NCBI RefSeq assembly: GCF_900119155.1
Contig: NZ_FPIR01000002.1
Span: 1-64,000 of the forward strand
Length of the DNA: 64,000 bases
Direction of reading: 5' to 3'
Source: Ruminococcus sp. YE71
GTDB lineage: Bacteria > Bacillota > Clostridia > Oscillospirales > Ruminococcaceae
This document shows, piece after piece, positions 1 through 64,000 of this stretch (position 1 is its first letter; the number at the start of each line of letters is the position of its first letter). The position numbers and the translations under genes were made by a program. The notes under the pieces are model-generated. The model searched no databases and was not told where the DNA came from. It was given only the letters and a program-made list of their open reading frames with translations.

Positions 1-401
1 CCGATACTTATACCATCAAGAACCTCACCGCAGGCAAGCAGTATAAGGTCGCAGTCATCACCAAGCTGAACGGCAAGTGGTTCACCGACGTTTCCAACGC
101 GATCGTAGTGACCCCGAAGGAAGCTGTAACTCCTAAGTATCCCGTAGTCAAGAGCGTAGACGTTGAAGGCAACGCATTCAGACTTACCTGGGACGCTGTA
201 AAGGGCGCAGAGAAGTATTGCGTGGCATACTACTCCGCAGGCAAGTGGAAGCTCCTCGCTCAGACCACAGCAAAAGAGACCACATTCACCAAGACCAAGG
301 TACCCGCAGGCTCCTATAAGGTAGTCGTAGGCGCTAAGATTAACGGCGAATGGGATATCTCTAATCTCAACCAGAGAGCTGTTACAGTTACTATCAAGTA
401 A
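1..401 (+). CDS. C-terminal end of a fibronectin type III repeat protein (partial)
   Basis: The reading frame is open from the window edge (first full codon at base 3) to TAA at 399-401, so only the last 132 residues are present. They form two similar beta-sandwich repeats of about 85-90 residues, with the FN3 hallmarks LTAGKQYKVAV and VPAGSYKVVVGAKINGEW. Such repeats are usual at the C-termini of secreted clostridial cell-wall or carbohydrate-active proteins, where they act as spacers or adhesion modules. The catalytic or anchoring part lies outside the window, so the function of the whole protein cannot be named. A strong terminator follows. Confidence 0.8.
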   Translation, partial: DTYTIKNLTAGKQYKVAVITKLNGKWFTDVSNAIVVTPKEAVTPKYPVVKSVDVEGNAFRLTWDAVKGAEKYCVAYYSAGKWKLLAQTTAKETTFTKTKVPAGSYKVVVGAKINGEWDISNLNQRAVTVTIK

Positions 402-433
402 GACTTCACCTCATCCAAGTAGTCATAAGAACC

Positions 434-476
434 TTAAAGATCGGCAGCCCCTTCGGGGGCTGTTGGTCTTTTTTGT
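434..476 (+). terminator. Rho-independent terminator of the FN3 gene
   Basis: A GC-rich hairpin, CAGCCCC-TTCG-GGGGCTG, is flanked by an A-rich left side and a T-run (TCTTTTTT). It lies 33 bases after the stop codon. Confidence 0.9.
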
Positions 477-483
477 CCGAACA

Positions 484-523
484 CAGCAAAAAAAGCTGTG
501 CAGAACGAGTCTGCACAGCTTTT
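484..523 (-). terminator. Rho-independent terminator of the DUF1858-type gene
   Basis: A 14-bp perfect stem (491-504 with 510-523) and a 5-base loop. On the minus strand it is followed by a T-run, and it lies just after the 67-residue gene. It converges with the FN3 terminator. Confidence 0.9.
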
Positions 524-546
524 TCGATAACGAATAAACCTGTTTA

Positions 547-750
547 TTACTCACCAAAGTGCGCATTCAGCTTGTCGATCAGCTGCTGCGGGTCAACACC
601 GTGTACCTCGCAAGCCTGCTCGATGGTCTCGCCTCTCGATGCAGGGCAGCCCAGACAGTGCATTCCGATCTCCATAAAATAAGGTGCAGCATCGAAATCC
701 ATGTCAAGAATGTCACCGATGATGGTGTCCTTGTCAACTTTATATGCCAT
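547..750 (-). CDS. DUF1858-type small protein with a CxxC redox motif
   Basis: 67 residues. Sequence and length fit the DUF1858 / hybrid-cluster-protein-associated redox disulfide family: an N-terminal segment VDKDTIIGDILD, then a CLGCPAS motif at about residues 33-39 and a helical C-terminal half. Members are small cytoplasmic proteins with a conserved CxxC thought to act in redox or metal chemistry; the exact role is not established. It is monocistronic, with its own promoter, a good RBS (AAAGGAG) and a terminator. Confidence 0.88.
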   Translation of the reverse strand: MAYKVDKDTIIGDILDMDFDAAPYFMEIGMHCLGCPASRGETIEQACEVHGVDPQQLIDKLNAHFGE

Positions 751-786
751 TGGAAATTCACTCCTTTCAATTCATACCTTATAAGT

Positions 787-815
787 ATTATAACCCATTT
801 TTTGCAGATAATCAA
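787..815 (-). promoter_or_regulatory. Promoter of the DUF1858-type gene
   Basis: TTGATT-N17-TATAAT on the minus strand, about 40 bases before the start codon. Confidence 0.8.
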
Positions 816-843
816 GCCTTTTGATAGAAAATTATCAATTTCG

Positions 844-1818
844 TCACAATGTGACCGCTTCTTCTTCCTTCAGCCGCAGAAAATCTATCAGCACAGGCGC
901 AAAAGTCTCCTTCGTGAGCCGCGATTTGTAGATACAGCCCTGACTCTTGTCCTCCGAATAGACCGACCCTGCGACTATCTTGAACCTCAGCGGCTGCTTG
1001 TACGCCACCAGCACATAGTCTTTCTCGTCGGGATGGTTTTTCAGGTAGTTGAGTATCGTGTAGCGGTGCGCCAGCAGCCTGTCCCTCTCCGCCTCGCGCT
1101 CGTTCTCGGCAAAACTGCCAAGGTACTCCTGCTCGACCTCGAACAGCGAAACACTCAGCGCTATCTCGCGCCTGCGCTCGGCAGCACGCTGTTTCTGCGC
1201 TTCACGCCGCGCTATCCTCACGTTTGTCAGCTCCGCAAGCTTCGCGTTGTTCCTGAAATCGGTCATGTACGCGCCGCGGTGTATCTCGTAAAGCCCCATG
1301 GCGTCGTTGAAAGCGTTGTGATAGGTGCCGTTTCGCGGTACGAACCCGAACACCCCCGAAAGCTCCGCGATGTTCACCGCTTCAGGCAGTCCCAACCGTT
1401 TGGTCAGCTGCTGCTGAATGTCCACGATGCTGTCGGCGGCGAACCTCACGTAGGTGTTGTCCTTGTGCCGCTTGCGGTGCATCTTGCAGTCGGCATACAG
1501 CCCGTGTATGTCGAAATTACCCCAGACGCATATGTCCTCGCACCCGTAATTCTTCATCAGGTCGCAGACGATCTTCATGACGTCGTTGCTGTCGGGCGAG
1601 TTGTAAATGTCCTGCTGAACGAGCTTTGTGAGCTTCACGCACTGTTTGGTCATCTTCGGCTGAACGGCAGGGCGAGCAGTGCAGTAGAAGGTCTTGACTA
1701 TCTTGTACGAGCTGTCGCAGATGACGATGCCCACCGACAGCAGTTCGCAGGTATCCCGTGTGATGTTACCGCCGCAGGTGAACTCGAAGTCCCCGAAGCA
1801 GAGATACCCGTTATCCAT
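844..1818 (-). CDS. DEDDh-family 3'-5' exonuclease with a basic C-terminal extension
   Basis: 324 residues. The first ~190 residues show the exonuclease signatures: DFEFT at residues 10-14 (Exo I, D and E), a central WGNFDIHGL (Exo II Asp), and YHNAFNDAMGLYEIH (Exo III, H-x4-D). This resembles the KapD/ERI-like branch of DEDDh nucleases, which trim RNA or DNA 3' ends. Residues ~195-250 are highly charged (RREAQKQRAAERRR) and probably form a coiled coil. The last ~70 residues are a small unassigned domain. AGGAGG lies 7 bases before ATG. It is last in the pyrK-pyrD run, so it is probably co-transcribed with pyrimidine synthesis. The natural substrate cannot be told from sequence. Confidence 0.85.
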   Translation of the reverse strand: MDNGYLCFGDFEFTCGGNITRDTCELLSVGIVICDSSYKIVKTFYCTARPAVQPKMTKQCVKLTKLVQQDIYNSPDSNDVMKIVCDLMKNYGCEDICVWGNFDIHGLYADCKMHRKRHKDNTYVRFAADSIVDIQQQLTKRLGLPEAVNIAELSGVFGFVPRNGTYHNAFNDAMGLYEIHRGAYMTDFRNNAKLAELTNVRIARREAQKQRAAERRREIALSVSLFEVEQEYLGSFAENEREAERDRLLAHRYTILNYLKNHPDEKDYVLVAYKQPLRFKIVAGSVYSEDKSQGCIYKSRLTKETFAPVLIDFLRLKEEEAVTL

Positions 1819-1837
1819 GTCATTACCTCCTGATCTG

Positions 1838-2109
1838 TTATTTCTTTCCGCCGACGTTTTTTACGCTCTTGAAGTCCGGCTCTAAAATACCCTCATGAAG
1901 TTCTCCTGTTTCCGGGATAAGCATCTGCATGACCCGCCGCGTGCGGCACCGCCGTCGGGAAAGCAGTAATATCCGTAAGCGAGACTGTGTATCAGCGCGA
2001 GCCTGCCGTTCTTCAGTATGATGCTCCTTACCGCTGTCCTTCTGCCGACCTCGCCTTCGGGACCGTGATCACGCCTAGCCTCAGTGAACAATACGCGTAC
2101 TGTGTTCAC
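1838..2109 (-). pseudogene. Decayed Nudix hydrolase gene
   Basis: A GTG at 2109 overlaps the pyrD stop and opens a 75-residue frame whose residues ~23-54 match the first strands of a Nudix fold (RTAVRSIILKNGRLALIH ... YYCFPDGG). The frame then goes out of register. Instead of the Nudix box (Gx5Ex7REUxEExGU) there is a short nonsense tail. A different frame just downstream (about 1838-1935) gives TGELHEGILEPDF and ends KNVGGKK, which reads like a protein C-terminus. The simplest reading is an internal deletion plus frameshift that removed the catalytic box. Nudix enzymes are about 140-160 residues and cannot fit here. Confidence 0.7.
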
Positions 2110-3023
2110 CAGGGCTGAACCGTGCCGACTATCTCCGAGATGTTTGCGATGCTGTTGTCGATGCAGTACTGCTCCAGTCCGTCCACGATCTTCACGGGCG
2201 CATACGGGTCAGCAAAGATAGCCGCGCCGACCTGAACCGCCGAAGCGCCTGCCATCATCATCTCGACCGCGTCCTCCCAGGTCGCGATACCGCCCATGCC
2301 GACAATCGGCACCTTGACCGCGTTCGCCACCTGCCATACCATGCGGACAGCCACAGGGAACACCGCAGGCCCCGAAAGTCCGCCCACATTGTTCTTGAGG
2401 ATCGGTCTGCGGGTCCTGATGTCGATACGCATACCGAGCAGTGTGTTTATCAGCGACAGAGCGTCCGCGCCTGCCGCCTCCACCGACTTTGCGATGTCGG
2501 TGATGCTTGTCACGTTAGGGGAGAGCTTCACCATCAGCGGCTTGTGGGGCAGTTCCTTGCGCACCGCCGCGGTGACCGCCGCCGCAACTGCGCAGTCGGT
2601 GCCGAATGCCGCGCCGCCCTGCTTCACGTTCGGGCAGCTGATGTTCAGCTCCACCATGTCCACCTCGGACGGGTCGATGAGGGACGCAAGCTCCGCGCAC
2701 TCCTCGACAGAAGCGCCCGCGATGTTTGCGATGATGCGGATGTCCTTGGTCAGCAGGTTCGGCATCTCGTATTCAAGGAACTTCTTCACGCCGCCGTTTT
2801 GCAGACCCACCGAGTTGAGCATTCCTGCGGGAGTCTCCGCGACTCTCGGTCCCTGATTGCCCTGACGGGGGTTCAGCGTGGTGCCCTTGACGGAGATACC
2901 GCCCAGCTTCGACAGCGGATAAAGGCTCTCGTACTCGCGCCCGTAGCCGTAAGTACCGCTTGCAGGGATGACGGGGTTCTTGAACTCCACGCCGCATATG
3001 TTCACTTTCAGTCTTTCGCTCAT
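2106..3023 (-). CDS. pyrD: Dihydroorotate dehydrogenase B, catalytic subunit
   Basis: 305 residues, normal for class 1B PyrD, an FMN TIM-barrel enzyme that oxidises dihydroorotate to orotate in de novo pyrimidine synthesis. Visible family features are the N-terminal NPVIPASGTYGYG, the catalytic loop NISCPNVKQGG (class 1B has a catalytic Cys in this loop), and the FMN phosphate-binding VGMGGIATWEDAVEMMMAGA. It starts with ATG overlapping the TGA of pyrK (ATGA), so translation is probably coupled. The 1B type works with PyrK and uses NAD+ in the cytoplasm rather than quinone. Confidence 0.97.
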   Translation of the reverse strand: MSERLKVNICGVEFKNPVIPASGTYGYGREYESLYPLSKLGGISVKGTTLNPRQGNQGPRVAETPAGMLNSVGLQNGGVKKFLEYEMPNLLTKDIRIIANIAGASVEECAELASLIDPSEVDMVELNISCPNVKQGGAAFGTDCAVAAAVTAAVRKELPHKPLMVKLSPNVTSITDIAKSVEAAGADALSLINTLLGMRIDIRTRRPILKNNVGGLSGPAVFPVAVRMVWQVANAVKVPIVGMGGIATWEDAVEMMMAGASAVQVGAAIFADPYAPVKIVDGLEQYCIDNSIANISEIVGTVQPW

Positions 3024-3787
3024 GTGAAGTCTACCTCCTCTCCGTCAAACACAGGGCCGTCCTTGCAGACGTGGCTGAGTATCTGCTCGCCGTCCCTGAC
3101 CGTCCTGCACACGCACACCAGACAAGCGCCCACGCCGCAGGCCATGCGCTGTTCCAGCGACACCTCGCACTTCACGCCGTATTGCTTGCAGAGGTTCGCG
3201 ATGCCTTTGAGCATCGGCATCGGGCCGCAGGCGTAGACGATATCGGGCTTGTCCGACTTCAGGCGCTCTTCGAGGGGCGCGGTCACGAAGCCGTGAACTC
3301 CTGCCGTGCCGTCGTCGGTGCAGAGGGTCGTCTGACATCCTGCCGCCGCGAAGTCATCCTGCAAGATCGCGATGCCTGCCGTGCGGAAACCGCTGATGAC
3401 CTGCGCATTCTCGCCGTACTTCTTCGCGATGCCGAGCATCGGGGGAGTGCCTATTCCGCCGCCGACGCAGACTGCCTTTCCGCCCTCAACGACGGTGAAG
3501 CCGTTGCCGAGGGGTGCGATAATGTCGATAAGTCCGCCCTTTTGCAGGTCGGAGAGCTTCTCTGTGCCCTTGCCCCTGACCTCGAACACGAGTCGGATGG
3601 TGCCGCGCTCCTTGTCGATGTCGCATATCGAGATGGGTCTGCGCAGGAAAAATCCGTCAGCCGCGACCTGTGCGAACTGACCTGCCTCAGCGAGCGCCGC
3701 TATCTCGGGACAGCTGACAGTCAGGTCAAACACGCCTTTGGCTATCGCCTTTTTTTCGGCGATGATATATTTGCCTTGCTTGTACAT
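3020..3787 (-). CDS. pyrK: Dihydroorotate dehydrogenase electron-transfer subunit
   Basis: 255 residues from the chosen ATG at 3787, which has AAAGGA 8 bases upstream. A start 20 codons further up is open but lies inside the promoter. PyrK carries FAD and a [2Fe-2S] cluster and passes electrons from PyrD to NAD+. FAD-binding RRPISICDID is near residue 50, the pyridine-nucleotide region VGGGIGTPPM near 110, and the C-terminal cluster ligands (CEVSLEQRMACGVGACLVC, then a later C) near 205-240. It is first in the pyrK-pyrD operon. Confidence 0.96.
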   Translation of the reverse strand: MYKQGKYIIAEKKAIAKGVFDLTVSCPEIAALAEAGQFAQVAADGFFLRRPISICDIDKERGTIRLVFEVRGKGTEKLSDLQKGGLIDIIAPLGNGFTVVEGGKAVCVGGGIGTPPMLGIAKKYGENAQVISGFRTAGIAILQDDFAAAGCQTTLCTDDGTAGVHGFVTAPLEERLKSDKPDIVYACGPMPMLKGIANLCKQYGVKCEVSLEQRMACGVGACLVCVCRTVRDGEQILSHVCKDGPVFDGEEVDFT

Positions 3788-3818
3788 AAAATCAGTCCTT
3801 TCGGAAGGTATCAACTCT

Positions 3819-3847
3819 ATTATAACAGAATCCGACGCTGATTTCAA
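3819..3847 (-). promoter_or_regulatory. Promoter of the pyrK-pyrD operon
   Basis: TTGAAA-N17-TATAAT, about 30 bases before the pyrK start. No room for a long attenuator leader. Confidence 0.85.
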
Positions 3848-4003
3848 GGGAAAGACGTAAAAAAACGATTATTTGGCAAAAAAAACAATTATTTACTCTG
3901 CCTCACGGATCTGATGCCCGACATCGGATGCCGCGCTGCGCATCTTTGTGTAAAAAGCACAAATCCCGCGCCGAAAATTCTACCTGCGAACGCCCCGTAT
4001 CCC

Positions 4004-4032
4004 TTGCGAAAAACCGCGCAATATTGTATAAT
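4004..4032 (+). promoter_or_regulatory. Promoter of the 184-residue hypothetical gene
   Basis: TTGCGA-N17-TATAAT, 30 bases before the ATG at 4062. Confidence 0.8.
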
Positions 4033-4061
4033 AATAGCAACATACCCGAAAGGAGACTATT

Positions 4062-4616
4062 ATGGGATTATTTGACAACATCGGCGCACCTGCCGCCGCA
4101 CCGCAGGCTTTCGACAAAAGCGTCCGCACCGTGGACGTGGTCTTCGCATCGCTTCCCGAAACCCTCGAACAGTTTCGGGCGCTTCCTCAGTCGTCACTCA
4201 CCGACCCGTTCGGCACGGCGGCGCTCACAGTCCTCGCCCTCTGCTTCTATCCTCAGGACAGAGAACTCAGCCTCTCGATGCTCGACTTCCTCAAAGGTCC
4301 TCAGCCGCTCAGCCCCTTCGAGAAACAGTTCATTCGCGACCGCTTCATGGATAAGGACTACGTTCCGCGCTCGTATTTCAAAGGCTCGACTCCCGCGAAC
4401 AACTACGCGCCTCAGCAGCCCTACACCATCTCGGTGAGCTCCAACCCCTACTCCTATCAGGACGAGGGCTACGCCAAGCTCTACCTACAGTCGGGCGGCG
4501 CCGACAGCCCCCGTCCCGTGACCCTCCGCCTCGCCAAAGACGGCAAATGGTACCTCTGGGAACAGTTCCTCCTCCCCGACATCCGCCAGCCCGACTCCTC
4601 CGACCCCTGGGCTTGA
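4062..4616 (+). CDS. Conserved hypothetical protein, 184 residues
   Basis: Cytoplasmic-looking protein with no signal peptide or membrane segment. It has RBS GAAAGGAG 7 bases before ATG and its own promoter. The first half is helical (FGTAALTVLALCFYPQDREL). The second half has aromatic and proline-rich strands ending in LRLAKDGKWYLWEQFLLPDIR. It resembles a clostridial DUF family that I recall as DUF6935, but I cannot confirm this. No catalytic motif is visible. It stands alone between the divergent pyr operon and the convergent engB gene. Function unknown. Confidence 0.8.
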   Translation: MGLFDNIGAPAAAPQAFDKSVRTVDVVFASLPETLEQFRALPQSSLTDPFGTAALTVLALCFYPQDRELSLSMLDFLKGPQPLSPFEKQFIRDRFMDKDYVPRSYFKGSTPANNYAPQQPYTISVSSNPYSYQDEGYAKLYLQSGGADSPRPVTLRLAKDGKWYLWEQFLLPDIRQPDSSDPWA

Positions 4617-4880
4617 CGGTGCGAGTACGGGGGAGAGTGTGGGATTTACTGTGGGAAACCCGCCTTGGCTTCAAGAGATAAGGTCTAACTTGCTCCCGTC
4701 GAATGAAGCGTTACGCACCATTTGAGGTATTCATCAGATGCCGTCTCTTGAAATGTCAAGGGGACAATCTTTCCGACCACAACAAACGAACAACATATTA
4801 AAAGTTTTAGGAAGGGGGTCCGGGGGATAACCCTTTTTCAAAAGGGTTTCCCCCGGTCAGACCACCCCGTTAAAAGCGCA
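4617..4880. repeat. Copy 1 of the palindromic intergenic repeat family
   Basis: No gene. The stretch holds phrases shared with five other intergenic regions: GGGAAACCCGCCTTGGCTTC, a GATAAGGTCTAACTTGCTCC segment (also at about 17302-17321), AACATATTAAAAGTTTTAGG, and a 33-base hairpin at 4822-4854 of the type GGGGG(A/T)NAACCC...GGGTTTCCCCC. It reads like the right half of the full element seen at 25461-25700. Confidence 0.7.
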
Positions 4881-4914
4881 ACAAAGCCGCAGAGAGCAGA
4901 CTCTGCGGCTTTGT
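4881..4914 (-). terminator. Terminator of the lon-engB operon
   Basis: A 14-bp stem ACAAAGCCGCAGAG paired with CTCTGCGGCTTTGT, placed 3 bases after the engB stop on the minus strand. Confidence 0.8.
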
Positions 4915-4916
4915 TG

Positions 4917-5513
4917 TTATTCTTCTTCAAAGGAAGTTGCGTCTTCGATTATTTCGCGGAGGGTGTCTACGCCCTCGCCTGTCACGGACGAGAAGGGGAC
5001 AACGGTGATGTCTTCAAAGCAGGGTATTTCCTGAGTGAAAGCTGCCATGCGTTCTTCTCGTTCGCGCTTGTTGAGCTTGTCAGCCTTAGTCAGCACGACG
5101 ATGAAGGGCAGTTCGTTGTCGATGAGGTAGTTTATCATCTGCAAGTCGTCCTTGCTGGGGGCGTGGCGCATATCCACGAGCTGGATGACGAGTTCAAGCT
5201 GTCGTCTGCCGTCTGCGAGGTAGCCGCCGATAAGGTCGCTCCAGCCGCTTTTCTCTCCCTTCGAGACCTTTGCGTAGCCGTATCCGGGCAGGTCGGCGAG
5301 GTATATCTCGCCCACCGAGAAGAAGTTGATAGTCACCGTTTTACCGGGAACGGAGCTGACTCTTGCGAGCGCCTTGCGGTTGAGCAGTTTGTTTATGAGG
5401 GTCGATTTTCCGACGTTCGAGCGTCCCGAGAAGCAGACCTCGGGGCGGTCGGATTCGGGCATTTGCGAGAGCTTCCCGAAAGAAGTCACGAATTTAGCGT
5501 TGTTCCAGTTCAT
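4917..5513 (-). CDS. engB: Ribosome biogenesis GTP-binding protein EngB/YsxC
   Basis: 198 residues, the usual size for this essential single-domain GTPase that acts late in 50S assembly. G1 GRSNVGKS (about residues 30-37), G3 DLPGYGYA (about 74-81) and G4 TKADK (about 142-146) are all present, as is the family N-terminal WNNAKFVTS. It starts 11 bases after the lon stop in the same orientation. The lon-engB (ysxC) order is conserved in Firmicutes, which supports both calls. Confidence 0.97.
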   Translation of the reverse strand: MNWNNAKFVTSFGKLSQMPESDRPEVCFSGRSNVGKSTLINKLLNRKALARVSSVPGKTVTINFFSVGEIYLADLPGYGYAKVSKGEKSGWSDLIGGYLADGRRQLELVIQLVDMRHAPSKDDLQMINYLIDNELPFIVVLTKADKLNKREREERMAAFTQEIPCFEDITVVPFSSVTGEGVDTLREIIEDATSFEEE

Positions 5514-5524
5514 GCCCCACCGCC

Positions 5525-8011
5525 TTACATCTGCGGAGCTTCGGCAGGCTGAACCTGCTTCGGCTTTCTGCCGCGGCGGGCGGTCTTCTTCGGCGTAGCG
5601 GCGGTCTTTACCCTCTTATCGGTGATGAGCGCGATGTCGAGCACCTCGCCTATCTCCGAAACGGGGATTATCTCCAGCGCGTCCTTGACAACGTCGTCTA
5701 TCTCGTCCAGGTCGGGCAGGTTGCCCTTCGGGATGATGAGGGTCTTGATGCCAGCCTTGTAAGCCGCCATCGACTTCTCCTTGAGGCCGCCTATGGGCAG
5801 TACCCAGCCCATCAGGGAGATCTCGCCCGTCATCGCAACGTCCGAGCGCACCTTGCAGCCCGACAGCGCCGAGATGAGCGCGGTAGTCATGGTGATGCCT
5901 GCCGACGGGCCGTCCTTCGGCACAGCCCCCTCGGGAGCGTGGATGTGCAGGTCGGTCTTGTCGAAGAATTCGGGGTCGATGCCGTACTTCTTCGCCAGTT
6001 CTCTTGCGAGTGTCACGGCTATTTTCAGGCTCTCCTTCATCACATCGCCCAGCGAGCCCGTGAACACGCTCCTGCCCTTGCCTTCGAGCACGGCGCACTC
6101 GATAGGCATGATAACGCCGCCCACCGAAGTCCATGCAAGACCGTTCACGCAGCCGATAGTCGGCTTCTTGATGAAGATGTCCTCGCTGTTTTTCCTGCTG
6201 CCGAGGAACTCATTGATGTTCGATGCCTTGACGCTCACCTTCTTCTCGCCCGAAACGAGCTTTTTCGCGCTCTTTCTGCAAAGGGACGCGATGGCTCTTT
6301 CGAGCTTTCTCACGCCTGCTTCGCGGGTGTAGTCGTCGATGAGCGAATATATAGCCGAGTCGTTTATCCTCAGCTGTGAAGCCTTGATGCCGTACTTGTT
6401 CAGCTGTTTCGGCACAAGGTGTTCCTTCGCGATGTGGAATTTCTCCTCACGGGTGTAGCTGTTGAGCTCGATGACTTCCATTCTGTCCAGCAGCGGGGGC
6501 TGCACGGTGGAGATAGAGTTCGCGGTGGTGATGAACAGAACGTCCGACAGGTCGAAGGGAACCTCCGTGTAGTGATCTCTGAACCTTACGTGCTGTTCCG
6601 AGTCGAGCACTTCAAGCATCGCCGACGAGGGGTCGCCGCGGTAGTCGTTGGACATCTTGTCTATCTCATCCAGCAGCATTACGGGGTTCTTTACGCCCAC
6701 CTCGCGCAGAGCCTGAACGATTCGTCCGGGCATAGCGCCGACGTAGGTCTTTCTGTGGCCGCGGATGTCGCTCTCGTCGCGCACGCCGCCAAGCGAAACG
6801 CGCACATACTTTCTTCCGAGAGCCCTTGCCACCGACTTTGCGACGCTGGTCTTTCCGACTCCGGGAGGGCCGTACAGGCAGATTATCTGACCCTTCACGT
6901 CGGGGGTCAGCGCTCTGACTGCGATGTTCTCGATGATGCGTTCCTTGACCTTTGCGAGTCCGTAGTGATCCTCGTCCAGAACCTTCTCCGCGAATTCAAC
7001 GTCCGCGGTCTCCTCGGTCTTTTCGTCCCAGGGGAGCGAGAGCACCGTTTCGAGGTAGGTGCGGATGGTTGCCGCTTCCTGCGAATATGCAGGGGTCTTT
7101 TCGTAGCGGTCGATCTCCTCGTTTATCTTCTTGTAGGCATCCTCGGGGATGTCGGAGAAGGAGTCGAGCTTTTCCTTGAAAGCGATCGCTTCCGAGGAAT
7201 CGCCGCCGCTGCCGTTCTCGCCCAACTCGTCCTGCAAAGCGGCTATCTGCTCGCGTATGTAGAAGTCGCGCTGATTGCGGTTGATAGCGTCCTGCACGCG
7301 CTCGTGTATCTTGTACTCCAGCTCGTTGACGCTTATCTCGTACATGAGGTATTCCGAGAGCAGATCCAGCCTTTCGCTGAGGGTGTCTGCGCTGAGCAGT
7401 CTGTAGTCCTTCTCGATACCGAAGGGAACTCTCGCGGTGATGACGTCGAACAGTTCCTCTGCGTCATCGTCATTCGGAAGTGCGGCGGGAGTTTCGCTGT
7501 CGCGGGAAGTCATAACGAACTCTGCGTACAGCTTCTTGATCTCTCTTGCCATAGCCTCAAGCTCTTTTTCGGAGTACTTGCCTGCGGGGCAGGGGAGCAC
7601 TCTTGCGACGGCGGCAGAGTATCCTCTTCCTTCCGCCGAGAAGCTGACGACCTCAGCCCTTGCGAGACCCTGCACGGTACAGCGGAAAACTCCGCCTGCC
7701 GCGTTGACCACCTGCTTTACGTAAGCGATGGTGCCGATGCTGTAAACATCCTTCTTCTCGGGGTCTTCAAGGTCGGTGTCGGTCTGTGTGGTTATGAATA
7801 CGAGCCTGTCACCTGCGACAGCCTTTTTCGCCGCAAAAACGCTCTTTCTGCGGATTATCTCAAAGGTGTGCTGCATGGTGGGGAACAGAACGAACCCTCT
7901 TGCAGGTATGCAGGGGAGCGTCACGGTATCAGCGGGCACTCTTTCGTCGAGGGCTTCGTTGTATTCGGTGAACAGCTCGTCTATGATATCAGGATCTTTT
8001 CTTTTTCTCAT
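5525..8011 (-). CDS. lon: ATP-dependent protease Lon
   Basis: 828 residues, close to the bacterial LonA norm. Order: N-terminal substrate-binding domain (about 20-220), coiled coil, AAA+ module with Walker A GPPGVGKT at about 376-383 and Walker B VMLLDEIDK, then a C-terminal serine protease domain with the catalytic Ser in PKDGPSAGITM (about 702) and the catalytic Lys in YKAGIKTLIIP (about 745). It degrades misfolded and regulatory proteins in the cytoplasm. A basic low-complexity tail (KKTARRGRKPKQ) extends past the usual end. AAAGGAG precedes ATG. No CIRCE or CtsR box was seen at the promoter. Confidence 0.98.
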   Translation of the reverse strand: MRKRKDPDIIDELFTEYNEALDERVPADTVTLPCIPARGFVLFPTMQHTFEIIRRKSVFAAKKAVAGDRLVFITTQTDTDLEDPEKKDVYSIGTIAYVKQVVNAAGGVFRCTVQGLARAEVVSFSAEGRGYSAAVARVLPCPAGKYSEKELEAMAREIKKLYAEFVMTSRDSETPAALPNDDDAEELFDVITARVPFGIEKDYRLLSADTLSERLDLLSEYLMYEISVNELEYKIHERVQDAINRNQRDFYIREQIAALQDELGENGSGGDSSEAIAFKEKLDSFSDIPEDAYKKINEEIDRYEKTPAYSQEAATIRTYLETVLSLPWDEKTEETADVEFAEKVLDEDHYGLAKVKERIIENIAVRALTPDVKGQIICLYGPPGVGKTSVAKSVARALGRKYVRVSLGGVRDESDIRGHRKTYVGAMPGRIVQALREVGVKNPVMLLDEIDKMSNDYRGDPSSAMLEVLDSEQHVRFRDHYTEVPFDLSDVLFITTANSISTVQPPLLDRMEVIELNSYTREEKFHIAKEHLVPKQLNKYGIKASQLRINDSAIYSLIDDYTREAGVRKLERAIASLCRKSAKKLVSGEKKVSVKASNINEFLGSRKNSEDIFIKKPTIGCVNGLAWTSVGGVIMPIECAVLEGKGRSVFTGSLGDVMKESLKIAVTLARELAKKYGIDPEFFDKTDLHIHAPEGAVPKDGPSAGITMTTALISALSGCKVRSDVAMTGEISLMGWVLPIGGLKEKSMAAYKAGIKTLIIPKGNLPDLDEIDDVVKDALEIIPVSEIGEVLDIALITDKRVKTAATPKKTARRGRKPKQVQPAEAPQM

Positions 8012-8083
8012 ACGATCTCCTTTTAGTTATACCGCCGCCCGACAGAGCGGCTCAAAACGTATTACCCAAATGTTATACTATAT

Positions 8084-8112
8084 ATAATAACACATTTCTG
8101 TCGAAAAATCAA
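8084..8112 (-). promoter_or_regulatory. Promoter of lon-engB
   Basis: TTGATT-N17-TATTAT, about 75 bases before the lon start. Confidence 0.7.
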
Positions 8113-8149
8113 GCCCCATTTTCGGTGAAAAATACTCCTGTAATTAGTG

Positions 8150-8199
8150 AAAAAATCTCCTGCGCATACGGGCGTGAGCTCAGCGCAGGAGATCTTTTT
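8150..8199 (-). terminator. Terminator of the opp operon
   Basis: A ~15-bp inverted repeat, AAAATCTCCTGCGC with GCGCAGGAGATCTTTT, about 40 bases after oppA. It has T-runs on both strands, so it could also work in the other direction. Confidence 0.85.
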
Positions 8200-8235
8200 C
8201 ATATTATGGGAGAGGTATTATACGATTGTTTGAGA

Positions 8236-10068
8236 TCAATCCTCAATGGTGCAGTACATGAAGTACTTGTAGCCGAGAGGATTGCTGAAGAAGCCCTTAA
8301 CGCTGCTGTCGATCATGTACAGGTCGGTGTAGTAGTAGATCGGGGTAAGGCAGCCTGTCTGCATGAGTATATCCTCAGCCTTGTGCATCAGCTTGTAGCG
8401 GGTGGTGTTGTCGGTAGTGGTCTTGATGATGCCCATCAGAGCGTCGTAGGTCTCAGCCCATGTGCCGTTCTCCACCTTGAGGTCAACGCCGCAGTCGGTG
8501 CAGTCGATGCTGTAAGCCTTCAGATCAGCGTTTGCGCCCTTGCCGTACTGAACGTCGTTGTTGCCCGAAGCGGTAGTCCACATATCGAGGAAGCTGATAG
8601 GATCGTTGTAGTCAGCCAGCCAGCCGTTTCTTGCAACGGTGAAGTCGCCCGACTTTCTGGTCTCAAGGAAGGTAGCCCATTCCTGGTTCTCAAGGCTCAT
8701 GTCGAGACCGATGGAAGCGAAGATGCCCTGGATATTCTCAGCGATAGCCTTGTGACCTTCACTGGTGTTGTAAAGGTATGTCATGGACGGGAAGTCGGTG
8801 AACTTGCCCGAAGCCTCATCGTAGGTGTAGTACTTCTTCAGAGTCTCGATAGCGGTGTTCCAGTTGTTCTGGTAAGCGTCAGCGGATACGTCGTAGTAGC
8901 CGGGGAAGCTGTTGCCGCCTGCGTTCTGATAGAACTGCGAACCGTCAGGCTCGGTAAGACCCATAGCAACGAAGGAAGAAGCAGGAACCTGTCCTCCCTG
9001 AGAAACGTTGTCAACGAGGTAGTTTCTGTCGATGATAAGGCTGAGAGCGTTTCTTACCTCAGCTTCGGCAGCTTCCTTCTCAGCGCCTGTGAGGGTGCAG
9101 GAAGCGGGGAGCAGGTCGTAGTTGATGTTCCAGGAGATGTAGTAGGTACCGAGCTGACCCGTTACAACGAAGTTGTCGGGATACTGGGACTTGAGGCTTG
9201 CGATCTCATTGGTCGGAACGTCGTCGATGAGCTGCCAGTCGTGGTTTCTGAAGTTGGTGAGCATATTGTTGGCGTCATCGGAGAGGTAGAAGTTGATAGC
9301 GCCCATGGTGATCTTGTCAGCGTCGATGTAGTTGTCGTTCTTTACGAGGGTGATAACGCTGTTGTGCTCCCAGGAGTCCATAGTGTACGGACCGTTGCAT
9401 ACATAGGTGGAAGGATCGGTAGCCCAGCTCTCGTTGGAAACAACGTCCTCACGAACAGGGAAGTAGCTCGGGAATGCAAGCAGCTCGTTCCAGTAGCTTA
9501 CTTCGTTATTGAGGGTGACTTCAAGGGTCTTGTCGTCCTTTGCGGTAACTGCGAGCTTGGCGTCAGCGTTGACATAGTTGCCTGCGTCGTCGGTAGCCCA
9601 GATATCCTCATAGCCCTTTACCACCTCGAACATATAGCCGTAGTCGGCAGCGAGAGCGGTGGAGCAGGCTCTGTTCCATGCGAACTCGAAGTCGTGAGCG
9701 GTAACGTCCTTGCCGTCAGACCACTTAGCGCCGTCGCGGAGAGTGTAGGTGTAGGTAACAGTGCCGTCAGCGTTCTGTACGCCTTCGGACAGCTCGGTAG
9801 CCAGATCGGGAACGATCTCCAGCATGCCCTGCTCGTTCTTCTCCCACTTAGCGAGACCCGAGAACATATGTGCGCAGAGTGTAGCGCCGTCAACCGAAGA
9901 GTTGAGCGCGGGGTCAAGAGTGCCGGGCTCGGAAGCGAGGCAAACATTGATCTCCTGTCCGTCAGCAGCGCCGTTAGCGCCGTTATTGCCGCCCTTAGAA
10001 CCGCAGCTTGTCAGGGAAGCGGTGAGCATGATTGCCGCAAGTGCGGCTGCAAATACCTTTGTTTTCAT
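8236..10068 (-). CDS. oppA: Oligopeptide ABC transporter substrate-binding lipoprotein
   Basis: 610 residues. A lipoprotein signal peptide of about 22 residues ends in the lipobox LTSC, so the mature protein is lipid-anchored outside the membrane. The body is an SBP_bac_5 (OppA/DppA) fold: VCLASEPGTLDPALNSS at the N-terminus, GAKWSDGKDVTAHDFEFAWNR about 100 residues later, and NPLGYKYFMYC at the end. It captures peptides for OppBCDF. It is last in the operon, where a strong RBS (GGAGGAAG) suits the higher level needed for a binding protein. Confidence 0.96.
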   Translation of the reverse strand: MKTKVFAAALAAIMLTASLTSCGSKGGNNGANGAADGQEINVCLASEPGTLDPALNSSVDGATLCAHMFSGLAKWEKNEQGMLEIVPDLATELSEGVQNADGTVTYTYTLRDGAKWSDGKDVTAHDFEFAWNRACSTALAADYGYMFEVVKGYEDIWATDDAGNYVNADAKLAVTAKDDKTLEVTLNNEVSYWNELLAFPSYFPVREDVVSNESWATDPSTYVCNGPYTMDSWEHNSVITLVKNDNYIDADKITMGAINFYLSDDANNMLTNFRNHDWQLIDDVPTNEIASLKSQYPDNFVVTGQLGTYYISWNINYDLLPASCTLTGAEKEAAEAEVRNALSLIIDRNYLVDNVSQGGQVPASSFVAMGLTEPDGSQFYQNAGGNSFPGYYDVSADAYQNNWNTAIETLKKYYTYDEASGKFTDFPSMTYLYNTSEGHKAIAENIQGIFASIGLDMSLENQEWATFLETRKSGDFTVARNGWLADYNDPISFLDMWTTASGNNDVQYGKGANADLKAYSIDCTDCGVDLKVENGTWAETYDALMGIIKTTTDNTTRYKLMHKAEDILMQTGCLTPIYYYTDLYMIDSSVKGFFSNPLGYKYFMYCTIED

Positions 10069-10144
10069 AGTCTTCCTCCAAATTTAGATATGTATTCTGA
10101 CCGTACCGTTTTGCACGGATCATCAACTTGAACTATGGGAACCT

Positions 10145-11122
10145 TCAGTCGCCCTGTATCACATGGCAGGCGCAGTAGTGACCGCTCGATATCTCCTTGA
10201 GCTCGGGCATCTTCTCCGCGCACTTGTCGATAGCGTACTGGCATCTTGTTCTGAACGGACATCCCGAAGGAGCGTTCAGCGGGCTGGGGATGTCTCCCGA
10301 CAGCACGATTCGTTTGTTCTCCCTTGCCGTTTTCGGGTCGGGAACGGGCACAGCCGACAGCAGGGACTTGCTGTAGGGGTGCTGGGGGTGGTCGTAGATC
10401 TCCTTAGCGTCCGCAAGCTCCACCATCTTGCCGAGGTACATTACCGCGATGCGGTCGCTGATGTGGCGGACAACCAGCAGGTCGTGAGCGATGAACAGGT
10501 AGGTCAGACCCAGTCTGTCCTGCAATTCGTCGAACATATTGATGACCTGTGCCTGAATGGAAACGTCCAGCGCCGATACAGGCTCGTCGCAGACGATGAA
10601 TTCGGGCTTTATCGCAAGCGATCTTGCGATGCCGATACGCTGTCTCTGACCGCCCGAGAACTCGTGCGCGTATCTCGAAGCGTGCTCCGAGTTGAGTCCC
10701 ACGTAGCTCATCAGTTCAAGCACGCGGTCACGGCGTTCCGCCTTTGAAGAGTACATCTTGTGGATGTCAAGCGGTTCCGCGATGATGTCCGAAACGGTCA
10801 TTCGCGGGTCGAGCGAGGAGTAGGGATCCTGAAAGACCATAGTGGCTTTCTTTCTGAACTCCTTTATGTCGGCGCTTGTCTTGATAGGCTTGCCGTCGTA
10901 GATTATCTCGCCCGAGGTAGGCTTGTAGAGATTGAGGATGGTGCGTCCGACGGTGGTCTTTCCGCATCCGCTCTCTCCCACGAGACCGAGTGTCTCGCCC
11001 TTCTTTATGTCGAAGGAAACGTCGTCAACAGCCTTCAGCGGCTTCGACTTGAACAAGCCCACGTTAATGTTGAAGTATTCCTTTAAGTGGCGTATCTCGA
11101 TAAGGTTCTCGCTGCCGCTCAA
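10145..11122 (-). CDS. oppF: Oligopeptide ABC transporter ATP-binding protein OppF
   Basis: 325 residues. ABC ATPase with Walker A GLVGESGCGKTT, signature LSGGQ variant FSGGQRQRIGIARSLA, Walker B FIVCDEPVSALD and the switch His in LFIAHDLLVV. The C-terminal oligopeptide/dipeptide extension with its Cys-rich end (GCPFRTRCQYAIDKC) is typical of OppF/DppF and in some members holds an Fe-S cluster. It appears to use TTG, overlapping the oppD stop (TTGA). Confidence 0.95.
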   Translation of the reverse strand: MSGSENLIEIRHLKEYFNINVGLFKSKPLKAVDDVSFDIKKGETLGLVGESGCGKTTVGRTILNLYKPTSGEIIYDGKPIKTSADIKEFRKKATMVFQDPYSSLDPRMTVSDIIAEPLDIHKMYSSKAERRDRVLELMSYVGLNSEHASRYAHEFSGGQRQRIGIARSLAIKPEFIVCDEPVSALDVSIQAQVINMFDELQDRLGLTYLFIAHDLLVVRHISDRIAVMYLGKMVELADAKEIYDHPQHPYSKSLLSAVPVPDPKTARENKRIVLSGDIPSPLNAPSGCPFRTRCQYAIDKCAEKMPELKEISSGHYCACHVIQGD

Positions 11123-12117
11123 GCCTGTTCACCGTCCTTTCCCTCTTCCATCAGTTTTTTCACGTTCATCCAGCATTCCGCCTGGTGGTCTTCGTTTATC
11201 TGAAGACGCTCGGCGCGTTCTCTCAGACAGATGCGCATAGCGTTGTCGCATCTCGGAGCGAAGGGACATCCCTTCGGCATATTCAGCAGGTCGATGGGGG
11301 TACCTGTGATAGGTCTGAGCTGTTCGTCGTCGTTTGAAGTGGTCGGTATCGAACGCAGCAGACCCTTCGTGTACTCGTGGCAGGGGTTGTAGAATATCTC
11401 ATCCGCCGTGCCCTGCTCGCATATCGAGCCCGCGTACATTACGATGACCTCGTCGCACATCTGTGCCACAACACCGAGGTCGTGGGTTATCATGATTATC
11501 GCCATACCAAGCTCTTCCTGAAGGTTCTTCATGAGCTCAAGTATCTGTGCCTGAATGGTAACGTCAAGAGCGGTAGTCGGCTCGTCCGCGATGAGTATAT
11601 CGGGCTCGCAGGCAAGTGCCATCGCTATCATGACTCTCTGTCTCATACCGCCCGACAGCTCGAAGGGGTGCTGTTTCATGCGCTTTTCGGGCTCGTTCAC
11701 GTTAACGAGTTTGAGCATCTCGACAGCGCGTTCCCGAGCCTGCTGCTTGTTGCGGTCGGTGTGGAGAAGTATCGCTTCCATCAGCTGCTTGCCGATGGTG
11801 TAAGTGGGGTTCAGGCTGGTCATAGGGTCCTGGAATATGATGGAGATGCGGTTGCCGCGGATGGTCTTCATGACCTTCTCGCCTGCGCCCACAAGCTCCT
11901 GACCGTTGAATTTTATCGAGCCGCCGACTATCTTGCCTGCGCTCGCAAGTATTTGCATGATTGAGTAAGCCGTTACCGACTTGCCCGAGCCGCTCTCGCC
12001 CACGATGTCGAGCACCTTGCCCTTGTCGAGGTTGAAAGACACGCCGTTTACCGCCTTGACCTCGCCCGCGTCGGTGAAGAAGGAGGTGTGCAGGTCGTTT
12101 ACTTCAAGTAATCTCAT
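11119..12117 (-). CDS. oppD: Oligopeptide ABC transporter ATP-binding protein OppD
   Basis: 332 residues. Walker A DIVGESGSGKSVT, signature ELSGGMRQRVMIAMALA, Walker B ILIADEPTTALD and switch His MITHDLGVV. The C-terminal GCPFAPRCDNAMRIC pattern matches that of OppF. It pairs with OppF to power the OppBC channel. RBS AAAGGACGG precedes ATG; the gene lies 19 bases after oppC. Confidence 0.96.
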   Translation of the reverse strand: MRLLEVNDLHTSFFTDAGEVKAVNGVSFNLDKGKVLDIVGESGSGKSVTAYSIMQILASAGKIVGGSIKFNGQELVGAGEKVMKTIRGNRISIIFQDPMTSLNPTYTIGKQLMEAILLHTDRNKQQARERAVEMLKLVNVNEPEKRMKQHPFELSGGMRQRVMIAMALACEPDILIADEPTTALDVTIQAQILELMKNLQEELGMAIIMITHDLGVVAQMCDEVIVMYAGSICEQGTADEIFYNPCHEYTKGLLRSIPTTSNDDEQLRPITGTPIDLLNMPKGCPFAPRCDNAMRICLRERAERLQINEDHQAECWMNVKKLMEEGKDGEQA

Positions 12118-12136
12118 GTTTCTGCGCCGTCCTTTC

Positions 12137-13195
12137 TTATACGTTGAGCTTGGGGTCGAATGCGTCGCGCAGACCGTCGCCGAAGAGGTTCAGCGAAAGC
12201 ACGATCAGCGAGATAACGATAGCGGGGATAACAAGTCTGTAGGGGTAAGCCGAGAGACCGTTGAGAGCCTCGGAAGCCAGCGAACCCAGCGAAGGCATCG
12301 GAGCGTTTACGCCGAGACCGAGGAAGGAAAGGTAGCTCTCGGTGAAGATAGCGGAAGGTATCTGCAAAGCGGTCGAGATGATGATGACCGAGAAGCAGTT
12401 GGGGATAAGGTGCTTGATGATTATCCAGCTTCCCTTAGCGCCTGCCGCCTGAGCCGCCAGAACGTACTCCTGCTCCTTGAGCGAGAGTATCTGACCTCTG
12501 ATAAGTCTTGCCATGGATACCCAGTAAAGTACGCCGAATACGATGAAAAGGCTGATGATGTTGGAGCCTATCTTTGCAAGTACGGTGCCTTCGAGTGAGC
12601 CTTCGAGAGACTGCTTGAGGACCGATGCGAGAAGGATCACCATGAGCATATCGGGCAGGGAGTAGATCATATCTACTATTCGCATGATGACCATGTCCAC
12701 CTTGCCGCCTGCGTAGCCCGAGATGGAGCCCACCGCAAGACCGATGATGAGCACGATGATGCTCGCGAAAAATCCTACTGCCAGCGAAATGCGGGTGCCG
12801 TACACGACTCTTATGAAGTAGTCGCGTCCCTGGGAGTCGGTGCCGAAGATGTGGGGCACAACGTGCTCGCCTGCGTCTATCTTAGCCTGCTCGCTCTTGC
12901 CGTACTCGAACGGCGCCAGGTTCAGGAAGGAGCTGTCGATAGGCTGTCCGGGCACGATACCGAGCTGCTGTTCGTAGGAATACGGCCAGAACATCGGCAC
13001 GATTATCGCCGAAAGCGTTACGATGATTATGATGATGAAGCTCACCAGTGCGACCTTGTTCTTCACCAGACGCTTGCAGCCGTCTTTGAAGAAGGTCGAG
13101 GCGGGGCGCATACGCACCATGTATTCTTTTTCCTTGTCGGTAGCGGGGATAAGGTCGTCCACGTTCACCTGAACGCTGAAAGGTTTGTTACTCAT
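12137..13195 (-). CDS. oppC: Oligopeptide ABC transporter permease OppC
   Basis: 352 residues. One transmembrane helix after a soluble N-terminus (about 50-75), a periplasmic-side loop containing FGTDSQGRDYFIRVVYGTR (the OppC_N signature), then five further helices with the permease EAA loop (EYVLAAQAAGAKGSWIIIKHLIPN). It forms the membrane pore with OppB. RBS GGGAGAGC. Confidence 0.96.
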   Translation of the reverse strand: MSNKPFSVQVNVDDLIPATDKEKEYMVRMRPASTFFKDGCKRLVKNKVALVSFIIIIIVTLSAIIVPMFWPYSYEQQLGIVPGQPIDSSFLNLAPFEYGKSEQAKIDAGEHVVPHIFGTDSQGRDYFIRVVYGTRISLAVGFFASIIVLIIGLAVGSISGYAGGKVDMVIMRIVDMIYSLPDMLMVILLASVLKQSLEGSLEGTVLAKIGSNIISLFIVFGVLYWVSMARLIRGQILSLKEQEYVLAAQAAGAKGSWIIIKHLIPNCFSVIIISTALQIPSAIFTESYLSFLGLGVNAPMPSLGSLASEALNGLSAYPYRLVIPAIVISLIVLSLNLFGDGLRDAFDPKLNV

Positions 13196-13207
13196 ATCTG
13201 CTCTCCC

Positions 13208-14137
13208 TTATTCAAGTGTGATCCTCGGATCGACGATCTTGTATGCGATGTCGCTCACGAGATTCATGATGATTATCAGCACGGCGAGGATGATGGTGGT
13301 ACCCATCAGAAGCGTGTAGTCGCGTCCTGTGATGGAGTTGACGAAAGCTCTGCCTATGCCGGGCACTGCGAAGATCTGCTCAACTACCAGCGAGCCCGTA
13401 ACGATGTATGCGAGCATCGGTCCGAAGTAGGTGATAACGGGTATGAGTGAGTTCTTCATGGCGTGTCCGAAGATTATCTTCCACTTTGAAACGCCCTTTG
13501 CCTTAGCGGTCCTGATGTAGTCCTGTCCGAGAACGTCCAGCATCGAGGAACGTGTAAGACGCGTTATGTAAGCCATCGGGTAGAGCGACAGGGTGATTAT
13601 CGGCAGGATAAGTCCGTTGTCGGCGTTGCCGTTAGCGGGGAACCATTCCAGCTTTACCGCGAACACCGTCAGCAGCAGAGAGCCCATGATGAACGAGGGC
13701 ATCGAAACGAACGCCGTCGTGATGACCATGATGCATCTGTCCGCGAACTTGTTTCTGTTCAGAGCCGCAGCCGCACCCAGCACAACACCGATGATGAGCG
13801 CGATGAAGGCCGCGATGATACCGATGTAAGCGGATGTCCTCATGCCGTCGGTGATGATGTCGATGACCATTCTGCCGCGCTGCTTGAGCGACGGTCCGAA
13901 GTCGAACTTCGTCACAACGTCCGAGAGGTAGGTGACGTACTGCTCTATCAGCGGCTTGTCAAGTCCGTACTTGGCTTCCATAGCCTTTCTGACAGCTTCC
14001 GATACTGCCTTTTCTCCCACGAAGGGTCCGCCGGGCACAGCGTGCATGACGAAGAAGGTGACTGTGATTACGAGCCATACCGTTATCACCGCCAGCAGCA
14101 GCCTTTTGAGGATGTACACTAAGGTTTTCGTGCTCAT
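13208..14137 (-). CDS. oppB: Oligopeptide ABC transporter permease OppB
   Basis: 309 residues, six predicted membrane helices. The N-terminal helix ILKRLLLAVITVWLVITVTF is followed by FVMHAVPGGPF. The EAA loop DYIRTAKAKGVSKWKIIFGHA is typical of family permeases. First gene of oppBCDFA, after a ~190-base leader. Confidence 0.96.
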   Translation of the reverse strand: MSTKTLVYILKRLLLAVITVWLVITVTFFVMHAVPGGPFVGEKAVSEAVRKAMEAKYGLDKPLIEQYVTYLSDVVTKFDFGPSLKQRGRMVIDIITDGMRTSAYIGIIAAFIALIIGVVLGAAAALNRNKFADRCIMVITTAFVSMPSFIMGSLLLTVFAVKLEWFPANGNADNGLILPIITLSLYPMAYITRLTRSSMLDVLGQDYIRTAKAKGVSKWKIIFGHAMKNSLIPVITYFGPMLAYIVTGSLVVEQIFAVPGIGRAFVNSITGRDYTLLMGTTIILAVLIIIMNLVSDIAYKIVDPRITLE

Positions 14138-14335
14138 TTCGATCCTGTTCCTTTACATTTTATAGTCAGCTCAATTAAGCAAAATTTGCTTAAAGCTCTG
14201 TTTACATTTAAAATACCTCTGCGATAAGATGCGATACCACTGCACTTTGTTAAAGTGTAGAAGTAATATAGTACTGAAATAATCAGATTGTGAAAGTTTC
14301 TGCATCATATATTATTTGTTTAGACCATAACAGAC

Positions 14336-14364
14336 ATTATATCACCCGTTTTTCGTAAAGTCAA
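14336..14364 (-). promoter_or_regulatory. Promoter of oppBCDFA
   Basis: TTGACT-N17-TATAAT, near consensus, predicted start about 14329. Confidence 0.9.
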
Positions 14365-14579
14365 GGGGTAAAATGAAATGTTGTCAAATACTGACAAAAC
14401 AAGTCGGGATTTTTGTTGTATTTGTATCAGAGAGGGTAAAAGTAATGTAATATCGCGTTAAAGTGGCTTTTTGCGACTATGATAAAGCCCTAAAATACAG
14501 CCCTTCCGACAGCGGTTTCGTAAAATCATCATTTTATATAAAAAGCATTGTGGACAATGACGAAAATATTATTCTACTA

Positions 14580-14608
14580 TTGCATTTTTTTGAAGATTAT
14601 GTTATAAT
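14580..14608 (+). promoter_or_regulatory. Promoter of the PAS-GGDEF-EAL gene
   Basis: TTGCAT-N17-TATAAT, about 100 bases before the ATG. Confidence 0.75.
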
Positions 14609-14711
14609 ATATTAATAAATGTGCCCGCTTTAAAATGCACGGTTTTCTGCCGTGTCTGCATACAGATAGGTTTGATAAGGGGAGAAAAACGGGGAAAGGA
14701 GGTTCGCCGTT

Positions 14712-17150
14712 ATGGAAAAAACAGATCGCGAAAACATTAAAAGCGTAGTTTGCGGAACGTACAAGACGGACTTTGACCTTGACGGACGCATTATCGAATA
14801 TGATGATGGTTTCCTGAAAATGACAGGGTACGAGCGCTCTCAGCTCGACAGCGGCGAGGTGACGTTCTTTTCGCTTATCCCGCCCGAAATAAAAGAAGAT
14901 TACTTCTCCACCCTTGATGCCCTGAGACAGATCGACGGCGGCACGCTGGAACATAACATCGTGACCGCAGACGGCGGCAGGCTCGGCGTAATCTGCATCG
15001 GCAGGAACAACATCTCCGAAAACGGACATAAGTGCGCAGATATCACCATTTCCGATATCTCCGCATACAGGACTATCTCAAAACAGTACGAACGCACAAA
15101 GGCAGAGATGGTTGCCATCTCCGACAACTTCCCCGGCGGACTCGCCGTATACAGCGTCAGTCACGGGACTATCGACCTCATCAGCACCAATACCGAGTAC
15201 TACAGGCTCACGGGGCTTACCGCCGTTTCCGAACGGTCGGATCACTGCGCCCTCGTCACCGATCAGGAAGCCGAACGCTTCAAGCAGGCGTTCTTCTGCT
15301 GCGCCGAGGATAAACAGCCCTTCACCCTCGATCTGCGCTTCAAGCCCGACGGCCGCTGGGTGCGCATCACGGGCAGATACTTCGCCACCGAACCCGACGG
15401 CAGCGTGCTGCTCCACTGCTCCCTCGCCGACATCACCGATAAGGTCGTAAAGGAAAAGCTGCTGGTCAAGCAGAACCTCTGCTTCAAGATGATAAGCGAA
15501 AACACCGAAGAGACCTTCTTCGATTACGATACCGAGAACGACAGGGTCGTCACCACCTCGAAAAAGCTGCGCCTTATCAGCCGCGACGGCGTTTTCAACG
15601 GTATGCTGCGCGACCGCCTCGTGGAGAAGTACCTCCACCCCGATGACGTGGAGCTTTACTACTCCACATGGGACAAGGCTGTCCGCACCGAAGGCAAGGG
15701 CACCCTCGAATTCCGCACCCGCGCCTACGATGACGAGTACCGCTGGCACAAGATGGTCTACGTCAGCGTCTGCGGCGACGACGGAAAGGTCGCAAACGTC
15801 TACGGCATGGTCTACTCCATCGACCACCTCAAGACCATGAAGAACAAGATAGCCAACGACCGCCGCGAGATAGAACGCCTTACCAACCGCGACCGCGTCA
15901 CCGAACTTTACAACAGGACTGCTTTTAAGAGCGTTGTTGCCGAGATACTCCGCGAGAGCTTCGACCCGAATGAGTGCTTCGCCCTCGTCTACTCGGACAT
16001 CAACGACTTCTCCTACGTCAACGAAAACTATGGCTACGAAGCAGGAGACAGGATGCTGCGCAGCTTCGCCATGATAGTCTGCGGATGCAGCGCCAGCCTT
16101 GCGGCCTGCCGTATCTACTCCGATTACTTCGTGTCGCTGTTCAAGGCACATGACCGCGAACAGCTGATACAGGAAATTTCCATGCACAACAACGAGTTCT
16201 CGGCAGCGCAGAAGCTCAGATACCCCCACAGCGATTTCCAGATATCCACGGGCGTCTACTTCTTCCACTCGGCTGACGACGACGTTGCTGTCGCCATCGA
16301 CAACGCGAACCTTGCACGCCGAAGCATCAAGGGCGCCTCCGACATCCCCTGCGGTGTCTACACCGAGCGTATGCGCAAGAAGCGCAGCCACGACCAGACT
16401 ATCGCGAGCGAGATATGGACGGCTATCAAGACGGGCGCTATCGAGCTGTTCCTACAGCCGAAGTTCGACCTCGTGACGAGGAAGATGATAGGCGCCGAAG
16501 CCCTCACCCGCTGGAGAAACCCCGACGGCAGCTACAAACTGCCCTACGAGTTCATCGAGGTCCTCGAGGAGGTCGGCTATATCACCCATGTGGATATGTA
16601 TATCTACGAACAGGTGCTCAAATGCCTGAAACGCTGGAAACTCGAAGGAAAACAGCTCATCCCCATCTCGGTCAACTTCTCGCGCCGCCATAACAGCGAC
16701 CCTGCCTTCGTGACGAAGGTGACGGAACTTGCCGAGATATACGGCGTTGACAAGCGCCTTATCGAGCTTGAGATAACCGAAAGCTGCTTCACTCAGGACG
16801 TGAAGAACCTCTACACAAATATGCGCCGCCTCAGAGAACAGGGCTTCCGCATAGATATCGACGATTTCGGCACGGGCTACTCGTCCCTGAGCGTCCTCAT
16901 CGACGCGCCTGTCGATATCGTTAAGGTGGATAAGGTGTTCATCGACAACATCGGCACCAGCGAACTCTCCCGCGACTACGTTTCCCACATCTGCCGCCTC
17001 ATCCAGTCCACACGCAAGGACATAATCTTTGAAGGCGTCGAGACCGAAGAACAGGCGCGGATACTCGCATCGGGCGGCCACACAATGGCACAGGGCTGGC
17101 TCTTCGACAAAGCCATCCCCGTTGAAGAATTCGACAAAAAATATATGTGA
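14712..17150 (+). CDS. PAS-PAS-PAS-GGDEF-EAL protein, probable c-di-GMP phosphodiesterase
   Basis: 812 residues, soluble, no membrane segment. Three PAS-like sensor modules (about 15-125, 135-250, 260-380) precede a GGDEF-fold domain (about 395-540) and an EAL domain (about 555-805). The GGDEF site is replaced by SDYF at residues 470-473, so the cyclase half is probably dead, although a GTP-sensing role remains possible. The EAL half keeps GAEALTRW (Glu596), the Asn of SVNFSRR, ELEITES, IDIDDFGTGYSS, the Lys of VKVDKVF, EGVET and the Gln of AQGW, so it should hydrolyse c-di-GMP. AAAGGAGG precedes ATG; a single-gene unit with its own promoter and terminator. Confidence 0.93.
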   Translation: MEKTDRENIKSVVCGTYKTDFDLDGRIIEYDDGFLKMTGYERSQLDSGEVTFFSLIPPEIKEDYFSTLDALRQIDGGTLEHNIVTADGGRLGVICIGRNNISENGHKCADITISDISAYRTISKQYERTKAEMVAISDNFPGGLAVYSVSHGTIDLISTNTEYYRLTGLTAVSERSDHCALVTDQEAERFKQAFFCCAEDKQPFTLDLRFKPDGRWVRITGRYFATEPDGSVLLHCSLADITDKVVKEKLLVKQNLCFKMISENTEETFFDYDTENDRVVTTSKKLRLISRDGVFNGMLRDRLVEKYLHPDDVELYYSTWDKAVRTEGKGTLEFRTRAYDDEYRWHKMVYVSVCGDDGKVANVYGMVYSIDHLKTMKNKIANDRREIERLTNRDRVTELYNRTAFKSVVAEILRESFDPNECFALVYSDINDFSYVNENYGYEAGDRMLRSFAMIVCGCSASLAACRIYSDYFVSLFKAHDREQLIQEISMHNNEFSAAQKLRYPHSDFQISTGVYFFHSADDDVAVAIDNANLARRSIKGASDIPCGVYTERMRKKRSHDQTIASEIWTAIKTGAIELFLQPKFDLVTRKMIGAEALTRWRNPDGSYKLPYEFIEVLEEVGYITHVDMYIYEQVLKCLKRWKLEGKQLIPISVNFSRRHNSDPAFVTKVTELAEIYGVDKRLIELEITESCFTQDVKNLYTNMRRLREQGFRIDIDDFGTGYSSLSVLIDAPVDIVKVDKVFIDNIGTSELSRDYVSHICRLIQSTRKDIIFEGVETEEQARILASGGHTMAQGWLFDKAIPVEEFDKKYM

Positions 17151-17155
17151 CTCAC

Positions 17156-17192
17156 AAAGGCACTCCGTCCCACGAGCGGGGTGCCTTTCTGC
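17156..17192 (+). terminator. Terminator of the PAS-GGDEF-EAL gene
   Basis: A 12-bp stem AAAGGCACTCCG with CGGGGTGCCTTT (one mismatch), followed by a short T-run, 5 bases after the stop. Confidence 0.8.
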
Positions 17193-17194
17193 GT

Positions 17195-17335
17195 GGGGGG
17201 AGTGCGGGGCTTATTGGGGGAGAACCCTCGCCTTAGCTAAAATTTTTGATATGTCGTTTGTTGGTTGTGGTTTGGGAGATAGACTCTCACCGTTTAAATA
17301 GATAAGGTCTAACTTGCTCCCGCTGCTAAACCCGT
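17195..17335. repeat. Copy 2 (diverged) of the palindromic intergenic repeat family
   Basis: Contains GGGGGAGAACCCTCGCCTTAGC, the GATATGTCGTTTGTTGG and GGTTTGGGAGATAGACTCTC phrases, and GATAAGGTCTAACTTGCTCC, all shared with the other copies. No gene lies here. Confidence 0.65.
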
Positions 17336-17383
17336 ACCGCAGAAAGACGCGTAAATCACTCTCCTATGTTCAGATTTTATCTA

Positions 17384-17412
17384 TTGAATTTTGGGGCATG
17401 GTGTGGTATAAT
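17384..17412 (+). promoter_or_regulatory. Promoter of pyrE
   Basis: TTGAAT-N17-TATAAT, 34 bases before the pyrE start. Confidence 0.85.
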
Positions 17413-17446
17413 AGAAGGACAATAAACTTTGACGGGAGTGTTCTAA

Positions 17447-18106
17447 ATGACCTACAAGGAAGAGTTCATAAAGTTCATGGCAGACAGCGGAGTGCTGACT
17501 TTCGGCGAGTTCACGCTGAAGAGCGGAAGAAAGGCGCCGTACTTCATCAACACGGGCAACTACAAGACAGGCGCACAGCTGGCGCGTCTGGGCGAGTTCT
17601 ATGCTCAGTGCATCGAGGAGAACGGAGTTGACGCGGACGTATTCTTCGGCCCTGCGTACAAGGGTATCCCCCTGTCGGTGTCGGCGGCAGTTGCGTACTA
17701 CAATAAGTTCGGCAAGGACGCGGCTTACTGTTTCGACCGCAAGGAGGTCAAGGATCACGGCGAGGGCGGAATGTTCGTCGGCAGAAAGCTCGCGGACGGC
17801 GATAAGGTAGTCATCATCGAGGACGTTATGACCTCGGGCAAGGCTCTGCGCGAAGTTATGCCCAAGCTGACCGAAGCCGCAAAGGTGAACGTTACAGGCA
17901 TGGTCATCACCGTTGACCGCATGGAGAAGGCGCTCGACAGCGACCTCTCCGCAGTTCAGGACGCCTACAAGACCTTCGGCGTGAAGGTCTACTCCATCGT
18001 TACCATCGACGACATTATCGAGGCGATCAGAAACGGCGTGGTCGAGGGCAAAGAATACCTCGACGCAATGCTCGCATACCGTGAGCAGTACGGCGTGAAG
18101 TACTAA
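17447..18106 (+). CDS. pyrE: Orotate phosphoribosyltransferase
   Basis: 219 residues. Joins orotate and PRPP to give OMP in pyrimidine synthesis. The N-terminal FTLKSGRKAPYFINTG, the FGPAYKGIPLS loop, and the PRPP-binding motif VVIIEDVMTSGKA are all intact. RBS GGGAGTG sits 8 bases before ATG. It is transcribed alone, far from pyrKD. An inverted repeat from the intergenic repeat family begins 6 bases after the stop and probably ends the transcript. Confidence 0.97.
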   Translation: MTYKEEFIKFMADSGVLTFGEFTLKSGRKAPYFINTGNYKTGAQLARLGEFYAQCIEENGVDADVFFGPAYKGIPLSVSAAVAYYNKFGKDAAYCFDRKEVKDHGEGGMFVGRKLADGDKVVIIEDVMTSGKALREVMPKLTEAAKVNVTGMVITVDRMEKALDSDLSAVQDAYKTFGVKVYSIVTIDDIIEAIRNGVVEGKEYLDAMLAYREQYGVKY

Positions 18107-18253
18107 GTGCGTTTACCCCTTGCCGTGCGAAGCTAAGGCGGCCACCATTCCAAAGACTTTTAATACTCTTTGGCAAGGGGTAAATGTTGCACGGTGGTAA
18201 CAAATCACATATGCTTTGTAATAATTTTGTAATCCTCTGTAATGGTATTGTTG
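18107..18253. repeat. Copy 3 of the repeat family, hairpin form
   Basis: A perfect 13-bp inverted repeat, TTTACCCCTTGCC (18112-18124) with GGCAAGGGGTAAA (18172-18184), encloses the family phrases CGTGCGAAGCTAAGGCGG and CCAAAGACTTTTAATA. It directly follows the pyrE stop and may act as a terminator. Confidence 0.7.
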
Positions 18254-18282
18254 TTGTAAAAGACCACAATATATTGTATAAT
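18254..18282 (+). promoter_or_regulatory. Promoter of a short orphan transcript
   Basis: TTGTAA-N17-TATAAT. Predicted start about 18289. No gene of normal size follows. Confidence 0.65.
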
Positions 18283-18288
18283 TATATT

Positions 18289-18412
18289 GTAGAACAGAGG
18301 AAAGAAAAAGAATGAAAAACTAAGTGATTTATACTCTTAGCTCGTTTCATCCTCTCCAAAATTTTTTACACAAGTCAGAAGGTAGTCTCTCCAAGGCTAC
18401 CTTTCTTTTTTG
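18289..18412 (+). ncRNA. Candidate small RNA of about 124 bases
   Basis: A good promoter, then a purine-rich stretch with an RBS-like AGAGGAAAG and a three-codon ORF (ATG AAA AAC TAA, 18312-18323), then a Rho-independent terminator at 18379-18412. Between them, TTTCATCCTCTCC (18345-18357) is complementary to GGAGAGGATGAAA, that is, to an RBS plus start codon. The terminator loop repeats TCTCTCC. Such C/U-rich loops are typical of Gram-positive regulatory RNAs that block ribosome binding. It could also be a remnant leader whose gene was lost. No family was recognised. Confidence 0.5.
18379..18412 (+). terminator. Terminator of the candidate small RNA
   Basis: Stem AAGGTAGTC with GGCTACCTT (one G-T pair), loop TCTCCAA, then TCTTTTTT. 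Confidence 0.8.
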
Positions 18413-18424
18413 TGCATTTTTTTG

Positions 18425-18605
18425 CAAACGCCCACTCATTCAGATGATCTCACATGAATTGGAGAGAGCCGAACGCCCCCACTACAACCAACTGCCAACA
18501 TATTAAAAGTCTTTGGAAAGGGGTCCGCCTTAGCTTCGCACGGCAAGGGGAGAACCTTTCTTCTAGCCGTGCGAAGCTAAGGCGGGTTTCCCCCCCCAGG
18601 AAAAA
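18425..18605. repeat. Copy 4 of the repeat family, with a 20-bp perfect inverted repeat
   Basis: Family phrases AACATATTAAAAGTCTTTGG and GGGGAGAACC, plus a perfect 20-bp inverted repeat: CCGCCTTAGCTTCGCACGGC at 18525-18544 and its complement at 18566-18585. The loop contains AGAACCTTTCTTCTA. No gene. Confidence 0.75.
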
Positions 18606-18631
18606 TAGGCGTCCTCCAGGAAAATAAGCCG

Positions 18632-18664
18632 CAAAAAAAGACCTGCCAAGAACGGCAGGTCTTT
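18632..18664 (-). terminator. Terminator of the tatD-to-sseB run
   Basis: Stem AAAGACCTGCC with GGCAGGTCTTT, T-run on the minus strand, 16 bases after the SseB-like gene. Confidence 0.9.
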
Positions 18665-18680
18665 AGTGTTTTGTGTGGGT

Positions 18681-19271
18681 TTATTCGCTGTCAGCGCCGC
18701 CCTCGCTTACGGTGATGCCTGCGGCCTCGGCGGATGCCTTCTGAGCCTCAGCGACCTGTCTGCGCTCGCGGGCGTTGAGAAGGGTCTGCTTGATCTGAGC
18801 GAGCATTTCCTTTGTGTAAGGCAGGTTGGTAGACATCGGGTTAACAACGAAGCCTGCGATGTTCGGGGTCTGCTCGGTGAGGGTAGCGATGTCTGCGAAC
18901 TTCATGCTGACGCCGTTGAAGCCCTCTTTGTTCTGCATCTTAGCGAACTCCTCGTCATCGGTGAATACGGGGAAGAAAGTGCCGTTCTCCTTGTGCTTAA
19001 CGAGCATGAAGCGAGCCTGGGGTTTCTCCTCGAACTTGAGGTGGTTCTGCTGATCCTGAACGAGCTGGGTGTTCTTCGAGATGATAGCAGGAACGATGAA
19101 AGTAGCTCTCAGTGTAAGATTGATGATCTTGCTGTTAGCATCATTGATCTTAGTCCTGTTCTCGTCGCTCTCGTTCTCTCTGAATTCTGCGTAAGCCGCT
19201 CTCATTTCCTTTACTGCTTCAAGCAGTTCGTCGTTGCGGGTAGGTGCAGGTGTGTTGGTATTTTCAGCCAT
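18681..19271 (-). CDS. SseB-family protein
   Basis: 196 residues. The middle carries the SseB N-terminal-domain pattern: ATFIVPAII, then ENGTFFPVFTDDEEF, and near the end VVNPMSTNLPYTKEML. These are small cytoplasmic proteins common in Firmicutes and named after E. coli SseB (enhanced serine sensitivity); the biochemical role is unknown. The N-terminal 45 residues are charged and helical; the tail is Ala/Glu-rich. It begins 6 bases after the glycosyltransferase gene, so the two are co-transcribed. Confidence 0.85.
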   Translation of the reverse strand: MAENTNTPAPTRNDELLEAVKEMRAAYAEFRENESDENRTKINDANSKIINLTLRATFIVPAIISKNTQLVQDQQNHLKFEEKPQARFMLVKHKENGTFFPVFTDDEEFAKMQNKEGFNGVSMKFADIATLTEQTPNIAGFVVNPMSTNLPYTKEMLAQIKQTLLNARERRQVAEAQKASAEAAGITVSEGGADSE

Positions 19272-19277
19272 GATATT

Positions 19278-20258
19278 TTACTCCTTTTCTGAATCAGAAT
19301 ATCCGTAATTGTTATCTTCCTCAAGGTCGATGTCTATAAAGAACTTCGGGCGTTCCTTAGCCTCAAGGTAGATCTTGCCAATATATTCGCCGATAACTCC
19401 GATGGCGAGCAGCTGCAAGCCGCCCAGCGCCCATACAGACATGAGTATGGATGTCCACCCCTGAACAGTCCTTCCCATGCAGTGTATGATGAGGAAGTAT
19501 ATCAGCATTATAATAGCCACAAAGAATATGAGTATGCCCAGCCCCGTTATCATACGGATGGGCTTTACCGAGAGGGAAGTTATCCCCTCCACCGCGAAGG
19601 ACAGCATTTTTTTCAGCGGATACTTCGATTCGCCTGCCTGTCTTGCGGCTCTTTCGTAGGTCACGATGTCCGACTTGAAGCCGACCATCGGCACTATCCC
19701 CCGCAGGAACAGGTTTACCTCCTTGAACTCCGCAAGGGCGTCGATAGCCCTTCGGCTCATGAGCCTGTAGTCTGCGTGATTGTATGTTATCTCGACGCCC
19801 ATCGCTTCGAGCAGCTTGTAGTAGCCCTCCGCGGTGAAGCGCTTGAATCCCGTGTCCGTCTCTCTCGAAGAGCGGACGCCGTAGACTATCTCACAGCCCT
19901 CGGCGCGTTTTTCGAGGAACCCGTCGATGGCGTTGATGTCATCCTGTAAGTCCGCGTCCATCGAAACCACGATGTCCGCATATTTCCTCGCGGTCATGAG
20001 ACCTGCGAGCAGTGCGTTCTGATGTCCCTTGTTCCTTGAGAGCTTTACCCCCGTGAACAGGTCGCAGCTGCGGTGGAAACGTTCGATAAGCTCCCAGGTC
20101 TTGTCCTTCGAGCCGTCGTCAACGAACATCACCTTGCTCAGCGGCGATATTTTCTCCTCTGCTATCAGCGTGTCTAACTTGCGTATGAGCGCCTTAGCCG
20201 TGATAGGCAGCATCTCCTCCTCGTTGTAGCAGGGGATAACGATGTAGAGGATCTCCAT
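19278..20258 (-). CDS. Membrane-anchored family 2 glycosyltransferase (GtrB/DPM1-like)
   Basis: 326 residues. GT2 catalytic domain at about 1-220: VIPCYNEEEMLP, VDDGSKDKTW, MDADLQDDI (the DxD-type metal site). Two C-terminal membrane helices follow (about 232-258 and 266-295), then a cytosolic acidic tail. This is the layout of undecaprenyl-phosphate hexose transferases such as GtrB, which load sugars on a lipid carrier for cell-envelope glycosylation. The donor sugar cannot be told. GGAG lies 12 bases before ATG. A YfhO-family protein, which uses such lipid-linked sugars in some bacteria, is encoded nearby at 22204-24909. Confidence 0.92.
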   Translation of the reverse strand: MEILYIVIPCYNEEEMLPITAKALIRKLDTLIAEEKISPLSKVMFVDDGSKDKTWELIERFHRSCDLFTGVKLSRNKGHQNALLAGLMTARKYADIVVSMDADLQDDINAIDGFLEKRAEGCEIVYGVRSSRETDTGFKRFTAEGYYKLLEAMGVEITYNHADYRLMSRRAIDALAEFKEVNLFLRGIVPMVGFKSDIVTYERAARQAGESKYPLKKMLSFAVEGITSLSVKPIRMITGLGILIFFVAIIMLIYFLIIHCMGRTVQGWTSILMSVWALGGLQLLAIGVIGEYIGKIYLEAKERPKFFIDIDLEEDNNYGYSDSEKE

Positions 20259-20284
20259 TGTCTGTATCTATCTCCATTCCTGTA

Positions 20285-20443
20285 TTATTTATCTTTTTTT
20301 GAGATCAAAGCGGCGGATATATCTCCTTGAAAAGCACCCTCTCGCGCCGGATGTTTAACTGCTTTGTCGCCCTTTTTCGGGTCGCCGAGAAATCTGTATA
20401 GTATGCTGTTATTTTCTTTTCTGAATAGCTCTTTAACATTCAT
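20285..20443 (-). CDS. Possible 52-residue small protein
   Basis: An ATG at 20443 opens a 52-codon frame of ordinary composition (RFLGDPKKGDKAVKHPAR near the middle) that ends 27 bases before the glycosyltransferase start and begins 8 bases after the stop of the upstream gene. Spacing fits an operon member, but the RBS is weak and no family was recognised. It fills a 190-base gap that otherwise holds nothing. Confidence 0.35.
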   Translation of the reverse strand: MNVKELFRKENNSILYRFLGDPKKGDKAVKHPAREGAFQGDISAALISKKDK

Positions 20444-20450
20444 AAACAAC

Positions 20451-21134
20451 TTACAGCATCGCAAACAGCTCAGTAAGCGACACCCTTTCGGGCTTGGCGT
20501 ATTTAAGCGTTGAGTGCGTCTCGCGGAACTTTTCGGAAAAACCGTGTTCTTCCCAATCTTTCTGCCAACACAAAGCTTCACAGCGCCTGACGTCCATCCG
20601 CTTCATAGCGGTCAGCCGCCCCGACTCGAAGTCCCACACGCCCACGAATCCGTAAGCGTAGCCCGCGCCCTCTGTATCCGAGCGCATGAATCCGAGCAGA
20701 TACCACTCGCCGTTATCGTATTCGATATGGTCGAGCACCATCTTCCTGTCGCCCGAGAAATAGTCCCTCACCCTCGTGAAAGTCTCGGTCTCGTAAACGC
20801 CTATCTGCGTCCGATAGGACACCTTCGGCTTCTCGATGTTGATGAAATATCCCCCGTCGGGCGAAAATGCGAACCCTTCGTCCTGCGCCCCGAGAGTCGT
20901 GACCGTCACGCGCTTTATCAGCGTTAGCCTGTCCAGATCGTAAAAGCACAGATACCCCGCGGTGGATTTCGCCGCAAGAATATTCGTTCCCGTCCTGAAA
21001 CAGCCGCGGTAACAGTAGGGCGCGTCTTTGAACTTCGCCAGCTCCTTGCCGCCCTTGTCGTAAACATATATGGTCGCGCCGTTGAACCCGACGATAAAGC
21101 TGTCGTTTTCGCAGACGCCGTAGGTCTTTCTCAT
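20451..21134 (-). CDS. Beta-propeller-like hypothetical protein
   Basis: 227 residues from the ATG at 21134, which has GGATAGG 8 bases upstream; a GTG 9 bases further up would leave no RBS space. The protein is made of repeated strand-turn-strand units resembling WD40/YVTN blades: IVGFNGATIYVYDKGGKELA, YLCFYDLDRLTLIKR, FAFSPDGGYFINIEK, FVGVWDFESGRLTAMKR. About four to five blades are visible, fewer than a full propeller, so it may dimerise or be incomplete. No catalytic motif; function unknown. It starts 1 base after the tatD stop. Confidence 0.75.
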   Translation of the reverse strand: MRKTYGVCENDSFIVGFNGATIYVYDKGGKELAKFKDAPYCYRGCFRTGTNILAAKSTAGYLCFYDLDRLTLIKRVTVTTLGAQDEGFAFSPDGGYFINIEKPKVSYRTQIGVYETETFTRVRDYFSGDRKMVLDHIEYDNGEWYLLGFMRSDTEGAGYAYGFVGVWDFESGRLTAMKRMDVRRCEALCWQKDWEEHGFSEKFRETHSTLKYAKPERVSLTELFAML

Positions 21135-21135
21135 G

Positions 21136-21960
21136 TCAGTCACCTATCCCGAACAGCCGTTTCGCGTTCTCACGGGTGATGTCGGTCAGCTCCTGAGCCG
21201 ATACTCCCAGCACTTCCGAGGCGGTCTTTGCGACGTAGACTATCATCTCGCTCTGACACCTGCTGTAATTGAAGGGCGCAGGCGCAAGATAGGGCGCGTC
21301 CGTCTCGAAAAGCAGCCTGTCGAGCGGTACAGCCGCAAGGGCTTTCCGCGGCTTTTCGGCGTTTTCCCATGTCAGCGCACCGCCGAAAGCGATGTAAAAA
21401 CCCATCTTCACCAGCTCTTTTGCGACTTCCGCCGAGCCGCTGAAACAGTGGCACTCGCCCCTGACGGGGTGTTTGCGAAGTATCTCCGGCAGGTCGCCGT
21501 AAGCGTTGCGGCAGTGGATGACCACAGGCAGATCAAGCTCGCGTGCAAGCTCAAGCTGTTCGATGAAAACGCGCTTCTGCTCATCGCGGTCGGGGTCTTT
21601 CGCGTAGTCGAGACCTATCTCGCCTATCGCCCTGACCTTCGGGTGCTTTGCGAGCTCGCGAAGCTGACCGATGTAGTCATCGGGGAGTTCGGCGCGGCGG
21701 ATGTAAGTCGGGTGGATACCGACGGTGCAGTAGTAGTTCGGGTATTGTTCCGCGAGGGCGATGCCTTCCTTTGAGGAGCCGATATCGCAGCCTGCGTGAA
21801 CGAGGTATTTAACGGCGGAGTCATCTGAGAACATTCGTTCGAGGATCTCATTTCTGTCGTCATCGAAAGCGGGGTCATCGTAGTGGCAATGAGTATCGAA
21901 TATCCCCGAAACATCGCGGCAAATCGCCGAGAAGTCGGCAGGCTTACGTTTTCTGCTCAT
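21136..21960 (-). CDS. tatD: TatD-family metal-dependent hydrolase (DNase)
   Basis: 274 residues from ATG at 21960, which follows GGGGG at a usable distance; an upstream GTG would add 7 residues. TIM-barrel metallohydrolase signatures: DTHCHYDDPAF (metal ligands), VGIHPTYI, GEIGLDYAKD, VIHCRNAYGDLPEIL, GECHCFSGS and the terminal FETDAPYLAP. Family members hydrolyse DNA 3' ends in repair. First gene of a minus-strand run that continues to the SseB-like gene. Confidence 0.95.
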   Translation of the reverse strand: MSRKRKPADFSAICRDVSGIFDTHCHYDDPAFDDDRNEILERMFSDDSAVKYLVHAGCDIGSSKEGIALAEQYPNYYCTVGIHPTYIRRAELPDDYIGQLRELAKHPKVRAIGEIGLDYAKDPDRDEQKRVFIEQLELARELDLPVVIHCRNAYGDLPEILRKHPVRGECHCFSGSAEVAKELVKMGFYIAFGGALTWENAEKPRKALAAVPLDRLLFETDAPYLAPAPFNYSRCQSEMIVYVAKTASEVLGVSAQELTDITRENAKRLFGIGD

Positions 21961-21993
21961 CTGCGCACCCCCGTTATACACCTATACTCAATT

Positions 21994-22022
21994 ATTATAC
22001 CACACAATTCGGTATTTGTAAA
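21994..22022 (-). promoter_or_regulatory. Promoter of the tatD run
   Basis: TTTACA-N17-TATAAT, about 35 bases before the tatD start. Confidence 0.8.
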
Positions 22023-22084
22023 CCCCTTTTGGGAAATTTCTGCCTGATAACGCGGTTTTAAAAAGAGAAAAACACCCCACACAA

Positions 22085-22170
22085 AAAGAAAAGAAGAAAG
22101 AACAAAGGTGCCCCCCTTCACCACACTTTCGGGCGATACCGAGTCACCAAAATGTTCTTTCTTCTTTCGT
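22085..22170 (-). terminator. Long hairpin after the YfhO-type gene
   Basis: A perfect 15-bp inverted repeat, 22090-22104 with 22153-22167 (AAAGAAGAAAGAACA and complement), with a 48-base loop that has further pairing. On the minus strand it is followed by a T-rich tract. Confidence 0.7.
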
Positions 22171-22203
22171 CAAGCAAATATAGCGGCACTTTCAGCTGTT
22201 ACG

Positions 22204-24909
22204 CTACTCCACTTCTTTCTGCCAGAACAGAATGTTCGCCACTGTCGGCATGATGTAAATGGCAATGAACACCAGTATCGCGATGCCAGCCACAAGATAC
22301 CTGCTCACCAGCGCCGCCGATGACGCTTCGTCGCCGAGGGGCTTGCGCTTTTTCAGATAGACAGCGTACCCGATGATGACCGCCGCACCCACCGCACTCA
22401 TGACGATTCCTGCTTTCAGCCCCGATGGTACGAACTTGATCTCGATGTCGTTGTGGCCTGCGTCCAGTTCAAACTTCATGAAACAGGACATGGTCTTCTC
22501 GACAGGCTGCTCCCTGCCGTTGACTTTCAGCGTGAAACCGCTGTCATACGGCACCGCCAGCAGAACGGTTGACGGCTTGTCAAGGTCGCAGGAACCGCTC
22601 AGCCCGTTCTTGATCTCCGAAAGCCCTATCGTCTTCGTCTCCGCGACCGCCCCCGACAGCCCGTCAATGTCGATGCCGAATACACCGAAACTCATCACCG
22701 CTGTGTCTTTCAGCGTGCTGACTTCGATTATCGCCGTCTCGTCCTCGAACGTCCCCAGCGACAGCACCCCGTTCTCCTTGCCGAAAGGATAGCTTCGGCA
22801 GATGCTCTTGCCGTTGACCGATACCGAGAAACTGTCGTAGTCGGGCTCGCTCAGCTCGTTTGAAAGCCTGTCGAAACAGTCGAAGTACAGCGACTGTCTG
22901 CCCCTGACCCTCACACGGTAGATGAGCGTCTCCCCCGCCGACGCGGTGTACAGCCCGTCCTCGAACTTGTACTCGCCTTCCTCGGGCTCGTAGGTGTGTA
23001 TCATGTCGCTCCTGCCGAAGAGCGCTTCCGCAGTGTACTGCTGAACTTCCGTCCTCGTCAGCTTTTCGGGTATCTCTTCCCCCTCGGGGAGCGTGTCGGT
23101 CAGTATTCCAAGCGGCAGCTTGTCCGCCAGCGGATAGATGTTGTATGCCTCGAAGGTGTACACCGCCTCGTCACTGTGCTCGTGCCCTATCTCGTACCCG
23201 ACGGACAGCAGTGAGTCGGTTATCTCCGTGCCGCCGCAGGTGCCTATCTCCATCCATACCGATGTGTACCCCAGCCGCTTCATCGTGAACATATAGTCCT
23301 CTTTCGTCAGCGAGGTGTAGTGGCCGATGGAGTTGTACCCCATCGCGCCTATCATGTTGTAGTCGAATATCTTCGCGCTGGTCTTGACGCGGTAGAAACT
23401 GTCGTCGTTTATCCTCTCCGAAAGGTCGAGTACTCGCCTTTGAAGCGTGTAGGTGTTCTCGCTGCGCTCTCCCGAGCTCGTCATGTAGATGCGGCTCAGC
23501 CCTGCCGACTGTACCACCGTGATGACCGTCAGGAACACCAGCGAAACGCTCTTCAGCACCCAGCCCTTCCGATAGAAGAACCATATCACCCCAGTGAACA
23601 GCAGCGCCACGATGAGTATCCTCAGCAGTCCCTTGAACGCCGACTCGTTGCCGCCCAGCGAACGGGTGTACTCGCTGATGATGTCCATCTCCACGTCGAT
23701 GAAGCTGCTGCTCACCTTGCCGAAAAGCAGTACAGCCGCCGCACTCAGCAGTCCGCCTGCCGCGTATTTTTTCAGGTCGCCCGAGAATTCGTGCTTCCTT
23801 CCCAGCGTGTGCGCCGACATTATCAGCAGTACGAACACGGTCATGAAAGCGTATCTCGCAGGGAACGCCATGTAGCTGCCCGTGTGCCACATCTTGTTTA
23901 CGGGCTCGATGAACAGCGGCACTATCAGCAGCAGAGCCATTATCTTCCAGAGCCTGTGGGTAGGCGAGCAGTCCTTTTTCGAGCCGATGAAGTCCTCAGC
24001 CGCCAGTATCAGCAGCGCCGCCGCTCCGAACATCACGGTCAGCACCGTGTCGTAGTCGGTCACGAGGTCGCTCGTGCGCAGGTTGTCCAGCAGGGAAGTC
24101 CTCCGCCCCGAGGTCATGTACTGCATGAAACTCGGCAGCCACACCGCCGCCGACAGCAGAGCCGCCGCCGCCGACCCCACGAGGAATTGCAGGCAGGTCT
24201 CCGCCGTGCCGTTGTCGTCCGCTCTTATGCCGATGATGGAATAGATGCCAGCCGTCAGCAGCACGAACACGACCACCATGTAGCCGATGTAGTAGTTTAT
24301 GACCATCATCCCTGCCATCAGCAGTATGTACATTATCGGCTTGTGCTTTTTGTGCAGTCTGTCAAGCGACATCATCAGAAGCGGGAACAGGTACATAACG
24401 TCCAGCCATATCACGTTCTGATAGAATAGCATCACATATCCGCTCGTTGCATACATGAAGCCCAGCAGACTCACCGATATGGGGTCGAGCCCCCTGTGCT
24501 CGTCGCTCTTGATGAAGTACAGCGAGGCCGTGACGGCGGCTGTCATCATTTTCAGCATCACGAGAATGTTCGCGAACAACAGCATATTCTCTTTTTCCAC
24601 GAATTTCACGAGAAACGAGAACGGGCTCGACAGGAAGAAGAAGAACACTCCCACAAAATTCATTCCCGAAGCGTTCTTGAAGCTGAGCAGCCAGCCCGAC
24701 TTGCCGTCGAGTATGTCTTTCAGCTGACACAGCAGCGGCACCACCTGCTGATTCATGTCGCACCATGCCACCGTCCTGCCGCCAAAGGGATAAAACTCCC
24801 TCGAACGGAAAACATACATGAGCATCAGCATAGTCAGCACGGGCGAGACCAGCAGCGGACAGCGGCGGTTCATCGCTTCTTTCATTCTTTCGATCTTTTT
24901 CTTTTCCAT
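22204..24909 (-). CDS. YfhO-family polytopic membrane protein
   Basis: About 901 residues from the ATG at 24909 (AAAGGAA 7 bases upstream); an ATG at 24927 overlaps the previous stop as ATGA and is also possible. The N-terminal two-thirds has a dozen or so hydrophobic helices, with early YPFGGRTVAWCDMNQQVVPLL, the family signature. The extracytoplasmic C-terminal part is beta-rich and one last helix ends the protein. In Bacillus, YfhO transfers sugars from lipid carriers to lipoteichoic acid. The present protein probably glycosylates a surface polymer using a carrier charged by a GT2 enzyme such as the one at 19278-20258. Substrate unknown. Confidence 0.9.
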   Translation of the reverse strand: MEKKKIERMKEAMNRRCPLLVSPVLTMLMLMYVFRSREFYPFGGRTVAWCDMNQQVVPLLCQLKDILDGKSGWLLSFKNASGMNFVGVFFFFLSSPFSFLVKFVEKENMLLFANILVMLKMMTAAVTASLYFIKSDEHRGLDPISVSLLGFMYATSGYVMLFYQNVIWLDVMYLFPLLMMSLDRLHKKHKPIMYILLMAGMMVINYYIGYMVVVFVLLTAGIYSIIGIRADDNGTAETCLQFLVGSAAAALLSAAVWLPSFMQYMTSGRRTSLLDNLRTSDLVTDYDTVLTVMFGAAALLILAAEDFIGSKKDCSPTHRLWKIMALLLIVPLFIEPVNKMWHTGSYMAFPARYAFMTVFVLLIMSAHTLGRKHEFSGDLKKYAAGGLLSAAAVLLFGKVSSSFIDVEMDIISEYTRSLGGNESAFKGLLRILIVALLFTGVIWFFYRKGWVLKSVSLVFLTVITVVQSAGLSRIYMTSSGERSENTYTLQRRVLDLSERINDDSFYRVKTSAKIFDYNMIGAMGYNSIGHYTSLTKEDYMFTMKRLGYTSVWMEIGTCGGTEITDSLLSVGYEIGHEHSDEAVYTFEAYNIYPLADKLPLGILTDTLPEGEEIPEKLTRTEVQQYTAEALFGRSDMIHTYEPEEGEYKFEDGLYTASAGETLIYRVRVRGRQSLYFDCFDRLSNELSEPDYDSFSVSVNGKSICRSYPFGKENGVLSLGTFEDETAIIEVSTLKDTAVMSFGVFGIDIDGLSGAVAETKTIGLSEIKNGLSGSCDLDKPSTVLLAVPYDSGFTLKVNGREQPVEKTMSCFMKFELDAGHNDIEIKFVPSGLKAGIVMSAVGAAVIIGYAVYLKKRKPLGDEASSAALVSRYLVAGIAILVFIAIYIMPTVANILFWQKEVE

Positions 24910-24923
24910 TTTGCTTTCCTTTT

Positions 24924-25199
24924 TCATATTTGTATTGACCATCTGTCTCCCGAAGGGTCGGGACATCCCGAATTCGGTTTCAGCGCCCGAAGCTCCACAT
25001 AGCATCCGCAAATGCCGCACATCCCGCTGCTTAGGTTGTCGCATCCCGTGCAGTGTCCGAGCCTGCGCGAATATTCCTCGTCCGAAACACGCCTGTCCTT
25101 CGGATATTCTTCAATGTACTCTTTCAAAGAACGCAGATAATCGTCCTCCGACATCTCCGCCAGCAGACACTTGCGGCATACCTTCAAAGGCGCATCCAA
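24924..25199 (-). CDS. Small Cys-rich protein (possible metal binder)
   Basis: 91 residues. Three cysteine pairs, CRKC near the start, CTGC at about 50 and CGICGC at about 61-66, plus a late Cys, suggest a zinc ribbon or rubredoxin-like fold. The helical segment between the first and second pairs contains EYIEEYPKDRRVSDEEYSRRL. It resembles a clostridial family I recall as DUF6171 (not confirmed). The start appears to be TTG with GGAGG 8 bases upstream. It is first in a two-gene operon with the YfhO-type gene, 14 bases apart. Confidence 0.8.
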   Translation of the reverse strand: MDAPLKVCRKCLLAEMSEDDYLRSLKEYIEEYPKDRRVSDEEYSRRLGHCTGCDNLSSGMCGICGCYVELRALKPNSGCPDPSGDRWSIQI

Positions 25200-25231
25200 T
25201 CCCTACCCCTCCTTTTTTGCACATCACTTCT

Positions 25232-25260
25232 ATTATATCACAGCTTCCCGCGAAATGCAA
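25232..25260 (-). promoter_or_regulatory. Promoter of the Cys-rich protein and YfhO-type gene
   Basis: TTGCAT-N17-TATAAT, about 30 bases before the TTG start. Confidence 0.8.
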
Positions 25261-25336
25261 CCGAAAAATCACAACTTTTCCCATTTTCCCCCACACCGCA
25301 AAAACCACATTAGTGCGGGTCTTGCCGGGGGAAAAC

Positions 25337-25450
25337 CCGCCTTAGCTACGCACGGCCGCCTTAGCTTCGCACGGCCGCCTTAGCTTCGCACTGCCGCCTT
25401 AGCTTCGCACGGCCGCCTTAGCTTCGCACTGCCGCCTTAGCTTCGCACGG
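25337..25450. repeat. Six tandem copies of a 19-bp unit
   Basis: Unit CCGCCTTAGCT(T/A)CGCAC(G/T)G repeated six times without spacers (starts 25337, 25356, 25375, 25394, 25413, 25432). The same unit occurs singly or inverted in the other copies of the intergenic repeat family. Confidence 0.95.
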
Positions 25451-25460
25451 CTAGAAGAAA

Positions 25461-25700
25461 GGTTCTCCCCCCAGCCCCCCTTTCCAAAGACTTTTAATAT
25501 GTCGTCATTTGGATTTGGTTTGGAAGATAGACTGTCACCATTTCAAAAATAAAAGGCGGGGAAAAATCCCCCACCCTAAATAAGATGTTATCTCTTGAAA
25601 CGGTGATAGTCTATCTTCCAAACCCCAACAAACTTCCGACATAATAAAAGTTTTAGGAAGGGGGTCTGGGGGAGAACCCTTTTTCAAAAGGGTTTCCCCC
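25461..25700. repeat. Copy 5, the fullest copy of the palindromic repeat element
   Basis: A ~240-bp near-palindrome. The left arm (GGTTCTCCCCCC, then CCTTTCCAAAGACTTTTAATA, then GGTTTGGAAGATAGACTGTC) is matched by the reverse complement of the right arm at roughly 80-85% by eye over about 90 bases. The centre is about 25556-25590. The right end carries the 33-base hairpin 25668-25700. No ORF of note inside, so it looks like a non-autonomous, MITE-like or REP-like element. It ends 27 bases from the stop of the GGDEF gene. Confidence 0.8.
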
Positions 25701-25727
25701 AGTCAAAGTCTGCACTCTCCCCACGGC

Positions 25728-28067
25728 TCACATCTCCGCCTTTACGATAGTTTTTTTCTTGCGTTTTTGTTCGTACAGGAGGGAGTCCGCGTGGGAGAGG
25801 AGTTCGCCTATTTCCACTGTGTCGGTGCAGTTGAAGGGGTAGATACCGACGCTGGTGTGGATTATGTACGGTTTGTCGGCGCACATTTCCTCGTTGTACC
25901 TTGCGGAGATAGTCTCGATATGTTCGCGGATGTTAGGCAGTTCCACGGGTTTAGCGAAGAAAGTGCAGACCACGAACTCGTCGCCGCCTATCCTGCCCAC
26001 TATCTCGTCCTTGAACGACCTTTTAAGGATCTCCGCCGCGGAGCGAATAGCGAAGTCGCCTTCTTCGTGACCGAACCTGTCGTTGATTATTTTCAGGCTG
26101 TCGAGGTCGGCGAATATCATCACGGCGTAGGGGTGGTCGCCCACGAGCCATTCATCGTTGAGCTTGTGTCTCAGTTCCTCGAAGAAGCCGCGTCTGTTGA
26201 AGCAGCCCGTCAGCTCGTCGGTCTTTGAGATGTCGCTCAGCAGCTGATTGTTCTCGCGTATCTCGATAAGGCTCTGCTGGAGCATCTTCTGCGTGCGAGC
26301 CTGAGCCTTCATCATGGTGATTATCCTGAGCGCGGCGCAGAGCTGCACCGTCACCGAAGTGATATAGTTGAAATACTCGTGCTCTATCTCGCACATGAGC
26401 AGACCGTAGTGTTCCTCGTTGGAGAACAGCGGCGTAACTATCATAGTATACCGCCTGTCGTTGGGCAGATACTTGTTCGAGAAGAGTTCCTCGGGTGCGA
26501 CAGCCTGTTCTTCGGGCGGCAGCAGCACCGAGTCGCCAAGATTGTGGTAGCTTTTCAGGTACAGCTTTTCGGGCAGCCTGAAAGTGTCGTTCTTTCTGTT
26601 GACGATAGCGGGCTCGTAGCTGAACAGATAGCTGGAGGTCATGTGAACTCTAAGCAGCTTATCCACAACGCTCCTGTAAGCCTCGTCGTCGTAAGCCTCG
26701 AACACCAGCATATCCCTCGTTATCGAGTTGGTCAGCCAGGTCATGAAGTAGTTGTCTTCGAGCTTGTTCTTGCAGTAAGCGGCGTTGCGCTCGGAGATGA
26801 CCTTGTATATCTGGATGAACATCCTGTTTATCACGAGCTGTTCATCGCGGTCGAGGTTCACCGAGGAATATTTCCCGTGGATGTACTCTATCACCGCGAA
26901 CAGGTCATCTATCGACACGAACTTGAAGAACCCGTCCCCCATCAGCGTGTACAGGTCGGAAACGATGTCCTCTCTGAACTTCTTGCTTCTCAGCTCCGTC
27001 TTGTTCATGTAGTCGTCTATCATGAACAGGAACTTGCGGAACTGTTCCTTTAGCCTGTGGGTCTCGTCGCTGGAGCGGTATCTGTCCATCAGGAATTCGC
27101 AGACCTCATCCGCAAACTCCTCGCGGCTGCCCGTGCTGCTGTCGCGGAAAGAAAGCGAACCGAGCCGAGCGTTGCGGGTGCATCCGCAGGAATTGCGCAC
27201 CACCATCGAAGACTGTATGGTGTCGTTCTCCAGCTTGCCGTTGTTGATGTAGTTGAGCGCTTCCAGCACCGCGTTGTATCCGAGCTCTGCGGCGTCGCTC
27301 TTGACGGTGGTCAGATGCGGCATCATCTCTTCGCAGATGGTGTCGTTGTCGAAGCCTGTCACTGCGATGTCGATGCCGGGTCTCAGCCCTCTCTCTTCCA
27401 GTACCTGATACGCCGCCAGCGCCATCTGGTCGTTGGCGCATACGATAGCGTCAAGGTCGGGGCAGCGGTCGAGCAGCTCGTTCACCTGCGGCACCACATA
27501 CTTCGAGAAGTTGCCGAACACCACCCGCTCGGGCAGGAACTCCACCCCGTGCTTTTTCAGCGTGTCCTTGAACACTTCAAGACGCTCGTTGGCGTCGTCG
27601 CTGGTGTCGGGACCGCTTACGAAACCGAGTTTTCGGCAGCCGTGAGCGTCGATAAGATGCTCGATGACCTGCACGAGTCCCGTCTTGTTGTCCACGCTTA
27701 TGCAGGGATAACCGTCCACCTGCGAAGTGATGGTGATGACGGGTATGCCGTCGTACCGTTTCAGGAACTCCGCCCTGCGCTGCTTGTTCAGGTGACTGCC
27801 GATGGTGCCGATAAGGACGAGCAGAACGTCGAACTTGTTGCGCACGGGCAGGTCGAACAGCGTGTTGTACTGATATTCAAATTCGGTTCGCAGCTTATCG
27901 GCGTAGACCCCGTCGATATAGCGCCCCGGGAAAATAACGAGGTCAACATCCGACTGTGCGGCAGCTATCATAGCACCTTCGCAAACCGCGTCGTCGAATT
28001 CGTCCTCAAGGTGGCTTATAAGCAGCCCCACACGGGGTCTGCGCCTCGGATTTTTATTGTTTGTCAT
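25728..28067 (-). CDS. LacI-type sugar-sensor / GGDEF diguanylate cyclase
   Basis: 779 residues, soluble, with no signal peptide or membrane helix. Residues 12-290 are a LacI/GalR-type periplasmic-binding fold (RVGLLISHLEDEFDDAVCEG, ISVDNKTGLVQVIEHLI, AIVCANDQMALAAYQVL, VTGFDNDTICEEMMPHLTTV) without the usual N-terminal helix-turn-helix. A Cys pair (NSCGC) ends this part. A long helical linker leads to a C-terminal GGDEF domain (about 600-775) with TGCFNRRGF and an intact GGDEF at 694-698. No RxxD inhibition site is seen. It should make c-di-GMP, or a related dinucleotide, in response to a cytoplasmic ligand, probably a sugar. It starts 25 bases after the EAL gene. Confidence 0.93.
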   Translation of the reverse strand: MTNNKNPRRRPRVGLLISHLEDEFDDAVCEGAMIAAAQSDVDLVIFPGRYIDGVYADKLRTEFEYQYNTLFDLPVRNKFDVLLVLIGTIGSHLNKQRRAEFLKRYDGIPVITITSQVDGYPCISVDNKTGLVQVIEHLIDAHGCRKLGFVSGPDTSDDANERLEVFKDTLKKHGVEFLPERVVFGNFSKYVVPQVNELLDRCPDLDAIVCANDQMALAAYQVLEERGLRPGIDIAVTGFDNDTICEEMMPHLTTVKSDAAELGYNAVLEALNYINNGKLENDTIQSSMVVRNSCGCTRNARLGSLSFRDSSTGSREEFADEVCEFLMDRYRSSDETHRLKEQFRKFLFMIDDYMNKTELRSKKFREDIVSDLYTLMGDGFFKFVSIDDLFAVIEYIHGKYSSVNLDRDEQLVINRMFIQIYKVISERNAAYCKNKLEDNYFMTWLTNSITRDMLVFEAYDDEAYRSVVDKLLRVHMTSSYLFSYEPAIVNRKNDTFRLPEKLYLKSYHNLGDSVLLPPEEQAVAPEELFSNKYLPNDRRYTMIVTPLFSNEEHYGLLMCEIEHEYFNYITSVTVQLCAALRIITMMKAQARTQKMLQQSLIEIRENNQLLSDISKTDELTGCFNRRGFFEELRHKLNDEWLVGDHPYAVMIFADLDSLKIINDRFGHEEGDFAIRSAAEILKRSFKDEIVGRIGGDEFVVCTFFAKPVELPNIREHIETISARYNEEMCADKPYIIHTSVGIYPFNCTDTVEIGELLSHADSLLYEQKRKKKTIVKAEM

Positions 28068-28092
28068 GTGTCTTGCTCCCCGATCATTTGTA

Positions 28093-30687
28093 TCACTCGT
28101 TCATCCTTATGTCCTTGATAATGCGGTCTAAGCTGACGTTGCCGTGTGCGCTGCCGATGTCGAAGCCGTTTCCCGTGCGGAACGCCAGATGAATCTCGCT
28201 CTCGCTCACGTTTATGTCGCCGCCGCCGTTCCTGTCGCCGATGCCCGTGACCTCGCCGCCCTCGGAGTAGAGGGTGATCTTCGTATGTGCGAAGCTGCAA
28301 TTCGCCTCGGCGCCGTTCGAGCCGATGTTCAGTATAGCCTTGCCCCTCATCACGGTGTCTATCTCCAGCGAGCGCAGATCAATGTCCGCCCTTCCGCCGC
28401 TGAGCGAGCCGATGCCGCAAAGATTGCTGCCCGCGCTCTCACAGTTCACCGAAGCGTTCGCGATGCCTATGACAGCATTTCCCGAGATGGAACCGATGCA
28501 GGTGCTTGAAGCCGCCGCGATGTTCACCCCGAAGGAACAGCTGTCGATAAACAGGTCAGCGTCGCCGCCGATAGAGCCGATGCCCGTGCAGATGCCGCCC
28601 GAACAGTTCACGTCTATGCAGCCGCTGCCTATCCGCACGAAGGCTTTCTTTCCGCCGCCGATGCCGATGCAGCGCTCACCGTTTGTGCTTATGGTAAGGT
28701 CGATGGTGTCGATGTATATCTCGCCTGCGCTCTTTTCCGAGTCGTTGCCGATGCCGAAGCAGTCGTGCGCCTCAGGGTCGATGCACAGCGACCCCGAACC
28801 ACTCAGCGTCAGCACCGTCCCCTCGGGAACGAGTATGCCGCCGAGCCTCAGCAGGTTGTTGCCCTCGCATATGAGGGTGAGCCTGCTGCCCTCGCTCAGT
28901 TCGATGGCAGGCACATCCGAATCCGATTCTATTGAGACCTCGTGCAGCGTGAGCGTACACTCCGCGTTCTCGCGTATGGTTATCGGCATCTTGAACAGCT
29001 GGTCGGTCACACCCGTGAGCGTCACCGAGCCGCTGCCGATGGATATCTCGGTGTATTTCCCGAGAGCCAGTTCCATCAGCGACAGTTTTTCGCCGTCCTC
29101 GACCTTTCGTGTCTTCTGTATCTTTCCTGCCGCCTCAAGATTGATGCGGACGATGTCGTCCTTCACGCTCTCCGCGACCTCGTTGACGAACACGGGCTTC
29201 GGGCGCGATACCCAGTAGCCCTGCAACAAATCGATGCCGAGGAAGATCACGGCACGCACTTCCTCAAAGGTCTCGACCCCCTCGGCGAGTGCCAGATATC
29301 CGCAGGAGTGGCAGAAATCTATTATTCCCTTAACGAGCGTCTGAACGCTCGGCTTTCTGTCTATGTTTTCGATAAGCGCCCTGTCTATCTTAACGTACTC
29401 GGGGGCGTAGCGCACAAGGTTCGTGCTGTTCGCGTAGCCCGTCCCGAAGTCGTCGATAGCCATCTGCATATTCCGTTCCTTTATCCTCGAACGGATGGTC
29501 GCCAGCTGGTTGTCGTCTATCTCGTTGTGCTCGGTGAGCTCGATGACGGTCTTTTCGAGCAGCTCGCCGTACTTTGCGGCTATCTTCAGGTAGTCCTCAT
29601 CATTGAGTATATGCGAAGTCACCGAATTGATGAACAGCTTTCTCCCCTCGAAGAAGCCCTGATTCTCGCTGAGCGCCTGCAAGGTGTTGTTCAGCGTCGC
29701 CAGCTCGATGTCGTAGAGCCTGTCGTAGCGCTCAGCCAGCTCCAGCACCCTCAGCGGCCCGAAACCGATGGTCGGGTCAGTCCTCATCAGCGCCTCGTAA
29801 GCGAATATCTCGCCCGTCACGGCGTTGACTATCGGCTGGAAGTGGTACGTGAACAGATCCTGATCCAGCAGGCGTGAGAAGCGCCGCAGGTCGCCGTAGT
29901 CCGACTTCTGACGTTCGTACTCCTCGGGGTCGAACAGTTCGAGACTGCCCTTGCCCTTTGCCGCAGCGTCGAACAGCGCAAAGGACGCGCTGTGCATACG
30001 GTGAACAGCAGCCCCCTCGCCGCAGCAGATACCCGCGCTGAAAGTCATGTGGTGGTTCTCGCTTATGACACTGCCTGTCCTGTCAGTAAGAGCGCACTTT
30101 TCCACCGCCGTCCTGAGCCTTTCGGCTTCCGCGATGGGGTCGCCCTCAAAGGACGGGATGTACACCCAGTAGTCGTAATTCGAGTGCGAAGCTATCATGG
30201 CATCCGGGGGCAGACAGGCGAAAAGCGCGTTGAGAGCGCTGTAAACGCAGTAGAAAAGCTCCCTCGGGTTCGTGTCAGCACCGTCGAGATGCAGGATCAT
30301 TACCAGCGAACCGCCTTTTGAAGCGTCGATGGCACGCACTATCTCCGCCTGAGTGGACAGCAGGAAATTTCCCTGATCCAGCTCGCTGTGAGAAGCGTTG
30401 AGCCATACCGCGCCTGCCGTGAGGTCATCCTCATCCACGTCGCAGTAATCGAGCATGATGGGCGATCTGCTCTCGGCGTATTCCTCGGTGCGTTCGAGCG
30501 CCAGAGAAAGCTCGTCATAGGTCGGGACATCGCTGAAACCGAGGATGCGCATAGCATTTTTGTGTATGCAGACCTCATGCGTATCGTGTGTCATGAGAAA
30601 AATGCCCATGTCGAACGAAGCGTCCGAGAGCTTCTCCCATACTTTTCCAAAGTATTTTCTGCGCAGGTCGTCAGTTATTCTGCTCAT
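28093..30687 (-). CDS. Degenerate GGDEF / EAL protein with a C-terminal beta-solenoid
   Basis: 864 residues, no signal peptide or membrane segment. Residues ~100-265 look like a GGDEF fold with SNYDYW where the active site should be. Residues ~280-525 are an EAL domain with every key residue: YEALMRTD (Glu298), the Asn of LFINS, ELTEHN, AIDDFGTGYAN, YVKIDRALI, AEGVET, LLQGYW. From ~550 to the end are at least nine short strand-turn units with GIG or IGS motifs (CFGIGND, CIGIGGG, CTGIGSIGG, CIGSISG, CGIGSLSGG, VTGIGDRNGG), typical of right-handed beta-solenoids that are normally exported and bind carbohydrate. Predicted role: c-di-GMP hydrolysis under control of a ligand-binding or oligomerising solenoid. 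First gene of the operon with the sensor cyclase. Confidence 0.92.
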   Translation of the reverse strand: MSRITDDLRRKYFGKVWEKLSDASFDMGIFLMTHDTHEVCIHKNAMRILGFSDVPTYDELSLALERTEEYAESRSPIMLDYCDVDEDDLTAGAVWLNASHSELDQGNFLLSTQAEIVRAIDASKGGSLVMILHLDGADTNPRELFYCVYSALNALFACLPPDAMIASHSNYDYWVYIPSFEGDPIAEAERLRTAVEKCALTDRTGSVISENHHMTFSAGICCGEGAAVHRMHSASFALFDAAAKGKGSLELFDPEEYERQKSDYGDLRRFSRLLDQDLFTYHFQPIVNAVTGEIFAYEALMRTDPTIGFGPLRVLELAERYDRLYDIELATLNNTLQALSENQGFFEGRKLFINSVTSHILNDEDYLKIAAKYGELLEKTVIELTEHNEIDDNQLATIRSRIKERNMQMAIDDFGTGYANSTNLVRYAPEYVKIDRALIENIDRKPSVQTLVKGIIDFCHSCGYLALAEGVETFEEVRAVIFLGIDLLQGYWVSRPKPVFVNEVAESVKDDIVRINLEAAGKIQKTRKVEDGEKLSLMELALGKYTEISIGSGSVTLTGVTDQLFKMPITIRENAECTLTLHEVSIESDSDVPAIELSEGSRLTLICEGNNLLRLGGILVPEGTVLTLSGSGSLCIDPEAHDCFGIGNDSEKSAGEIYIDTIDLTISTNGERCIGIGGGKKAFVRIGSGCIDVNCSGGICTGIGSIGGDADLFIDSCSFGVNIAAASSTCIGSISGNAVIGIANASVNCESAGSNLCGIGSLSGGRADIDLRSLEIDTVMRGKAILNIGSNGAEANCSFAHTKITLYSEGGEVTGIGDRNGGGDINVSESEIHLAFRTGNGFDIGSAHGNVSLDRIIKDIRMNE

Positions 30688-30732
30688 AGTCAGTCCCTCA
30701 TTTCAATAGGCGATGGCTGGTGTTATACATTC

Positions 30733-30761
30733 ATTATAACAAAAAACAGAGTAAAAGTCAA
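30733..30761 (-). promoter_or_regulatory. Promoter of the EAL-solenoid / sensor-GGDEF operon
   Basis: TTGACT-N17-TATAAT, about 45 bases before the EAL gene. Confidence 0.88.
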
Positions 30762-30844
30762 TAGATTATGTATAGTTTGTTATTTAAACTAAATATACCC
30801 ATCTCCCTGAAAAGCCGCACTTCTGCATCCTTTTTTACAGCAAG

Positions 30845-30878
30845 CAAAAACGCCGAAGGCTCATTGAGCCCCCGGCGG
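30845..30878 (-). terminator. Terminator of ilvE
   Basis: CGCCG...CGGCG hairpin with an inner CTCA/TGAG stem, followed by a T-run on the minus strand, 18 bases after the stop. Confidence 0.85.
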
Positions 30879-30895
30879 AGTTGTATCTGTACAGA

Positions 30896-31963
30896 TCAGA
30901 TCTTAACGATCCAGTTGTACTCGTCAGCAATCTTGCCCCACTGGATGCCTGTCATGGTGTCATACAGCATCTGCGAAACGGGTCCGATCTTGTTGTCGTT
31001 GATGGTCATGATCTTGTCGCCCCACTTGAGGTGTCCTACAGGCGAGATAACAGCAGCAGTACCCGTACCGAATACCTCGTTCAGCTTGCCCTCGTCGTAA
31101 GCCTTAGCAACCTCATCGATGGTGATGCGTCTCTCGGAGACCTTCATGCCCTTCTTGCGGCAGATCTCAAGTGCCGACTTTCTGGTGATGCCGGGCAGTA
31201 CCGAACCTGTCAGCTCGGGAGTTACTACCTCGCCGTCGATAACGAACATGATGTTCATGGAGCCGACTTCCTCGATGTACTTCTGCTCAACGCCGTCCAG
31301 CCAGAGAACCTGCTCGTAGTCCTGATCGTGAGCTTCCTGCTGACCCTTCAGAGAGATAGCGTAGTTAGCCGCAGTCTTGGCAAAGCCTGTACCGCCGCGA
31401 ACCGCTCTTACATACTGCTTCTCAACATAGATCTTAACAGGGTTGAGACCTGTGGAGTAGTAAGCACCCGAGGGTGAGAGGATGATGATGAACATATAGT
31501 GATCCGCAGGGCGAACGCCTACATACGGGTCGGTAGCGATGATGAACGGTCTGATGTAGAGCGAAGCACCTTCGGTATGAGGAACCCACTCCTCCTCCAT
31601 CTTAACGAGGGTCTTGAGAGCGTAGAGACAGTCCTCGATGTTCAGCTCGGGGATGACCATACGGTCAGCCGAAACGTTCATTCTCTTGAAGTTCTCGTCG
31701 GGACGGAACAGCTGAACGCTTCCGTCAGCAGTACGGTAAGCCTTGAGACCCTCAAAGATCTCCTGACCGTAGTGCAGGCACATAGCCGCAGGAGAGAGCG
31801 AGATCTCGCCGTAGGGAACGATGCGTGCGTCGTGCCAGCCGAGACCGGTATCGTAGTTCATGATGAACATATGATCGGTAAAGATGTGACCAAAGCCGAG
31901 TTTAGTCTCGTCGGTGGGTTTTGCCTTAGGTGTTGCAGTACGTTCGATCCTGATGTCTAACAT
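30896..31963 (-). CDS. ilvE: Branched-chain amino acid aminotransferase
   Basis: 355 residues, the longer (eukaryote/Bacillus-like) BCAT type. Fold-type IV PLP enzyme that interconverts Leu, Ile, Val and their 2-oxo acids. Visible motifs: LHYGQEIFEGLKAYR, FRPDENFKRMN, the PLP-lysine region GGTGFAKTAANYA, EQVLWLDG and the cofactor-binding EVFGTGTAAVISPVG. AGAAGGAC precedes ATG. Single-gene unit with its own promoter and terminator. Confidence 0.96.
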   Translation of the reverse strand: MLDIRIERTATPKAKPTDETKLGFGHIFTDHMFIMNYDTGLGWHDARIVPYGEISLSPAAMCLHYGQEIFEGLKAYRTADGSVQLFRPDENFKRMNVSADRMVIPELNIEDCLYALKTLVKMEEEWVPHTEGASLYIRPFIIATDPYVGVRPADHYMFIIILSPSGAYYSTGLNPVKIYVEKQYVRAVRGGTGFAKTAANYAISLKGQQEAHDQDYEQVLWLDGVEQKYIEEVGSMNIMFVIDGEVVTPELTGSVLPGITRKSALEICRKKGMKVSERRITIDEVAKAYDEGKLNEVFGTGTAAVISPVGHLKWGDKIMTINDNKIGPVSQMLYDTMTGIQWGKIADEYNWIVKI

Positions 31964-32019
31964 ACAAAAGTCCTTCTTTCTGAAATCATTATAGTACAGC
32001 AGTAAAGCTATTAAAGTCT

Positions 32020-32048
32020 ATTATACACCCTTTGAAAGAAAATTTCAA
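32020..32048 (-). promoter_or_regulatory. Promoter of ilvE
   Basis: TTGAAA-N17-TATAAT, about 55 bases before the ATG. The short leader has no obvious T-box. Confidence 0.85.
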
Positions 32049-32204
32049 TAGCGTACACAAAATTTTAATAATTTTTTTGCAAGATTTTCCTCCCGAACTT
32101 GCAAAAACCCGCACTTACCCCGAAAAAATCCAGTCAGAAAACCAACGTCTGCGTAAAATGTCAAATATCATATTGCATTTTTGTGTAAAATGCGGCATGA
32201 ACAT

Positions 32205-32330
32205 TCCCTAAAAAAAGACCACATCTCATAAAATGTCGAGAGCCTGTCTTCCCAACCAAATCCAAATGACGACAATATCAAAAGTCTTTGGAAAGGCGGG
32301 TTTCCCCCCGGAAAGACCCGCACTCATTCC
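32205..32330. repeat. Short copy of the palindromic repeat family
   Basis: Family phrases GACAATATCAAAAGTCTTTGG, AACCAAATCCAAATGACGAC (complement of the left arm at 25461-25700) and GGCGGGTTTCCCCCC. The remaining part of the ilvE/EF-G gap (32049-32204) shows nothing clear. Confidence 0.65.
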
Positions 32331-32333
32331 CCG

Positions 32334-32368
32334 TAAAAAAACACCCCCGACGAGCGTGTCGGGGGTGG
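32334..32368 (-). terminator. Terminator of the EF-G-like gene
   Basis: Stem ACCCCCGAC with GTCGGGGGT, a 6-base loop, and a T-run on the minus strand, immediately after the stop. Confidence 0.9.
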
Positions 32369-32372
32369 GGGG

Positions 32373-34454
32373 TTATTCAGTCTTAGCCGAAGCGATAACT
32401 GCGGTTACGAGGTTGGCGGGGAGCTGGTCGTAGCGTGCCACTTCGAGGTCGAAGCTGCCCTGACCCTGGGTCATCTGACGGAGAGTGAGGGTGAAGTCGT
32501 TCATCTCCGCGATGGGCACCTCAGCGGTAACGTCGGTCATGCCCTTCTCGGTCTCGGAGGGGATCATGCCCATAACTCTGCCGCGGCGCTTGTTTATCTC
32601 GCCGATAACGTCGCCCGTCTTGTCGTCGGGAACCGATACAGTCAGATTGCCAACAGGCTCAAGAAGCATCGGCTCAGCCTTCGGGATACCGTCCTTGAAC
32701 GCGATGGAAGCCGCGGTCTTGAACGCCATTTCCGACGAGTCAACATCGTGATACGAACCGTCCACGAGCACAGCCTTTACGCCTACAACAGGATAGCCTG
32801 CCAGGACACCGTGCTGAACGCACTCCTGCAAGCCCTTTTCAACAGCAGGGAAGAAGTTCTTCGGAACAGCGCCGCCGACAACTCTGGTCTCGAATATCAG
32901 TTCGTCGGTGATGCAGGGCTCGAACTCGATCCATACGTCGCCGTACTGACCGTGACCGCCCGACTGCTTCTTGTGCTTGCCCTGTACCTTGACCTTCTTG
33001 CGGATGGTCTCCTTGTATGCGATCTTCGGAACGCTGGTCACAACGTCAACGCCGAAGTCTCTCTTCAGCTTTCCGATGACCGAATCAAGATGCAGACCGC
33101 CCAGCGTCGAAAGTATCATCTCAAGAGTGCCGGGATCCTGCTCGTATCTGAGCGACATATCCTCTTCAAGCACTCTTGCGATCGCGCCCGAGATCTTGCT
33201 CTCGTCCTTCTGAGCCGCGGCTCTTACAGCCACTCTGTAGGTCGGCTTCGGGAAGGTCGGTCTCTCGAAGGAAACGACTCTCGAAGCGTCGCAGAGGGTG
33301 TCGCCCGTGTTAGCCGACAGCTTTACAGCCGCGCAGATGTCGCCGCATCCCACTTCGTTCGTCTCGATCTGCTTCTTGCCCACGAGGAAGTACAGCTTGC
33401 CGATCTTCTCGGAAGCGCCCGTAGCCGCATTCACGACCTCGGTATTGCTCTTGAGCACGCCCGACTGCACCCTGATGTAGCTCATCTTGCCAACGAAGGG
33501 GTCGGCAACGGTCTTGAACACGCTTGCCGCCAGAGGAGCGTCGGGTTCGCAGGCGATCTCAACGATCTCGCCCTTGCCGTCTGTAGCGGGCTTGTCTTCC
33601 TTCTCGGCAGGCGCAGGCAGAAGAAGAGTGATCTCCTTCATGAGCATATCTATGCCTTCGAGAGTAGCCGCCGCCACGCAGGTAACAGGTGTGATGACGC
33701 CCTGATTCAGACCCTTGTGGATGCCGTCAACCAGCTCCTTCTGGGTGAAGCTCTCGCCCGAGAAGAACTTCTCCATCAGCTCTTCGTCGCTCTCGGCAAC
33801 AGCCTCGGAGATAGCCTCGATAAGACCGTCGATACGGTACTCCATCTTGTCGCTGACCTCAGCTGTGGGCATATCGGTCTCGACAGCCTTGCCGTCCTCG
33901 TACTTGTAAGCCTTCATCTCGATGAGGTTCACATACGAAACGATCTTGTGGTTCGCAACAACAGGGAACACAACAGGGCACACAGTAGGACCGAACTCGG
34001 TCTTGAGCTGTGTCAGCACGTTGTTGAAGTTCGCGTTCTCGTCATCGAGCTTTGTAACAACGAACATGGTGGGCTTGCCCATCTTCTTCGCGTAGTTGTA
34101 AGCCTTGTGAGTGCCGACCTTGACGCCCGACTTGCCCGAAACGGTTATCATGCAGCAGCCGCAGGCGGAGATACCCTCGACCATCGACTGTTCGTAGTCG
34201 ATCAGACCCGGTGTGTCAAGCAGATTTACTTTCAGATCGTCCTTCTCGTAGCAGGAAAGGGAAGTATATACCGAGCACTTGCGCGCGATCTCTTCTGCGG
34301 TGTAGTCCGAAACGGTATTGCCGTCGAGTACCTTGCCGAAGCGGTCGGTCACACCTGCGCTGTAAAGCAGAGCCTCGGTGAGTGTGGTCTTGCCCGAGCC
34401 TGCGTGACCCGCAATTGCAATATTTTTGATCTTGGTGTTGTCGTAGCTTTTCAA
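32373..34454 (-). CDS. Elongation factor G-like GTPase (EF-G paralogue)
   Basis: 693 residues. P-loop GHAGSGKTT, G3 DTPGLIDYE and G4 TKLDDE in the N-terminal GTPase domain, then EF-G domains II-V including GQYGDVWIEFEP and the C-terminal RRGRVMGM. The divergent P-loop and G4 (TKLD rather than NKxD) place it with the EF-G-like/FusA2 group rather than the housekeeping EF-G, which normally lies in the rps/tuf operon. Such paralogues may aid ribosome recycling or act under stress. It begins with TTG, preceded by AAGGAG at 9 bases. Monocistronic. Confidence 0.92.
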   Translation of the reverse strand: MKSYDNTKIKNIAIAGHAGSGKTTLTEALLYSAGVTDRFGKVLDGNTVSDYTAEEIARKCSVYTSLSCYEKDDLKVNLLDTPGLIDYEQSMVEGISACGCCMITVSGKSGVKVGTHKAYNYAKKMGKPTMFVVTKLDDENANFNNVLTQLKTEFGPTVCPVVFPVVANHKIVSYVNLIEMKAYKYEDGKAVETDMPTAEVSDKMEYRIDGLIEAISEAVAESDEELMEKFFSGESFTQKELVDGIHKGLNQGVITPVTCVAAATLEGIDMLMKEITLLLPAPAEKEDKPATDGKGEIVEIACEPDAPLAASVFKTVADPFVGKMSYIRVQSGVLKSNTEVVNAATGASEKIGKLYFLVGKKQIETNEVGCGDICAAVKLSANTGDTLCDASRVVSFERPTFPKPTYRVAVRAAAQKDESKISGAIARVLEEDMSLRYEQDPGTLEMILSTLGGLHLDSVIGKLKRDFGVDVVTSVPKIAYKETIRKKVKVQGKHKKQSGGHGQYGDVWIEFEPCITDELIFETRVVGGAVPKNFFPAVEKGLQECVQHGVLAGYPVVGVKAVLVDGSYHDVDSSEMAFKTAASIAFKDGIPKAEPMLLEPVGNLTVSVPDDKTGDVIGEINKRRGRVMGMIPSETEKGMTDVTAEVPIAEMNDFTLTLRQMTQGQGSFDLEVARYDQLPANLVTAVIASAKTE

Positions 34455-34554
34455 AACAGTTCGCTCCTTACTTGAAAAAAATGTGATTTACAGTCTCCTT
34501 ATATATCTTCGGTAAATAGTTATTTTGCCTAAAAACAGTCAACCGTATGAATCT

Positions 34555-34583
34555 ATTATATAATATTTTTACTCATTTGTCAA
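34555..34583 (-). promoter_or_regulatory. Promoter of the EF-G-like gene
   Basis: Perfect -35 and -10 hexamers: TTGACA-N17-TATAAT. Confidence 0.92.
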
Positions 34584-34739
34584 GCAGTATTTTACAAAAA
34601 AACTGCCGAAATATGAAAAAACTGTGCGAAATAGACAATAATCCCACTCCCGTTTTCACATCGGAATAATATAGGATGGACTTTTGTGAAAAATTCGTGT
34701 CAGTCAGATTAAAATAATGTTACATTTTGCCGCTTGCTC

Positions 34740-34767
34740 TTGACTTAAAACGGATTTCTGATATAAT
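34740..34767 (+). promoter_or_regulatory. Promoter of the ferredoxin gene
   Basis: TTGACT-N16-TATAAT. Confidence 0.85.
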
Positions 34768-34816
34768 TTATTATAGAGGGACAAAAGTCTCTACTATTCC
34801 GAGGAGGTATTTCACA

Positions 34817-34987
34817 ATGGCTTATAAGATTTCCGACGATTGCATCAGCTGCGGCGCTTGCGCTGACGCTTGCCCCGTTTCCGCTATTTCCGAGGGTGAC
34901 GGCAAGTACGTTATCGACGCTTCCGCTTGCATCGACTGCGGTTCCTGCGAGGGCACATGTCCTGTAGGCGCTCCCAAGGCTGAGTAA
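34817..34987 (+). CDS. 2[4Fe-4S] ferredoxin
   Basis: 56 residues from ATG at 34817, preceded by GAGGAGG; the open frame extends further up but across the promoter. Two classic cluster motifs: CISCGACADACP and CIDCGSCEGTCP. This is the clostridial-type low-potential ferredoxin used by hydrogenase, pyruvate:ferredoxin oxidoreductase and similar enzymes. The near-consensus promoter, strong RBS and terminator suit an abundant protein. Confidence 0.97.
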   Translation: MAYKISDDCISCGACADACPVSAISEGDGKYVIDASACIDCGSCEGTCPVGAPKAE

Positions 34988-35022
34988 TTCTGTCCTAAGG
35001 GCAAACGACCAAAGCAAAAAAG

Positions 35023-35060
35023 AAACTCCGCTGTTTTCGGACGGCGGAGTTTTTCTTTTT
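35023..35060 (+). terminator. Terminator of the ferredoxin gene
   Basis: Stem AAACTCCGC with GCGGAGTTT, then TTCTTTTTT. Confidence 0.9.
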
Positions 35061-35430
35061 TACCTGCGGGTTTTACTGGGGGAAACCCGCCTTAGCTACG
35101 CACGGCTAGAAGAAAGGTTCTCCCCCTTGCCGTGCGAAGCTAAGGCGGCCCCCTTTCCAAAGACTTTTAATATGTTGGCAGGGGGATGTGTTCGGGAAGA
35201 TATACTCTCACCATTTTATAAGAGACCATCTGACAAATACCGCATATGAAGCGTTAACCACTATCGAACGTCTTTTTGGCAAGGAACAGACAATATTGCA
35301 GAAGAATTGCAATATTTCCGACCTACGCAAAATTAGGAAGAAACTTCCAAAAGTCAAAAAGTATTAAAAATTTTAGGAAAGGGGTTTGGGGGAGAACCCT
35401 TTTTTAAAAGGGTTTCCCCCAATAGAGCTC
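35061..35430. repeat. Copy 6 of the palindromic repeat family
   Basis: About 370 bases with no gene. The left part (35077-35180) carries GGGGGAAACCCGCCTTAGC, two inverted copies of the 19-bp unit around AGAAGAAAGGTTCTCCCCC, and CCAAAGACTTTTAATATGTTGG. The right end is the 33-base hairpin 35388-35420. The middle (about 35240-35340) is unique to this copy and includes a perfect AATATTGCAGAAGAATTGCAATATT hairpin-like segment written here only by position 35290-35315. Confidence 0.7.
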
Positions 35431-35448
35431 ACATAAAATGGGGCAAAA

Positions 35449-35478
35449 GCAAAGGGCGGGATAAAGTCACCCGCCCTT
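35449..35478 (-). terminator. Terminator of nadE
   Basis: Stem AAGGGCGGG with CCCGCCCTT, a 9-base loop, 14 bases after the nadE stop; moderate T-richness follows. Confidence 0.75.
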
Positions 35479-35491
35479 CGGAATGTGTTTT

Positions 35492-36247
35492 TTACTTGTT
35501 CGGGTCGTACTCGAACTTCGGCATGAGTCTCAGCTTGTGCAGGTTCAGAACGTGCATCCTGTCTATCCTCGCCTTTGTCTCGGGCTTGTCCGAAAGGTCT
35601 GTCTCGCCGCGGATGTAGCGGTCGAGCTCTGCGTATGTGAAGCCGAGGTTCTCCTCGTCCGTCTTTCCGCAGAGACCGTCGATAGGCACCTTGTGCGTCA
35701 GCTCATAGGGCAGACCCAGCGCGTCGCCGATGGCGATGACCTCTGTAACGGTCAGGTCGGACAGGGGGCTCACATCGCCTGCGCTGTCGCCGAACTTCGT
35801 CGAATAGCCTACCCAGTCCTCAGACATATTGCAGGTGTTGATGACACGTCCGCCGACGCACGCCGCCACCGCGTAAACGGTCGCCATGCGTATCCTTGCA
35901 GGGGTGTTGACCCTCGCCTGTTCGCTGACTTCGACCGACTTGCCTATCTCACCCAGCAGCGCCGAAATGGGGCTGCCCACGTTTATCTCGTAGCTCTTGA
36001 TACCGAGGTGCGAGACCAGCAGCCTGCTGCAATCGATGTCCGCCTGTTCGCCCTGAGGCATCAGCACGCCGATGACCCTGTCCTTGCCCAGCGCCGCAGC
36101 GCAGACCGCCGCCGCCACCGAGCTGTCCTTGCCGCCCGAGATGCCGAGCACCGCCTTCGTATCGGGAGAAGCGGTCTCCTCGAAATACTTCCGCACCCAC
36201 TCGATGAGCTGCGTCTTTACAGCTTCAACATCAAACTTCTTGCTCAT
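35492..36247 (-). CDS. nadE: NAD synthase, ammonia-dependent
   Basis: 251 residues from the ATG at 36247 (AAAGG 12 bases upstream). An in-frame ATG at 36268 overlaps the previous stop (ATGA) and could also be used. Makes NAD+ from deamido-NAD+ and ATP. The PP-loop GISGGKDSSVAAA lies near the N-terminus; NMSEDWVGYSTKFGDSAGDVSPL is the substrate-binding stretch. No glutaminase domain is present, so it uses ammonia. Last gene of a three-gene run. Confidence 0.95.
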   Translation of the reverse strand: MSKKFDVEAVKTQLIEWVRKYFEETASPDTKAVLGISGGKDSSVAAAVCAAALGKDRVIGVLMPQGEQADIDCSRLLVSHLGIKSYEINVGSPISALLGEIGKSVEVSEQARVNTPARIRMATVYAVAACVGGRVINTCNMSEDWVGYSTKFGDSAGDVSPLSDLTVTEVIAIGDALGLPYELTHKVPIDGLCGKTDEENLGFTYAELDRYIRGETDLSDKPETKARIDRMHVLNLHKLRLMPKFEYDPNK

Positions 36248-36264
36248 GTTAAACACGACCTTTC

Positions 36265-37131
36265 TCATTTTCCGAAAATGATATGATTGAACTCCATCAC
36301 AGTTTCCCACATTACATTCGTACAGTAAGTTGTCGGCTCGGCTTTCGCAGGCAGCCGCATCACGTAGCTGAAGCCTGCTTCCCCTGCGAGCCGTGCGGCT
36401 CTTCTCATGTGATAGCTGCTGCTCACGATGACCACGGGCTGCGAAGGGTCGGTGAGAGCCGCCGCGTTCACGAAGTTTTCCCTCGTGTCCGCCGCCTTGT
36501 CCTCGGTCAGCACCCTGTCGCCGTCGATGCCCTTTTCGGTCAGCAGCTGTTTCATGATATCCGCTTCCGTGCGCTCACCGTCGGCGGCGTTGCCGCCCGT
36601 CACGATGACCCTGCACGATGGATGCTTTTTCGCGTATTCGGCAGCCTTGTCCACCCTTGCGATGAGGTCGGCGTTCGGCTTCCCGTTTTCGAGAGCCATC
36701 CCGAGGACGATGATATTGTCCGCCTCACCCTCGGTATCCACAAGACCGCTGACAGCCGTCATCCCCGCGATGGTCAGCACAGCCGCCGTCAGCAGCGCCA
36801 GCGCCGTCCGCACCACGATGCCGAAGACCTTCACGGGCGTGAACTTTGCCGCCGTGAAAAATCCCGTCCTCACGTCCGCCGCCAGCACTATCATTATCCC
36901 GAAGATGACCGCCATATATCCCAGCGCCGTCCGATACCCGTCCGCCGCCGCGACGCATCCTATCCTATACAGCATATCCGCCGTGACGAACACCGCGAGA
37001 TACACCGTCATCAATATAAGCAAGTTTCCGACCGCCGCCCGAAAGCGCCCTATCCTGCGCCTTTTCCTCGGCGGTCTGTTCATCTGCCGCGAACCGTTGC
37101 GGTTCACAGCTCCATCTCTATGCAACGCCAT
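36265..37131 (-). CDS. YdcF/DUF218-family membrane protein
   Basis: 288 residues. Residues ~30-130 contain three hydrophobic helices after a very basic N-terminus (RPPRKRRRIGRFR). Residues ~140-285 are a DUF218 domain: NIIVLGMALENGKPN, VIVTGGNAADGERTEADIM, DTRENFVNAA, IVSSSYHMRRA. Relatives (YdcF, SanA, ElyC) act in envelope maintenance, and some bind nucleotide cofactors. It overlaps the GNAT gene by 28 bases but has its own GGGAGAG just before ATG. Confidence 0.88.
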   Translation of the reverse strand: MALHRDGAVNRNGSRQMNRPPRKRRRIGRFRAAVGNLLILMTVYLAVFVTADMLYRIGCVAAADGYRTALGYMAVIFGIMIVLAADVRTGFFTAAKFTPVKVFGIVVRTALALLTAAVLTIAGMTAVSGLVDTEGEADNIIVLGMALENGKPNADLIARVDKAAEYAKKHPSCRVIVTGGNAADGERTEADIMKQLLTEKGIDGDRVLTEDKAADTRENFVNAAALTDPSQPVVIVSSSYHMRRAARLAGEAGFSYVMRLPAKAEPTTYCTNVMWETVMEFNHIIFGK

Positions 37132-37604
37132 TTCTCTCCCATCACACTGAAATACTCTTCCTCATCCGACGCGGTTTCCCGAAAACCTGCCGCAAGGTAA
37201 CACCTCATAGCCGCAGGATTGTTCTCGAACACGCCGAGGGTCACCCTTCGCGCCCCGAGAAACTCTCTCGCGTACCTGACAGCGAGCCCCAGCATCTCTT
37301 TCCCGAGCCCTCTGCCCCGAAGCCTGTCATCCACGATGACGAACCCGAGCCGCACGGTGGTCTTCTCCTCGTCGGTGTACCGCAGTATCAGATGACCCAC
37401 CACGCCCGACTCGTCGAAAGCGGTCATGGGGAAGAAGGTGTCGCAGTCATCGAACTGCCTGTAGTGAGCCGCCATGTCCTCGCCCGTGATGGGGTAGTCC
37501 TCATATCTGTCCGCGCACCATTTCCTGAACGCGGTCTCGTCGCCGACCCACGAAACGATGGTATCGGCGTCGCAGGTTTTGAACGGTCTCAGCCTCAGCA
37601 TCAT
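37104..37604 (-). CDS. GNAT-family N-acetyltransferase
   Basis: About 166 residues. The start is one of two adjacent ATGs at 37604/37601 after GGAGG; the frame is open further up but runs through the promoter. The GNAT acetyl-CoA-binding loop is VDDRLRGRGLGKEML, followed by LGVFENNPAAMRCYLAAGF. Likely acetylates a small molecule or protein; substrate unknown. First in the GNAT-YdcF-nadE run. Confidence 0.9.
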   Translation of the reverse strand: MMLRLRPFKTCDADTIVSWVGDETAFRKWCADRYEDYPITGEDMAAHYRQFDDCDTFFPMTAFDESGVVGHLILRYTDEEKTTVRLGFVIVDDRLRGRGLGKEMLGLAVRYAREFLGARRVTLGVFENNPAAMRCYLAAGFRETASDEEEYFSVMGEKWRCIEMEL

Positions 37605-37660
37605 GCACCTCCGAAGTATCCGTCTGCGTCGTCTACGCAGTCTGAGCATCAATTATATAT

Positions 37661-37689
37661 AGTATACTACACACGGCGGAAGATGTCAA
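37661..37689 (-). promoter_or_regulatory. Promoter of the GNAT-ydcF-nadE run
   Basis: TTGACA-N17-TATACT. Its -35 box lies 20 bases after the stop of the AraC-type regulator, and no terminator is seen between, so read-through is possible. Confidence 0.88.
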
Positions 37690-37708
37690 GCCGACTTGCA
37701 AACGCCCC

Positions 37709-39919
37709 TCAGAACAGGTTGTTTCGGTAGCTGTTCGGGGTGACGCCCGTCGTCTGTCGGAACTGCCGCATGAAATATTTCTCGTCCGTGTAGCCGCATT
37801 TGAACGAGACCGCCGAGATACCGATGTTGGTGGTCAGCAGGAGATATTTCGCCATGGCGATGCGGCTCATTATCAGATCCTGATGGAAGCTGATCCCGAA
37901 AATGTCCTTGTACGTGGCGCGGAAATGCCCGTAGCTCAGGTGGAAATCGCGGCAGGTCATCTGCGCGTCCCACTCCTTCCCGGGGTCGCGGTACATGGAG
38001 TTCCTGACTTGCAGATAATCCTTATAGTATGCGTGGTGCCGCTCTTCCGAGAGCTGTTTGATCTTCATGTTGATGTCCTCGCTCAGGGCGGCGATGCACT
38101 CGTTGATGTTCCTGTCCGCCGACACCTCGCCCCGTGCCATGAAGAGCGTGTCGAGCCCCCTCTCCTGAATGTAGAGCGGCGAATGTGAGATGATGATCTC
38201 CAGCTTATCCATGATGAGCGGCACCTTCTCCTCCGTGAACTTGCTTGAAGCCGCCACGATGTACTGCTTGTCCGACAGCTTTCCGCAGAAACCGCCGATG
38301 CTCCCTGCGATTTGGTTCAGGCATTCCGCGATCTCCATATCCAGCCTTACCGAGAGATTCTTCTTGTCGATGCGGCTGTCGTCCGAGTAGATGCCCGTGC
38401 GTATCATTATAACAGGTATCTTTCCGTCCTCGCCGAGCTTTTTGCAGGCGTTGACAAGCTCGCTGGTGAAGCCCTGCTTATTGTAGAGCCCCGTAGCCGT
38501 GTCGTGGAACTCCGACAGATTGCTGCACTCAAGGAGCGTGTTGATGTCGTTTTTCATGCGGAGCACCTGCAAGGCGTTGACGGTTATCTTCAGCCATTCT
38601 ATCATGACCGAATCGTAGGTGTCGGGAGTGGTGTACTGGAAAATGAAGTGCCCGAACTCCTTGCCCTCCGAAAACAGCGGCGTGAAAAACAGGAACTTCT
38701 TGTCCCCCGCCCCGGGAAGCTCGGCAGGGAAGAGCTTCCCCCTTGTAAAGAACGCAGGCTCGTCGGAGCCCTTTTCGGGGCTGATAACACGGTAGCAGAT
38801 CATCGGCTCGTTGTTCGAGAACTCGTTCACCGAAGACTTCTGTGAGCGTGTACACCAGTCCTCGTGCAGACAGAGGTATATCCCCGAAACGTTCCTTATC
38901 AGGTATGAGAATTCCTGTAACGTGTGTATGTAGTCGGAGATGGAACGGCTGGTGACAGACTGCTGTTCAAAATTACCGCAGAAGTTCATATCGTTATACG
39001 CCTTCGTCTGCTGTATCTCCAGCAGTTCCTCGCGGAGATATTTTTTCTCCACCCCGCACGAGCAGGTGTCGCCCGTTATCATGTACCCCGAAGTGTCGAT
39101 ATCCTGCATCGGCGCCCCCGTGAGCTTCGAGTAGATCAGCGCCACTGCCTTTGCCCCGATAGCCATGCGGTTGCGCTGGTAGGTGGTCAGTATGGGGGAG
39201 TGGTATATCCTCTCGCCGATATGTTCATATCCGATGACGGTGAGGTCGTCGGGCGGAGTCAGATCGTTGTTGAACAGCTTGTCCAGAAGCCCGAAAGCCA
39301 TGTAGTCGTTGGCGCATATCACAGCCTGCGGAAGTCTGCGCTTTCCGCTGATGTAATCCTCCGCCAGCTTCTCACCCGAGTTGTTCCAGAAGTTTCCGAA
39401 GATCACGTTCTTCTCCCCGAAGGGCAGCCCCCTTTCCTCCATGATCTCCCTGACCCCGTCCACTCGCAGATGGGAAGTCTCGTAGGCTTCGTAGCCCGTT
39501 ATGATGTCGATATCCCTGATGCCGTGTACGTCGGTGAGGTGACGGGCGATGCACCTGAAATCCCTCTTCACATCCGTGTTGATGCAGGTGAAGCCCTCAT
39601 CCTTCGCGTCGGCGACGACGATGGGAATGTTCAGCTCCCTGATATGGTCGTGGATGCTGTCGATAAGGTCGGGGTAGATGAGCGACTCGTAAGCAAGTAT
39701 CAGCCCGTCAAGACGCTCGGAATGTACCAGCTCGTAGATCTTGTTCTCCACCTCAACGTCTGCAAAATACTCCGCGAAGTTGTAGACGTTTGAAAATACA
39801 GCGATGTCAATGCCCAGCTCATCGGCTTTTGAAAGTATGCCTTTGAGCAGCTGCCGCTGTTCACTCTGGGACGCTCGTGCGGTTATCACTCCGATGAGCG
39901 GACGATGGTCAGTATTCAT
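37709..39919 (-). CDS. LacI-type sensor / degenerate GGDEF / AraC-type transcription regulator
   Basis: 736 residues from ATG at 39919 (GGAG 7 bases upstream). Residues ~8-290 form a LacI-type sugar-sensor fold (LIGVITARASQSEQRQLLKG, AVICANDYMAFGLLDKLF, VIGYEHIGERIYHSPILTTY) ending in a Cys pair (TCSCG), as in the sensor-GGDEF protein at 25728-28067. Residues ~450-600 keep the start of a GGDEF domain (DTATGLYNKQGF), but the active site has become LSDKQY near residue 545. Residues ~635-736 are an AraC/XylS domain with two helix-turn-helices (LSYGHFRATYKDIFGISFHQ; GISAVSFKCGYTDEKYFMRQ). It is divergent from the xylanase gene and probably controls it. Confidence 0.93.
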   Translation of the reverse strand: MNTDHRPLIGVITARASQSEQRQLLKGILSKADELGIDIAVFSNVYNFAEYFADVEVENKIYELVHSERLDGLILAYESLIYPDLIDSIHDHIRELNIPIVVADAKDEGFTCINTDVKRDFRCIARHLTDVHGIRDIDIITGYEAYETSHLRVDGVREIMEERGLPFGEKNVIFGNFWNNSGEKLAEDYISGKRRLPQAVICANDYMAFGLLDKLFNNDLTPPDDLTVIGYEHIGERIYHSPILTTYQRNRMAIGAKAVALIYSKLTGAPMQDIDTSGYMITGDTCSCGVEKKYLREELLEIQQTKAYNDMNFCGNFEQQSVTSRSISDYIHTLQEFSYLIRNVSGIYLCLHEDWCTRSQKSSVNEFSNNEPMICYRVISPEKGSDEPAFFTRGKLFPAELPGAGDKKFLFFTPLFSEGKEFGHFIFQYTTPDTYDSVMIEWLKITVNALQVLRMKNDINTLLECSNLSEFHDTATGLYNKQGFTSELVNACKKLGEDGKIPVIMIRTGIYSDDSRIDKKNLSVRLDMEIAECLNQIAGSIGGFCGKLSDKQYIVAASSKFTEEKVPLIMDKLEIIISHSPLYIQERGLDTLFMARGEVSADRNINECIAALSEDINMKIKQLSEERHHAYYKDYLQVRNSMYRDPGKEWDAQMTCRDFHLSYGHFRATYKDIFGISFHQDLIMSRIAMAKYLLLTTNIGISAVSFKCGYTDEKYFMRQFRQTTGVTPNSYRNNLF

Positions 39920-40077
39920 GATTAACTCCTTCAATAGCTGATCGGTTCACTGTGGTAGCATAACACCGTCAGAAAGTACACTTTGCGATCAAATAAAACG
40001 GCTCCGAATGCCGAATAGGCACGAGAGATCAAAATTACCGATGGTTATGTCACTTTCAAATCGATCCCCCAATTAAT

Positions 40078-40105
40078 ATTATAACATATTATTCATAAAA
40101 TTCAA
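40078..40105 (-). promoter_or_regulatory. Promoter of the AraC-type regulator
   Basis: TTGAAT-N16-TATAAT, giving a leader of about 150 bases. Confidence 0.7.
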
Positions 40106-40147
40106 TAGCAAATCTGCATTTTTTTCACCAAATCTGCAAATCGTAGG

Positions 40148-40177
40148 TTGAAATGCACATCTGTGTTGTTGTACAAT
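40148..40177 (+). promoter_or_regulatory. Promoter of the xylanase gene
   Basis: TTGAAA-N18-TACAAT. The 18-base spacing and imperfect -10 fit a promoter that needs an activator. Confidence 0.65.
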
Positions 40178-40200
40178 ATAGTTAGAAATAATAACTATAT
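40176..40200. promoter_or_regulatory. Candidate operator of the xylanase promoter
   Basis: Perfect 9-bp inverted repeat ATATAGTTA-N7-TAACTATAT starting inside the -10 box and covering the start site. A further half-like ATAGTTTA follows at about 40207. Confidence 0.5.
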
Positions 40201-40272
40201 GTTGCTATAGTTTATTTATTTTTTCAAACGTCAGTCAAAATTTAAGATCTTTAAGGAGATGATCGGCTTATT

Positions 40273-43200
40273 ATGAAAAAGCACAAGAAATTGATGGCAT
40301 TTCTGGTAGCGCTCAGCTGCTTCGGAAGTATTGCAACAGCATTCCCGCAGTTTACCGCACCTGTATATGCCCAGGAGGTCGTTTACGACAGCTTCGAGCT
40401 CAACTATGACGGCTGGCACGGCACGGATACCTCTATCGAACTTACTGCTGATGACAACGGCGGTTTCGGCGATACCAGAGGTATGAAGGTAACAGGTCGT
40501 ACTTCCACAAAGGACGGCGCTGCTTCTTCCAAGGGACTTTACCTCTTCGGCGGCGTAAAGTACAACTACTCGATGCAGGTATTCAGCGAGAAGGACGCTA
40601 AGTTCAAGCTCACCCTGAAGTACATCGACGAAGAGACCAAGGAAGAGACCATCGTTACCCTTTCCGAAAAGAAGGTAAAGGGCGGAAAGTGGACAGAGCT
40701 CTCCGCAGACTACAAGGCACCCGAAGGTACCTATGAGTATGAGCTGACACTTACCAACGACCTGACCGACGACTTCGTTTTCGATGATGTCAGAGTAACT
40801 ACCGACCGCTCTACAGCAGTTGCAGACGCTGCTTCCACTAACTTAGGTCTGAAGGATGAGTTTGCAAACTACTTCCGTGTAGGTAACATCTTCAACGGCG
40901 GTACCATCAACAACTCCGCTATCCAGGGCATCATTCTCAAGGATCACAACGCAGTTGAGTGCGAGAATGAGACAAAGCCTTACGCTACCATCGTTCAGAA
41001 TGGTTCTACTGATACCAACGTCAAGGTAACTCTCAACAGCTGTGCAGCTATACTTGACTTCTGTGCAAAGAACAATATCGCTTTCCGCGGTCATACATTC
41101 GTATGGCACAGCCAGACCCCTGAGTGGTTCTTCAAGCAGGGCTTCAACAATAACAACGGATATGTAAATTCGTCTGTTATGGATCAGCGTATGGAAAGCT
41201 ACATCAAGAATATGTTCAATGCTTACGCTACTCAGTATCCGTCTGTAAACCTTTATGCTTATGACGTGTGCAACGAGGTCATCTACGATGGAACAGCCAA
41301 GACCGGCGGTCTCAGACCTACAAACAATACTGAGGGTCGTGACGGTTCTTCCGCATGGGTAAGAGTTTACGGCAACAACTCCTTCGTTGAAAAGGCATTC
41401 ACCTACGCAAAAAGATATGCTCCTAAGGGATGCAAGCTCTACTACAACGATTACAACGAGTTTGCATACGATAAGAAAGAGTGCATAAAGAATACTATCC
41501 TCATCCCGCTCCATAATAAGGGACTTCTCGATGGTATGGGTATGCAGTCTCATATCGACTGCAGCACCGGTCAGTGGGATTGGGGCAACACCCAGTCTTA
41601 CCTCGATGCAATGGATGATTACCTCAGCCTCGGCATCGACGTTCAGGTAACTGAGCTTGATATCTCCCGTGACGGCGGAAAATACACCGACCAGCAGCAG
41701 GCTGAGAAGTATAAGGCTATATTCAAGCACTGCAAGGAAGTCAACGAGAGCGGCAAGTACAAGGGCAAGGTAACTCTTGTTCAGGTATGGGGTCCTAACG
41801 ACAATAACTCGTGGGTAGGCACGAACAGTGCCGGTAAGCCCAACTATCCGCTTCTTTATGATGGAAACAATCAGCCTAAGACCGCATATAACTATATAAC
41901 CTCGATCATTGATCCTACGCTCTGGGGCAACGGCTCGGATGTCAACCCCGGCGGAAATGAGGATGAGCCCAACGACTTCGGCTGGTACTTCAACTACGGA
42001 TTTGAGAACGGTACTGATGTATTCTCCGGCAGAGGTGCTGCAAAGATTTCTTCGAGTACTGATACCGCATTCGTCGGCAGCCACTCGCTTTATGTAACCA
42101 ACAGAGAGAGCGCATGGAACGGTGCTTTGATGAAGCTTAGCAGCACATTCAAGGCTGGACAGGAGTACAGCTTCAGCGCTATCGTATCCTACCTCGACGG
42201 CCCCGAGACCGATACCTTCCACTTCACTCTCCAGTATGACGGTTCCGACGGCAAGACCTATTACGACAAGATCGACACCAAGGTGGTACCGAGAGGCTCC
42301 TGGGTACAGCTTGCAAACATGAACTACAAGCTCCCTGAGGGTGCGACCAATATGCAGATCTACGTTGAGACTGACAGCTCCACTACCTCGTTCTACATCG
42401 ACGAAGTTATCGGCGCTGTAGCAGGCACAGGCATCCTCGGACCTGACCCTGTTGAGATCCCCGTAGGCGACGATGTTCTGCTGGGCGATGTTGACGGCGA
42501 CGGCCAGATCACTATCAGCGACGCTGTTCTCGCTAAGAAGAGCATCAGCGGCGGCCTCGATGACGCAAGAGCCAAGAAGGCAGCTGACGTTGACAGAAGC
42601 GGCAAGATCGACAACGATGACGTTGATCTTATCACCAAGTATGTCGTAAACGCGATCACCGAATTCCCCGTAGCTGCAAAGCAGATCGATGTATCGGCTA
42701 TGGAAGCTAAATTCAAGAACGTAAAGAACGGCATCACCTATAAGTATGACGGCGAGAACAATCCTCTCTCGACTGTACGTTTCGGTGCAGACCCGGGCTG
42801 GATGGTCTACGACGGCAGACTCTACATCTACACCACCAACGACGCTTTCGAGACCAGAAACGACGGTCAGTATCAGGTAAACACCTACAACTCGGGCACC
42901 ATCAACTGCCTCTCTACCGCAGATATGGTAAACTGGACAGACCACGGTGCTATCCCGATAGCTAAGCAGAACGGCAGAACTCAGAACGGCTGCTGCTCGT
43001 GGGCAAGCGCTGCATGGGCTCCCGATGCCTGCTGGAAGATGATAAACGGCAAGCCTAAGTTCTTCCTCTACTTCGCAAACAGCGGCGGCGGAATCGGCGT
43101 TGTAACCGCTGACAGCCCCACAGGTCCCTGGACTGATCCGCTGGGTCATGCACTTCTTTCCCACAACTCTCCCAACTGCTCGAACGTTGAATGGATGTTC

Positions 43201-44163
43201 GACCCGGGCGTTTACTACGATGAGAACACCGACGAAGCATACCTCTTCTTCGGCGGCGGACGCAAGAACGGTGTCCCTGCAAGCGATCCCGGCACAGGCC
43301 GTGTCGTAAAGCTCGGCAAGGATATGATCTCGCTTGACGGCACCCCCGTTTCGATGAAGACTCCTTACCTCTTTGAAGACTCCAGCGTTATCAAGATCGG
43401 CGATACCTGGTACTATTCTTACTGCTCTAACTGGAACGTAGGAAACCAGACGATCAACGGCGTTAACTTCGGAAATGCTGACATCCTCTACATGACCTCC
43501 AAGACTCCTCTCGACCCCAACTCGTGGACTCTTGCAGGCAACGTATTCAAGAACACATTCACACAGAAGATAGACAACGGCGGTAACAACCACCACTCTA
43601 TCATCTCCTTCAAGGGCAAGTACTATGTTGCTTACCACAGCCGTCAGTACGCTATCCGCAAGATCAAGGCTGAAGGCATCAAGATCTACGACGATAAGGG
43701 TCAGCTTTCCGCAGACGGTAACTATCGTTCGACCCAGATCAATGAGTGCAGCTTCAACAACGGCAAGCTCTCCTGCAACGGCGACATGAAGGGCTGCTCT
43801 CAGCTCGAGAGCCTTAACCCCTACACCACCGTTCAGGCAGAGACAATGTCCAACCAGTCTGACGATGTTGTAGTAAACGGCGTTGGCAACACCACAGTTT
43901 CCATGAAGTCGGGCAGCTGGCTCAAGGTAAGCGGCGTAAACTTCAGCAAGGGCGCTAACAACATCACCATCAAGGGCAAGGGCAACGGCACCGTTATCAA
44001 GGTCTGCACAGGCAGCCCCTCGGGCACTGTGATCGGCTATGTTGAGCTGAACGGTACCATGAGCGAAAACACTGTTGCTACCATTTCTTCCGTAAGCGGT
44101 CAGAAGGATCTCTACTTCGTAGCAAGCGGCAACGCAGAGCTCGACAGCTGGAGCATCGGCTGA
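40273..44163 (+). CDS. Secreted multidomain xylanase: CBM22-GH10-CBM22-dockerin-GH43-CBM6
   Basis: 1296 residues. Signal peptide 1-33 (cleavage after VYA). CBM22-like module ~35-180; GH10 endo-xylanase ~190-555 with acid/base Glu335 in DVCNEV and nucleophile Glu461 in VQVTELDIS; second CBM22-like module ~570-720; dockerin ~735-800 with two calcium loops (DVDGDGQITISD, DVDRSGKIDNDD); GH43 ~815-1180 with base Asp840 in FGADPGWMVYDG and FDPGVYYDE; CBM6-like end from ~1185 (VQAETM to ELDSWSIG). GH10 cuts the xylan backbone; GH43 would act on xylosyl or arabinosyl ends. The dockerin in the middle implies docking to a cohesin on a cellulosome-like scaffold. The AAGGAG is 14 bases from ATG, wider than usual. 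Confidence 0.95.
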   Translation: MKKHKKLMAFLVALSCFGSIATAFPQFTAPVYAQEVVYDSFELNYDGWHGTDTSIELTADDNGGFGDTRGMKVTGRTSTKDGAASSKGLYLFGGVKYNYSMQVFSEKDAKFKLTLKYIDEETKEETIVTLSEKKVKGGKWTELSADYKAPEGTYEYELTLTNDLTDDFVFDDVRVTTDRSTAVADAASTNLGLKDEFANYFRVGNIFNGGTINNSAIQGIILKDHNAVECENETKPYATIVQNGSTDTNVKVTLNSCAAILDFCAKNNIAFRGHTFVWHSQTPEWFFKQGFNNNNGYVNSSVMDQRMESYIKNMFNAYATQYPSVNLYAYDVCNEVIYDGTAKTGGLRPTNNTEGRDGSSAWVRVYGNNSFVEKAFTYAKRYAPKGCKLYYNDYNEFAYDKKECIKNTILIPLHNKGLLDGMGMQSHIDCSTGQWDWGNTQSYLDAMDDYLSLGIDVQVTELDISRDGGKYTDQQQAEKYKAIFKHCKEVNESGKYKGKVTLVQVWGPNDNNSWVGTNSAGKPNYPLLYDGNNQPKTAYNYITSIIDPTLWGNGSDVNPGGNEDEPNDFGWYFNYGFENGTDVFSGRGAAKISSSTDTAFVGSHSLYVTNRESAWNGALMKLSSTFKAGQEYSFSAIVSYLDGPETDTFHFTLQYDGSDGKTYYDKIDTKVVPRGSWVQLANMNYKLPEGATNMQIYVETDSSTTSFYIDEVIGAVAGTGILGPDPVEIPVGDDVLLGDVDGDGQITISDAVLAKKSISGGLDDARAKKAADVDRSGKIDNDDVDLITKYVVNAITEFPVAAKQIDVSAMEAKFKNVKNGITYKYDGENNPLSTVRFGADPGWMVYDGRLYIYTTNDAFETRNDGQYQVNTYNSGTINCLSTADMVNWTDHGAIPIAKQNGRTQNGCCSWASAAWAPDACWKMINGKPKFFLYFANSGGGIGVVTADSPTGPWTDPLGHALLSHNSPNCSNVEWMFDPGVYYDENTDEAYLFFGGGRKNGVPASDPGTGRVVKLGKDMISLDGTPVSMKTPYLFEDSSVIKIGDTWYYSYCSNWNVGNQTINGVNFGNADILYMTSKTPLDPNSWTLAGNVFKNTFTQKIDNGGNNHHSIISFKGKYYVAYHSRQYAIRKIKAEGIKIYDDKGQLSADGNYRSTQINECSFNNGKLSCNGDMKGCSQLESLNPYTTVQAETMSNQSDDVVVNGVGNTTVSMKSGSWLKVSGVNFSKGANNITIKGKGNGTVIKVCTGSPSGTVIGYVELNGTMSENTVATISSVSGQKDLYFVASGNAELDSWSIG

Positions 44164-44197
44164 TCTCCGAAAGATCAATAGCTGAATAAGCAATAAC

Positions 44198-44230
44198 AAA
44201 GCGACTGTCATCACGGCAGTCGCTTTTTTT
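44198..44230 (+). terminator. Terminator of the xylanase gene
   Basis: Stem AAAGCGACTG with CAGTCGCTTT, then a run of Ts. Confidence 0.9.
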
Positions 44231-44396
44231 GTGTGTGACTGCTTAAAAAAGATCATGCAGCCAACAGTTATGATTTTTCGGGAAGAGGAGCGGTTAAAGT
44301 TATTTAATGAATAAAGAATAATGAATAATGAATAATACAGAAACGCCCCCATATAATAATTATCCATTCTTCTTTGTTTGTTATTCGCTATAAAAG
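44231..44396. other. AT-rich spacer before the integrated element
   Basis: No gene. Contains a short direct repeat AATAATGAATAATGAATAAT near 44320-44340, partly complementary to ATTATCCATTCTTCTTTG about 20 bases later. Confidence 0.4.
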
Positions 44397-44425
44397 ACGC
44401 CCCTCAGCGATAAACCGAGGGGCGT
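44390..44425 (-). terminator. Hairpin after the left tRNA-Ser-like end
   Basis: Stem ACGCCCCTC with GAGGGGCGT and TCTTTTAT following on the minus strand, placed as a tRNA gene terminator would be. Confidence 0.75.
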
Positions 44426-44428
44426 TTC

Positions 44429-44451
44429 TGGCGGAGAAGGAGGGATTCGAA
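44429..44451 (-). repeat. Left 23-bp core repeat, tRNA-Ser 3'-end fragment (candidate att site)
   Basis: 23 bases identical to 50775-50797, same orientation. On the minus strand it reads TTCGAATCCC, then TCCTTCTCCGCCA: the T-loop, T-stem, acceptor strand, G73 and CCA of a serine tRNA. The rest of the tRNA is absent. It lies 77 bases from the integrase stop. Confidence 0.8.
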
Positions 44452-44527
44452 GCATTCTGTCAGCTTAAAAACGCCCTGTTTTCCGCACAAATCGAGTTTC
44501 ATGTGGAATAATATGTGGAATAAATAC

Positions 44528-45559
44528 TTATAAACCAAGTAAGTTATTAAAATAGTTATCGATTTTTGTGTCAACCGCTTTTCGCTCTTCGGAGAAGGTA
44601 TGTTGATACACAGATTTGAGAGTATGATTTGTAGCCCAACCGCCACGCTCCATAGCGTACTTATCGGGAACACCGAGCATTAACATCACGCTTGCGTTCA
44701 AGTGTCTGAGGTCATGAAAATTCATACTCAAACCATAAAGAGCAAGCTGCTTTTTAAAATGTCTGCATAGTGTCTGATAGTCCATATCTACAATGAAATC
44801 GGTGTCATTATCATGCTTGACCTTACCTATCAGCCCTTGAATATATGACGGTATAGTCAGCTGTCGGGTAGAATAGAAGGTCTTGTTATTCTCTCTGATT
44901 GTGTCTTTGCTGTTGAGACATATTCTGCTTCTGCAAACGGTAACAACATTGTTGTCAATATCTCTGAACTGCAAGCCCCTGACTTCACTGACACGGAGCG
45001 AGAGCCATATTGAAAGCATACAAGGCAACTCGACATCTGAACCTTTTATAGCTTTGATGACCTGTTCAGCAGTCGGCAGCTTTTTGATTTTACGCTTCTT
45101 TGCGGGGAGCGTGACAGATAAATCCAATTTGACACCATACATTCTGCAAGCGGCTACTATGAGATTCTTTGCTTCGTTGATAGACTTCCATTCAACATTA
45201 CGAGCGTCCTCATTGATAGCGAACTGCATATTGATACTGTTGACCTCTGTGATATCAAGCAGCATAATACTCGGCAGACGATTCCTGCGAACCGTTTTAT
45301 ATCCTCTGATAGTTGAAGGTGCTAAGACATTCTCCTTGCTTGCTATGTAGCTGTCTATTGCTTCTCCGACAGTAATTGTCAGTTTCTTGTCATTTCTGCT
45401 TTCCAAATATTCCGCAGCTTGTCTCTCGACCTCCCAACGAGTAGCAGCGGTAAATGACTTTCTGATCTTCTTGCCGTTCTTATCATACCCAACAAACACT
45501 TTAACGTTCCAGTTGCCCGAGGGTAATTTAACAGCCTTCGCCATAGTTTTCTTTGACAT
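44528..45559 (-). CDS. Tyrosine recombinase (integrase)
   Basis: 343 residues from ATG at 45559 (AAGGAG 9 bases upstream). N-terminal arm-binding region with NVKVFVGYDKNGKKIRKSF, a SAM-like core-binding domain (~65-160), and a catalytic domain with the first Arg in SLRVSEVRGLQ, HDLRHLNAS (HxxR), GGWATNHT and the nucleophile Tyr in LKSVYQHTF. Phage/ICE-type integrase that should recombine the flanking 23-bp cores. Its promoter overlaps a 13-bp inverted repeat that probably binds the XRE regulator. Confidence 0.95.
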   Translation of the reverse strand: MSKKTMAKAVKLPSGNWNVKVFVGYDKNGKKIRKSFTAATRWEVERQAAEYLESRNDKKLTITVGEAIDSYIASKENVLAPSTIRGYKTVRRNRLPSIMLLDITEVNSINMQFAINEDARNVEWKSINEAKNLIVAACRMYGVKLDLSVTLPAKKRKIKKLPTAEQVIKAIKGSDVELPCMLSIWLSLRVSEVRGLQFRDIDNNVVTVCRSRICLNSKDTIRENNKTFYSTRQLTIPSYIQGLIGKVKHDNDTDFIVDMDYQTLCRHFKKQLALYGLSMNFHDLRHLNASVMLMLGVPDKYAMERGGWATNHTLKSVYQHTFSEERKAVDTKIDNYFNNLLGL

Positions 45560-45574
45560 AGTATACACTCCTTA

Positions 45575-45619
45575 AAAATGGTGCATACTCATATATCTGA
45601 TATGATTATACACCATTTT
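45575..45619. promoter_or_regulatory. Candidate operator at the integrase promoter
   Basis: Inverted repeat AAAATGGTG(C)ATA (45575-45587) with TAT(A)CACCATTTT (45607-45619), one mismatch in 13. The right arm overlaps the -10 box. Confidence 0.6.
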
Positions 45620-45633
45620 TCAGTATTTGTAAA
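45605..45633 (-). promoter_or_regulatory. Promoter of the integrase gene
   Basis: TTTACA-N17-TATAAT, about 45 bases before the ATG. Confidence 0.8.
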
Positions 45634-45644
45634 TAACTAAAATC

Positions 45645-45881
45645 TTAAATCTTCGTCAAATCTTCCATTAACACCCCAGAACAATCTAAGAAACGCTGTA
45701 TTCTCTGTAAAGTAAGTGTTGAAGGGTCTTTATCGTAGGAATACAAAGTACGCTCAGTCACATCTAAGGCTTCAGCGAGTTGAGCATTTGTCAGACTGTT
45801 GATATACTGAAATCTTCGTATATTACCCCAAATCAGCCTAGCGGTATTATAACCACTAGATTTACTCTTGTTTTTAGTCAT
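45645..45881 (-). CDS. XRE-family helix-turn-helix regulator
   Basis: 78 residues. One HTH of the Cro/C1 type at about 30-60: LTNAQLAEALDVTERTLYSYDKDPSTLTLQRIQRFL. Small single-domain regulators next to integrases usually control integration and excision. It is upstream of the integrase in the same direction; the 85-base gap holds the integrase promoter and the inverted repeat. Confidence 0.85.
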   Translation of the reverse strand: MTKNKSKSSGYNTARLIWGNIRRFQYINSLTNAQLAEALDVTERTLYSYDKDPSTLTLQRIQRFLDCSGVLMEDLTKI

Positions 45882-45926
45882 AACACCACCTCACAAACAT
45901 AACTGTACGCTTCTCGAGTGTAAAAA

Positions 45927-46136
45927 CTATCGTCCAACTTCTACCGCACCAAAGTCTTTCTGTAAACGCTCTAAGGTCTCCGCACGTTCAATTATATCAT
46001 CAGCACCTCGGTACTCATTTGCAGGCATAGAGTAACTCTTATACTCGCCGTCTGAAATATAATGATATACTATCTTCTCGAAACGCCTTATAAACTGCTT
46101 AAAGGTATCTCTGCTGCGCCTTGTTTCGTCAACCAT
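45927..46136 (-). CDS. Small hypothetical protein of the integrated element
   Basis: 69 residues if started at the ATG at 46136; a longer open frame reaches 46238 but its extra N-terminus looks non-coding. Helical and charged (RDTFKQFIRRFEKIVYHYI; DDIIERAETLERLQKDF). No good RBS is seen. Position upstream of the XRE gene suits an element-specific accessory protein. No family recognised. Confidence 0.4.
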   Translation of the reverse strand: MVDETRRSRDTFKQFIRRFEKIVYHYISDGEYKSYSMPANEYRGADDIIERAETLERLQKDFGAVEVGR

Positions 46137-46238
46137 GTTATAATAGACACGTTCTGGCGGTAATATCGAACAGATTATAACAGATGTCCACAAAGCATAA
46201 ACGTTCTGATAGCGACAATGGGCATTTCTTTCGGACAT

Positions 46239-46760
46239 TCTGCTTTGCAGCTACAGATCACACCATTATATCTTTATTTGCTAAAGTTTCAAGCGTAGAA
46301 ACAGCGGCTCCGAGTTTGGAGAGTATCCTTTCCCGGAGCCGCTCTTTTGTTATACTGCTCGTTTTTCATCTCGCTCATATGCTCGGTATACAGGCAGTCA
46401 AAAGCTGCATTCTATAATAAATCACAGTCGTTGATTTGGGATGTGTACTTACTTTTCGTGTGGTGGAGATGTGATTAGGCAGACATAGATCGTGTTTAGG
46501 ATCAAAAATTTACCGGGGAAAAGTGGATAACGAACAGAAAAGTCTTGAAAAACAAGATAATTTGTGATATAATATCAATAATCATAAGAATAAGAGAAGA
46601 GTCGTAAACATATTGACAAAAAATTTAACACAGTTCGGCAATTATCTTTTCCCTCAAAAGTACTTCTAAAAGAAAAAGATGATATAGAGTTATAACCACA
46701 CACTGTGCTGCGCATATAAGGTGTAATAGCATATAGTTTATAATCAAGAGGTGATATAGA
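46239..46760. other. Intergenic region upstream of the EAL gene
   Basis: 522 bases. Holds an 11-12-bp GC-rich hairpin at 46303-46346 (AGCGGCTCCG with CGGAGCCGCT; T-rich on the plus side), the EAL promoter at 46545-46573 and an AT-rich ~180-base leader. No c-di-GMP riboswitch (GEMM) pattern was recognised in the leader. Confidence 0.55.
46545..46573 (+). promoter_or_regulatory. Promoter of the EAL-GGDEF cargo operon
   Basis: TTGAAA-N17-TATAAT, leader about 180 bases. Confidence 0.82.
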
Positions 46761-48293
46761 ATGGATTTTGTGAACAGATTTGAAGACGCCCTCAACAAAG
46801 GTTATATAAAAACATACTTCCAGCCATTGACAAGGACTATCACCGGAAAAGTCTGCGGCGCTGAGGCATTAGCAAGATGGGAAGATCCGCAGCGAGGACT
46901 GATACCGCCAGGTGAGTTTATCGGTCTGCTTGAGAAATACAGGCTGATCCACAAGCTTGATCTGGCAATGCTGGAAAATGTCTGTCGATTCTATCGGGAA
47001 AACGACTGCAAGGATATGACGTTTTCCATAAACCTTTCAAGAATTGATTTCATTGAAGCAGATATGTTACAGGAGATCACCAAGATACTGTCAAAGTATG
47101 ATGTTCCCGTCAATACGATCAACCTCGAAATTACAGAAAGCACGATGCTGATAAACAGGGATAACACACTCAGATTGTTTAAACAGCTCAAGGATGCCGG
47201 ATTCAGTGTGTGGCTTGATGATTTCGGAAGCGGCTACTCATCTCTGAACGTTCTGAAGGATTACCGGTTCGATGTGATGAAGATCGATATGTCTCTGCTG
47301 CAGCAATTCGATGAGTGTTCAAGAAAAATAATATCTTCTATCATCAATATGGCTAAGGCACTTGGGATCCACACGCTGTCGGAAGGCGTAGAGACCAAAG
47401 AACAGCTTACTTACCTGAGAAGTATCGGCTGTGAGATCGTACAGGGATATTATTTTTCAAAGCCGTTGTGTGAAGCGGATTTTTTAGGTTATCTTGCGCA
47501 ACATCCATCAGAATCCGCAAGTGAGCGTGACTTTTGGAACGATGCCGGAAAAGTGAATTTTTTAAGCGGTGATCCGCTTATGAGTTCTGGCGATTCAGCA
47601 AATTCAAATGAGATGCTCAATACAGCTCCGCTTGCATTAATTGAGTATAATAACGGCGTGATAACTTATCCGTATGTAAATGCGGCGTATATTAAAGAGA
47701 TATCAAAAATCGGCTATAATTCAGCAAAACAGATCGAACATGATGTTAATGACGAGCAGTATGCATACCGTGATCAATTCATGCGACAGATCAAGACGAC
47801 TATCCATCGCAGCGGCGTTCAGAGATCGGATAACATCATGAACGGAGTCGTTTACGCGTTCTCTACAAAGCTGTTGGCATCAGCCGGTGAAAGGCATTTG
47901 ATAGCAACTACGGTCCATGTGATCGAGTCGGAGCGGAGCGATTATCTGATCCTCAAATACAGCCAGTCACTTTATGCGACCTATGACCTTGTAACAGAGA
48001 TCTCACCGGATAAAGACAATGCAATGCAGATATACTCCAATGCCGGATTCTCCAAAGTTTACGGTAAGGTTTCCCTGCGCAAAGGGATTACCGAATTTGC
48101 TGACAATGAGGTGCATCCGGATGATCGTGACAGGTACCTGACATTCTTTGATCTTGCAACACTGAAGGAAAGAGTTGTTCAGTTCATACAGGAGCCGTTC
48201 ATGGTCCGCATCGGTGATGATTATGCGCTGAAAAATATCCGGATCTCAAAACTGGAGAACGGGAAATATCTTTATACAATACAGTCGTATTGA
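46761..48293 (+). CDS. EAL-domain c-di-GMP phosphodiesterase with a C-terminal PAS-like region
   Basis: 510 residues, soluble. An EAL domain at the very N-terminus (~1-245) with GAEALARW, SINLSRID, LEITES, WLDDFGSGYSS, MKIDMSLL, EGVET and VQGYYF all intact. Residues ~275-510 look like one or two PAS-type modules (TAPLALIEYNNGVITYPYVNAAY; NEVHPDDRDRYLTFF). Sensor-after-EAL order is uncommon. RBS GAGGTGA precedes ATG. The downstream GGDEF gene starts 17 bases later, making a matched make/break pair. Confidence 0.92.
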   Translation: MDFVNRFEDALNKGYIKTYFQPLTRTITGKVCGAEALARWEDPQRGLIPPGEFIGLLEKYRLIHKLDLAMLENVCRFYRENDCKDMTFSINLSRIDFIEADMLQEITKILSKYDVPVNTINLEITESTMLINRDNTLRLFKQLKDAGFSVWLDDFGSGYSSLNVLKDYRFDVMKIDMSLLQQFDECSRKIISSIINMAKALGIHTLSEGVETKEQLTYLRSIGCEIVQGYYFSKPLCEADFLGYLAQHPSESASERDFWNDAGKVNFLSGDPLMSSGDSANSNEMLNTAPLALIEYNNGVITYPYVNAAYIKEISKIGYNSAKQIEHDVNDEQYAYRDQFMRQIKTTIHRSGVQRSDNIMNGVVYAFSTKLLASAGERHLIATTVHVIESERSDYLILKYSQSLYATYDLVTEISPDKDNAMQIYSNAGFSKVYGKVSLRKGITEFADNEVHPDDRDRYLTFFDLATLKERVVQFIQEPFMVRIGDDYALKNIRISKLENGKYLYTIQSY

Positions 48294-48310
48294 GACCTGG
48301 AGGTGTACAT

Positions 48311-49375
48311 ATGAACGAATCAAACAAAAATATTTCCCTGATCGGAAATCTGACACTGTTTTTCGGCGTCTTTTTACTCTTTACAGATGTGTTTTTTCTG
48401 ATAATGGGTATCATCTATGATATGCCTGTCATCAGGTATGTGATCTATGTAAAGCTCGTCATCAACACCACCAATATTTTCCTGATCCTGAAAAAGCGAT
48501 ATCTGATCTCGACAATGATCATCTACACGGTCATTCTTGGTTTTATGATAACAGGCGTGGTCTGCATGGGGATCAAGCCGGCGTTCCAGCTTTATGCCGT
48601 CGGAATGCTTCCCTGTATCAGCTATTTCGGCTATCTTCACAAGAGGATGCTGAAAACCGAATTGACATTTATGCCTTTGATCGCTGTTCATGTCGCTTGC
48701 TATATTGCCGTATACGTCTATGCAAGATTTCATGAACCGATCTATGAAGTTCCGCAAAGTGCCATTGATATACACATCATTTTCAATTCTGTAGCCACAT
48801 TCAGTATCGTGATAATGTTCGTGTATCTGTTCCATAATATAGCGATCAGCTCCGAGGAAAAGCTGGAACGAATGGCGTTGCGTGACAACCTCACGGGATT
48901 GTATAACCGCCATTATCTTCTTTCTGTACTGGATCTTATGCAGACTGAAAGTTCTGAGAGTACCGAGAATGAATGGAGTACCGAAAACACAGAAGGTCGC
49001 TGGATCGCACTTCTCGATATAGATGATTTCAAAAAGGTCAATGACACATATGGTCACAACTGCGGTGACTATATCCTGCATGAGATCGCGATCCTTGCAC
49101 AGAAAACCTGTAAGGGTTGCATCGTATGCCGCTGGGGAGGAGAAGAATTTATTATTCTCAGCACACAGAAGAATTCCGGCACAGAGATACTTGAAACACT
49201 GCGAAAGAAGATCGCAGACGAGAAGTTCCGGTTTGGAGGCTGCGAAATGAGGATCACAGTAACGGTCGGTGTCAGCCTCTATGATGAGAACCAGACAAAT
49301 GATATCTGGATATCAAAAGCTGATGAGAAGCTTTACTTCGGTAAAAGCAACGGTAAGAATCAGGTTGTGGTGTAA
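48311..49375 (+). CDS. Membrane-bound GGDEF diguanylate cyclase
   Basis: 354 residues from ATG at 48311 (GGAGG 7 bases upstream; the frame is open 21 bases further). About six hydrophobic helices fill residues 10-190, then ALRDNLTGLYNRHYLL opens a GGDEF domain with LLDIDDFKKVNDTYGHNCGD and an intact CRWGGEEF. No RxxD inhibition site precedes it. It should make c-di-GMP at the membrane in response to an unknown signal. Second gene of the element's cargo operon; a terminator follows. Confidence 0.94.
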   Translation: MNESNKNISLIGNLTLFFGVFLLFTDVFFLIMGIIYDMPVIRYVIYVKLVINTTNIFLILKKRYLISTMIIYTVILGFMITGVVCMGIKPAFQLYAVGMLPCISYFGYLHKRMLKTELTFMPLIAVHVACYIAVYVYARFHEPIYEVPQSAIDIHIIFNSVATFSIVIMFVYLFHNIAISSEEKLERMALRDNLTGLYNRHYLLSVLDLMQTESSESTENEWSTENTEGRWIALLDIDDFKKVNDTYGHNCGDYILHEIAILAQKTCKGCIVCRWGGEEFIILSTQKNSGTEILETLRKKIADEKFRFGGCEMRITVTVGVSLYDENQTNDIWISKADEKLYFGKSNGKNQVVV

Positions 49376-49430
49376 CGCGGAAATATGTTTCTTTTAGTTC
49401 GTAACGATGCGGTTTTGTGCTTTCTTTCTG

Positions 49431-49460
49431 CGGCTCACTTGAAGTGAGCCGTAATTTTTT
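49431..49460 (+). terminator. Terminator of the EAL-GGDEF operon
   Basis: A perfect palindrome CGGCTCACTTGAAGTGAGCCG followed by TAATTTTTT. Confidence 0.9.
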
Positions 49461-49472
49461 ACCTGTTTTGAC

Positions 49473-49501
49473 TTGATGAAATGGAAGGATTATGGTATAA
49501 T
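49473..49501 (+). promoter_or_regulatory. Promoter of the truncated membrane peptide gene
   Basis: TTGATG-N17-TATAAT, 41 bases before the GTG at 49542. Confidence 0.7.
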
Positions 49502-49541
49502 GGTATGGTACGAAAAACTATATGAACGGAGCAACGATACA

Positions 49542-49649
49542 GTGAAAAAAATATATGCGTGGGAACCGTGGTTCTTTATCGTGTTTGGTCTGTTTCATCT
49601 TCATAGAGTCTGGGCATTGCTTTCCATCTTTGATATCATCATAATCTGA
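49542..49649 (+). pseudogene. Truncated membrane-protein gene start
   Basis: A GTG (GGAG 11 bases upstream) opens 35 codons beginning KKIYAWEPWFFIVFGLFHLHRVW, given here only in outline: aromatic, hydrophobic and protein-like up to about residue 24, then IFDIIII and a stop. A good promoter and RBS with so short a product suggest the 5' end of a larger gene cut off by a deletion. The family was not recognised with certainty. Confidence 0.5.
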
Positions 49650-49686
49650 CTCAAATAATTTAATCTTACTTTGTTTTAAGATAATA

Positions 49687-50106
49687 TCACCTTTCTATCT
49701 TCGGTGCTTTAACGAGGAAACAGGGCAGCTCCGTACCTACCGCATAGACCGTATGAAGAACATCAAGGGCGGCGAGGTCAGCAGCGTTAAGCCCCCGACG
49801 GACGAAAAACCGCAGGGCTTTGTAGTCGATGTATTCCCGCCCGAAAGATTCGAGATCGTTACCTTCAAGATAAGGCGATATCTGCTTGATAAAATGATCG
49901 AGCAGCTTGGAAACACCGTCAGCTCCCGGGAGGATTTTGATGATCCCGAATACGCGATAGTCCGCGCAAGCTGCGGAATAAACAGGCAATTCTATCTGTG
50001 GGTGATGCGCTATGGCGACGGGCTGGAAATAGTCTCGCCGAAGGACATCAGAAAAGGGTTCGCCGAGGAGCTGAAAAAGGTTTCGGACAAGTATTCGGAT
50101 GTATAA
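49687..50106 (+). pseudogene. C-terminal fragment of a WYL-domain transcription regulator
   Basis: The frame is open from about 49681 without a start and gives the end of a WYL domain (FNEETGQLRTYRIDRMKNI) and the following WCX region (VTFKIRRYLLDKMIEQLG ... FYLWVMRYGDGLEIVSPKDI). In YafY/PafC-type regulators these follow an N-terminal HTH of ~80 residues and the rest of the WYL domain, all missing. An ATG at 49753 would give a 117-residue piece without DNA-binding ability. Read as a 5'-truncated remnant beside another truncated gene. Confidence 0.72.
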
Positions 50107-50208
50107 AATTCCATAAGGTGTTTGATGCGCTGGGGAAGATTAAGGCAAATAGAAACGAAAGGTAGATCTATATCCCCGAATACCACCCTTCATGCATATT
50201 ACAAAAAT

Positions 50209-50245
50209 AATCCCGAAGCCAACCACAAAAGTCAACTTCGGGATT
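50209..50245 (-). terminator. Possible terminator hairpin
   Basis: Perfect 10-bp stem AATCCCGAAG with CTTCGGGATT; ATTTTTG follows on the minus strand. Confidence 0.5.
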
Positions 50246-50382
50246 CATTATTTCATATCAAACGTGTCTTCAACAATTCGGTCGTAATCAAACCACACGA
50301 ATGTTTTTAGTTATAGTTTGTCGTCTTCTCAAAAATCAGTCTGTCTGAAACTATATAAATCAAGATTATCTATCCGATTTTG

Positions 50383-50668
50383 TCACACGAAATCACACGA
50401 ACGCCTAAATCAAACCAAACGTTCGCCATTTCTTATGGTGGTTTCACTCTTAAAAACATAATAATAATGGTTATATATTGCCGCCCACATACAATAAAGC
50501 AATCCAAAATAAAGAAACAAGCAGACACCTTTGTTCGGTCATCTGCCTGTTTAAATCCATAGATCCGAGTTGAAATAGCGCCTTTTCGCGCCAGATTCAC
50601 CCATATTTCAGAAAAAAGCCTTTCATCGTACCACGATCTCGTGTGATTTTTCGTGTGATTTCGTGTGA
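50383..50668. repeat. TCACACGA octamers in inverted arrangement
   Basis: Two direct copies at 50383-50390 and 50393-50400 and three complementary copies at 50639-50646, 50651-50658 and 50661-50668, all spaced by 2-4 bases. A further complement lies at 50846-50853, with a one-base variant at 50857-50864. Confidence 0.85.
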
Positions 50669-50724
50669 TTTTCGGGCTGCAAACCTGCATTTTGAACTGC
50701 TGATATTGCAGTTCAAATGTAACG

Positions 50725-50766
50725 AAAAAGCCCGTAAACACGGCATTCCTGCCATATTTACGGGCT
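50725..50766 (-). terminator. Hairpin after the right tRNA-Ser-like end
   Basis: Stem AGCCCGTAAA (50729-50738) with TTTACGGGCT (50757-50766) and T-run on the minus strand. It sits 8 bases from the right core repeat, as the left hairpin sits beside the left core. Confidence 0.85.
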
Positions 50767-50774
50767 CTTTGCTT

Positions 50775-50797
50775 TGGCGGAGAAGGAGGGATTCGAA
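50775..50797 (-). repeat. Right 23-bp core repeat, tRNA-Ser 3'-end fragment (candidate att site)
   Basis: Identical over 23 bases to 44429-44451. On the minus strand it reads as the T-loop to CCA end of a serine tRNA, and here two more tRNA-like bases (GG before TTCGAATC) are kept. No tRNA body adjoins it. Confidence 0.8.
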
Positions 50798-50890
50798 CCA
50801 TAAACAAAGTGCGAAAAGCCTTTATTTACGGGCTTTCCGCACCTATCGTGTGATTTTTGTGTGATTTTTTATAGGACGTGATGGGGGTTG

Positions 50891-50930
50891 AGAGCAGTTC
50901 TGAAGGAGGGCTGCTCTTTTTTTGTTTTTT
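50891..50930 (+). terminator. Plus-strand terminator without an obvious gene
   Basis: Stem GAGCAG (50892-50897) with CTGCTC (50911-50916), then seven Ts. Confidence 0.7.
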
Positions 50931-51039
50931 AGAGTATGTGATGTTGGGTTGAAGTCAAATTAACATCAATAGCACTAATCGCAAAAACTAATATTATTTA
51001 CTCACACATCCTGCGTTGCAGGTAAACGGAATCAAGTTT

Positions 51040-51362
51040 TCACACACCAATATCATATTTAGAAATAAGATCAGAATACAACGCGAACTTGAAATTCAAG
51101 TTTTCGCTGTCGATCAATCCCATTTTCTCCGGCGAAACAGATCCGCATATTTCATTTAGTTTTGTTGTATAATCGTCAACAATTTTTGCTGTTCGGGAGC
51201 ATAGGCAGTAATTGCCGTTAGGAAATGATCATTTGCAACTTCATAAAGCTGCGACAGATTCATCTTGTCGAGCTTTTCTTTTGCAGGGATCTTATCATTC
51301 AATACACATCTGATAAGATAAAGCAGATAGTATGCGTTCTGCTTGTAGTCGTGTTTGGACAT
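51040..51362 (-). pseudogene. Decayed nucleotidyltransferase-like gene
   Basis: An ATG at 51362 opens 68 codons whose first ~55 (NAYYLLYLIRCVLNDKIPAK; MNLSQLYEVANDHFLTAI) look like the N-terminus of the NTP_transf_5 type of uncharacterised nucleotidyltransferases often found in polysaccharide loci. The frame then stops. A shift by one base continues to 51040 with KLNEICGSVSPEKMGLIDSE and ends SKYDIGV, also protein-like. The family's catalytic region of over 200 residues is missing. Last in the polysaccharide operon. Confidence 0.55.
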
Positions 51363-51371
51363 AGAATCCTC

Positions 51372-52040
51372 TTAGCTTCTATCTTCCTTATGAATGATCT
51401 CCCCGTTGTCCTTCCAAATAGAATCAGCAGGCACAACTCCCCTTACGCAGGAAGTCGGATAAACATTGCTATTTCTACCGATAACAGTGCCAGGATTGCA
51501 TACAGCATTGCAGCCGACCTCGACATGGTCTCCGAGCATGGCGCCAAACTTTTTGATACCTGTCTCGATCTTCTCGGTGCCGTTACGAACGATAACATTC
51601 TGCTTGTCGGACTTCACATTTGATGTGATCGAGCCAGCACCCATGTGGCTGAAATAGCCAAGAATGCTGTCGCCCACATAATTGTAGTGCGGAGTCTGAA
51701 CATGGTCGAATAGAATGACGTTCTTCAACTCAACGCTGTTGCCGACAACGCAGTCAGCACCAACAAGAGCAGAGCCGCGAATAAAAGCACAATGACGGAC
51801 TTCTGTGTTCGGTCCGATTATGCAAGGCGCACCAAGATATGCTGTCGGGAAAACCTTAGCGGTCTTGTGTACCCAAACGCCTTCCTCGCGCTGTTCGTAC
51901 TCGTTGGGGTCGAGGGTCTTGCCGAGTTCGAGGATAAAGCCTTTTATTCCTTTGAGAGCTTCCCAGGGGTAGGTGAACTGCTTTAAGTAGTCGGCAGCTA
52001 GGGTGTGGTTTAAGTCATAAAGATCAGAAATTGTATACAT
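51372..52040 (-). CDS. Left-handed beta-helix protein related to GlmU C-terminal domain
   Basis: 222 residues from ATG at 52040 (AAGGAGAT upstream). After ~65 helical residues, hexapeptide repeats form a left-handed beta-helix (VFPTAYLGAPCIIGPNTEV, VGADCVVGNSVELKN, GAMLGDHVEVGCNAVCNPGTVIG). This resembles the acetyltransferase half of GlmU and sugar-nucleotide acyltransferases; the uridylyltransferase half is absent. It follows glmS by 10 bases, so a role in GlcNAc-1-P or UDP-GlcNAc supply for the polysaccharide is likely but unproven. Confidence 0.85.
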   Translation of the reverse strand: MYTISDLYDLNHTLAADYLKQFTYPWEALKGIKGFILELGKTLDPNEYEQREEGVWVHKTAKVFPTAYLGAPCIIGPNTEVRHCAFIRGSALVGADCVVGNSVELKNVILFDHVQTPHYNYVGDSILGYFSHMGAGSITSNVKSDKQNVIVRNGTEKIETGIKKFGAMLGDHVEVGCNAVCNPGTVIGRNSNVYPTSCVRGVVPADSIWKDNGEIIHKEDRS

Positions 52041-52050
52041 GGTTATCTCC

Positions 52051-53889
52051 TTATTCAACTGTAACGCTTTTCGCAAGATTTCTCGGCTTATCAACATCAA
52101 AGCCCTTGCCTACGGAAACATAGTAGCCCATAAGCTGTAACGGGATAACCGAAAGACTTCCTGCAAACAGCGGATCCATCTTCGGGATATATACCGTGAA
52201 ATCGGCGGTGTCTTCCATAGCATAATTGCCGTATGTGGTCAGACCCATAACGTGTGCGCCTCTGCTCTTTACCTCGACCATATTGCTGACGGTCTTTTCA
52301 TAAAGCTCTGGCTGAGTCACAACGCTGATAACGACCGTGCCGTCCTCGATAAGGCTGATCGGACCGTGTTTCAGCTCGCCCGCAGCATACGCCTCGGAAT
52401 GGATATAGCTGATCTCCTTCATTTTCAGGCTACCTTCAAGACTGATGGCATAGTCGATACCTCTGCCGATGAAGAAAGCATCCTTTATACCAACAAGCTT
52501 GGTGGAGAACCACTGTATGCGCTCTTTATCTTCAAGGATCTTCTCTATCTTTTCGGGGATAGTGTTTATCTCAGCGATAAGGCTTGCGTACTTATCTTCG
52601 CTGATCTCCTCTCTTGCCTTTGCAAACTGGAGAGCGAGCAGATAACCTGCAATAAGCTGTGTGCTGTACGCCTTTGTTGTTGCAACGGATATTTCCGGAC
52701 CCGCGAGGGTATAGAAAACATTATCCGCTTCTCTTGCTATAGATGAGCCGACAACGTTAACGATACCGAGCGTTTTAACACCCTGTTCCTTTGCAGAACG
52801 CAGAGCCGCAAGGCTGTCAGCAGTTTCACCCGATTGGCTGATGATGATAACAAGGCTGTTCTTTTTCAGCTTCATTTTTCTGTAACGGAACTCGCTGGCA
52901 AGCTCGACACGAACAGAAAGGCTTGTCAGTTCCTCGATAACATACTGCGCCGCCATGCCCACATGATAAGCCGAACCGCAGGCAACAATGTAAATCTGCT
53001 CGATATTACGCATATCCTCGTCGGTCAGACCAACGCTTTCAAAGCTGATAAAGCCGTCCTTGACAACGGAATTGATTGTGTCACGAATAACCTTCGGCTG
53101 CTCATGGATCTCTTTCAGCATAAAATGCTCGTAGCCTCCCTTTTCAGCAGACTCGGCATCCCACTCGATCTCGGTCAGCGGCTTGGTGATCTCTTCCTGA
53201 TCGATATTGTAGAAAGTTGCCTTGCCCTTTTCGAGCTTTGCAATCTCGTTGTTGCCGATATAGTAAACGTTGCGGGTGTATTTCAGAATAGCGGGAACGT
53301 CCGAAGCAACATAAGTCTCGCCATCAGCAACACCGATAATCATCGGGCTGTCCTTGCGTGCGGTGTATATCTCGTCGGGAAACTCCTTGAACATCACGCA
53401 CAGCGCATAGGAACCGCGAATACGCAGCATAGCACGAACGATGGAATCCACAGGACCCTCGTCGTACTTCTTGTAATAGTAGTCGATCAGCTTGACAGCG
53501 ACTTCGGTATCTGTCTGCGAATTAAAAGAATAACCCTTCTTCGAGAGTTTTTCACGCAGTTCCTGAAAATTCTCAATGATACCGTTATGCACGGCAATGA
53601 CATTCTCATCATCAGAAGCGTGAGGGTGAGCGTTGAGCGCAGATGGCTCTCCGTGAGTTGCCCAGCGGGTGTGACCTATACCGCAGCAGCCCTTAACAGC
53701 GTGACCGTTGTCGGTCATCTCCGAAAGCACACGCAGCTTGCCCTTTTCCTTTATGATCTCAGTTTCATTCGCACCGTCACGAACAGCGATACCCGCCGAG
53801 TCGTAGCCTCTGTATTCGAGCTTTGCAAGCCCGTCAAGAAGAATGGGGGCTGCTTGTTTTGTTCCGGTGAAGCCTACTATGCCGCACAT
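52051..53889 (-). CDS. glmS: Glutamine-fructose-6-phosphate aminotransferase
   Basis: 612 residues from the ATG giving MCGIVGFTG, where Cys2 becomes the N-terminal nucleophile of the glutaminase domain (~1-240). Two SIS isomerase domains follow (CGSAYHVGMAAQYVIEEL; SQSGETADSLAALR; GRGIDYAISLEGSLKMKEISYIH) and the usual C-terminal PRNLAKSVTVE. It makes glucosamine-6-phosphate, the first step to UDP-GlcNAc. Its presence inside a capsule operon, 16 bases after an epimerase gene, suggests a dedicated supply for polysaccharide synthesis. Confidence 0.97.
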   Translation of the reverse strand: MCGIVGFTGTKQAAPILLDGLAKLEYRGYDSAGIAVRDGANETEIIKEKGKLRVLSEMTDNGHAVKGCCGIGHTRWATHGEPSALNAHPHASDDENVIAVHNGIIENFQELREKLSKKGYSFNSQTDTEVAVKLIDYYYKKYDEGPVDSIVRAMLRIRGSYALCVMFKEFPDEIYTARKDSPMIIGVADGETYVASDVPAILKYTRNVYYIGNNEIAKLEKGKATFYNIDQEEITKPLTEIEWDAESAEKGGYEHFMLKEIHEQPKVIRDTINSVVKDGFISFESVGLTDEDMRNIEQIYIVACGSAYHVGMAAQYVIEELTSLSVRVELASEFRYRKMKLKKNSLVIIISQSGETADSLAALRSAKEQGVKTLGIVNVVGSSIAREADNVFYTLAGPEISVATTKAYSTQLIAGYLLALQFAKAREEISEDKYASLIAEINTIPEKIEKILEDKERIQWFSTKLVGIKDAFFIGRGIDYAISLEGSLKMKEISYIHSEAYAAGELKHGPISLIEDGTVVISVVTQPELYEKTVSNMVEVKSRGAHVMGLTTYGNYAMEDTADFTVYIPKMDPLFAGSLSVIPLQLMGYYVSVGKGFDVDKPRNLAKSVTVE

Positions 53890-53905
53890 ATTTACCTCCG
53901 AGTTA

Positions 53906-55087
53906 TCAGAATTTTCTCCAAACCATCTTATCCACAACCCCCGTGTAACTCTGAATGATCTTCACGACCTTGGAAGAAACATTCTCCTCCACATAATCAG
54001 GAACAGGGATACCATAATCACTGTTGAGATTCATTGTGACAGCAGTGTCAACCGCCTGTAGCAGTGACTTCTCGTCGATACCCGCAAGTACAAAGCAAGC
54101 CTTGTCCAGTGCTTCAGGGCGCTCAGTGCTTGTTCTGATACAGATAGCCGGGAACGGGTGCCCAACGCTTGTGAAGAAACTGCTCTCCTCGGGAAGCGTG
54201 CCGCTGTCGGAAACGACAGCAAAAGCGTTCATCTGCAGGCAGTTGTAGTCATGAAAACCAAGAGGCTCGTGCTGAATAACACGCTTGTCGAGCTTGAACC
54301 CACTCGCTTCAAGGCGCTTCTTAGAGCGCGGGTGACAGCTATAAAGTATCGGCATATCGTACTTTTCAGCCATCTTGTTGATCGCTGTGAACAGGCTCAT
54401 GAAGTTCTTTTCGGTGTCGATATTCTCCTCACGGTGAGCCGAAAGCAGAATGTACTTGCCCTTTTCAAGACCGAGCCTGCTGTGAATGTCGCTTGCTTCG
54501 ATCTCGGCAAGGTTCTGATGAAGCACTTCTGCCATAGGACTGCCGGTAACGTAGGTGCGCTCCTTTGGCAGACCGCAGTCAGCAAGGTAACGTCTTGCGT
54601 GTTCACTGTATGCGAGGTTGACGTCGCTGATAATGTCAACGATCCTTCTGTTAGTTTCTTCGGGCAGACACTCGTCCTTGCAGCGATTTCCGGCTTCCAT
54701 GTGGAATATCGGAATATGCAGACGCTTCGCTGCAATTGCCGACAGACACGAGTTAGTATCACCGAGGATAAGCATAGCATCAGGCTTGATCTGGCTCATC
54801 AGCTTGTAGGAACAATTGATGATATTGCCCACAGTTGCGCCAAGGTCATCGCCAACAGCGTCCATGTAAACCTCGGGATCAGCGAGTTTCAAGTCCTTGA
54901 AGAACACGCCGTTGAGGTTATAATCGTAATTCTGACCCGTGTGCGCCAGAATGCAGTCAAAATACTGCCTGCACTTGTTGATGACAGCCGCAAGTCTGAT
55001 GATCTCGGGGCGCGTTCCCACGATTATCAGCAGTTTCAGCTTGCCGTTATCCTGCCACTTTATATCCGAATAATCTGTTTTTATCAT
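53906..55087 (-). CDS. wecB: UDP-GlcNAc 2-epimerase, non-hydrolysing (second copy)
   Basis: 393 residues from ATG at 55087 (AAGGTGAT upstream). WecB/CapG fold: VGTRPEIIRLAAVI at the start, HTGQNYDYNLNGVFF, MLILGDTNSCLS, HMEAGNRCKDECLPEETNRR, SDSGTLPEESSFF and RTSTERPEALD. It is very similar to the protein at 57718-58881 (about 80% or more by eye). It could make UDP-ManNAc or serve as a spare CapG; the two copies cannot be told apart by motif. Confidence 0.93.
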   Translation of the reverse strand: MIKTDYSDIKWQDNGKLKLLIIVGTRPEIIRLAAVINKCRQYFDCILAHTGQNYDYNLNGVFFKDLKLADPEVYMDAVGDDLGATVGNIINCSYKLMSQIKPDAMLILGDTNSCLSAIAAKRLHIPIFHMEAGNRCKDECLPEETNRRIVDIISDVNLAYSEHARRYLADCGLPKERTYVTGSPMAEVLHQNLAEIEASDIHSRLGLEKGKYILLSAHREENIDTEKNFMSLFTAINKMAEKYDMPILYSCHPRSKKRLEASGFKLDKRVIQHEPLGFHDYNCLQMNAFAVVSDSGTLPEESSFFTSVGHPFPAICIRTSTERPEALDKACFVLAGIDEKSLLQAVDTAVTMNLNSDYGIPVPDYVEENVSSKVVKIIQSYTGVVDKMVWRKF

Positions 55088-55097
55088 AATTATCACC

Positions 55098-56123
55098 TTA
55101 TTTTGGCTTCTGTAAGCCAATATATTTCATAATGCTTTTTCCAAAAGGAAGTATTTTTAAAACAGTGTATCCAACATAAATCAAAACGACCATAATGAAT
55201 AGTCCTAAAAATGGTCTGATCAAGTAGATAAACCAGACATTTGGTAATTGATTCAGACTAAATTGTACTATCTGGATATGATATAAGTATATAATCAATG
55301 TGTTGATACCAATAAATAATATAAATTTCTTGTGAATTGAGTTATCTTTGAATTGTATTTTATTAAACACGCCAAACAATATAATTAATAATGCCATTTG
55401 TGTTATAGGGTTAAAGATACTGAAGTAGGTTAATTCATCAAGATAAAACTCTATAGCGGAAAAACTGATTAACACCATAAAGGAAATAATTAAAATAGGC
55501 TTATCCACTTTTTTTTCTAAACCAAATCTTCTGATAAGAATACCAAAAGCAAAGAATCCGACCCAATTCAACGGATTAAGATATCTTGTCATAAATGTAT
55601 GTCCATAGTCATTGTAAATCTTCATTTGTTCCAATACCAAAGAGCCAAATGTTAAGAAGATCATAATTATAAGATGTGGAGTCTTGGTAACAAACTTAAA
55701 TAATATAAGCATTATCACATAAACGGTCATATAATAGTATAAGCTATTTGAACCAATAAACCATTTTAGATAGCCTATAATTGATTCCGATTTATGAAAA
55801 ACAGAAGATATAGTGTATGTGACGAAAGAGGCAATTATCCAAGGAAGCAGTACAGAAAAAAACTTTTTCCGCCAAAACGATATAGTATCTTTTTGCTCCC
55901 TATGGTAGTAATATCCTCCAGTAATTAAAAAACACGGTACTCCAAATCTTGCTATAATTGCCCAAATATGGGTAATAATACTTGACAATAAGTTGCTATT
56001 ATCAATAACATTTAAATGGGCAGTTATCACAGACAAAATTGCGATACTGCGAATAGCATAGATAGTTAAACTAATCTGTGAATCAGTAAGTCTGTACCCC
56101 CCCCCGATTTTGTGCAGTATCAC
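55098..56123 (-). CDS. Acyltransferase-3 family membrane protein, start region with G9 tract
   Basis: 341 residues if begun at the GTG at 56123. About ten hydrophobic helices; the family motif is at the N-terminus (TIYAIRSIAILSVITAHLN, with the conserved His). These enzymes O-acylate surface polysaccharides. The GTG has no RBS. A better start, ATG at 56145, overlaps the capF stop (ATGA) with GGTGA upstream, but is out of frame because of a run of nine Gs (56097-56105 on the plus strand as C9). Eight or eleven Gs would join that ATG to the enzyme. The gene is thus probably phase-variable and here in the off or low state. AT-rich compared with the first 50 kb. Confidence 0.88.
   Translation of the reverse strand: MILHKIGGGYRLTDSQISLTIYAIRSIAILSVITAHLNVIDNSNLLSSIITHIWAIIARFGVPCFLITGGYYYHREQKDTISFWRKKFFSVLLPWIIASFVTYTISSVFHKSESIIGYLKWFIGSNSLYYYMTVYVIMLILFKFVTKTPHLIIMIFLTFGSLVLEQMKIYNDYGHTFMTRYLNPLNWVGFFAFGILIRRFGLEKKVDKPILIISFMVLISFSAIEFYLDELTYFSIFNPITQMALLIILFGVFNKIQFKDNSIHKKFILFIGINTLIIYLYHIQIVQFSLNQLPNVWFIYLIRPFLGLFIMVVLIYVGYTVLKILPFGKSIMKYIGLQKPK
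56097..56105 (-). repeat. Homopolymer G9 tract in the acyltransferase start
   Basis: Nine Cs on the plus strand, nine Gs in the coding strand, between the ATG at 56145 and the conserved body of the gene. Confidence 0.9.
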
Positions 56124-56141
56124 TAAATTGATTTGTATTTT

Positions 56142-57338
56142 TCATATTTTTTCACCAAATGTATCAGGGTGCTGAGGATCAAATTGCTCGTTCGCCCACA
56201 TCACTGTCACAAGGTTTTCAGTATCACTCAGATTGATTATGTTGTGAGTGTAACCGGGCAGCATATGAATTGCCTGGATCTTATCACCGGTCACCTCAAA
56301 CTCAATGACCTCATCGGTGCCGATCTTGCGTTCCTGAATAAGTCCATGACCCGCCACAACGATGAAAAACTCCCACTTGGTATTGTGCCAATGCTGCCCC
56401 TTAGTAATGCCGGGCTTCGATATGTTCACGCTGAACTGACCGCAATTTGCAGTTTTCAAAAGCTCGGTGAAGCTCCCCCTATCATCACAGTTCATCTTCA
56501 AATCAAAGATAGTCTTTTCCTTCGGCAGATAGCTGAGATATGTCGAATACAGCTTCTTCGCAAAGCTGTTGTTCGGGATTTCAGGCATTACAAGTGTCTC
56601 GGGCTGAGTCTTGAAAGACTCCAGCAGATCAACGATCTCGCCGAGTGTGACTTTGTGAGTAGTCGGCACATAACAGAACTTGCCATGCTCCCCTGCTAAG
56701 GGAGTAAGTCCTTCATAGTCGCAGCGGTGCGGATTGCCCTCGATAGCGTCGAGCATTTCTTCGATCAGATCATCAATGTACAATAGCTCAAGTTGAGTGC
56801 TTCTGTCATTGACCTGAATCGGTAGGTCGTTTGCAATGTTATTGCAGAAGGTCGCAACCGCGCTGTTGTAGTTCGGTCTGCACCACTTGCCGAACAGATT
56901 CGGAAAACGGTAAACAAACACCTTTGCACCAGTCTCTTTAGCGTAATCAAAGAACAGGTTCTCGCCTGCCAGCTTACTGCGTCCATACTCGCCGTCATAG
57001 CGACCGATCAGTGTAGCCTGCAATGAAGAAGAAATCATAACAGGACATTTGTTGCCATGCTTTTTCAGCGTATCAAGCAGTTCGCTCGCAAATCCGAAAT
57101 TTCCTGCCATAAACTCGCTGTTGTCCTTTGGACGATTCACGCCGGCAAGGTTGAAAACAAGATCAGCTTTAGCGCAGTATTCATCGAGCAGGGACTTGTC
57201 CGTGTCGATATCAAACTCAAATATTTCGTCGATCTTGATGTTCGGACGAGTGCGGTTCTTTCCATCACGGATATTTTTTAGGTTCTCGACAAGATTCTTT
57301 CCAGTGAAGCCCTTTGCTCCTGTGATAAGTATATTCAT
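56142..57338 (-). CDS. capF: CapF, UDP-L-FucNAc pathway reductase/epimerase
   Basis: 398 residues. N-terminal extended SDR domain (TGAKGFTGKNLVENL; YGRSKLAGENLFF with YxxxK) and C-terminal cupin domain (QHWHNTKWEFFIVVAGHG with metal-ligand His, HMLPGYTHNIINLS). This two-domain layout is specific to CapF/FnlB, which acts after CapE on the way from UDP-GlcNAc to UDP-L-FucNAc. Stop overlaps the ATG of the downstream frame. Confidence 0.94.
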   Translation of the reverse strand: MNILITGAKGFTGKNLVENLKNIRDGKNRTRPNIKIDEIFEFDIDTDKSLLDEYCAKADLVFNLAGVNRPKDNSEFMAGNFGFASELLDTLKKHGNKCPVMISSSLQATLIGRYDGEYGRSKLAGENLFFDYAKETGAKVFVYRFPNLFGKWCRPNYNSAVATFCNNIANDLPIQVNDRSTQLELLYIDDLIEEMLDAIEGNPHRCDYEGLTPLAGEHGKFCYVPTTHKVTLGEIVDLLESFKTQPETLVMPEIPNNSFAKKLYSTYLSYLPKEKTIFDLKMNCDDRGSFTELLKTANCGQFSVNISKPGITKGQHWHNTKWEFFIVVAGHGLIQERKIGTDEVIEFEVTGDKIQAIHMLPGYTHNIINLSDTENLVTVMWANEQFDPQHPDTFGEKI

Positions 57339-57362
57339 TTGTCACTCCATTTTTTTTTATAA

Positions 57363-57695
57363 TCATAACGGATGAATCGAAATATTGTGTTCTCCATCCA
57401 TAAATGACAGATTATTTGAACCTTCATCAAAAACAAAAGTCTGAAAATTGGTTGAATAATAACCATGAAGATTAATACTATCGTATGTAGGTTGTGTTGG
57501 GTCTTCTTCCCATGTGATTTCGATTCTATAATCCATATAGGCTGTTTGATAATATATATATACGTTAACATCTTTATATAAGTATTGATCAACAACTACA
57601 TTACAGTTACCATAATACCTGTCACCTTGACTATCATTTTTATTGTTTTGAAAACTAATAAAGTCTTTAACAGCACTAAAAGAATTATTACTCAT
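57363..57695 (-). CDS. Hypothetical protein inside the capEGF cluster
   Basis: 110 residues with an excellent RBS (AGGAGG 5 bases before ATG), so it is very likely expressed. Beta-rich and aromatic (YLYKDVNVYIYYQTAYMDYRI; WEEDPTQPTYDSINLHGYY), no signal peptide, no membrane helix, no recognised domain. It separates capG from capF, which are normally adjacent, and its AT-rich codon use matches the transferred polysaccharide genes. Confidence 0.75.
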   Translation of the reverse strand: MSNNSFSAVKDFISFQNNKNDSQGDRYYGNCNVVVDQYLYKDVNVYIYYQTAYMDYRIEITWEEDPTQPTYDSINLHGYYSTNFQTFVFDEGSNNLSFMDGEHNISIHPL

Positions 57696-57717
57696 TTTTT
57701 CCTCCTACAACTTTTAT

Positions 57718-58881
57718 TTACTTTCTCCAAACCATCTTATTGACAACGCCCACATAAGACTGAATGATCTTTACAACCTTATCGGAAACGTTGATGTCGG
57801 TATAATCAGGCACAGGAATTGCTCCGCCGTTTTTTTCCTCTTTTACCATTTCAACGGCAGTGTCAACAGCCTGAAGCAGTCCCTTTGTGTCGATTCCCGA
57901 AAGAATGAAGCAAGCCTTGTCCAGCGCTTCGGGACGCTCTGTGGAAGTTCTGATGCACACCGCAGGGATAGGCTGACCGATGCTTGTGAAGAAGCTGCTT
58001 TCTTCGGGAAGCGTGCCAGAATCGGAAACAACGCAGAACGCATTCATCTGCAAGCAGTTATAGTCATGGAAACCAAGCGGTTCGTGCTGGATAACACGGC
58101 TGTCAAGCTTGAATCCGCTCGCTTCAAGACGCTTTTTGGAACGCGGATGACAGCTGTAAAGTATCGGCATATCGTACTTCACAGCCATCTGATTGATAGC
58201 TGTGAAAAGCGAAGTGAAATTCTTCTCGGTGTCGATGTTCTCCTCACGGTGAGCCGAAAGCAGGATATACTTGCCCTTTTCAAGACCTAGACGTGCATGA
58301 ACATCGGAAGCCTTTATGGATTCAAGGTTGTTAGTCAGCACCTCAGCCATAGGCGAGCCGGTAACATAGGTGCGCTCTTTTGGCAGACCGCAGTCAGCAA
58401 GATAGCGACGGGCGTGTTCGCTGTACGCAAGGTTCACATCGCTGATGATGTCAACGATACGGCGGTTTGTTTCTTCGGGCAGGCATTCGTCTTTACATCT
58501 GTTGCCGGCTTCCATGTGAAAAATCGGGATATGCAGACGCTTTGCACCGATTACCGAAAGGCAAGAGTTTGTATCGCCGAGAACAAGCACTGCATCGGGC
58601 TTCAATTCAACCATAGCCTTGTAGCTTGCAGAGATGATATTACCCATAGTCTCACCGAGATCAGCACCTACTGCATCAAGGTACAACTCTGGATCATCAA
58701 GACCCAAGTCCTTGAAAAACACACCGTTAAGATTGTAGTCATAGTTCTGACCAGTGTGAACAAGGATAGTGTCAAAATACTTGCGGCACTTCTTTATCAC
58801 TGCTGCAAGACGGATTATCTCAGGGCGGGTGCCTACAATAATCATTAGTTTGATTTTGCCGTTGTTTTTGAAAGAAGTCAT
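57718..58881 (-). CDS. capG: CapG-type UDP-sugar 2-epimerase
   Basis: 387 residues. Same motifs as the 53906-55087 protein: VGTRPEIIRLAAVI, LVLGDTNSCLS, HMEAGNRCKDECLPEETNRR, SDSGTLPEESSFF. Directly downstream of capE (TGA-T-ATG), so it is assigned the last step of UDP-L-FucNAc synthesis (2-epimerisation of the talose derivative). Confidence 0.92.
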   Translation of the reverse strand: MTSFKNNGKIKLMIIVGTRPEIIRLAAVIKKCRKYFDTILVHTGQNYDYNLNGVFFKDLGLDDPELYLDAVGADLGETMGNIISASYKAMVELKPDAVLVLGDTNSCLSVIGAKRLHIPIFHMEAGNRCKDECLPEETNRRIVDIISDVNLAYSEHARRYLADCGLPKERTYVTGSPMAEVLTNNLESIKASDVHARLGLEKGKYILLSAHREENIDTEKNFTSLFTAINQMAVKYDMPILYSCHPRSKKRLEASGFKLDSRVIQHEPLGFHDYNCLQMNAFCVVSDSGTLPEESSFFTSIGQPIPAVCIRTSTERPEALDKACFILSGIDTKGLLQAVDTAVEMVKEEKNGGAIPVPDYTDINVSDKVVKIIQSYVGVVNKMVWRK

Positions 58882-58882
58882 A

Positions 58883-59929
58883 TCATTTATCTCCTTTCAT
58901 TTCGGCCAGACGTTCCTGTATGTACGAAAGAGATGCGATTTTCGCTTTGGTTTCCTCAACATTCAGTATGCGAGTATTATTGGAATTAAATTCAGAAAGC
59001 GTCACACGCTTCTCGTCACCCTCTTTAAAGAACTTATCATAATTCAAACCGCGATTATCGGCAGGCACACGGTAGAAATTTCCCATGTCGATTGCCTTAG
59101 CGCACTCCTCATTAGTCAGCAGAGTTTCATACATCTTCTCGCCGTGTCGGATACCGATGACCTTGATGTCCTCTTTCTTGCCGCCGAACAGCTCGCACAC
59201 AGCCACAGCCTGAGTCTGAATTGTGCAGGCAGGAGCCTTCTGAATCAGCAGATCGCCGTTCTCACCATTCTCAAAGGCGAACAGAACAAGGTCAACGGCT
59301 TCTTCAAGAGACATGATGAAACGTGTCATTTTCGGCTCGGTCAGAGTGATAGGCTGATCATTCTGGATCTGGTCGATCCACAGCGGAATAACAGAACCAC
59401 GACTGCACATAACATTTCCGTAGCGAGTGCAGCATATCTTAGTATTGCCGGAAGTCCTCGACTTGGCGATTGCTACCTTTTCTTCCAGCGACTTTGAGAT
59501 ACCCATAGCGTTTATAGGGTAGGCCGCCTTGTCGGTAGAAAGGCAGATAACGCTCTTGACGCCTGCCTCAATTGCAGCAGTCAGAACGTTGTCCGTGCCG
59601 ATAACGTTGGTACGGACAGCCTCCATCGGGAAAAACTCGCAGGACGGAACCTGCTTCAGTGCAGCCGCATGGAATATGTAATCAACGCCCTGCATAGCTC
59701 CACGAACAGACTCCAGGCTGCGGACATCGCCAATATAGAACTTGATCTTGTCAGCCACTTCGGGCATAGTAGCCTGGAAGTGGTGACGCATATCGTCCTG
59801 TTTCTTTTCGTCACGGCTGAAAATTCTGATCTCACCGATGTCGGTTTTCAGAAAGCGGTTGAGGACTGCGTTGCCAAAGCTGCCGGTTCCACCGGTTATC
59901 ATTAGGGTTGCTTCATTAAATAAACTCAT
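58883..59929 (-). CDS. capE: CapE, UDP-GlcNAc 4,6-dehydratase / 5-epimerase
   Basis: 348 residues from ATG at 59929. SDR fold: MITGGTGSFGNAVLNRFL (NAD(P) site), HAAALKQVPSCEFFP, CLSTDKAAYPINAMGISKSLEEK. The MxxxK (MGISK) in place of YxxxK is the mark of the CapE/FlaA1 group. First step from UDP-GlcNAc towards UDP-L-FucNAc. Confidence 0.95.
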   Translation of the reverse strand: MSLFNEATLMITGGTGSFGNAVLNRFLKTDIGEIRIFSRDEKKQDDMRHHFQATMPEVADKIKFYIGDVRSLESVRGAMQGVDYIFHAAALKQVPSCEFFPMEAVRTNVIGTDNVLTAAIEAGVKSVICLSTDKAAYPINAMGISKSLEEKVAIAKSRTSGNTKICCTRYGNVMCSRGSVIPLWIDQIQNDQPITLTEPKMTRFIMSLEEAVDLVLFAFENGENGDLLIQKAPACTIQTQAVAVCELFGGKKEDIKVIGIRHGEKMYETLLTNEECAKAIDMGNFYRVPADNRGLNYDKFFKEGDEKRVTLSEFNSNNTRILNVEETKAKIASLSYIQERLAEMKGDK

Positions 59930-60009
59930 AAAGATTTCCAATTTCGGTTAATAAGTGTACTTCATATATATCAGTACAAAAAACCGCCTTTCTATTTATT
60001 TGACATTAA

Positions 60010-61527
60010 TTACTTTTTGTACAATTGTTTAATTCGACTTTTCACTTTCATAATTGCTTTTTTCTCTAATTCGTTAGTTCCGAAAAAATAAAATAAAAAT
60101 GAAAAAAATACTATATACATTAATCCACCAGCAAAAAAAGATAAAAATGCATTTGTAATTATTTTACCAACTAAATATGCAAAAATAGAAGCAATTATCT
60201 GACATACAAAAATCCCCTTAAAGGATTTAAGTTTAAATGATAAAACCTCTATTTTTAATACACGGAAATAATAGATATCCATTAGAACTATCTGCCCTAT
60301 AAATGTACAAACAGCTGTGGCAACGCAAGCTCCAACTATTCCATATTTACTAATCCAAAGTACTGTAAGGAATATATTTGCTATTGTTGTAATTAATAGA
60401 AATCCAGATCTTGCAATTCTTTTATCGGTAGCATCAAGGATATTGATCATTATTCCATTAGACATATTAATTAACATTGGCACCATGATAATTAATGCAA
60501 TCTTCCAAGCCAAAAGATAAGTATCACCATACACTATAGATATAAATTGCTTTCCAACAGCAAAAAAGCCGAAAAGTATTGTGCCACCAATCAAAACGAT
60601 AATTCTGGCACCTTGAATAAGTTCACTGGAAACATCATTTGGCGTTTTCCCTTTATTTATTTCTTTAACAACTTGTGGTCCATACAAACTAATAGGGATA
60701 GAGGTCATGGAAGAAAAAATACCATACACATAAAGACCTACAGAATAAACTGCTACATCATCAGGACCGATTTTAATTCCGATTACAAACTTATCAACAT
60801 TATTATTGGCTTGATTAACCAATGCTTGAATAAATATCGCTGTTGCTAAAGGCATGGATTTATAAAATATGCTTTTATCAAAGTATTTAAAATTAAATCT
60901 TACATTAGTTTCCTTGTGACAATAAAAAACCAAAAAAACATCCATAATAATTGTAAGAATTAAATCTATAATAGCAATCATTATTGACTTTCGTACAAAA
61001 ATAATCACTGATATCAGTAACAAAGTACGTACAATAACTCTTATCAATGAAATGATTGGTTGTATTTTATATTTTTCATAGCCAAGAAGAACACCATTAA
61101 ATGAATTTGAAAAAAATGAAAAAAGTAGATAAATTAACATTATGAGATATATTTGCTTGCCATATTGTATCTGTTCAAATGATAATGTTTTAGCATATAT
61201 CTCATCCAAAAAAAATTCTATTATTATACCAACTAACAAAATTAGTCCAGACAAAATACAAGTAATACACCAAATCGTTGATACATTTTTTTGGATTCCA
61301 TCATGGTCATTCCGAGCTCTACAAGCAGCTATATTTCTAGTAATAACCGTTCCAGTTCCAAACTCTAATAAAACTAGATAATTAACAAACGAACTAATCG
61401 TCTGATATAATCCATATTCGGTTTGCCCCAACGATCTTAATAAATATGCAGATAGAAATAATCCGCAAATCATATTCAAAATGGTATTTACATATTGTAA
61501 AGAAATACCTACTGATCTATTCTTCAT
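60010..61527 (-). CDS. wzx: Wzx-type polysaccharide flippase
   Basis: 505 residues, about 12-14 hydrophobic helices, MOP/PST superfamily. The N-terminal helix YVNTILNMICGLFLSAYLLR is followed by LGQTEYGLYQTISSFVNYL, typical of Wzx/RfbX proteins that flip lipid-linked repeat units across the membrane. Very AT-rich (poly-A/T codons), in strong contrast to the genes below 44 kb, a sign of horizontal origin. Confidence 0.93.
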   Translation of the reverse strand: MKNRSVGISLQYVNTILNMICGLFLSAYLLRSLGQTEYGLYQTISSFVNYLVLLEFGTGTVITRNIAACRARNDHDGIQKNVSTIWCITCILSGLILLVGIIIEFFLDEIYAKTLSFEQIQYGKQIYLIMLIYLLFSFFSNSFNGVLLGYEKYKIQPIISLIRVIVRTLLLISVIIFVRKSIMIAIIDLILTIIMDVFLVFYCHKETNVRFNFKYFDKSIFYKSMPLATAIFIQALVNQANNNVDKFVIGIKIGPDDVAVYSVGLYVYGIFSSMTSIPISLYGPQVVKEINKGKTPNDVSSELIQGARIIVLIGGTILFGFFAVGKQFISIVYGDTYLLAWKIALIIMVPMLINMSNGIMINILDATDKRIARSGFLLITTIANIFLTVLWISKYGIVGACVATAVCTFIGQIVLMDIYYFRVLKIEVLSFKLKSFKGIFVCQIIASIFAYLVGKIITNAFLSFFAGGLMYIVFFSFLFYFFGTNELEKKAIMKVKSRIKQLYKK

Positions 61528-61586
61528 AATTCAATACTACCAATCTTAATCATTAATAAATGCTAATTCTTATTCATCCGAGGAAA

Positions 61587-62729
61587 TTATCTAAATTTTG
61601 CTATTTTTCGCCTTAATCGACTAATTATACTCATACCACAGTATTTTTCATATAATTTATCGTAGCGCATTATAAATAAATCTTTCATATAGTTTTTTCT
61701 TAGTGAAGGCATCACAACGGAATTAGTAAATGATTGATTCTTTACTATTGCCTTGTTAAATGGTATTTCTTTCTTTTCGACTTGAGAACTACAAGAGTTT
61801 AATAATGCCTTTCCTTTTTCAGAATGAATTAAAACTAGTGAAACACCTGTATTATCATTCCATTCTGGAAGAATTTCCGCCAATCCCCAAAAATCAGCGA
61901 GAGTTATATCCGAAATTCTATGTATCTGTTTGAATGAGCAATCATAGCAAGATGGACGAAGCGTTAAATCCATAATAAAACTACGCAAATAATAATCTTC
62001 TGAAACGCTTTTGTTGTACTGAGCTTTATTTGAAAAAGTTATTCTCATTGAATAGTTATTCCAACCTAATGCTTTATCTCTAAACGAAATATCTTCTATT
62101 TCCGAATTATACGATTGCTTTTGGTATTCAAGATACTTTTCTAAAGCTAAAGGAGAAGGAACACCATGACATATAAAATCTGCAGTGTAAAGATTAGGAT
62201 ACTCTTTTCCAAGAAAAGACTTTAGGCCTCCAATTTGACATGGAGTACCACAAAAAAGAATTATTCGACCAGATTTTAAAATTTCTTCTGAAACTCGATA
62301 AGTATTTTCTATTCTACTTTGAACATACTTACTTCTTCTTAACTCATCTAAGTCTTCAATATTATCGCAAACCTTGTGATGGACAACATTATTGTGATCT
62401 ATTCCAGCAGCAATAACTATACCTTTTTGAGATAATATTTTCTCTGCTAATGCAGAGAATACGCCACCAGATGAACTAACTGCTCGTATTTTTTTATCAA
62501 TATTCCTAACAGCAAATGACTCAGGTTCTATTCTATCATCATGAATTTCATGATTTACAGGACAAATTTTTTTGCATATGCCACATTTTACACATTTATC
62601 TTCATTTATTACTGGTCTAAGAAAGCCTTCATTATCAGATTTCATATTGATACATTGTTTCGGACAAATGGAAGCACATGCTGAACAACCTGTACATTTA
62701 TCTGATATACAGATTTTGTTAGTCATCAT
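61587..62729 (-). CDS. Coenzyme F420 hydrogenase/dehydrogenase beta-subunit-like Fe-S protein
   Basis: 380 residues. Two N-terminal [4Fe-4S] motifs (CTGCSACASICPKQC; CVKCGICKKICP), then the FrhB-type domains (SSSGGVFSALAEKIL; CGTPCQIGGLKSFL; DFICHGVPSP). In polysaccharide loci such proteins almost always neighbour a pyruvyl transferase, as here, and are thought to act in sugar modification; no F420 is expected in this organism. Overlaps the upstream gene by 11 bases, with GGAGG before its first ATG. Confidence 0.9.
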   Translation of the reverse strand: MMTNKICISDKCTGCSACASICPKQCINMKSDNEGFLRPVINEDKCVKCGICKKICPVNHEIHDDRIEPESFAVRNIDKKIRAVSSSGGVFSALAEKILSQKGIVIAAGIDHNNVVHHKVCDNIEDLDELRRSKYVQSRIENTYRVSEEILKSGRIILFCGTPCQIGGLKSFLGKEYPNLYTADFICHGVPSPLALEKYLEYQKQSYNSEIEDISFRDKALGWNNYSMRITFSNKAQYNKSVSEDYYLRSFIMDLTLRPSCYDCSFKQIHRISDITLADFWGLAEILPEWNDNTGVSLVLIHSEKGKALLNSCSSQVEKKEIPFNKAIVKNQSFTNSVVMPSLRKNYMKDLFIMRYDKLYEKYCGMSIISRLRRKIAKFR

Positions 62730-63816
62730 CTAATGCCTCCATTAAAAAAAGTAATGATTTTTGCCTCATCACCTCAAAATGATCCCAATTGATATCAAAA
62801 GTGCTCTTTTCTAATGCCAAAAGTGTATCAATCGTAACCAGCTCATGTTCAACAATAAATCTTCCTTCTGTCCCGAAGAGTTCAGTAAGGGATTTCATCC
62901 TGCATCCCATTTCACTTCCTCGCTTTGCAGAAACCAAGAATTCTCGTTCAAATATATGTGAGAAAACAGTTGCATGAAAACTATCTGTCAGCACAAATGA
63001 TGCATATTTTATTAAAGATATAAAATCGTTAGGTGATATATCAAATAATTGACAATCTCCAAAACCATCATCAACATTTCTGTAACTTCCATTTAAATAT
63101 GGTAGAGTAACAAGTTTCAAGCCACGTCTATTTGCATATTCCTTAGCTACTTTTCTAATGTATTCATTATCACCAAGATAATATGCAAAAATGTAATTCT
63201 CCTGAATTATTCTTTTTGAACAATGCTCATTCCAGTCTTCTCGATTAATGAGCATTGTTGGATCAAGAACATATTCTATATTTTTGGAAGTTAGTTTGCA
63301 AAGAGCAGGAATTGATTCCTTTTCTCTAATCGAGATGAATTTTGTGTTATCCAAAGCACGTTTCAATTTGCATTCTTCGTCATGAGATAATCTAATTCTT
63401 CCAGTAGATGCTGCATAAGAAATCGTCAATTTATCCTTATTGACAAAATCCAATGACATATACTTATTTATCCAATTTGGATTCCACACTTGGTCGCTTC
63501 CTGTGATAATAATATCATACGTATAATTAGATTCTTCAATTGTATTATAAAAATATAATTTTGAATGCGGAATTCGTGTATTATACTTTTTAATTGCTGA
63601 ACATCTAATTTTACACCCTTTTGAAATACGATAATCTTGCTTAATAAAACGTTTTAACTTTGATAAAAAAAGATGGCTTCTACTATTATTATAGTAAGAT
63701 ATAACTTCCGTATTATATCCAAATGAAGACACAGTTTTTTGTAAAGCATATGCTTGCAGATTGCCACCATAATTAACATTATTATAATATAGTGTACATA
63801 TTCCGACTCTTTTCAT
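62719..63816 (-). CDS. Polysaccharide pyruvyl transferase family protein
   Basis: 365 residues. YGGNLQAYALQKTV near the N-terminus, IITGSDQVWNPNW in the middle and VLTDSFHATVFSHIFEREF near the end are the family's hallmarks (CsaB/WcaK type). Would add pyruvate ketals, or a related modification, to a repeat-unit sugar. Coupled to the F420-beta-type gene. Confidence 0.92.
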   Translation of the reverse strand: MKRVGICTLYYNNVNYGGNLQAYALQKTVSSFGYNTEVISYYNNSRSHLFLSKLKRFIKQDYRISKGCKIRCSAIKKYNTRIPHSKLYFYNTIEESNYTYDIIITGSDQVWNPNWINKYMSLDFVNKDKLTISYAASTGRIRLSHDEECKLKRALDNTKFISIREKESIPALCKLTSKNIEYVLDPTMLINREDWNEHCSKRIIQENYIFAYYLGDNEYIRKVAKEYANRRGLKLVTLPYLNGSYRNVDDGFGDCQLFDISPNDFISLIKYASFVLTDSFHATVFSHIFEREFLVSAKRGSEMGCRMKSLTELFGTEGRFIVEHELVTIDTLLALEKSTFDINWDHFEVMRQKSLLFLMEALDDD

Positions 63817-63888
63817 CTATGCCTCCTATTTCTCAGGAAAAAATTCCACAATATTATTAATTTTTCAACAAAATAGTAATTAAGGAGC

Positions 63889-64000
63889 TTATTTTTTTAT
63901 CAAATCAACGATAAAATTAGCTATTCTTTTTATTCCAAATCCTCTTGTACATTTATACACTAATTGGTGATATTCGACATCACAAGCACAAAAATTTGCA
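63889..64000 (-). CDS. C-terminal end of a further polysaccharide-operon gene (partial)
   Basis: On the minus strand the frame is open from the window edge to TAA at 63889-63891 and gives 36-37 residues (VEYHQLVYKCTRGFGIKRI, ending FIVDLIKK). Same direction and AT-rich style as its neighbours and 72 bases upstream of the pyruvyl transferase. Too short to assign. Confidence 0.5.
   Translation of the reverse strand, partial: ANFCACDVEYHQLVYKCTRGFGIKRIANFIVDLIKK

Follow-up and report, generated by a model that had tools for sequence, protein, structure and literature searches.

Accessory domains determine which signal a c-di-GMP enzyme reads and at what place it makes or destroys the messenger, and most of those described stand before the catalytic domain. 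Among the closest described systems, PA0861 (PDB 5xgd), MorA (4rnh) and DosP (9bkv) have the same domain order as the N-terminal 500 residues of the protein reported here, which differs from them in the loss of its GGDEF signature and in a 330-residue beta-solenoid that follows its EAL domain; to our knowledge, none of the three has a beta-solenoid in that position. A second point of comparison is provided by c-di-GMP enzymes with a LacI-type PBP fold, a module that is also found in the neighbouring gene of our locus and in several EAL-solenoid proteins. In PMC8846402 the Periplas_BP domain is listed among the putative sensory domains of c-di-GMP proteins, its role being unknown, and the main text of that review lacks the word 'solenoid' and has three passages with 'helix', none of them on a beta-helix. 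A third comparison is with the bactofilins, which according to PMC12448750 have a right-handed beta-helix that forms filaments in the cytosol. Bactofilins are about 110 residues long and resemble our solenoid in a possible way of working, with no claim of homology; neither our protein nor any of the 26 solenoids gave a Pfam match to this family with E as high as 1 allowed.

The gene lies on the minus strand at 28093..30687 of the window, the whole 64,000-nucleotide stretch of DNA that was analysed, and encodes 864 amino acids with an EAL domain of the phosphodiesterase (PDE) type and a C-terminal beta-solenoid. The original prediction left out residues 1-260, which contain two further domains. 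Residues 1-110 (30358..30687, minus) appear PAS-like from AF2 secondary structure and Foldseek, a call that is tentative because Pfam has no match there. Residues 111-260 (29908..30357, minus) match the fold of GGDEF-EAL proteins in Foldseek and form a degenerate GGDEF-like domain, in which the signature is replaced, here by SNYDY; Pfam finds no GGDEF match in the 864-residue protein, and GG[DE]EF is missing from all 19 aligned proteins that cover this part, ours included. Such a domain would be regulatory and non-synthesising. With the full AF2 model as query, the top three Foldseek matches are the PAS-GGDEF-EAL structures 5xgd, 5xge and 5xgb, the model itself having a pTM of 0.47 and an uncertain mutual placement of its domains.

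The EAL domain (residues 269-496; 29200..29883, minus) is recognised by Pfam with E 1.2e-45 and 156 bits against a cut-off of 31.3. Ten residues that we take to be catalytic or metal-binding, namely E298, N354, E383, E386, D412, D413, K433, E469, E472 and Q489, are identical across the 20 aligned proteins, to which the claim of an intact site is restricted (for E298 and N354 the count is 19 of 19, because the twentieth protein is a partial sequence that lacks them), and the full set of EAL motifs originally read from the protein is thus borne out. The sequence therefore points to c-di-GMP phosphodiesterase activity, and the gene product would be a soluble, cytosolic enzyme. No 19-residue window of the protein exceeds a mean hydrophobicity of 1.32. 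By this simple scan, which is not a dedicated predictor, it lacks a signal peptide as well as any evident membrane helix, as had been proposed, and a secreted or membrane protein was rejected. Across the 20 aligned proteins the maximum is 1.82, in the GGDEF-like part of L068, whereas within the first 60 residues no value is above 1.01. By eye, four other family members (L047, L048, L128 and L129) have two apparent membrane helices ahead of the GGDEF part.

The solenoid occupies residues 531-864 (28096..29097, minus) in coils of about 28 residues with GIG(S/G/N/D) turns. The original prediction of some 300 C-terminal residues of GIG/IGS strand-turn repeats is well founded, and of its proposed span, 540-864, the solenoid stands while the start lies nearer 531. 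Residues 536-864 hold 12 [IVL]G[SGND] triplets, a motif picked after sight of the sequence, against 4.8 +/- 2.0 in 3000 shuffles, four of which reach 12. The late repeat copies are spaced 28, 29, 28 and 28 residues apart, and self-similarity over lags 10-79 peaks at 57 (z 5.4) and 28 (z 4.6); the triplet count and these peaks lead us to reject a chance repeat. AF2 predicts the solenoid confidently (pLDDT about 95) and, when it is modelled alone, as almost wholly beta (mean pLDDT 94.1, pTM 0.90), with no PAS/GAF-like or unrelated fold. A known Pfam or NCBIfam domain was likewise rejected, the scattered Pfam matches having E 0.036 or worse and each occurring in at most 2 of 26 members.

Profile comparisons relate the solenoid to secreted glycine-rich beta-helices and, at a greater distance and more tentatively, to Cthe_2159, in line with the suggested kinship to secreted, partly carbohydrate-binding solenoids. 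The strongest homology found is to the secreted glycine-rich beta-helices (hhalign 98.4%, E 6.7e-15, 155 columns, in a single comparison with a six-sequence alignment), whose repeats (PF18889, Beta_helix_3) have GIGG and VP.GSSLTI.G.GSL-like motifs in common with the solenoid; unlike a secreted protein, ours has no N-terminal hydrophobic segment, and PF18889 itself matches none of the 26 solenoids at E up to 1. An hmmsearch with the solenoid profile recovers two such proteins, L114, which has 2474 residues, six matched stretches, a secreted-like start and no EAL, and L115, which is truncated at a contig end. The PF14262 proteins of the same genome are more distant (hhalign 94.4%, E 9.4e-8, again one comparison, with a three-sequence alignment); this homology covers just 84 columns, in the first coils, and at E up to 1 PF14262 matches none of the 26 solenoids. 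The genome has five PF14262 matches in three ORFs elsewhere, and by eye the three proteins have signal-peptide-like starts and are EAL-free.

These relatives bring in the main rival to our reading of the solenoid, namely that it is an intracellular ligand sensor whose retained saccharide groove binds an imported oligosaccharide or other metabolite and so switches the EAL domain. PDB entries 4peu and 4phb, which we take to be Cthe_2159 of PF14262, share the beta-helix fold, and a profile comparison of the solenoid gives 4peu at E 0.011. Cthe_2159 binds cellulose and pectic acid (polygalacturonate), according to PMC6712302, and this favours ligand binding over an arm. Many of the best 50 of 274 Foldseek matches of the solenoid are polysaccharide-acting beta-helix proteins; however, none of the matches is below 1e-3 (best E 3.3e-3), TM-scores are at most 0.36 among those best 50, and 4peu is not among them. 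A sugar-binding fold in the partner cyclase and a GH10-GH43 dockerin protein encoded within the window also fit a sensor, whereas the limited span of the PF14262 homology and the composition of the solenoid speak against it: in contrast to the aromatic platform of glycan binding, the solenoid is tryptophan-free in 15 of the 20 members and is strongly acidic (net charge -7 to -24). We regard a ligand-sensing solenoid as possible though unlikely, and consider that the solenoid probably tethers or oligomerises the phosphodiesterase.

We collected 50 distinct solenoid proteins besides our own (two partial); in 48 of them EAL comes immediately before the solenoid, and in 46 of the 48 the two are 11-15 residues apart. 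All 20 named records come from clostridia, and 13 carry the label Ruminococcus. All 12 same-genus genomes searched have EAL-solenoid proteins, and 11 have the layout found here, one of these copies being cut by a contig end; the remaining genome, G004, is 56% complete and yields a PBP-EAL-solenoid form only. Of the 18 genomes of the class with a match, 13 encode EAL-solenoid proteins and two, G271 and G419, encode EAL-free relatives; for the matches of G109, G151 and G341 (E 5e-6, 2e-10 and 2e-4), a search at E 0.01 retrieved no ORF. The same pairing in dozens of relatives means that this is a real family. That the ORF arose as an artefact of assembly or contamination, or from two genes fused by chance, is refuted by the recurrence of the layout in independent genomes, one of them the complete chromosome of Ruminococcus bicirculans 80/3 (L066), and we give this idea practically no credence. 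As for the claim that the layout is undescribed, searching an open-access library by full text, we found no description of the EAL-solenoid architecture, but it belongs to a recurrent family and not to a single odd protein.

The N-terminal modules of the family differ while the EAL-solenoid core is constant. Since the recognisable sensors are N-terminal and exchanged, the solenoid is not expected to be the main signal input; that several forms already possess such sensor modules weighs further against the ligand sensor. The constancy of the core also bears on the view that the solenoid has no function of its own and is a passive appendage of the C-terminus that spread by descent. Its lower conservation (mean pairwise identity 0.37 against 0.61 for EAL over 171 pairs) would agree with this, but its place behind EAL in 48 distinct proteins would not, nor would a dN/dS of about 0.14 against the nearest relative (dN 0.27; dS 1.9, near saturation) or the residues kept across the 20 aligned proteins, where the glycine turns as well as E809 and N863 do not vary and D818 hardly does. 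We consider a passive appendage very improbable.

On the same strand and 25 bp downstream lies the probable operon partner (25728..28067, minus), whose 779 residues combine a LacI-type sugar-binding fold (Peripla_BP_3, E 6.4e-24) with a GGDEF diguanylate cyclase domain (E 1.3e-26, both Pfam) of intact signature. The two genes are probably co-transcribed. Promoter- and terminator-like sites flank them: a promoter-like site, TTGACT-17-TATAAT (30733..30761, minus), with 11 of 12 consensus positions, lies upstream of the EAL-solenoid gene, and a terminator-like hairpin with an 11-bp stem and T-rich tail (25553..25577, minus) follows the cyclase gene, probably as the end of the two-gene unit. A second hairpin, with a 12-bp stem and T tail (30851..30877, minus), separates the unit from the upstream aminotransferase gene, and a weak terminator-like site (28556-28571), on the strand of the EAL-solenoid gene, falls inside that gene. 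The stretch has 13 terminator-like sites against 6.4 +/- 2.4 in shuffles and five promoter-like sites against 4.0 +/- 2.3; because the latter count matches the shuffles, the promoter argument is one of position and not of number.

With conserved neighbours sought solely by comparison with the ORFs of the window, the adjoining downstream gene is an orthologue of the PBP-GGDEF cyclase (60-80% identity) in 9 of 17 judgeable loci. The pair is missing in the other eight, one of which, L073, is a single-chain form: in L073 and L122, Pfam finds PBP, GGDEF, EAL and solenoid in one protein. L073 resembles the window's cyclase over PBP (26%, E 1e-17) and GGDEF (28%, E 7e-12), and L122 over PBP and a stretch into GGDEF, its GGDEF signature being apparently lost. 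When four other PBP parts were compared with that of the cyclase, the one from L045, a PBP-EAL-solenoid protein, came closest (26.6%, E 5e-34). The conserved pair and its natural fusions lend themselves to a reading in which the solenoid binds a specific protein and so recruits the phosphodiesterase to it; that protein might be the PBP-GGDEF partner or some machine under c-di-GMP control. The eight loci without the pair and the restriction of the neighbour comparison count against this. We hold protein recruitment as a tentative reading; our estimates for it and for the best explanation are not exclusive, because the two overlap. The most informative facts, that is the paired cyclase gene, the single-chain forms and the exchanged N-terminal modules, lay outside the view of the original prediction.

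Our best explanation, to which we give roughly even chances, is a cytosolic c-di-GMP phosphodiesterase that is paired locally with a sugar-responsive cyclase, the one breaking and the other making the messenger, and that carries the solenoid as an interaction or oligomerisation arm. The LacI-type fold at the N-terminus of the cyclase would sense a small solute, probably a sugar, judging from the fold alone, and the two enzymes together would answer the supply of sugar in a gut bacterium that degrades fibre. The beta-helix has secreted relatives and sits at a near-fixed distance behind EAL; it would act as a rigid arm that positions the EAL domain or brings about its dimerisation, with contacts made end-to-end, by its side or on a partner. 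Against this explanation count the eight loci without the gene pair, the weak terminator-like site within the EAL-solenoid gene, the uncertain domain placement in the AF2 model, and the lower conservation of the solenoid relative to EAL, with which a conserved partner surface is not evident. We speculate further, on balance with more doubt than belief, that a secreted beta-helix of the glycan-binding type moved to the cytosol of gut Clostridia and is now a fixed output arm of c-di-GMP phosphodiesterases, which polymerises or binds imported oligosaccharides from plant fibre, so that c-di-GMP is degraded on a scaffold and, together with the sugar-sensing cyclase of the same operon, the enzyme couples diet sugars directly to the c-di-GMP level.

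A conserved intracellular beta-solenoid at the C-terminus would give c-di-GMP enzymes a control arm of a new kind, and would exemplify the cytosolic reuse of a secreted, carbohydrate-binding type of fold. The pairing with a cyclase of sugar-binding fold would give fibre sugars a concrete way to act on c-di-GMP, in a genome that has no PilZ match and totals 46 GGDEF and 16 EAL matches. In support of our reading, this genome has a second solenoid copy that follows, at a distance of 36 bp, a gene with two GGDEF matches and one EAL match.

The gene at 28093-30687 on the minus strand encodes a protein of 864 residues in which an EAL domain (residues 269-496, E 1.2e-45) is the sole domain above cut-off in a Pfam scan; 15 NCBIfam matches to it all lie under the curated cut-offs. 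As the EAL residues taken as catalytic are all kept in the 20 aligned EAL-solenoid proteins, hydrolysis of c-di-GMP is expected from the sequence. Residues 500-864 have no convincing Pfam cover: in 26 scanned solenoids, ten scattered families appeared, with a best E of 0.036 and each in at most two members. This C-terminal part has a period of about 28 residues (over lags 10-79, self-similarity peaks at lag 57, z 5.4, and lag 28, z 4.6) and contains 12 triplets of the form [IVL]G[SGND], where shuffled sequences average 4.8 +/- 2.0; the motif was picked after the sequence was seen. An EAL domain with a full catalytic set followed by a repeated C-terminal solenoid, as originally predicted, is thus borne out, and structure prediction agrees on the fold: AlphaFold2 models the solenoid alone (21 sequences) with a pLDDT of 94.1 and a pTM of 0.90, almost entirely as strands, with short helices where the solenoid begins. 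The full chain (20 sequences) reaches a mean pLDDT of 85.7, about 95 in the solenoid, with a pTM of 0.47, so that the model does not fix the relative placement of the domains. The solenoid is probably right-handed, judging by its homologues. Across 20 members it is acidic (net charge -7 to -24), contains 6-17 cysteines and in 15 of them lacks tryptophan. Its mean identity, 0.37, is below that of the EAL domain (0.61), and against its nearest relative dN is 0.27 and dS, near saturation, 1.9.

The first 500 residues show the same order as PAS-GGDEF-EAL structures (structure match to 5xgd), the GGDEF signature being lost in all 19 aligned proteins that cover this part. What precedes the EAL domain differs from protein to protein, as a survey of nine by Pfam, with membrane helices judged by eye, revealed. 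It is PAS-like/degenerate GGDEF in the window's protein, short with nothing recognised in L043 and a LacI-type periplasmic-binding (PBP) fold in L045; L073 and L122 carry PBP plus GGDEF and hence unite PBP, GGDEF, EAL and solenoid in a single polypeptide, while L047 and L128 have two apparent membrane helices each, with a GGDEF match that in L128 falls under the cut-off. What stays constant is therefore the EAL-solenoid unit, behind a front part that can be exchanged. In the window's protein, a hydrophobicity scan found no signal peptide and no evident membrane helix, in line with the original prediction. Turnover of c-di-GMP is cytosolic and no membrane-crossing segment follows the EAL domain, so the solenoid should be cytosolic.

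A solenoid search of 100 related genomes matched 19: the genome itself, all 12 congeners and 6 of 48 others of the family, with none of 39 from other families of the order. The window's layout is present in 11 of the 12 congeners, in one cut by a contig end; the remaining genome, G004 (56% complete), yielded only the PBP-EAL-solenoid form. Profile searches matched 18 of 391 genomes of the class (EAL-solenoid proteins in 13, related proteins without EAL in two, three assigned to neither) and 3 of 398 of the phylum, all with EAL-solenoid proteins and all of the same class. One scan of named genome records gave 20 loci, all encoding EAL plus solenoid, with chains of 863-901 residues in 18, 1236 in L073 and L061 cut by a contig end; 13 are labelled Ruminococcus, including the chromosome of Ruminococcus bicirculans 80/3, and seven Clostridia (four), Oscillospiraceae, Lachnospiraceae or Christensenellaceae. 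When ORFs from the congener, named-record and class searches were pooled, with identical sequences and the window's protein removed, the EAL domain preceded the solenoid in 48 of 50 proteins, at a gap between profile matches of 11-15 residues in 46 and 24-25 in two. The two without EAL, L114 and L115, are both remote, and the start of L114 is of the secreted type. EAL-solenoid is a real, recurrent domain layout of Clostridia.

The near-constant spacing and the exchangeable front modules argue for a role of the solenoid on the output side, where it might serve as a tether, docking arm or oligomerisation element, a reading to which we give roughly even chances. Bactofilins, according to PMC12448750, are cytosolic beta-helices that can polymerise; this is an analogy, not homology.

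Homology points to other proteins. Against three PF14262 proteins encoded by this genome the solenoid profile scored 94.4% (E 9.4e-8, 84 columns), and against the copies of the glycine-rich beta-helix in L114 and L115, which have PF18889 matches, 98.4% (E 6.7e-15, 155 columns), each a single comparison on a small alignment. L114 (contig C2 of genome G271, 1763-9184, minus strand) has 2474 residues, begins as if with a signal peptide and matches the solenoid profile in six stretches. The top PDB sequence match, 4peu/4phb (E 0.011), is labelled an uncharacterized protein, which we take to be Cthe_2159. Foldseek against the PDB gave nothing under 1e-3; the best 50 of 274 matches, with TM at most 0.36 and 4peu not among them, are presumably all beta-helices or solenoids related to these, and many act on polysaccharides or as adhesins (polysaccharide lyases, polygalacturonases and epimerases beside the adhesins). 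PMC6712302 describes Cthe_2159 proteins as beta-helices with the ability to bind cellulose and acid sugars, and PMC9210967 reports a remote link between them and a cluster of beta-solenoid adhesins. The solenoid might instead bind a ligand through an ability inherited from secreted relatives, a rival reading that we consider less likely than an output-side role. The coils homologous to the PF14262 (Cthe_2159-type) and L114/L115 proteins are the first coils, the later ones being matched in neither comparison.

Twenty-five bp downstream of the EAL-solenoid gene lies a gene (25728-28067, minus strand) with Pfam matches to PBP and an intact GGDEF domain and to no helix-turn-helix family. Three of the 20 loci (L056, L057, L072) end too soon to judge the downstream side; in nine of the other 17 (L055, L058-L064, L066) an orthologue of this cyclase with 60-80% identity follows directly, with a gap of under 90 bp in eight and some 310 bp in L060, whose start codon is uncertain. 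The label Ruminococcus is borne by all nine and also by L065, which lacks the pair. One of the eight loci without the orthologue, L073, carries both parts in one chain, resembling the window's cyclase across PBP and GGDEF with the motif intact; L122 resembles it across PBP and a stretch into GGDEF, its motif apparently lost. A promoter-like site (11 of 12 consensus positions) precedes the EAL-solenoid gene, terminator-like hairpins lie ahead of it and after the cyclase gene, and a weaker terminator-like site lies within the EAL-solenoid gene. The conserved neighbour, the single-chain forms and the bracketing sites support a two-gene unit working on c-di-GMP from both sides, whose genes are probably co-transcribed. 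The genome's second EAL-solenoid gene (contig C24) lies 36 bp behind a gene for 1149 residues with two GGDEF matches and one EAL match. Compared with the nearest congener (L029, genome G012), the pair (25739-30704) has 73% DNA identity against 87% for an aminotransferase (30895-32104) and 84% for a phosphoribosyltransferase-type gene (17435-18411), so that the pair changes faster.

The original prediction knew of no described precedent for the layout. This stands for a library of mainly open-access full texts, where we found no description and to which the absence is limited. The layout is not confined to a single protein, given its recurrence in the pool. Two papers of that library contain both EAL and beta-helix, PMC11264596 and PMC3584217; where they mention them, these are distinct proteins rather than parts of one. 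PMC9540692 concerns dCache receptors, with no bearing on the layout. PBP-type folds do occur in c-di-GMP proteins according to the sensory-domain review PMC8846402, in whose main text the word 'solenoid' is absent. There is nothing unusual about the enzyme part; what is new lies in the cytosolic C-terminal solenoid and in the accompanying cyclase with its sugar-binding fold.

Elsewhere in the window, a PBP-AraC regulator (37709-39934, minus strand) adjoins a gene for a GH10-CBM-dockerin-GH43-CBM6 protein (40273-44163, plus strand). The PBP parts of this regulator and the cyclase are 23% identical (E 6e-24). These observations suggest that the bacterium lives by degrading fibre in the cellulosome manner and that regulator and cyclase use the same kind of sensor. 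A second phosphodiesterase/cyclase pair is formed on the plus strand by an EAL gene (46761-48293; 510 residues, EAL N-terminal, then about 275 residues without Pfam match) and a GGDEF gene (48290-49375) overlapping it by 4 bp, and a PAS-PAS-GGDEF-EAL gene (14712-17150, plus strand) brings the window's EAL genes to three. PilZ had no match in the 4.07 Mb genome, the same search being positive in 5 of 14 control genomes; the genome has 46 GGDEF and 16 EAL matches. Adjoining the aminotransferase gene is one for an EF-G-like GTPase of 693 residues with all EF-G domains (32373-34454, minus strand).
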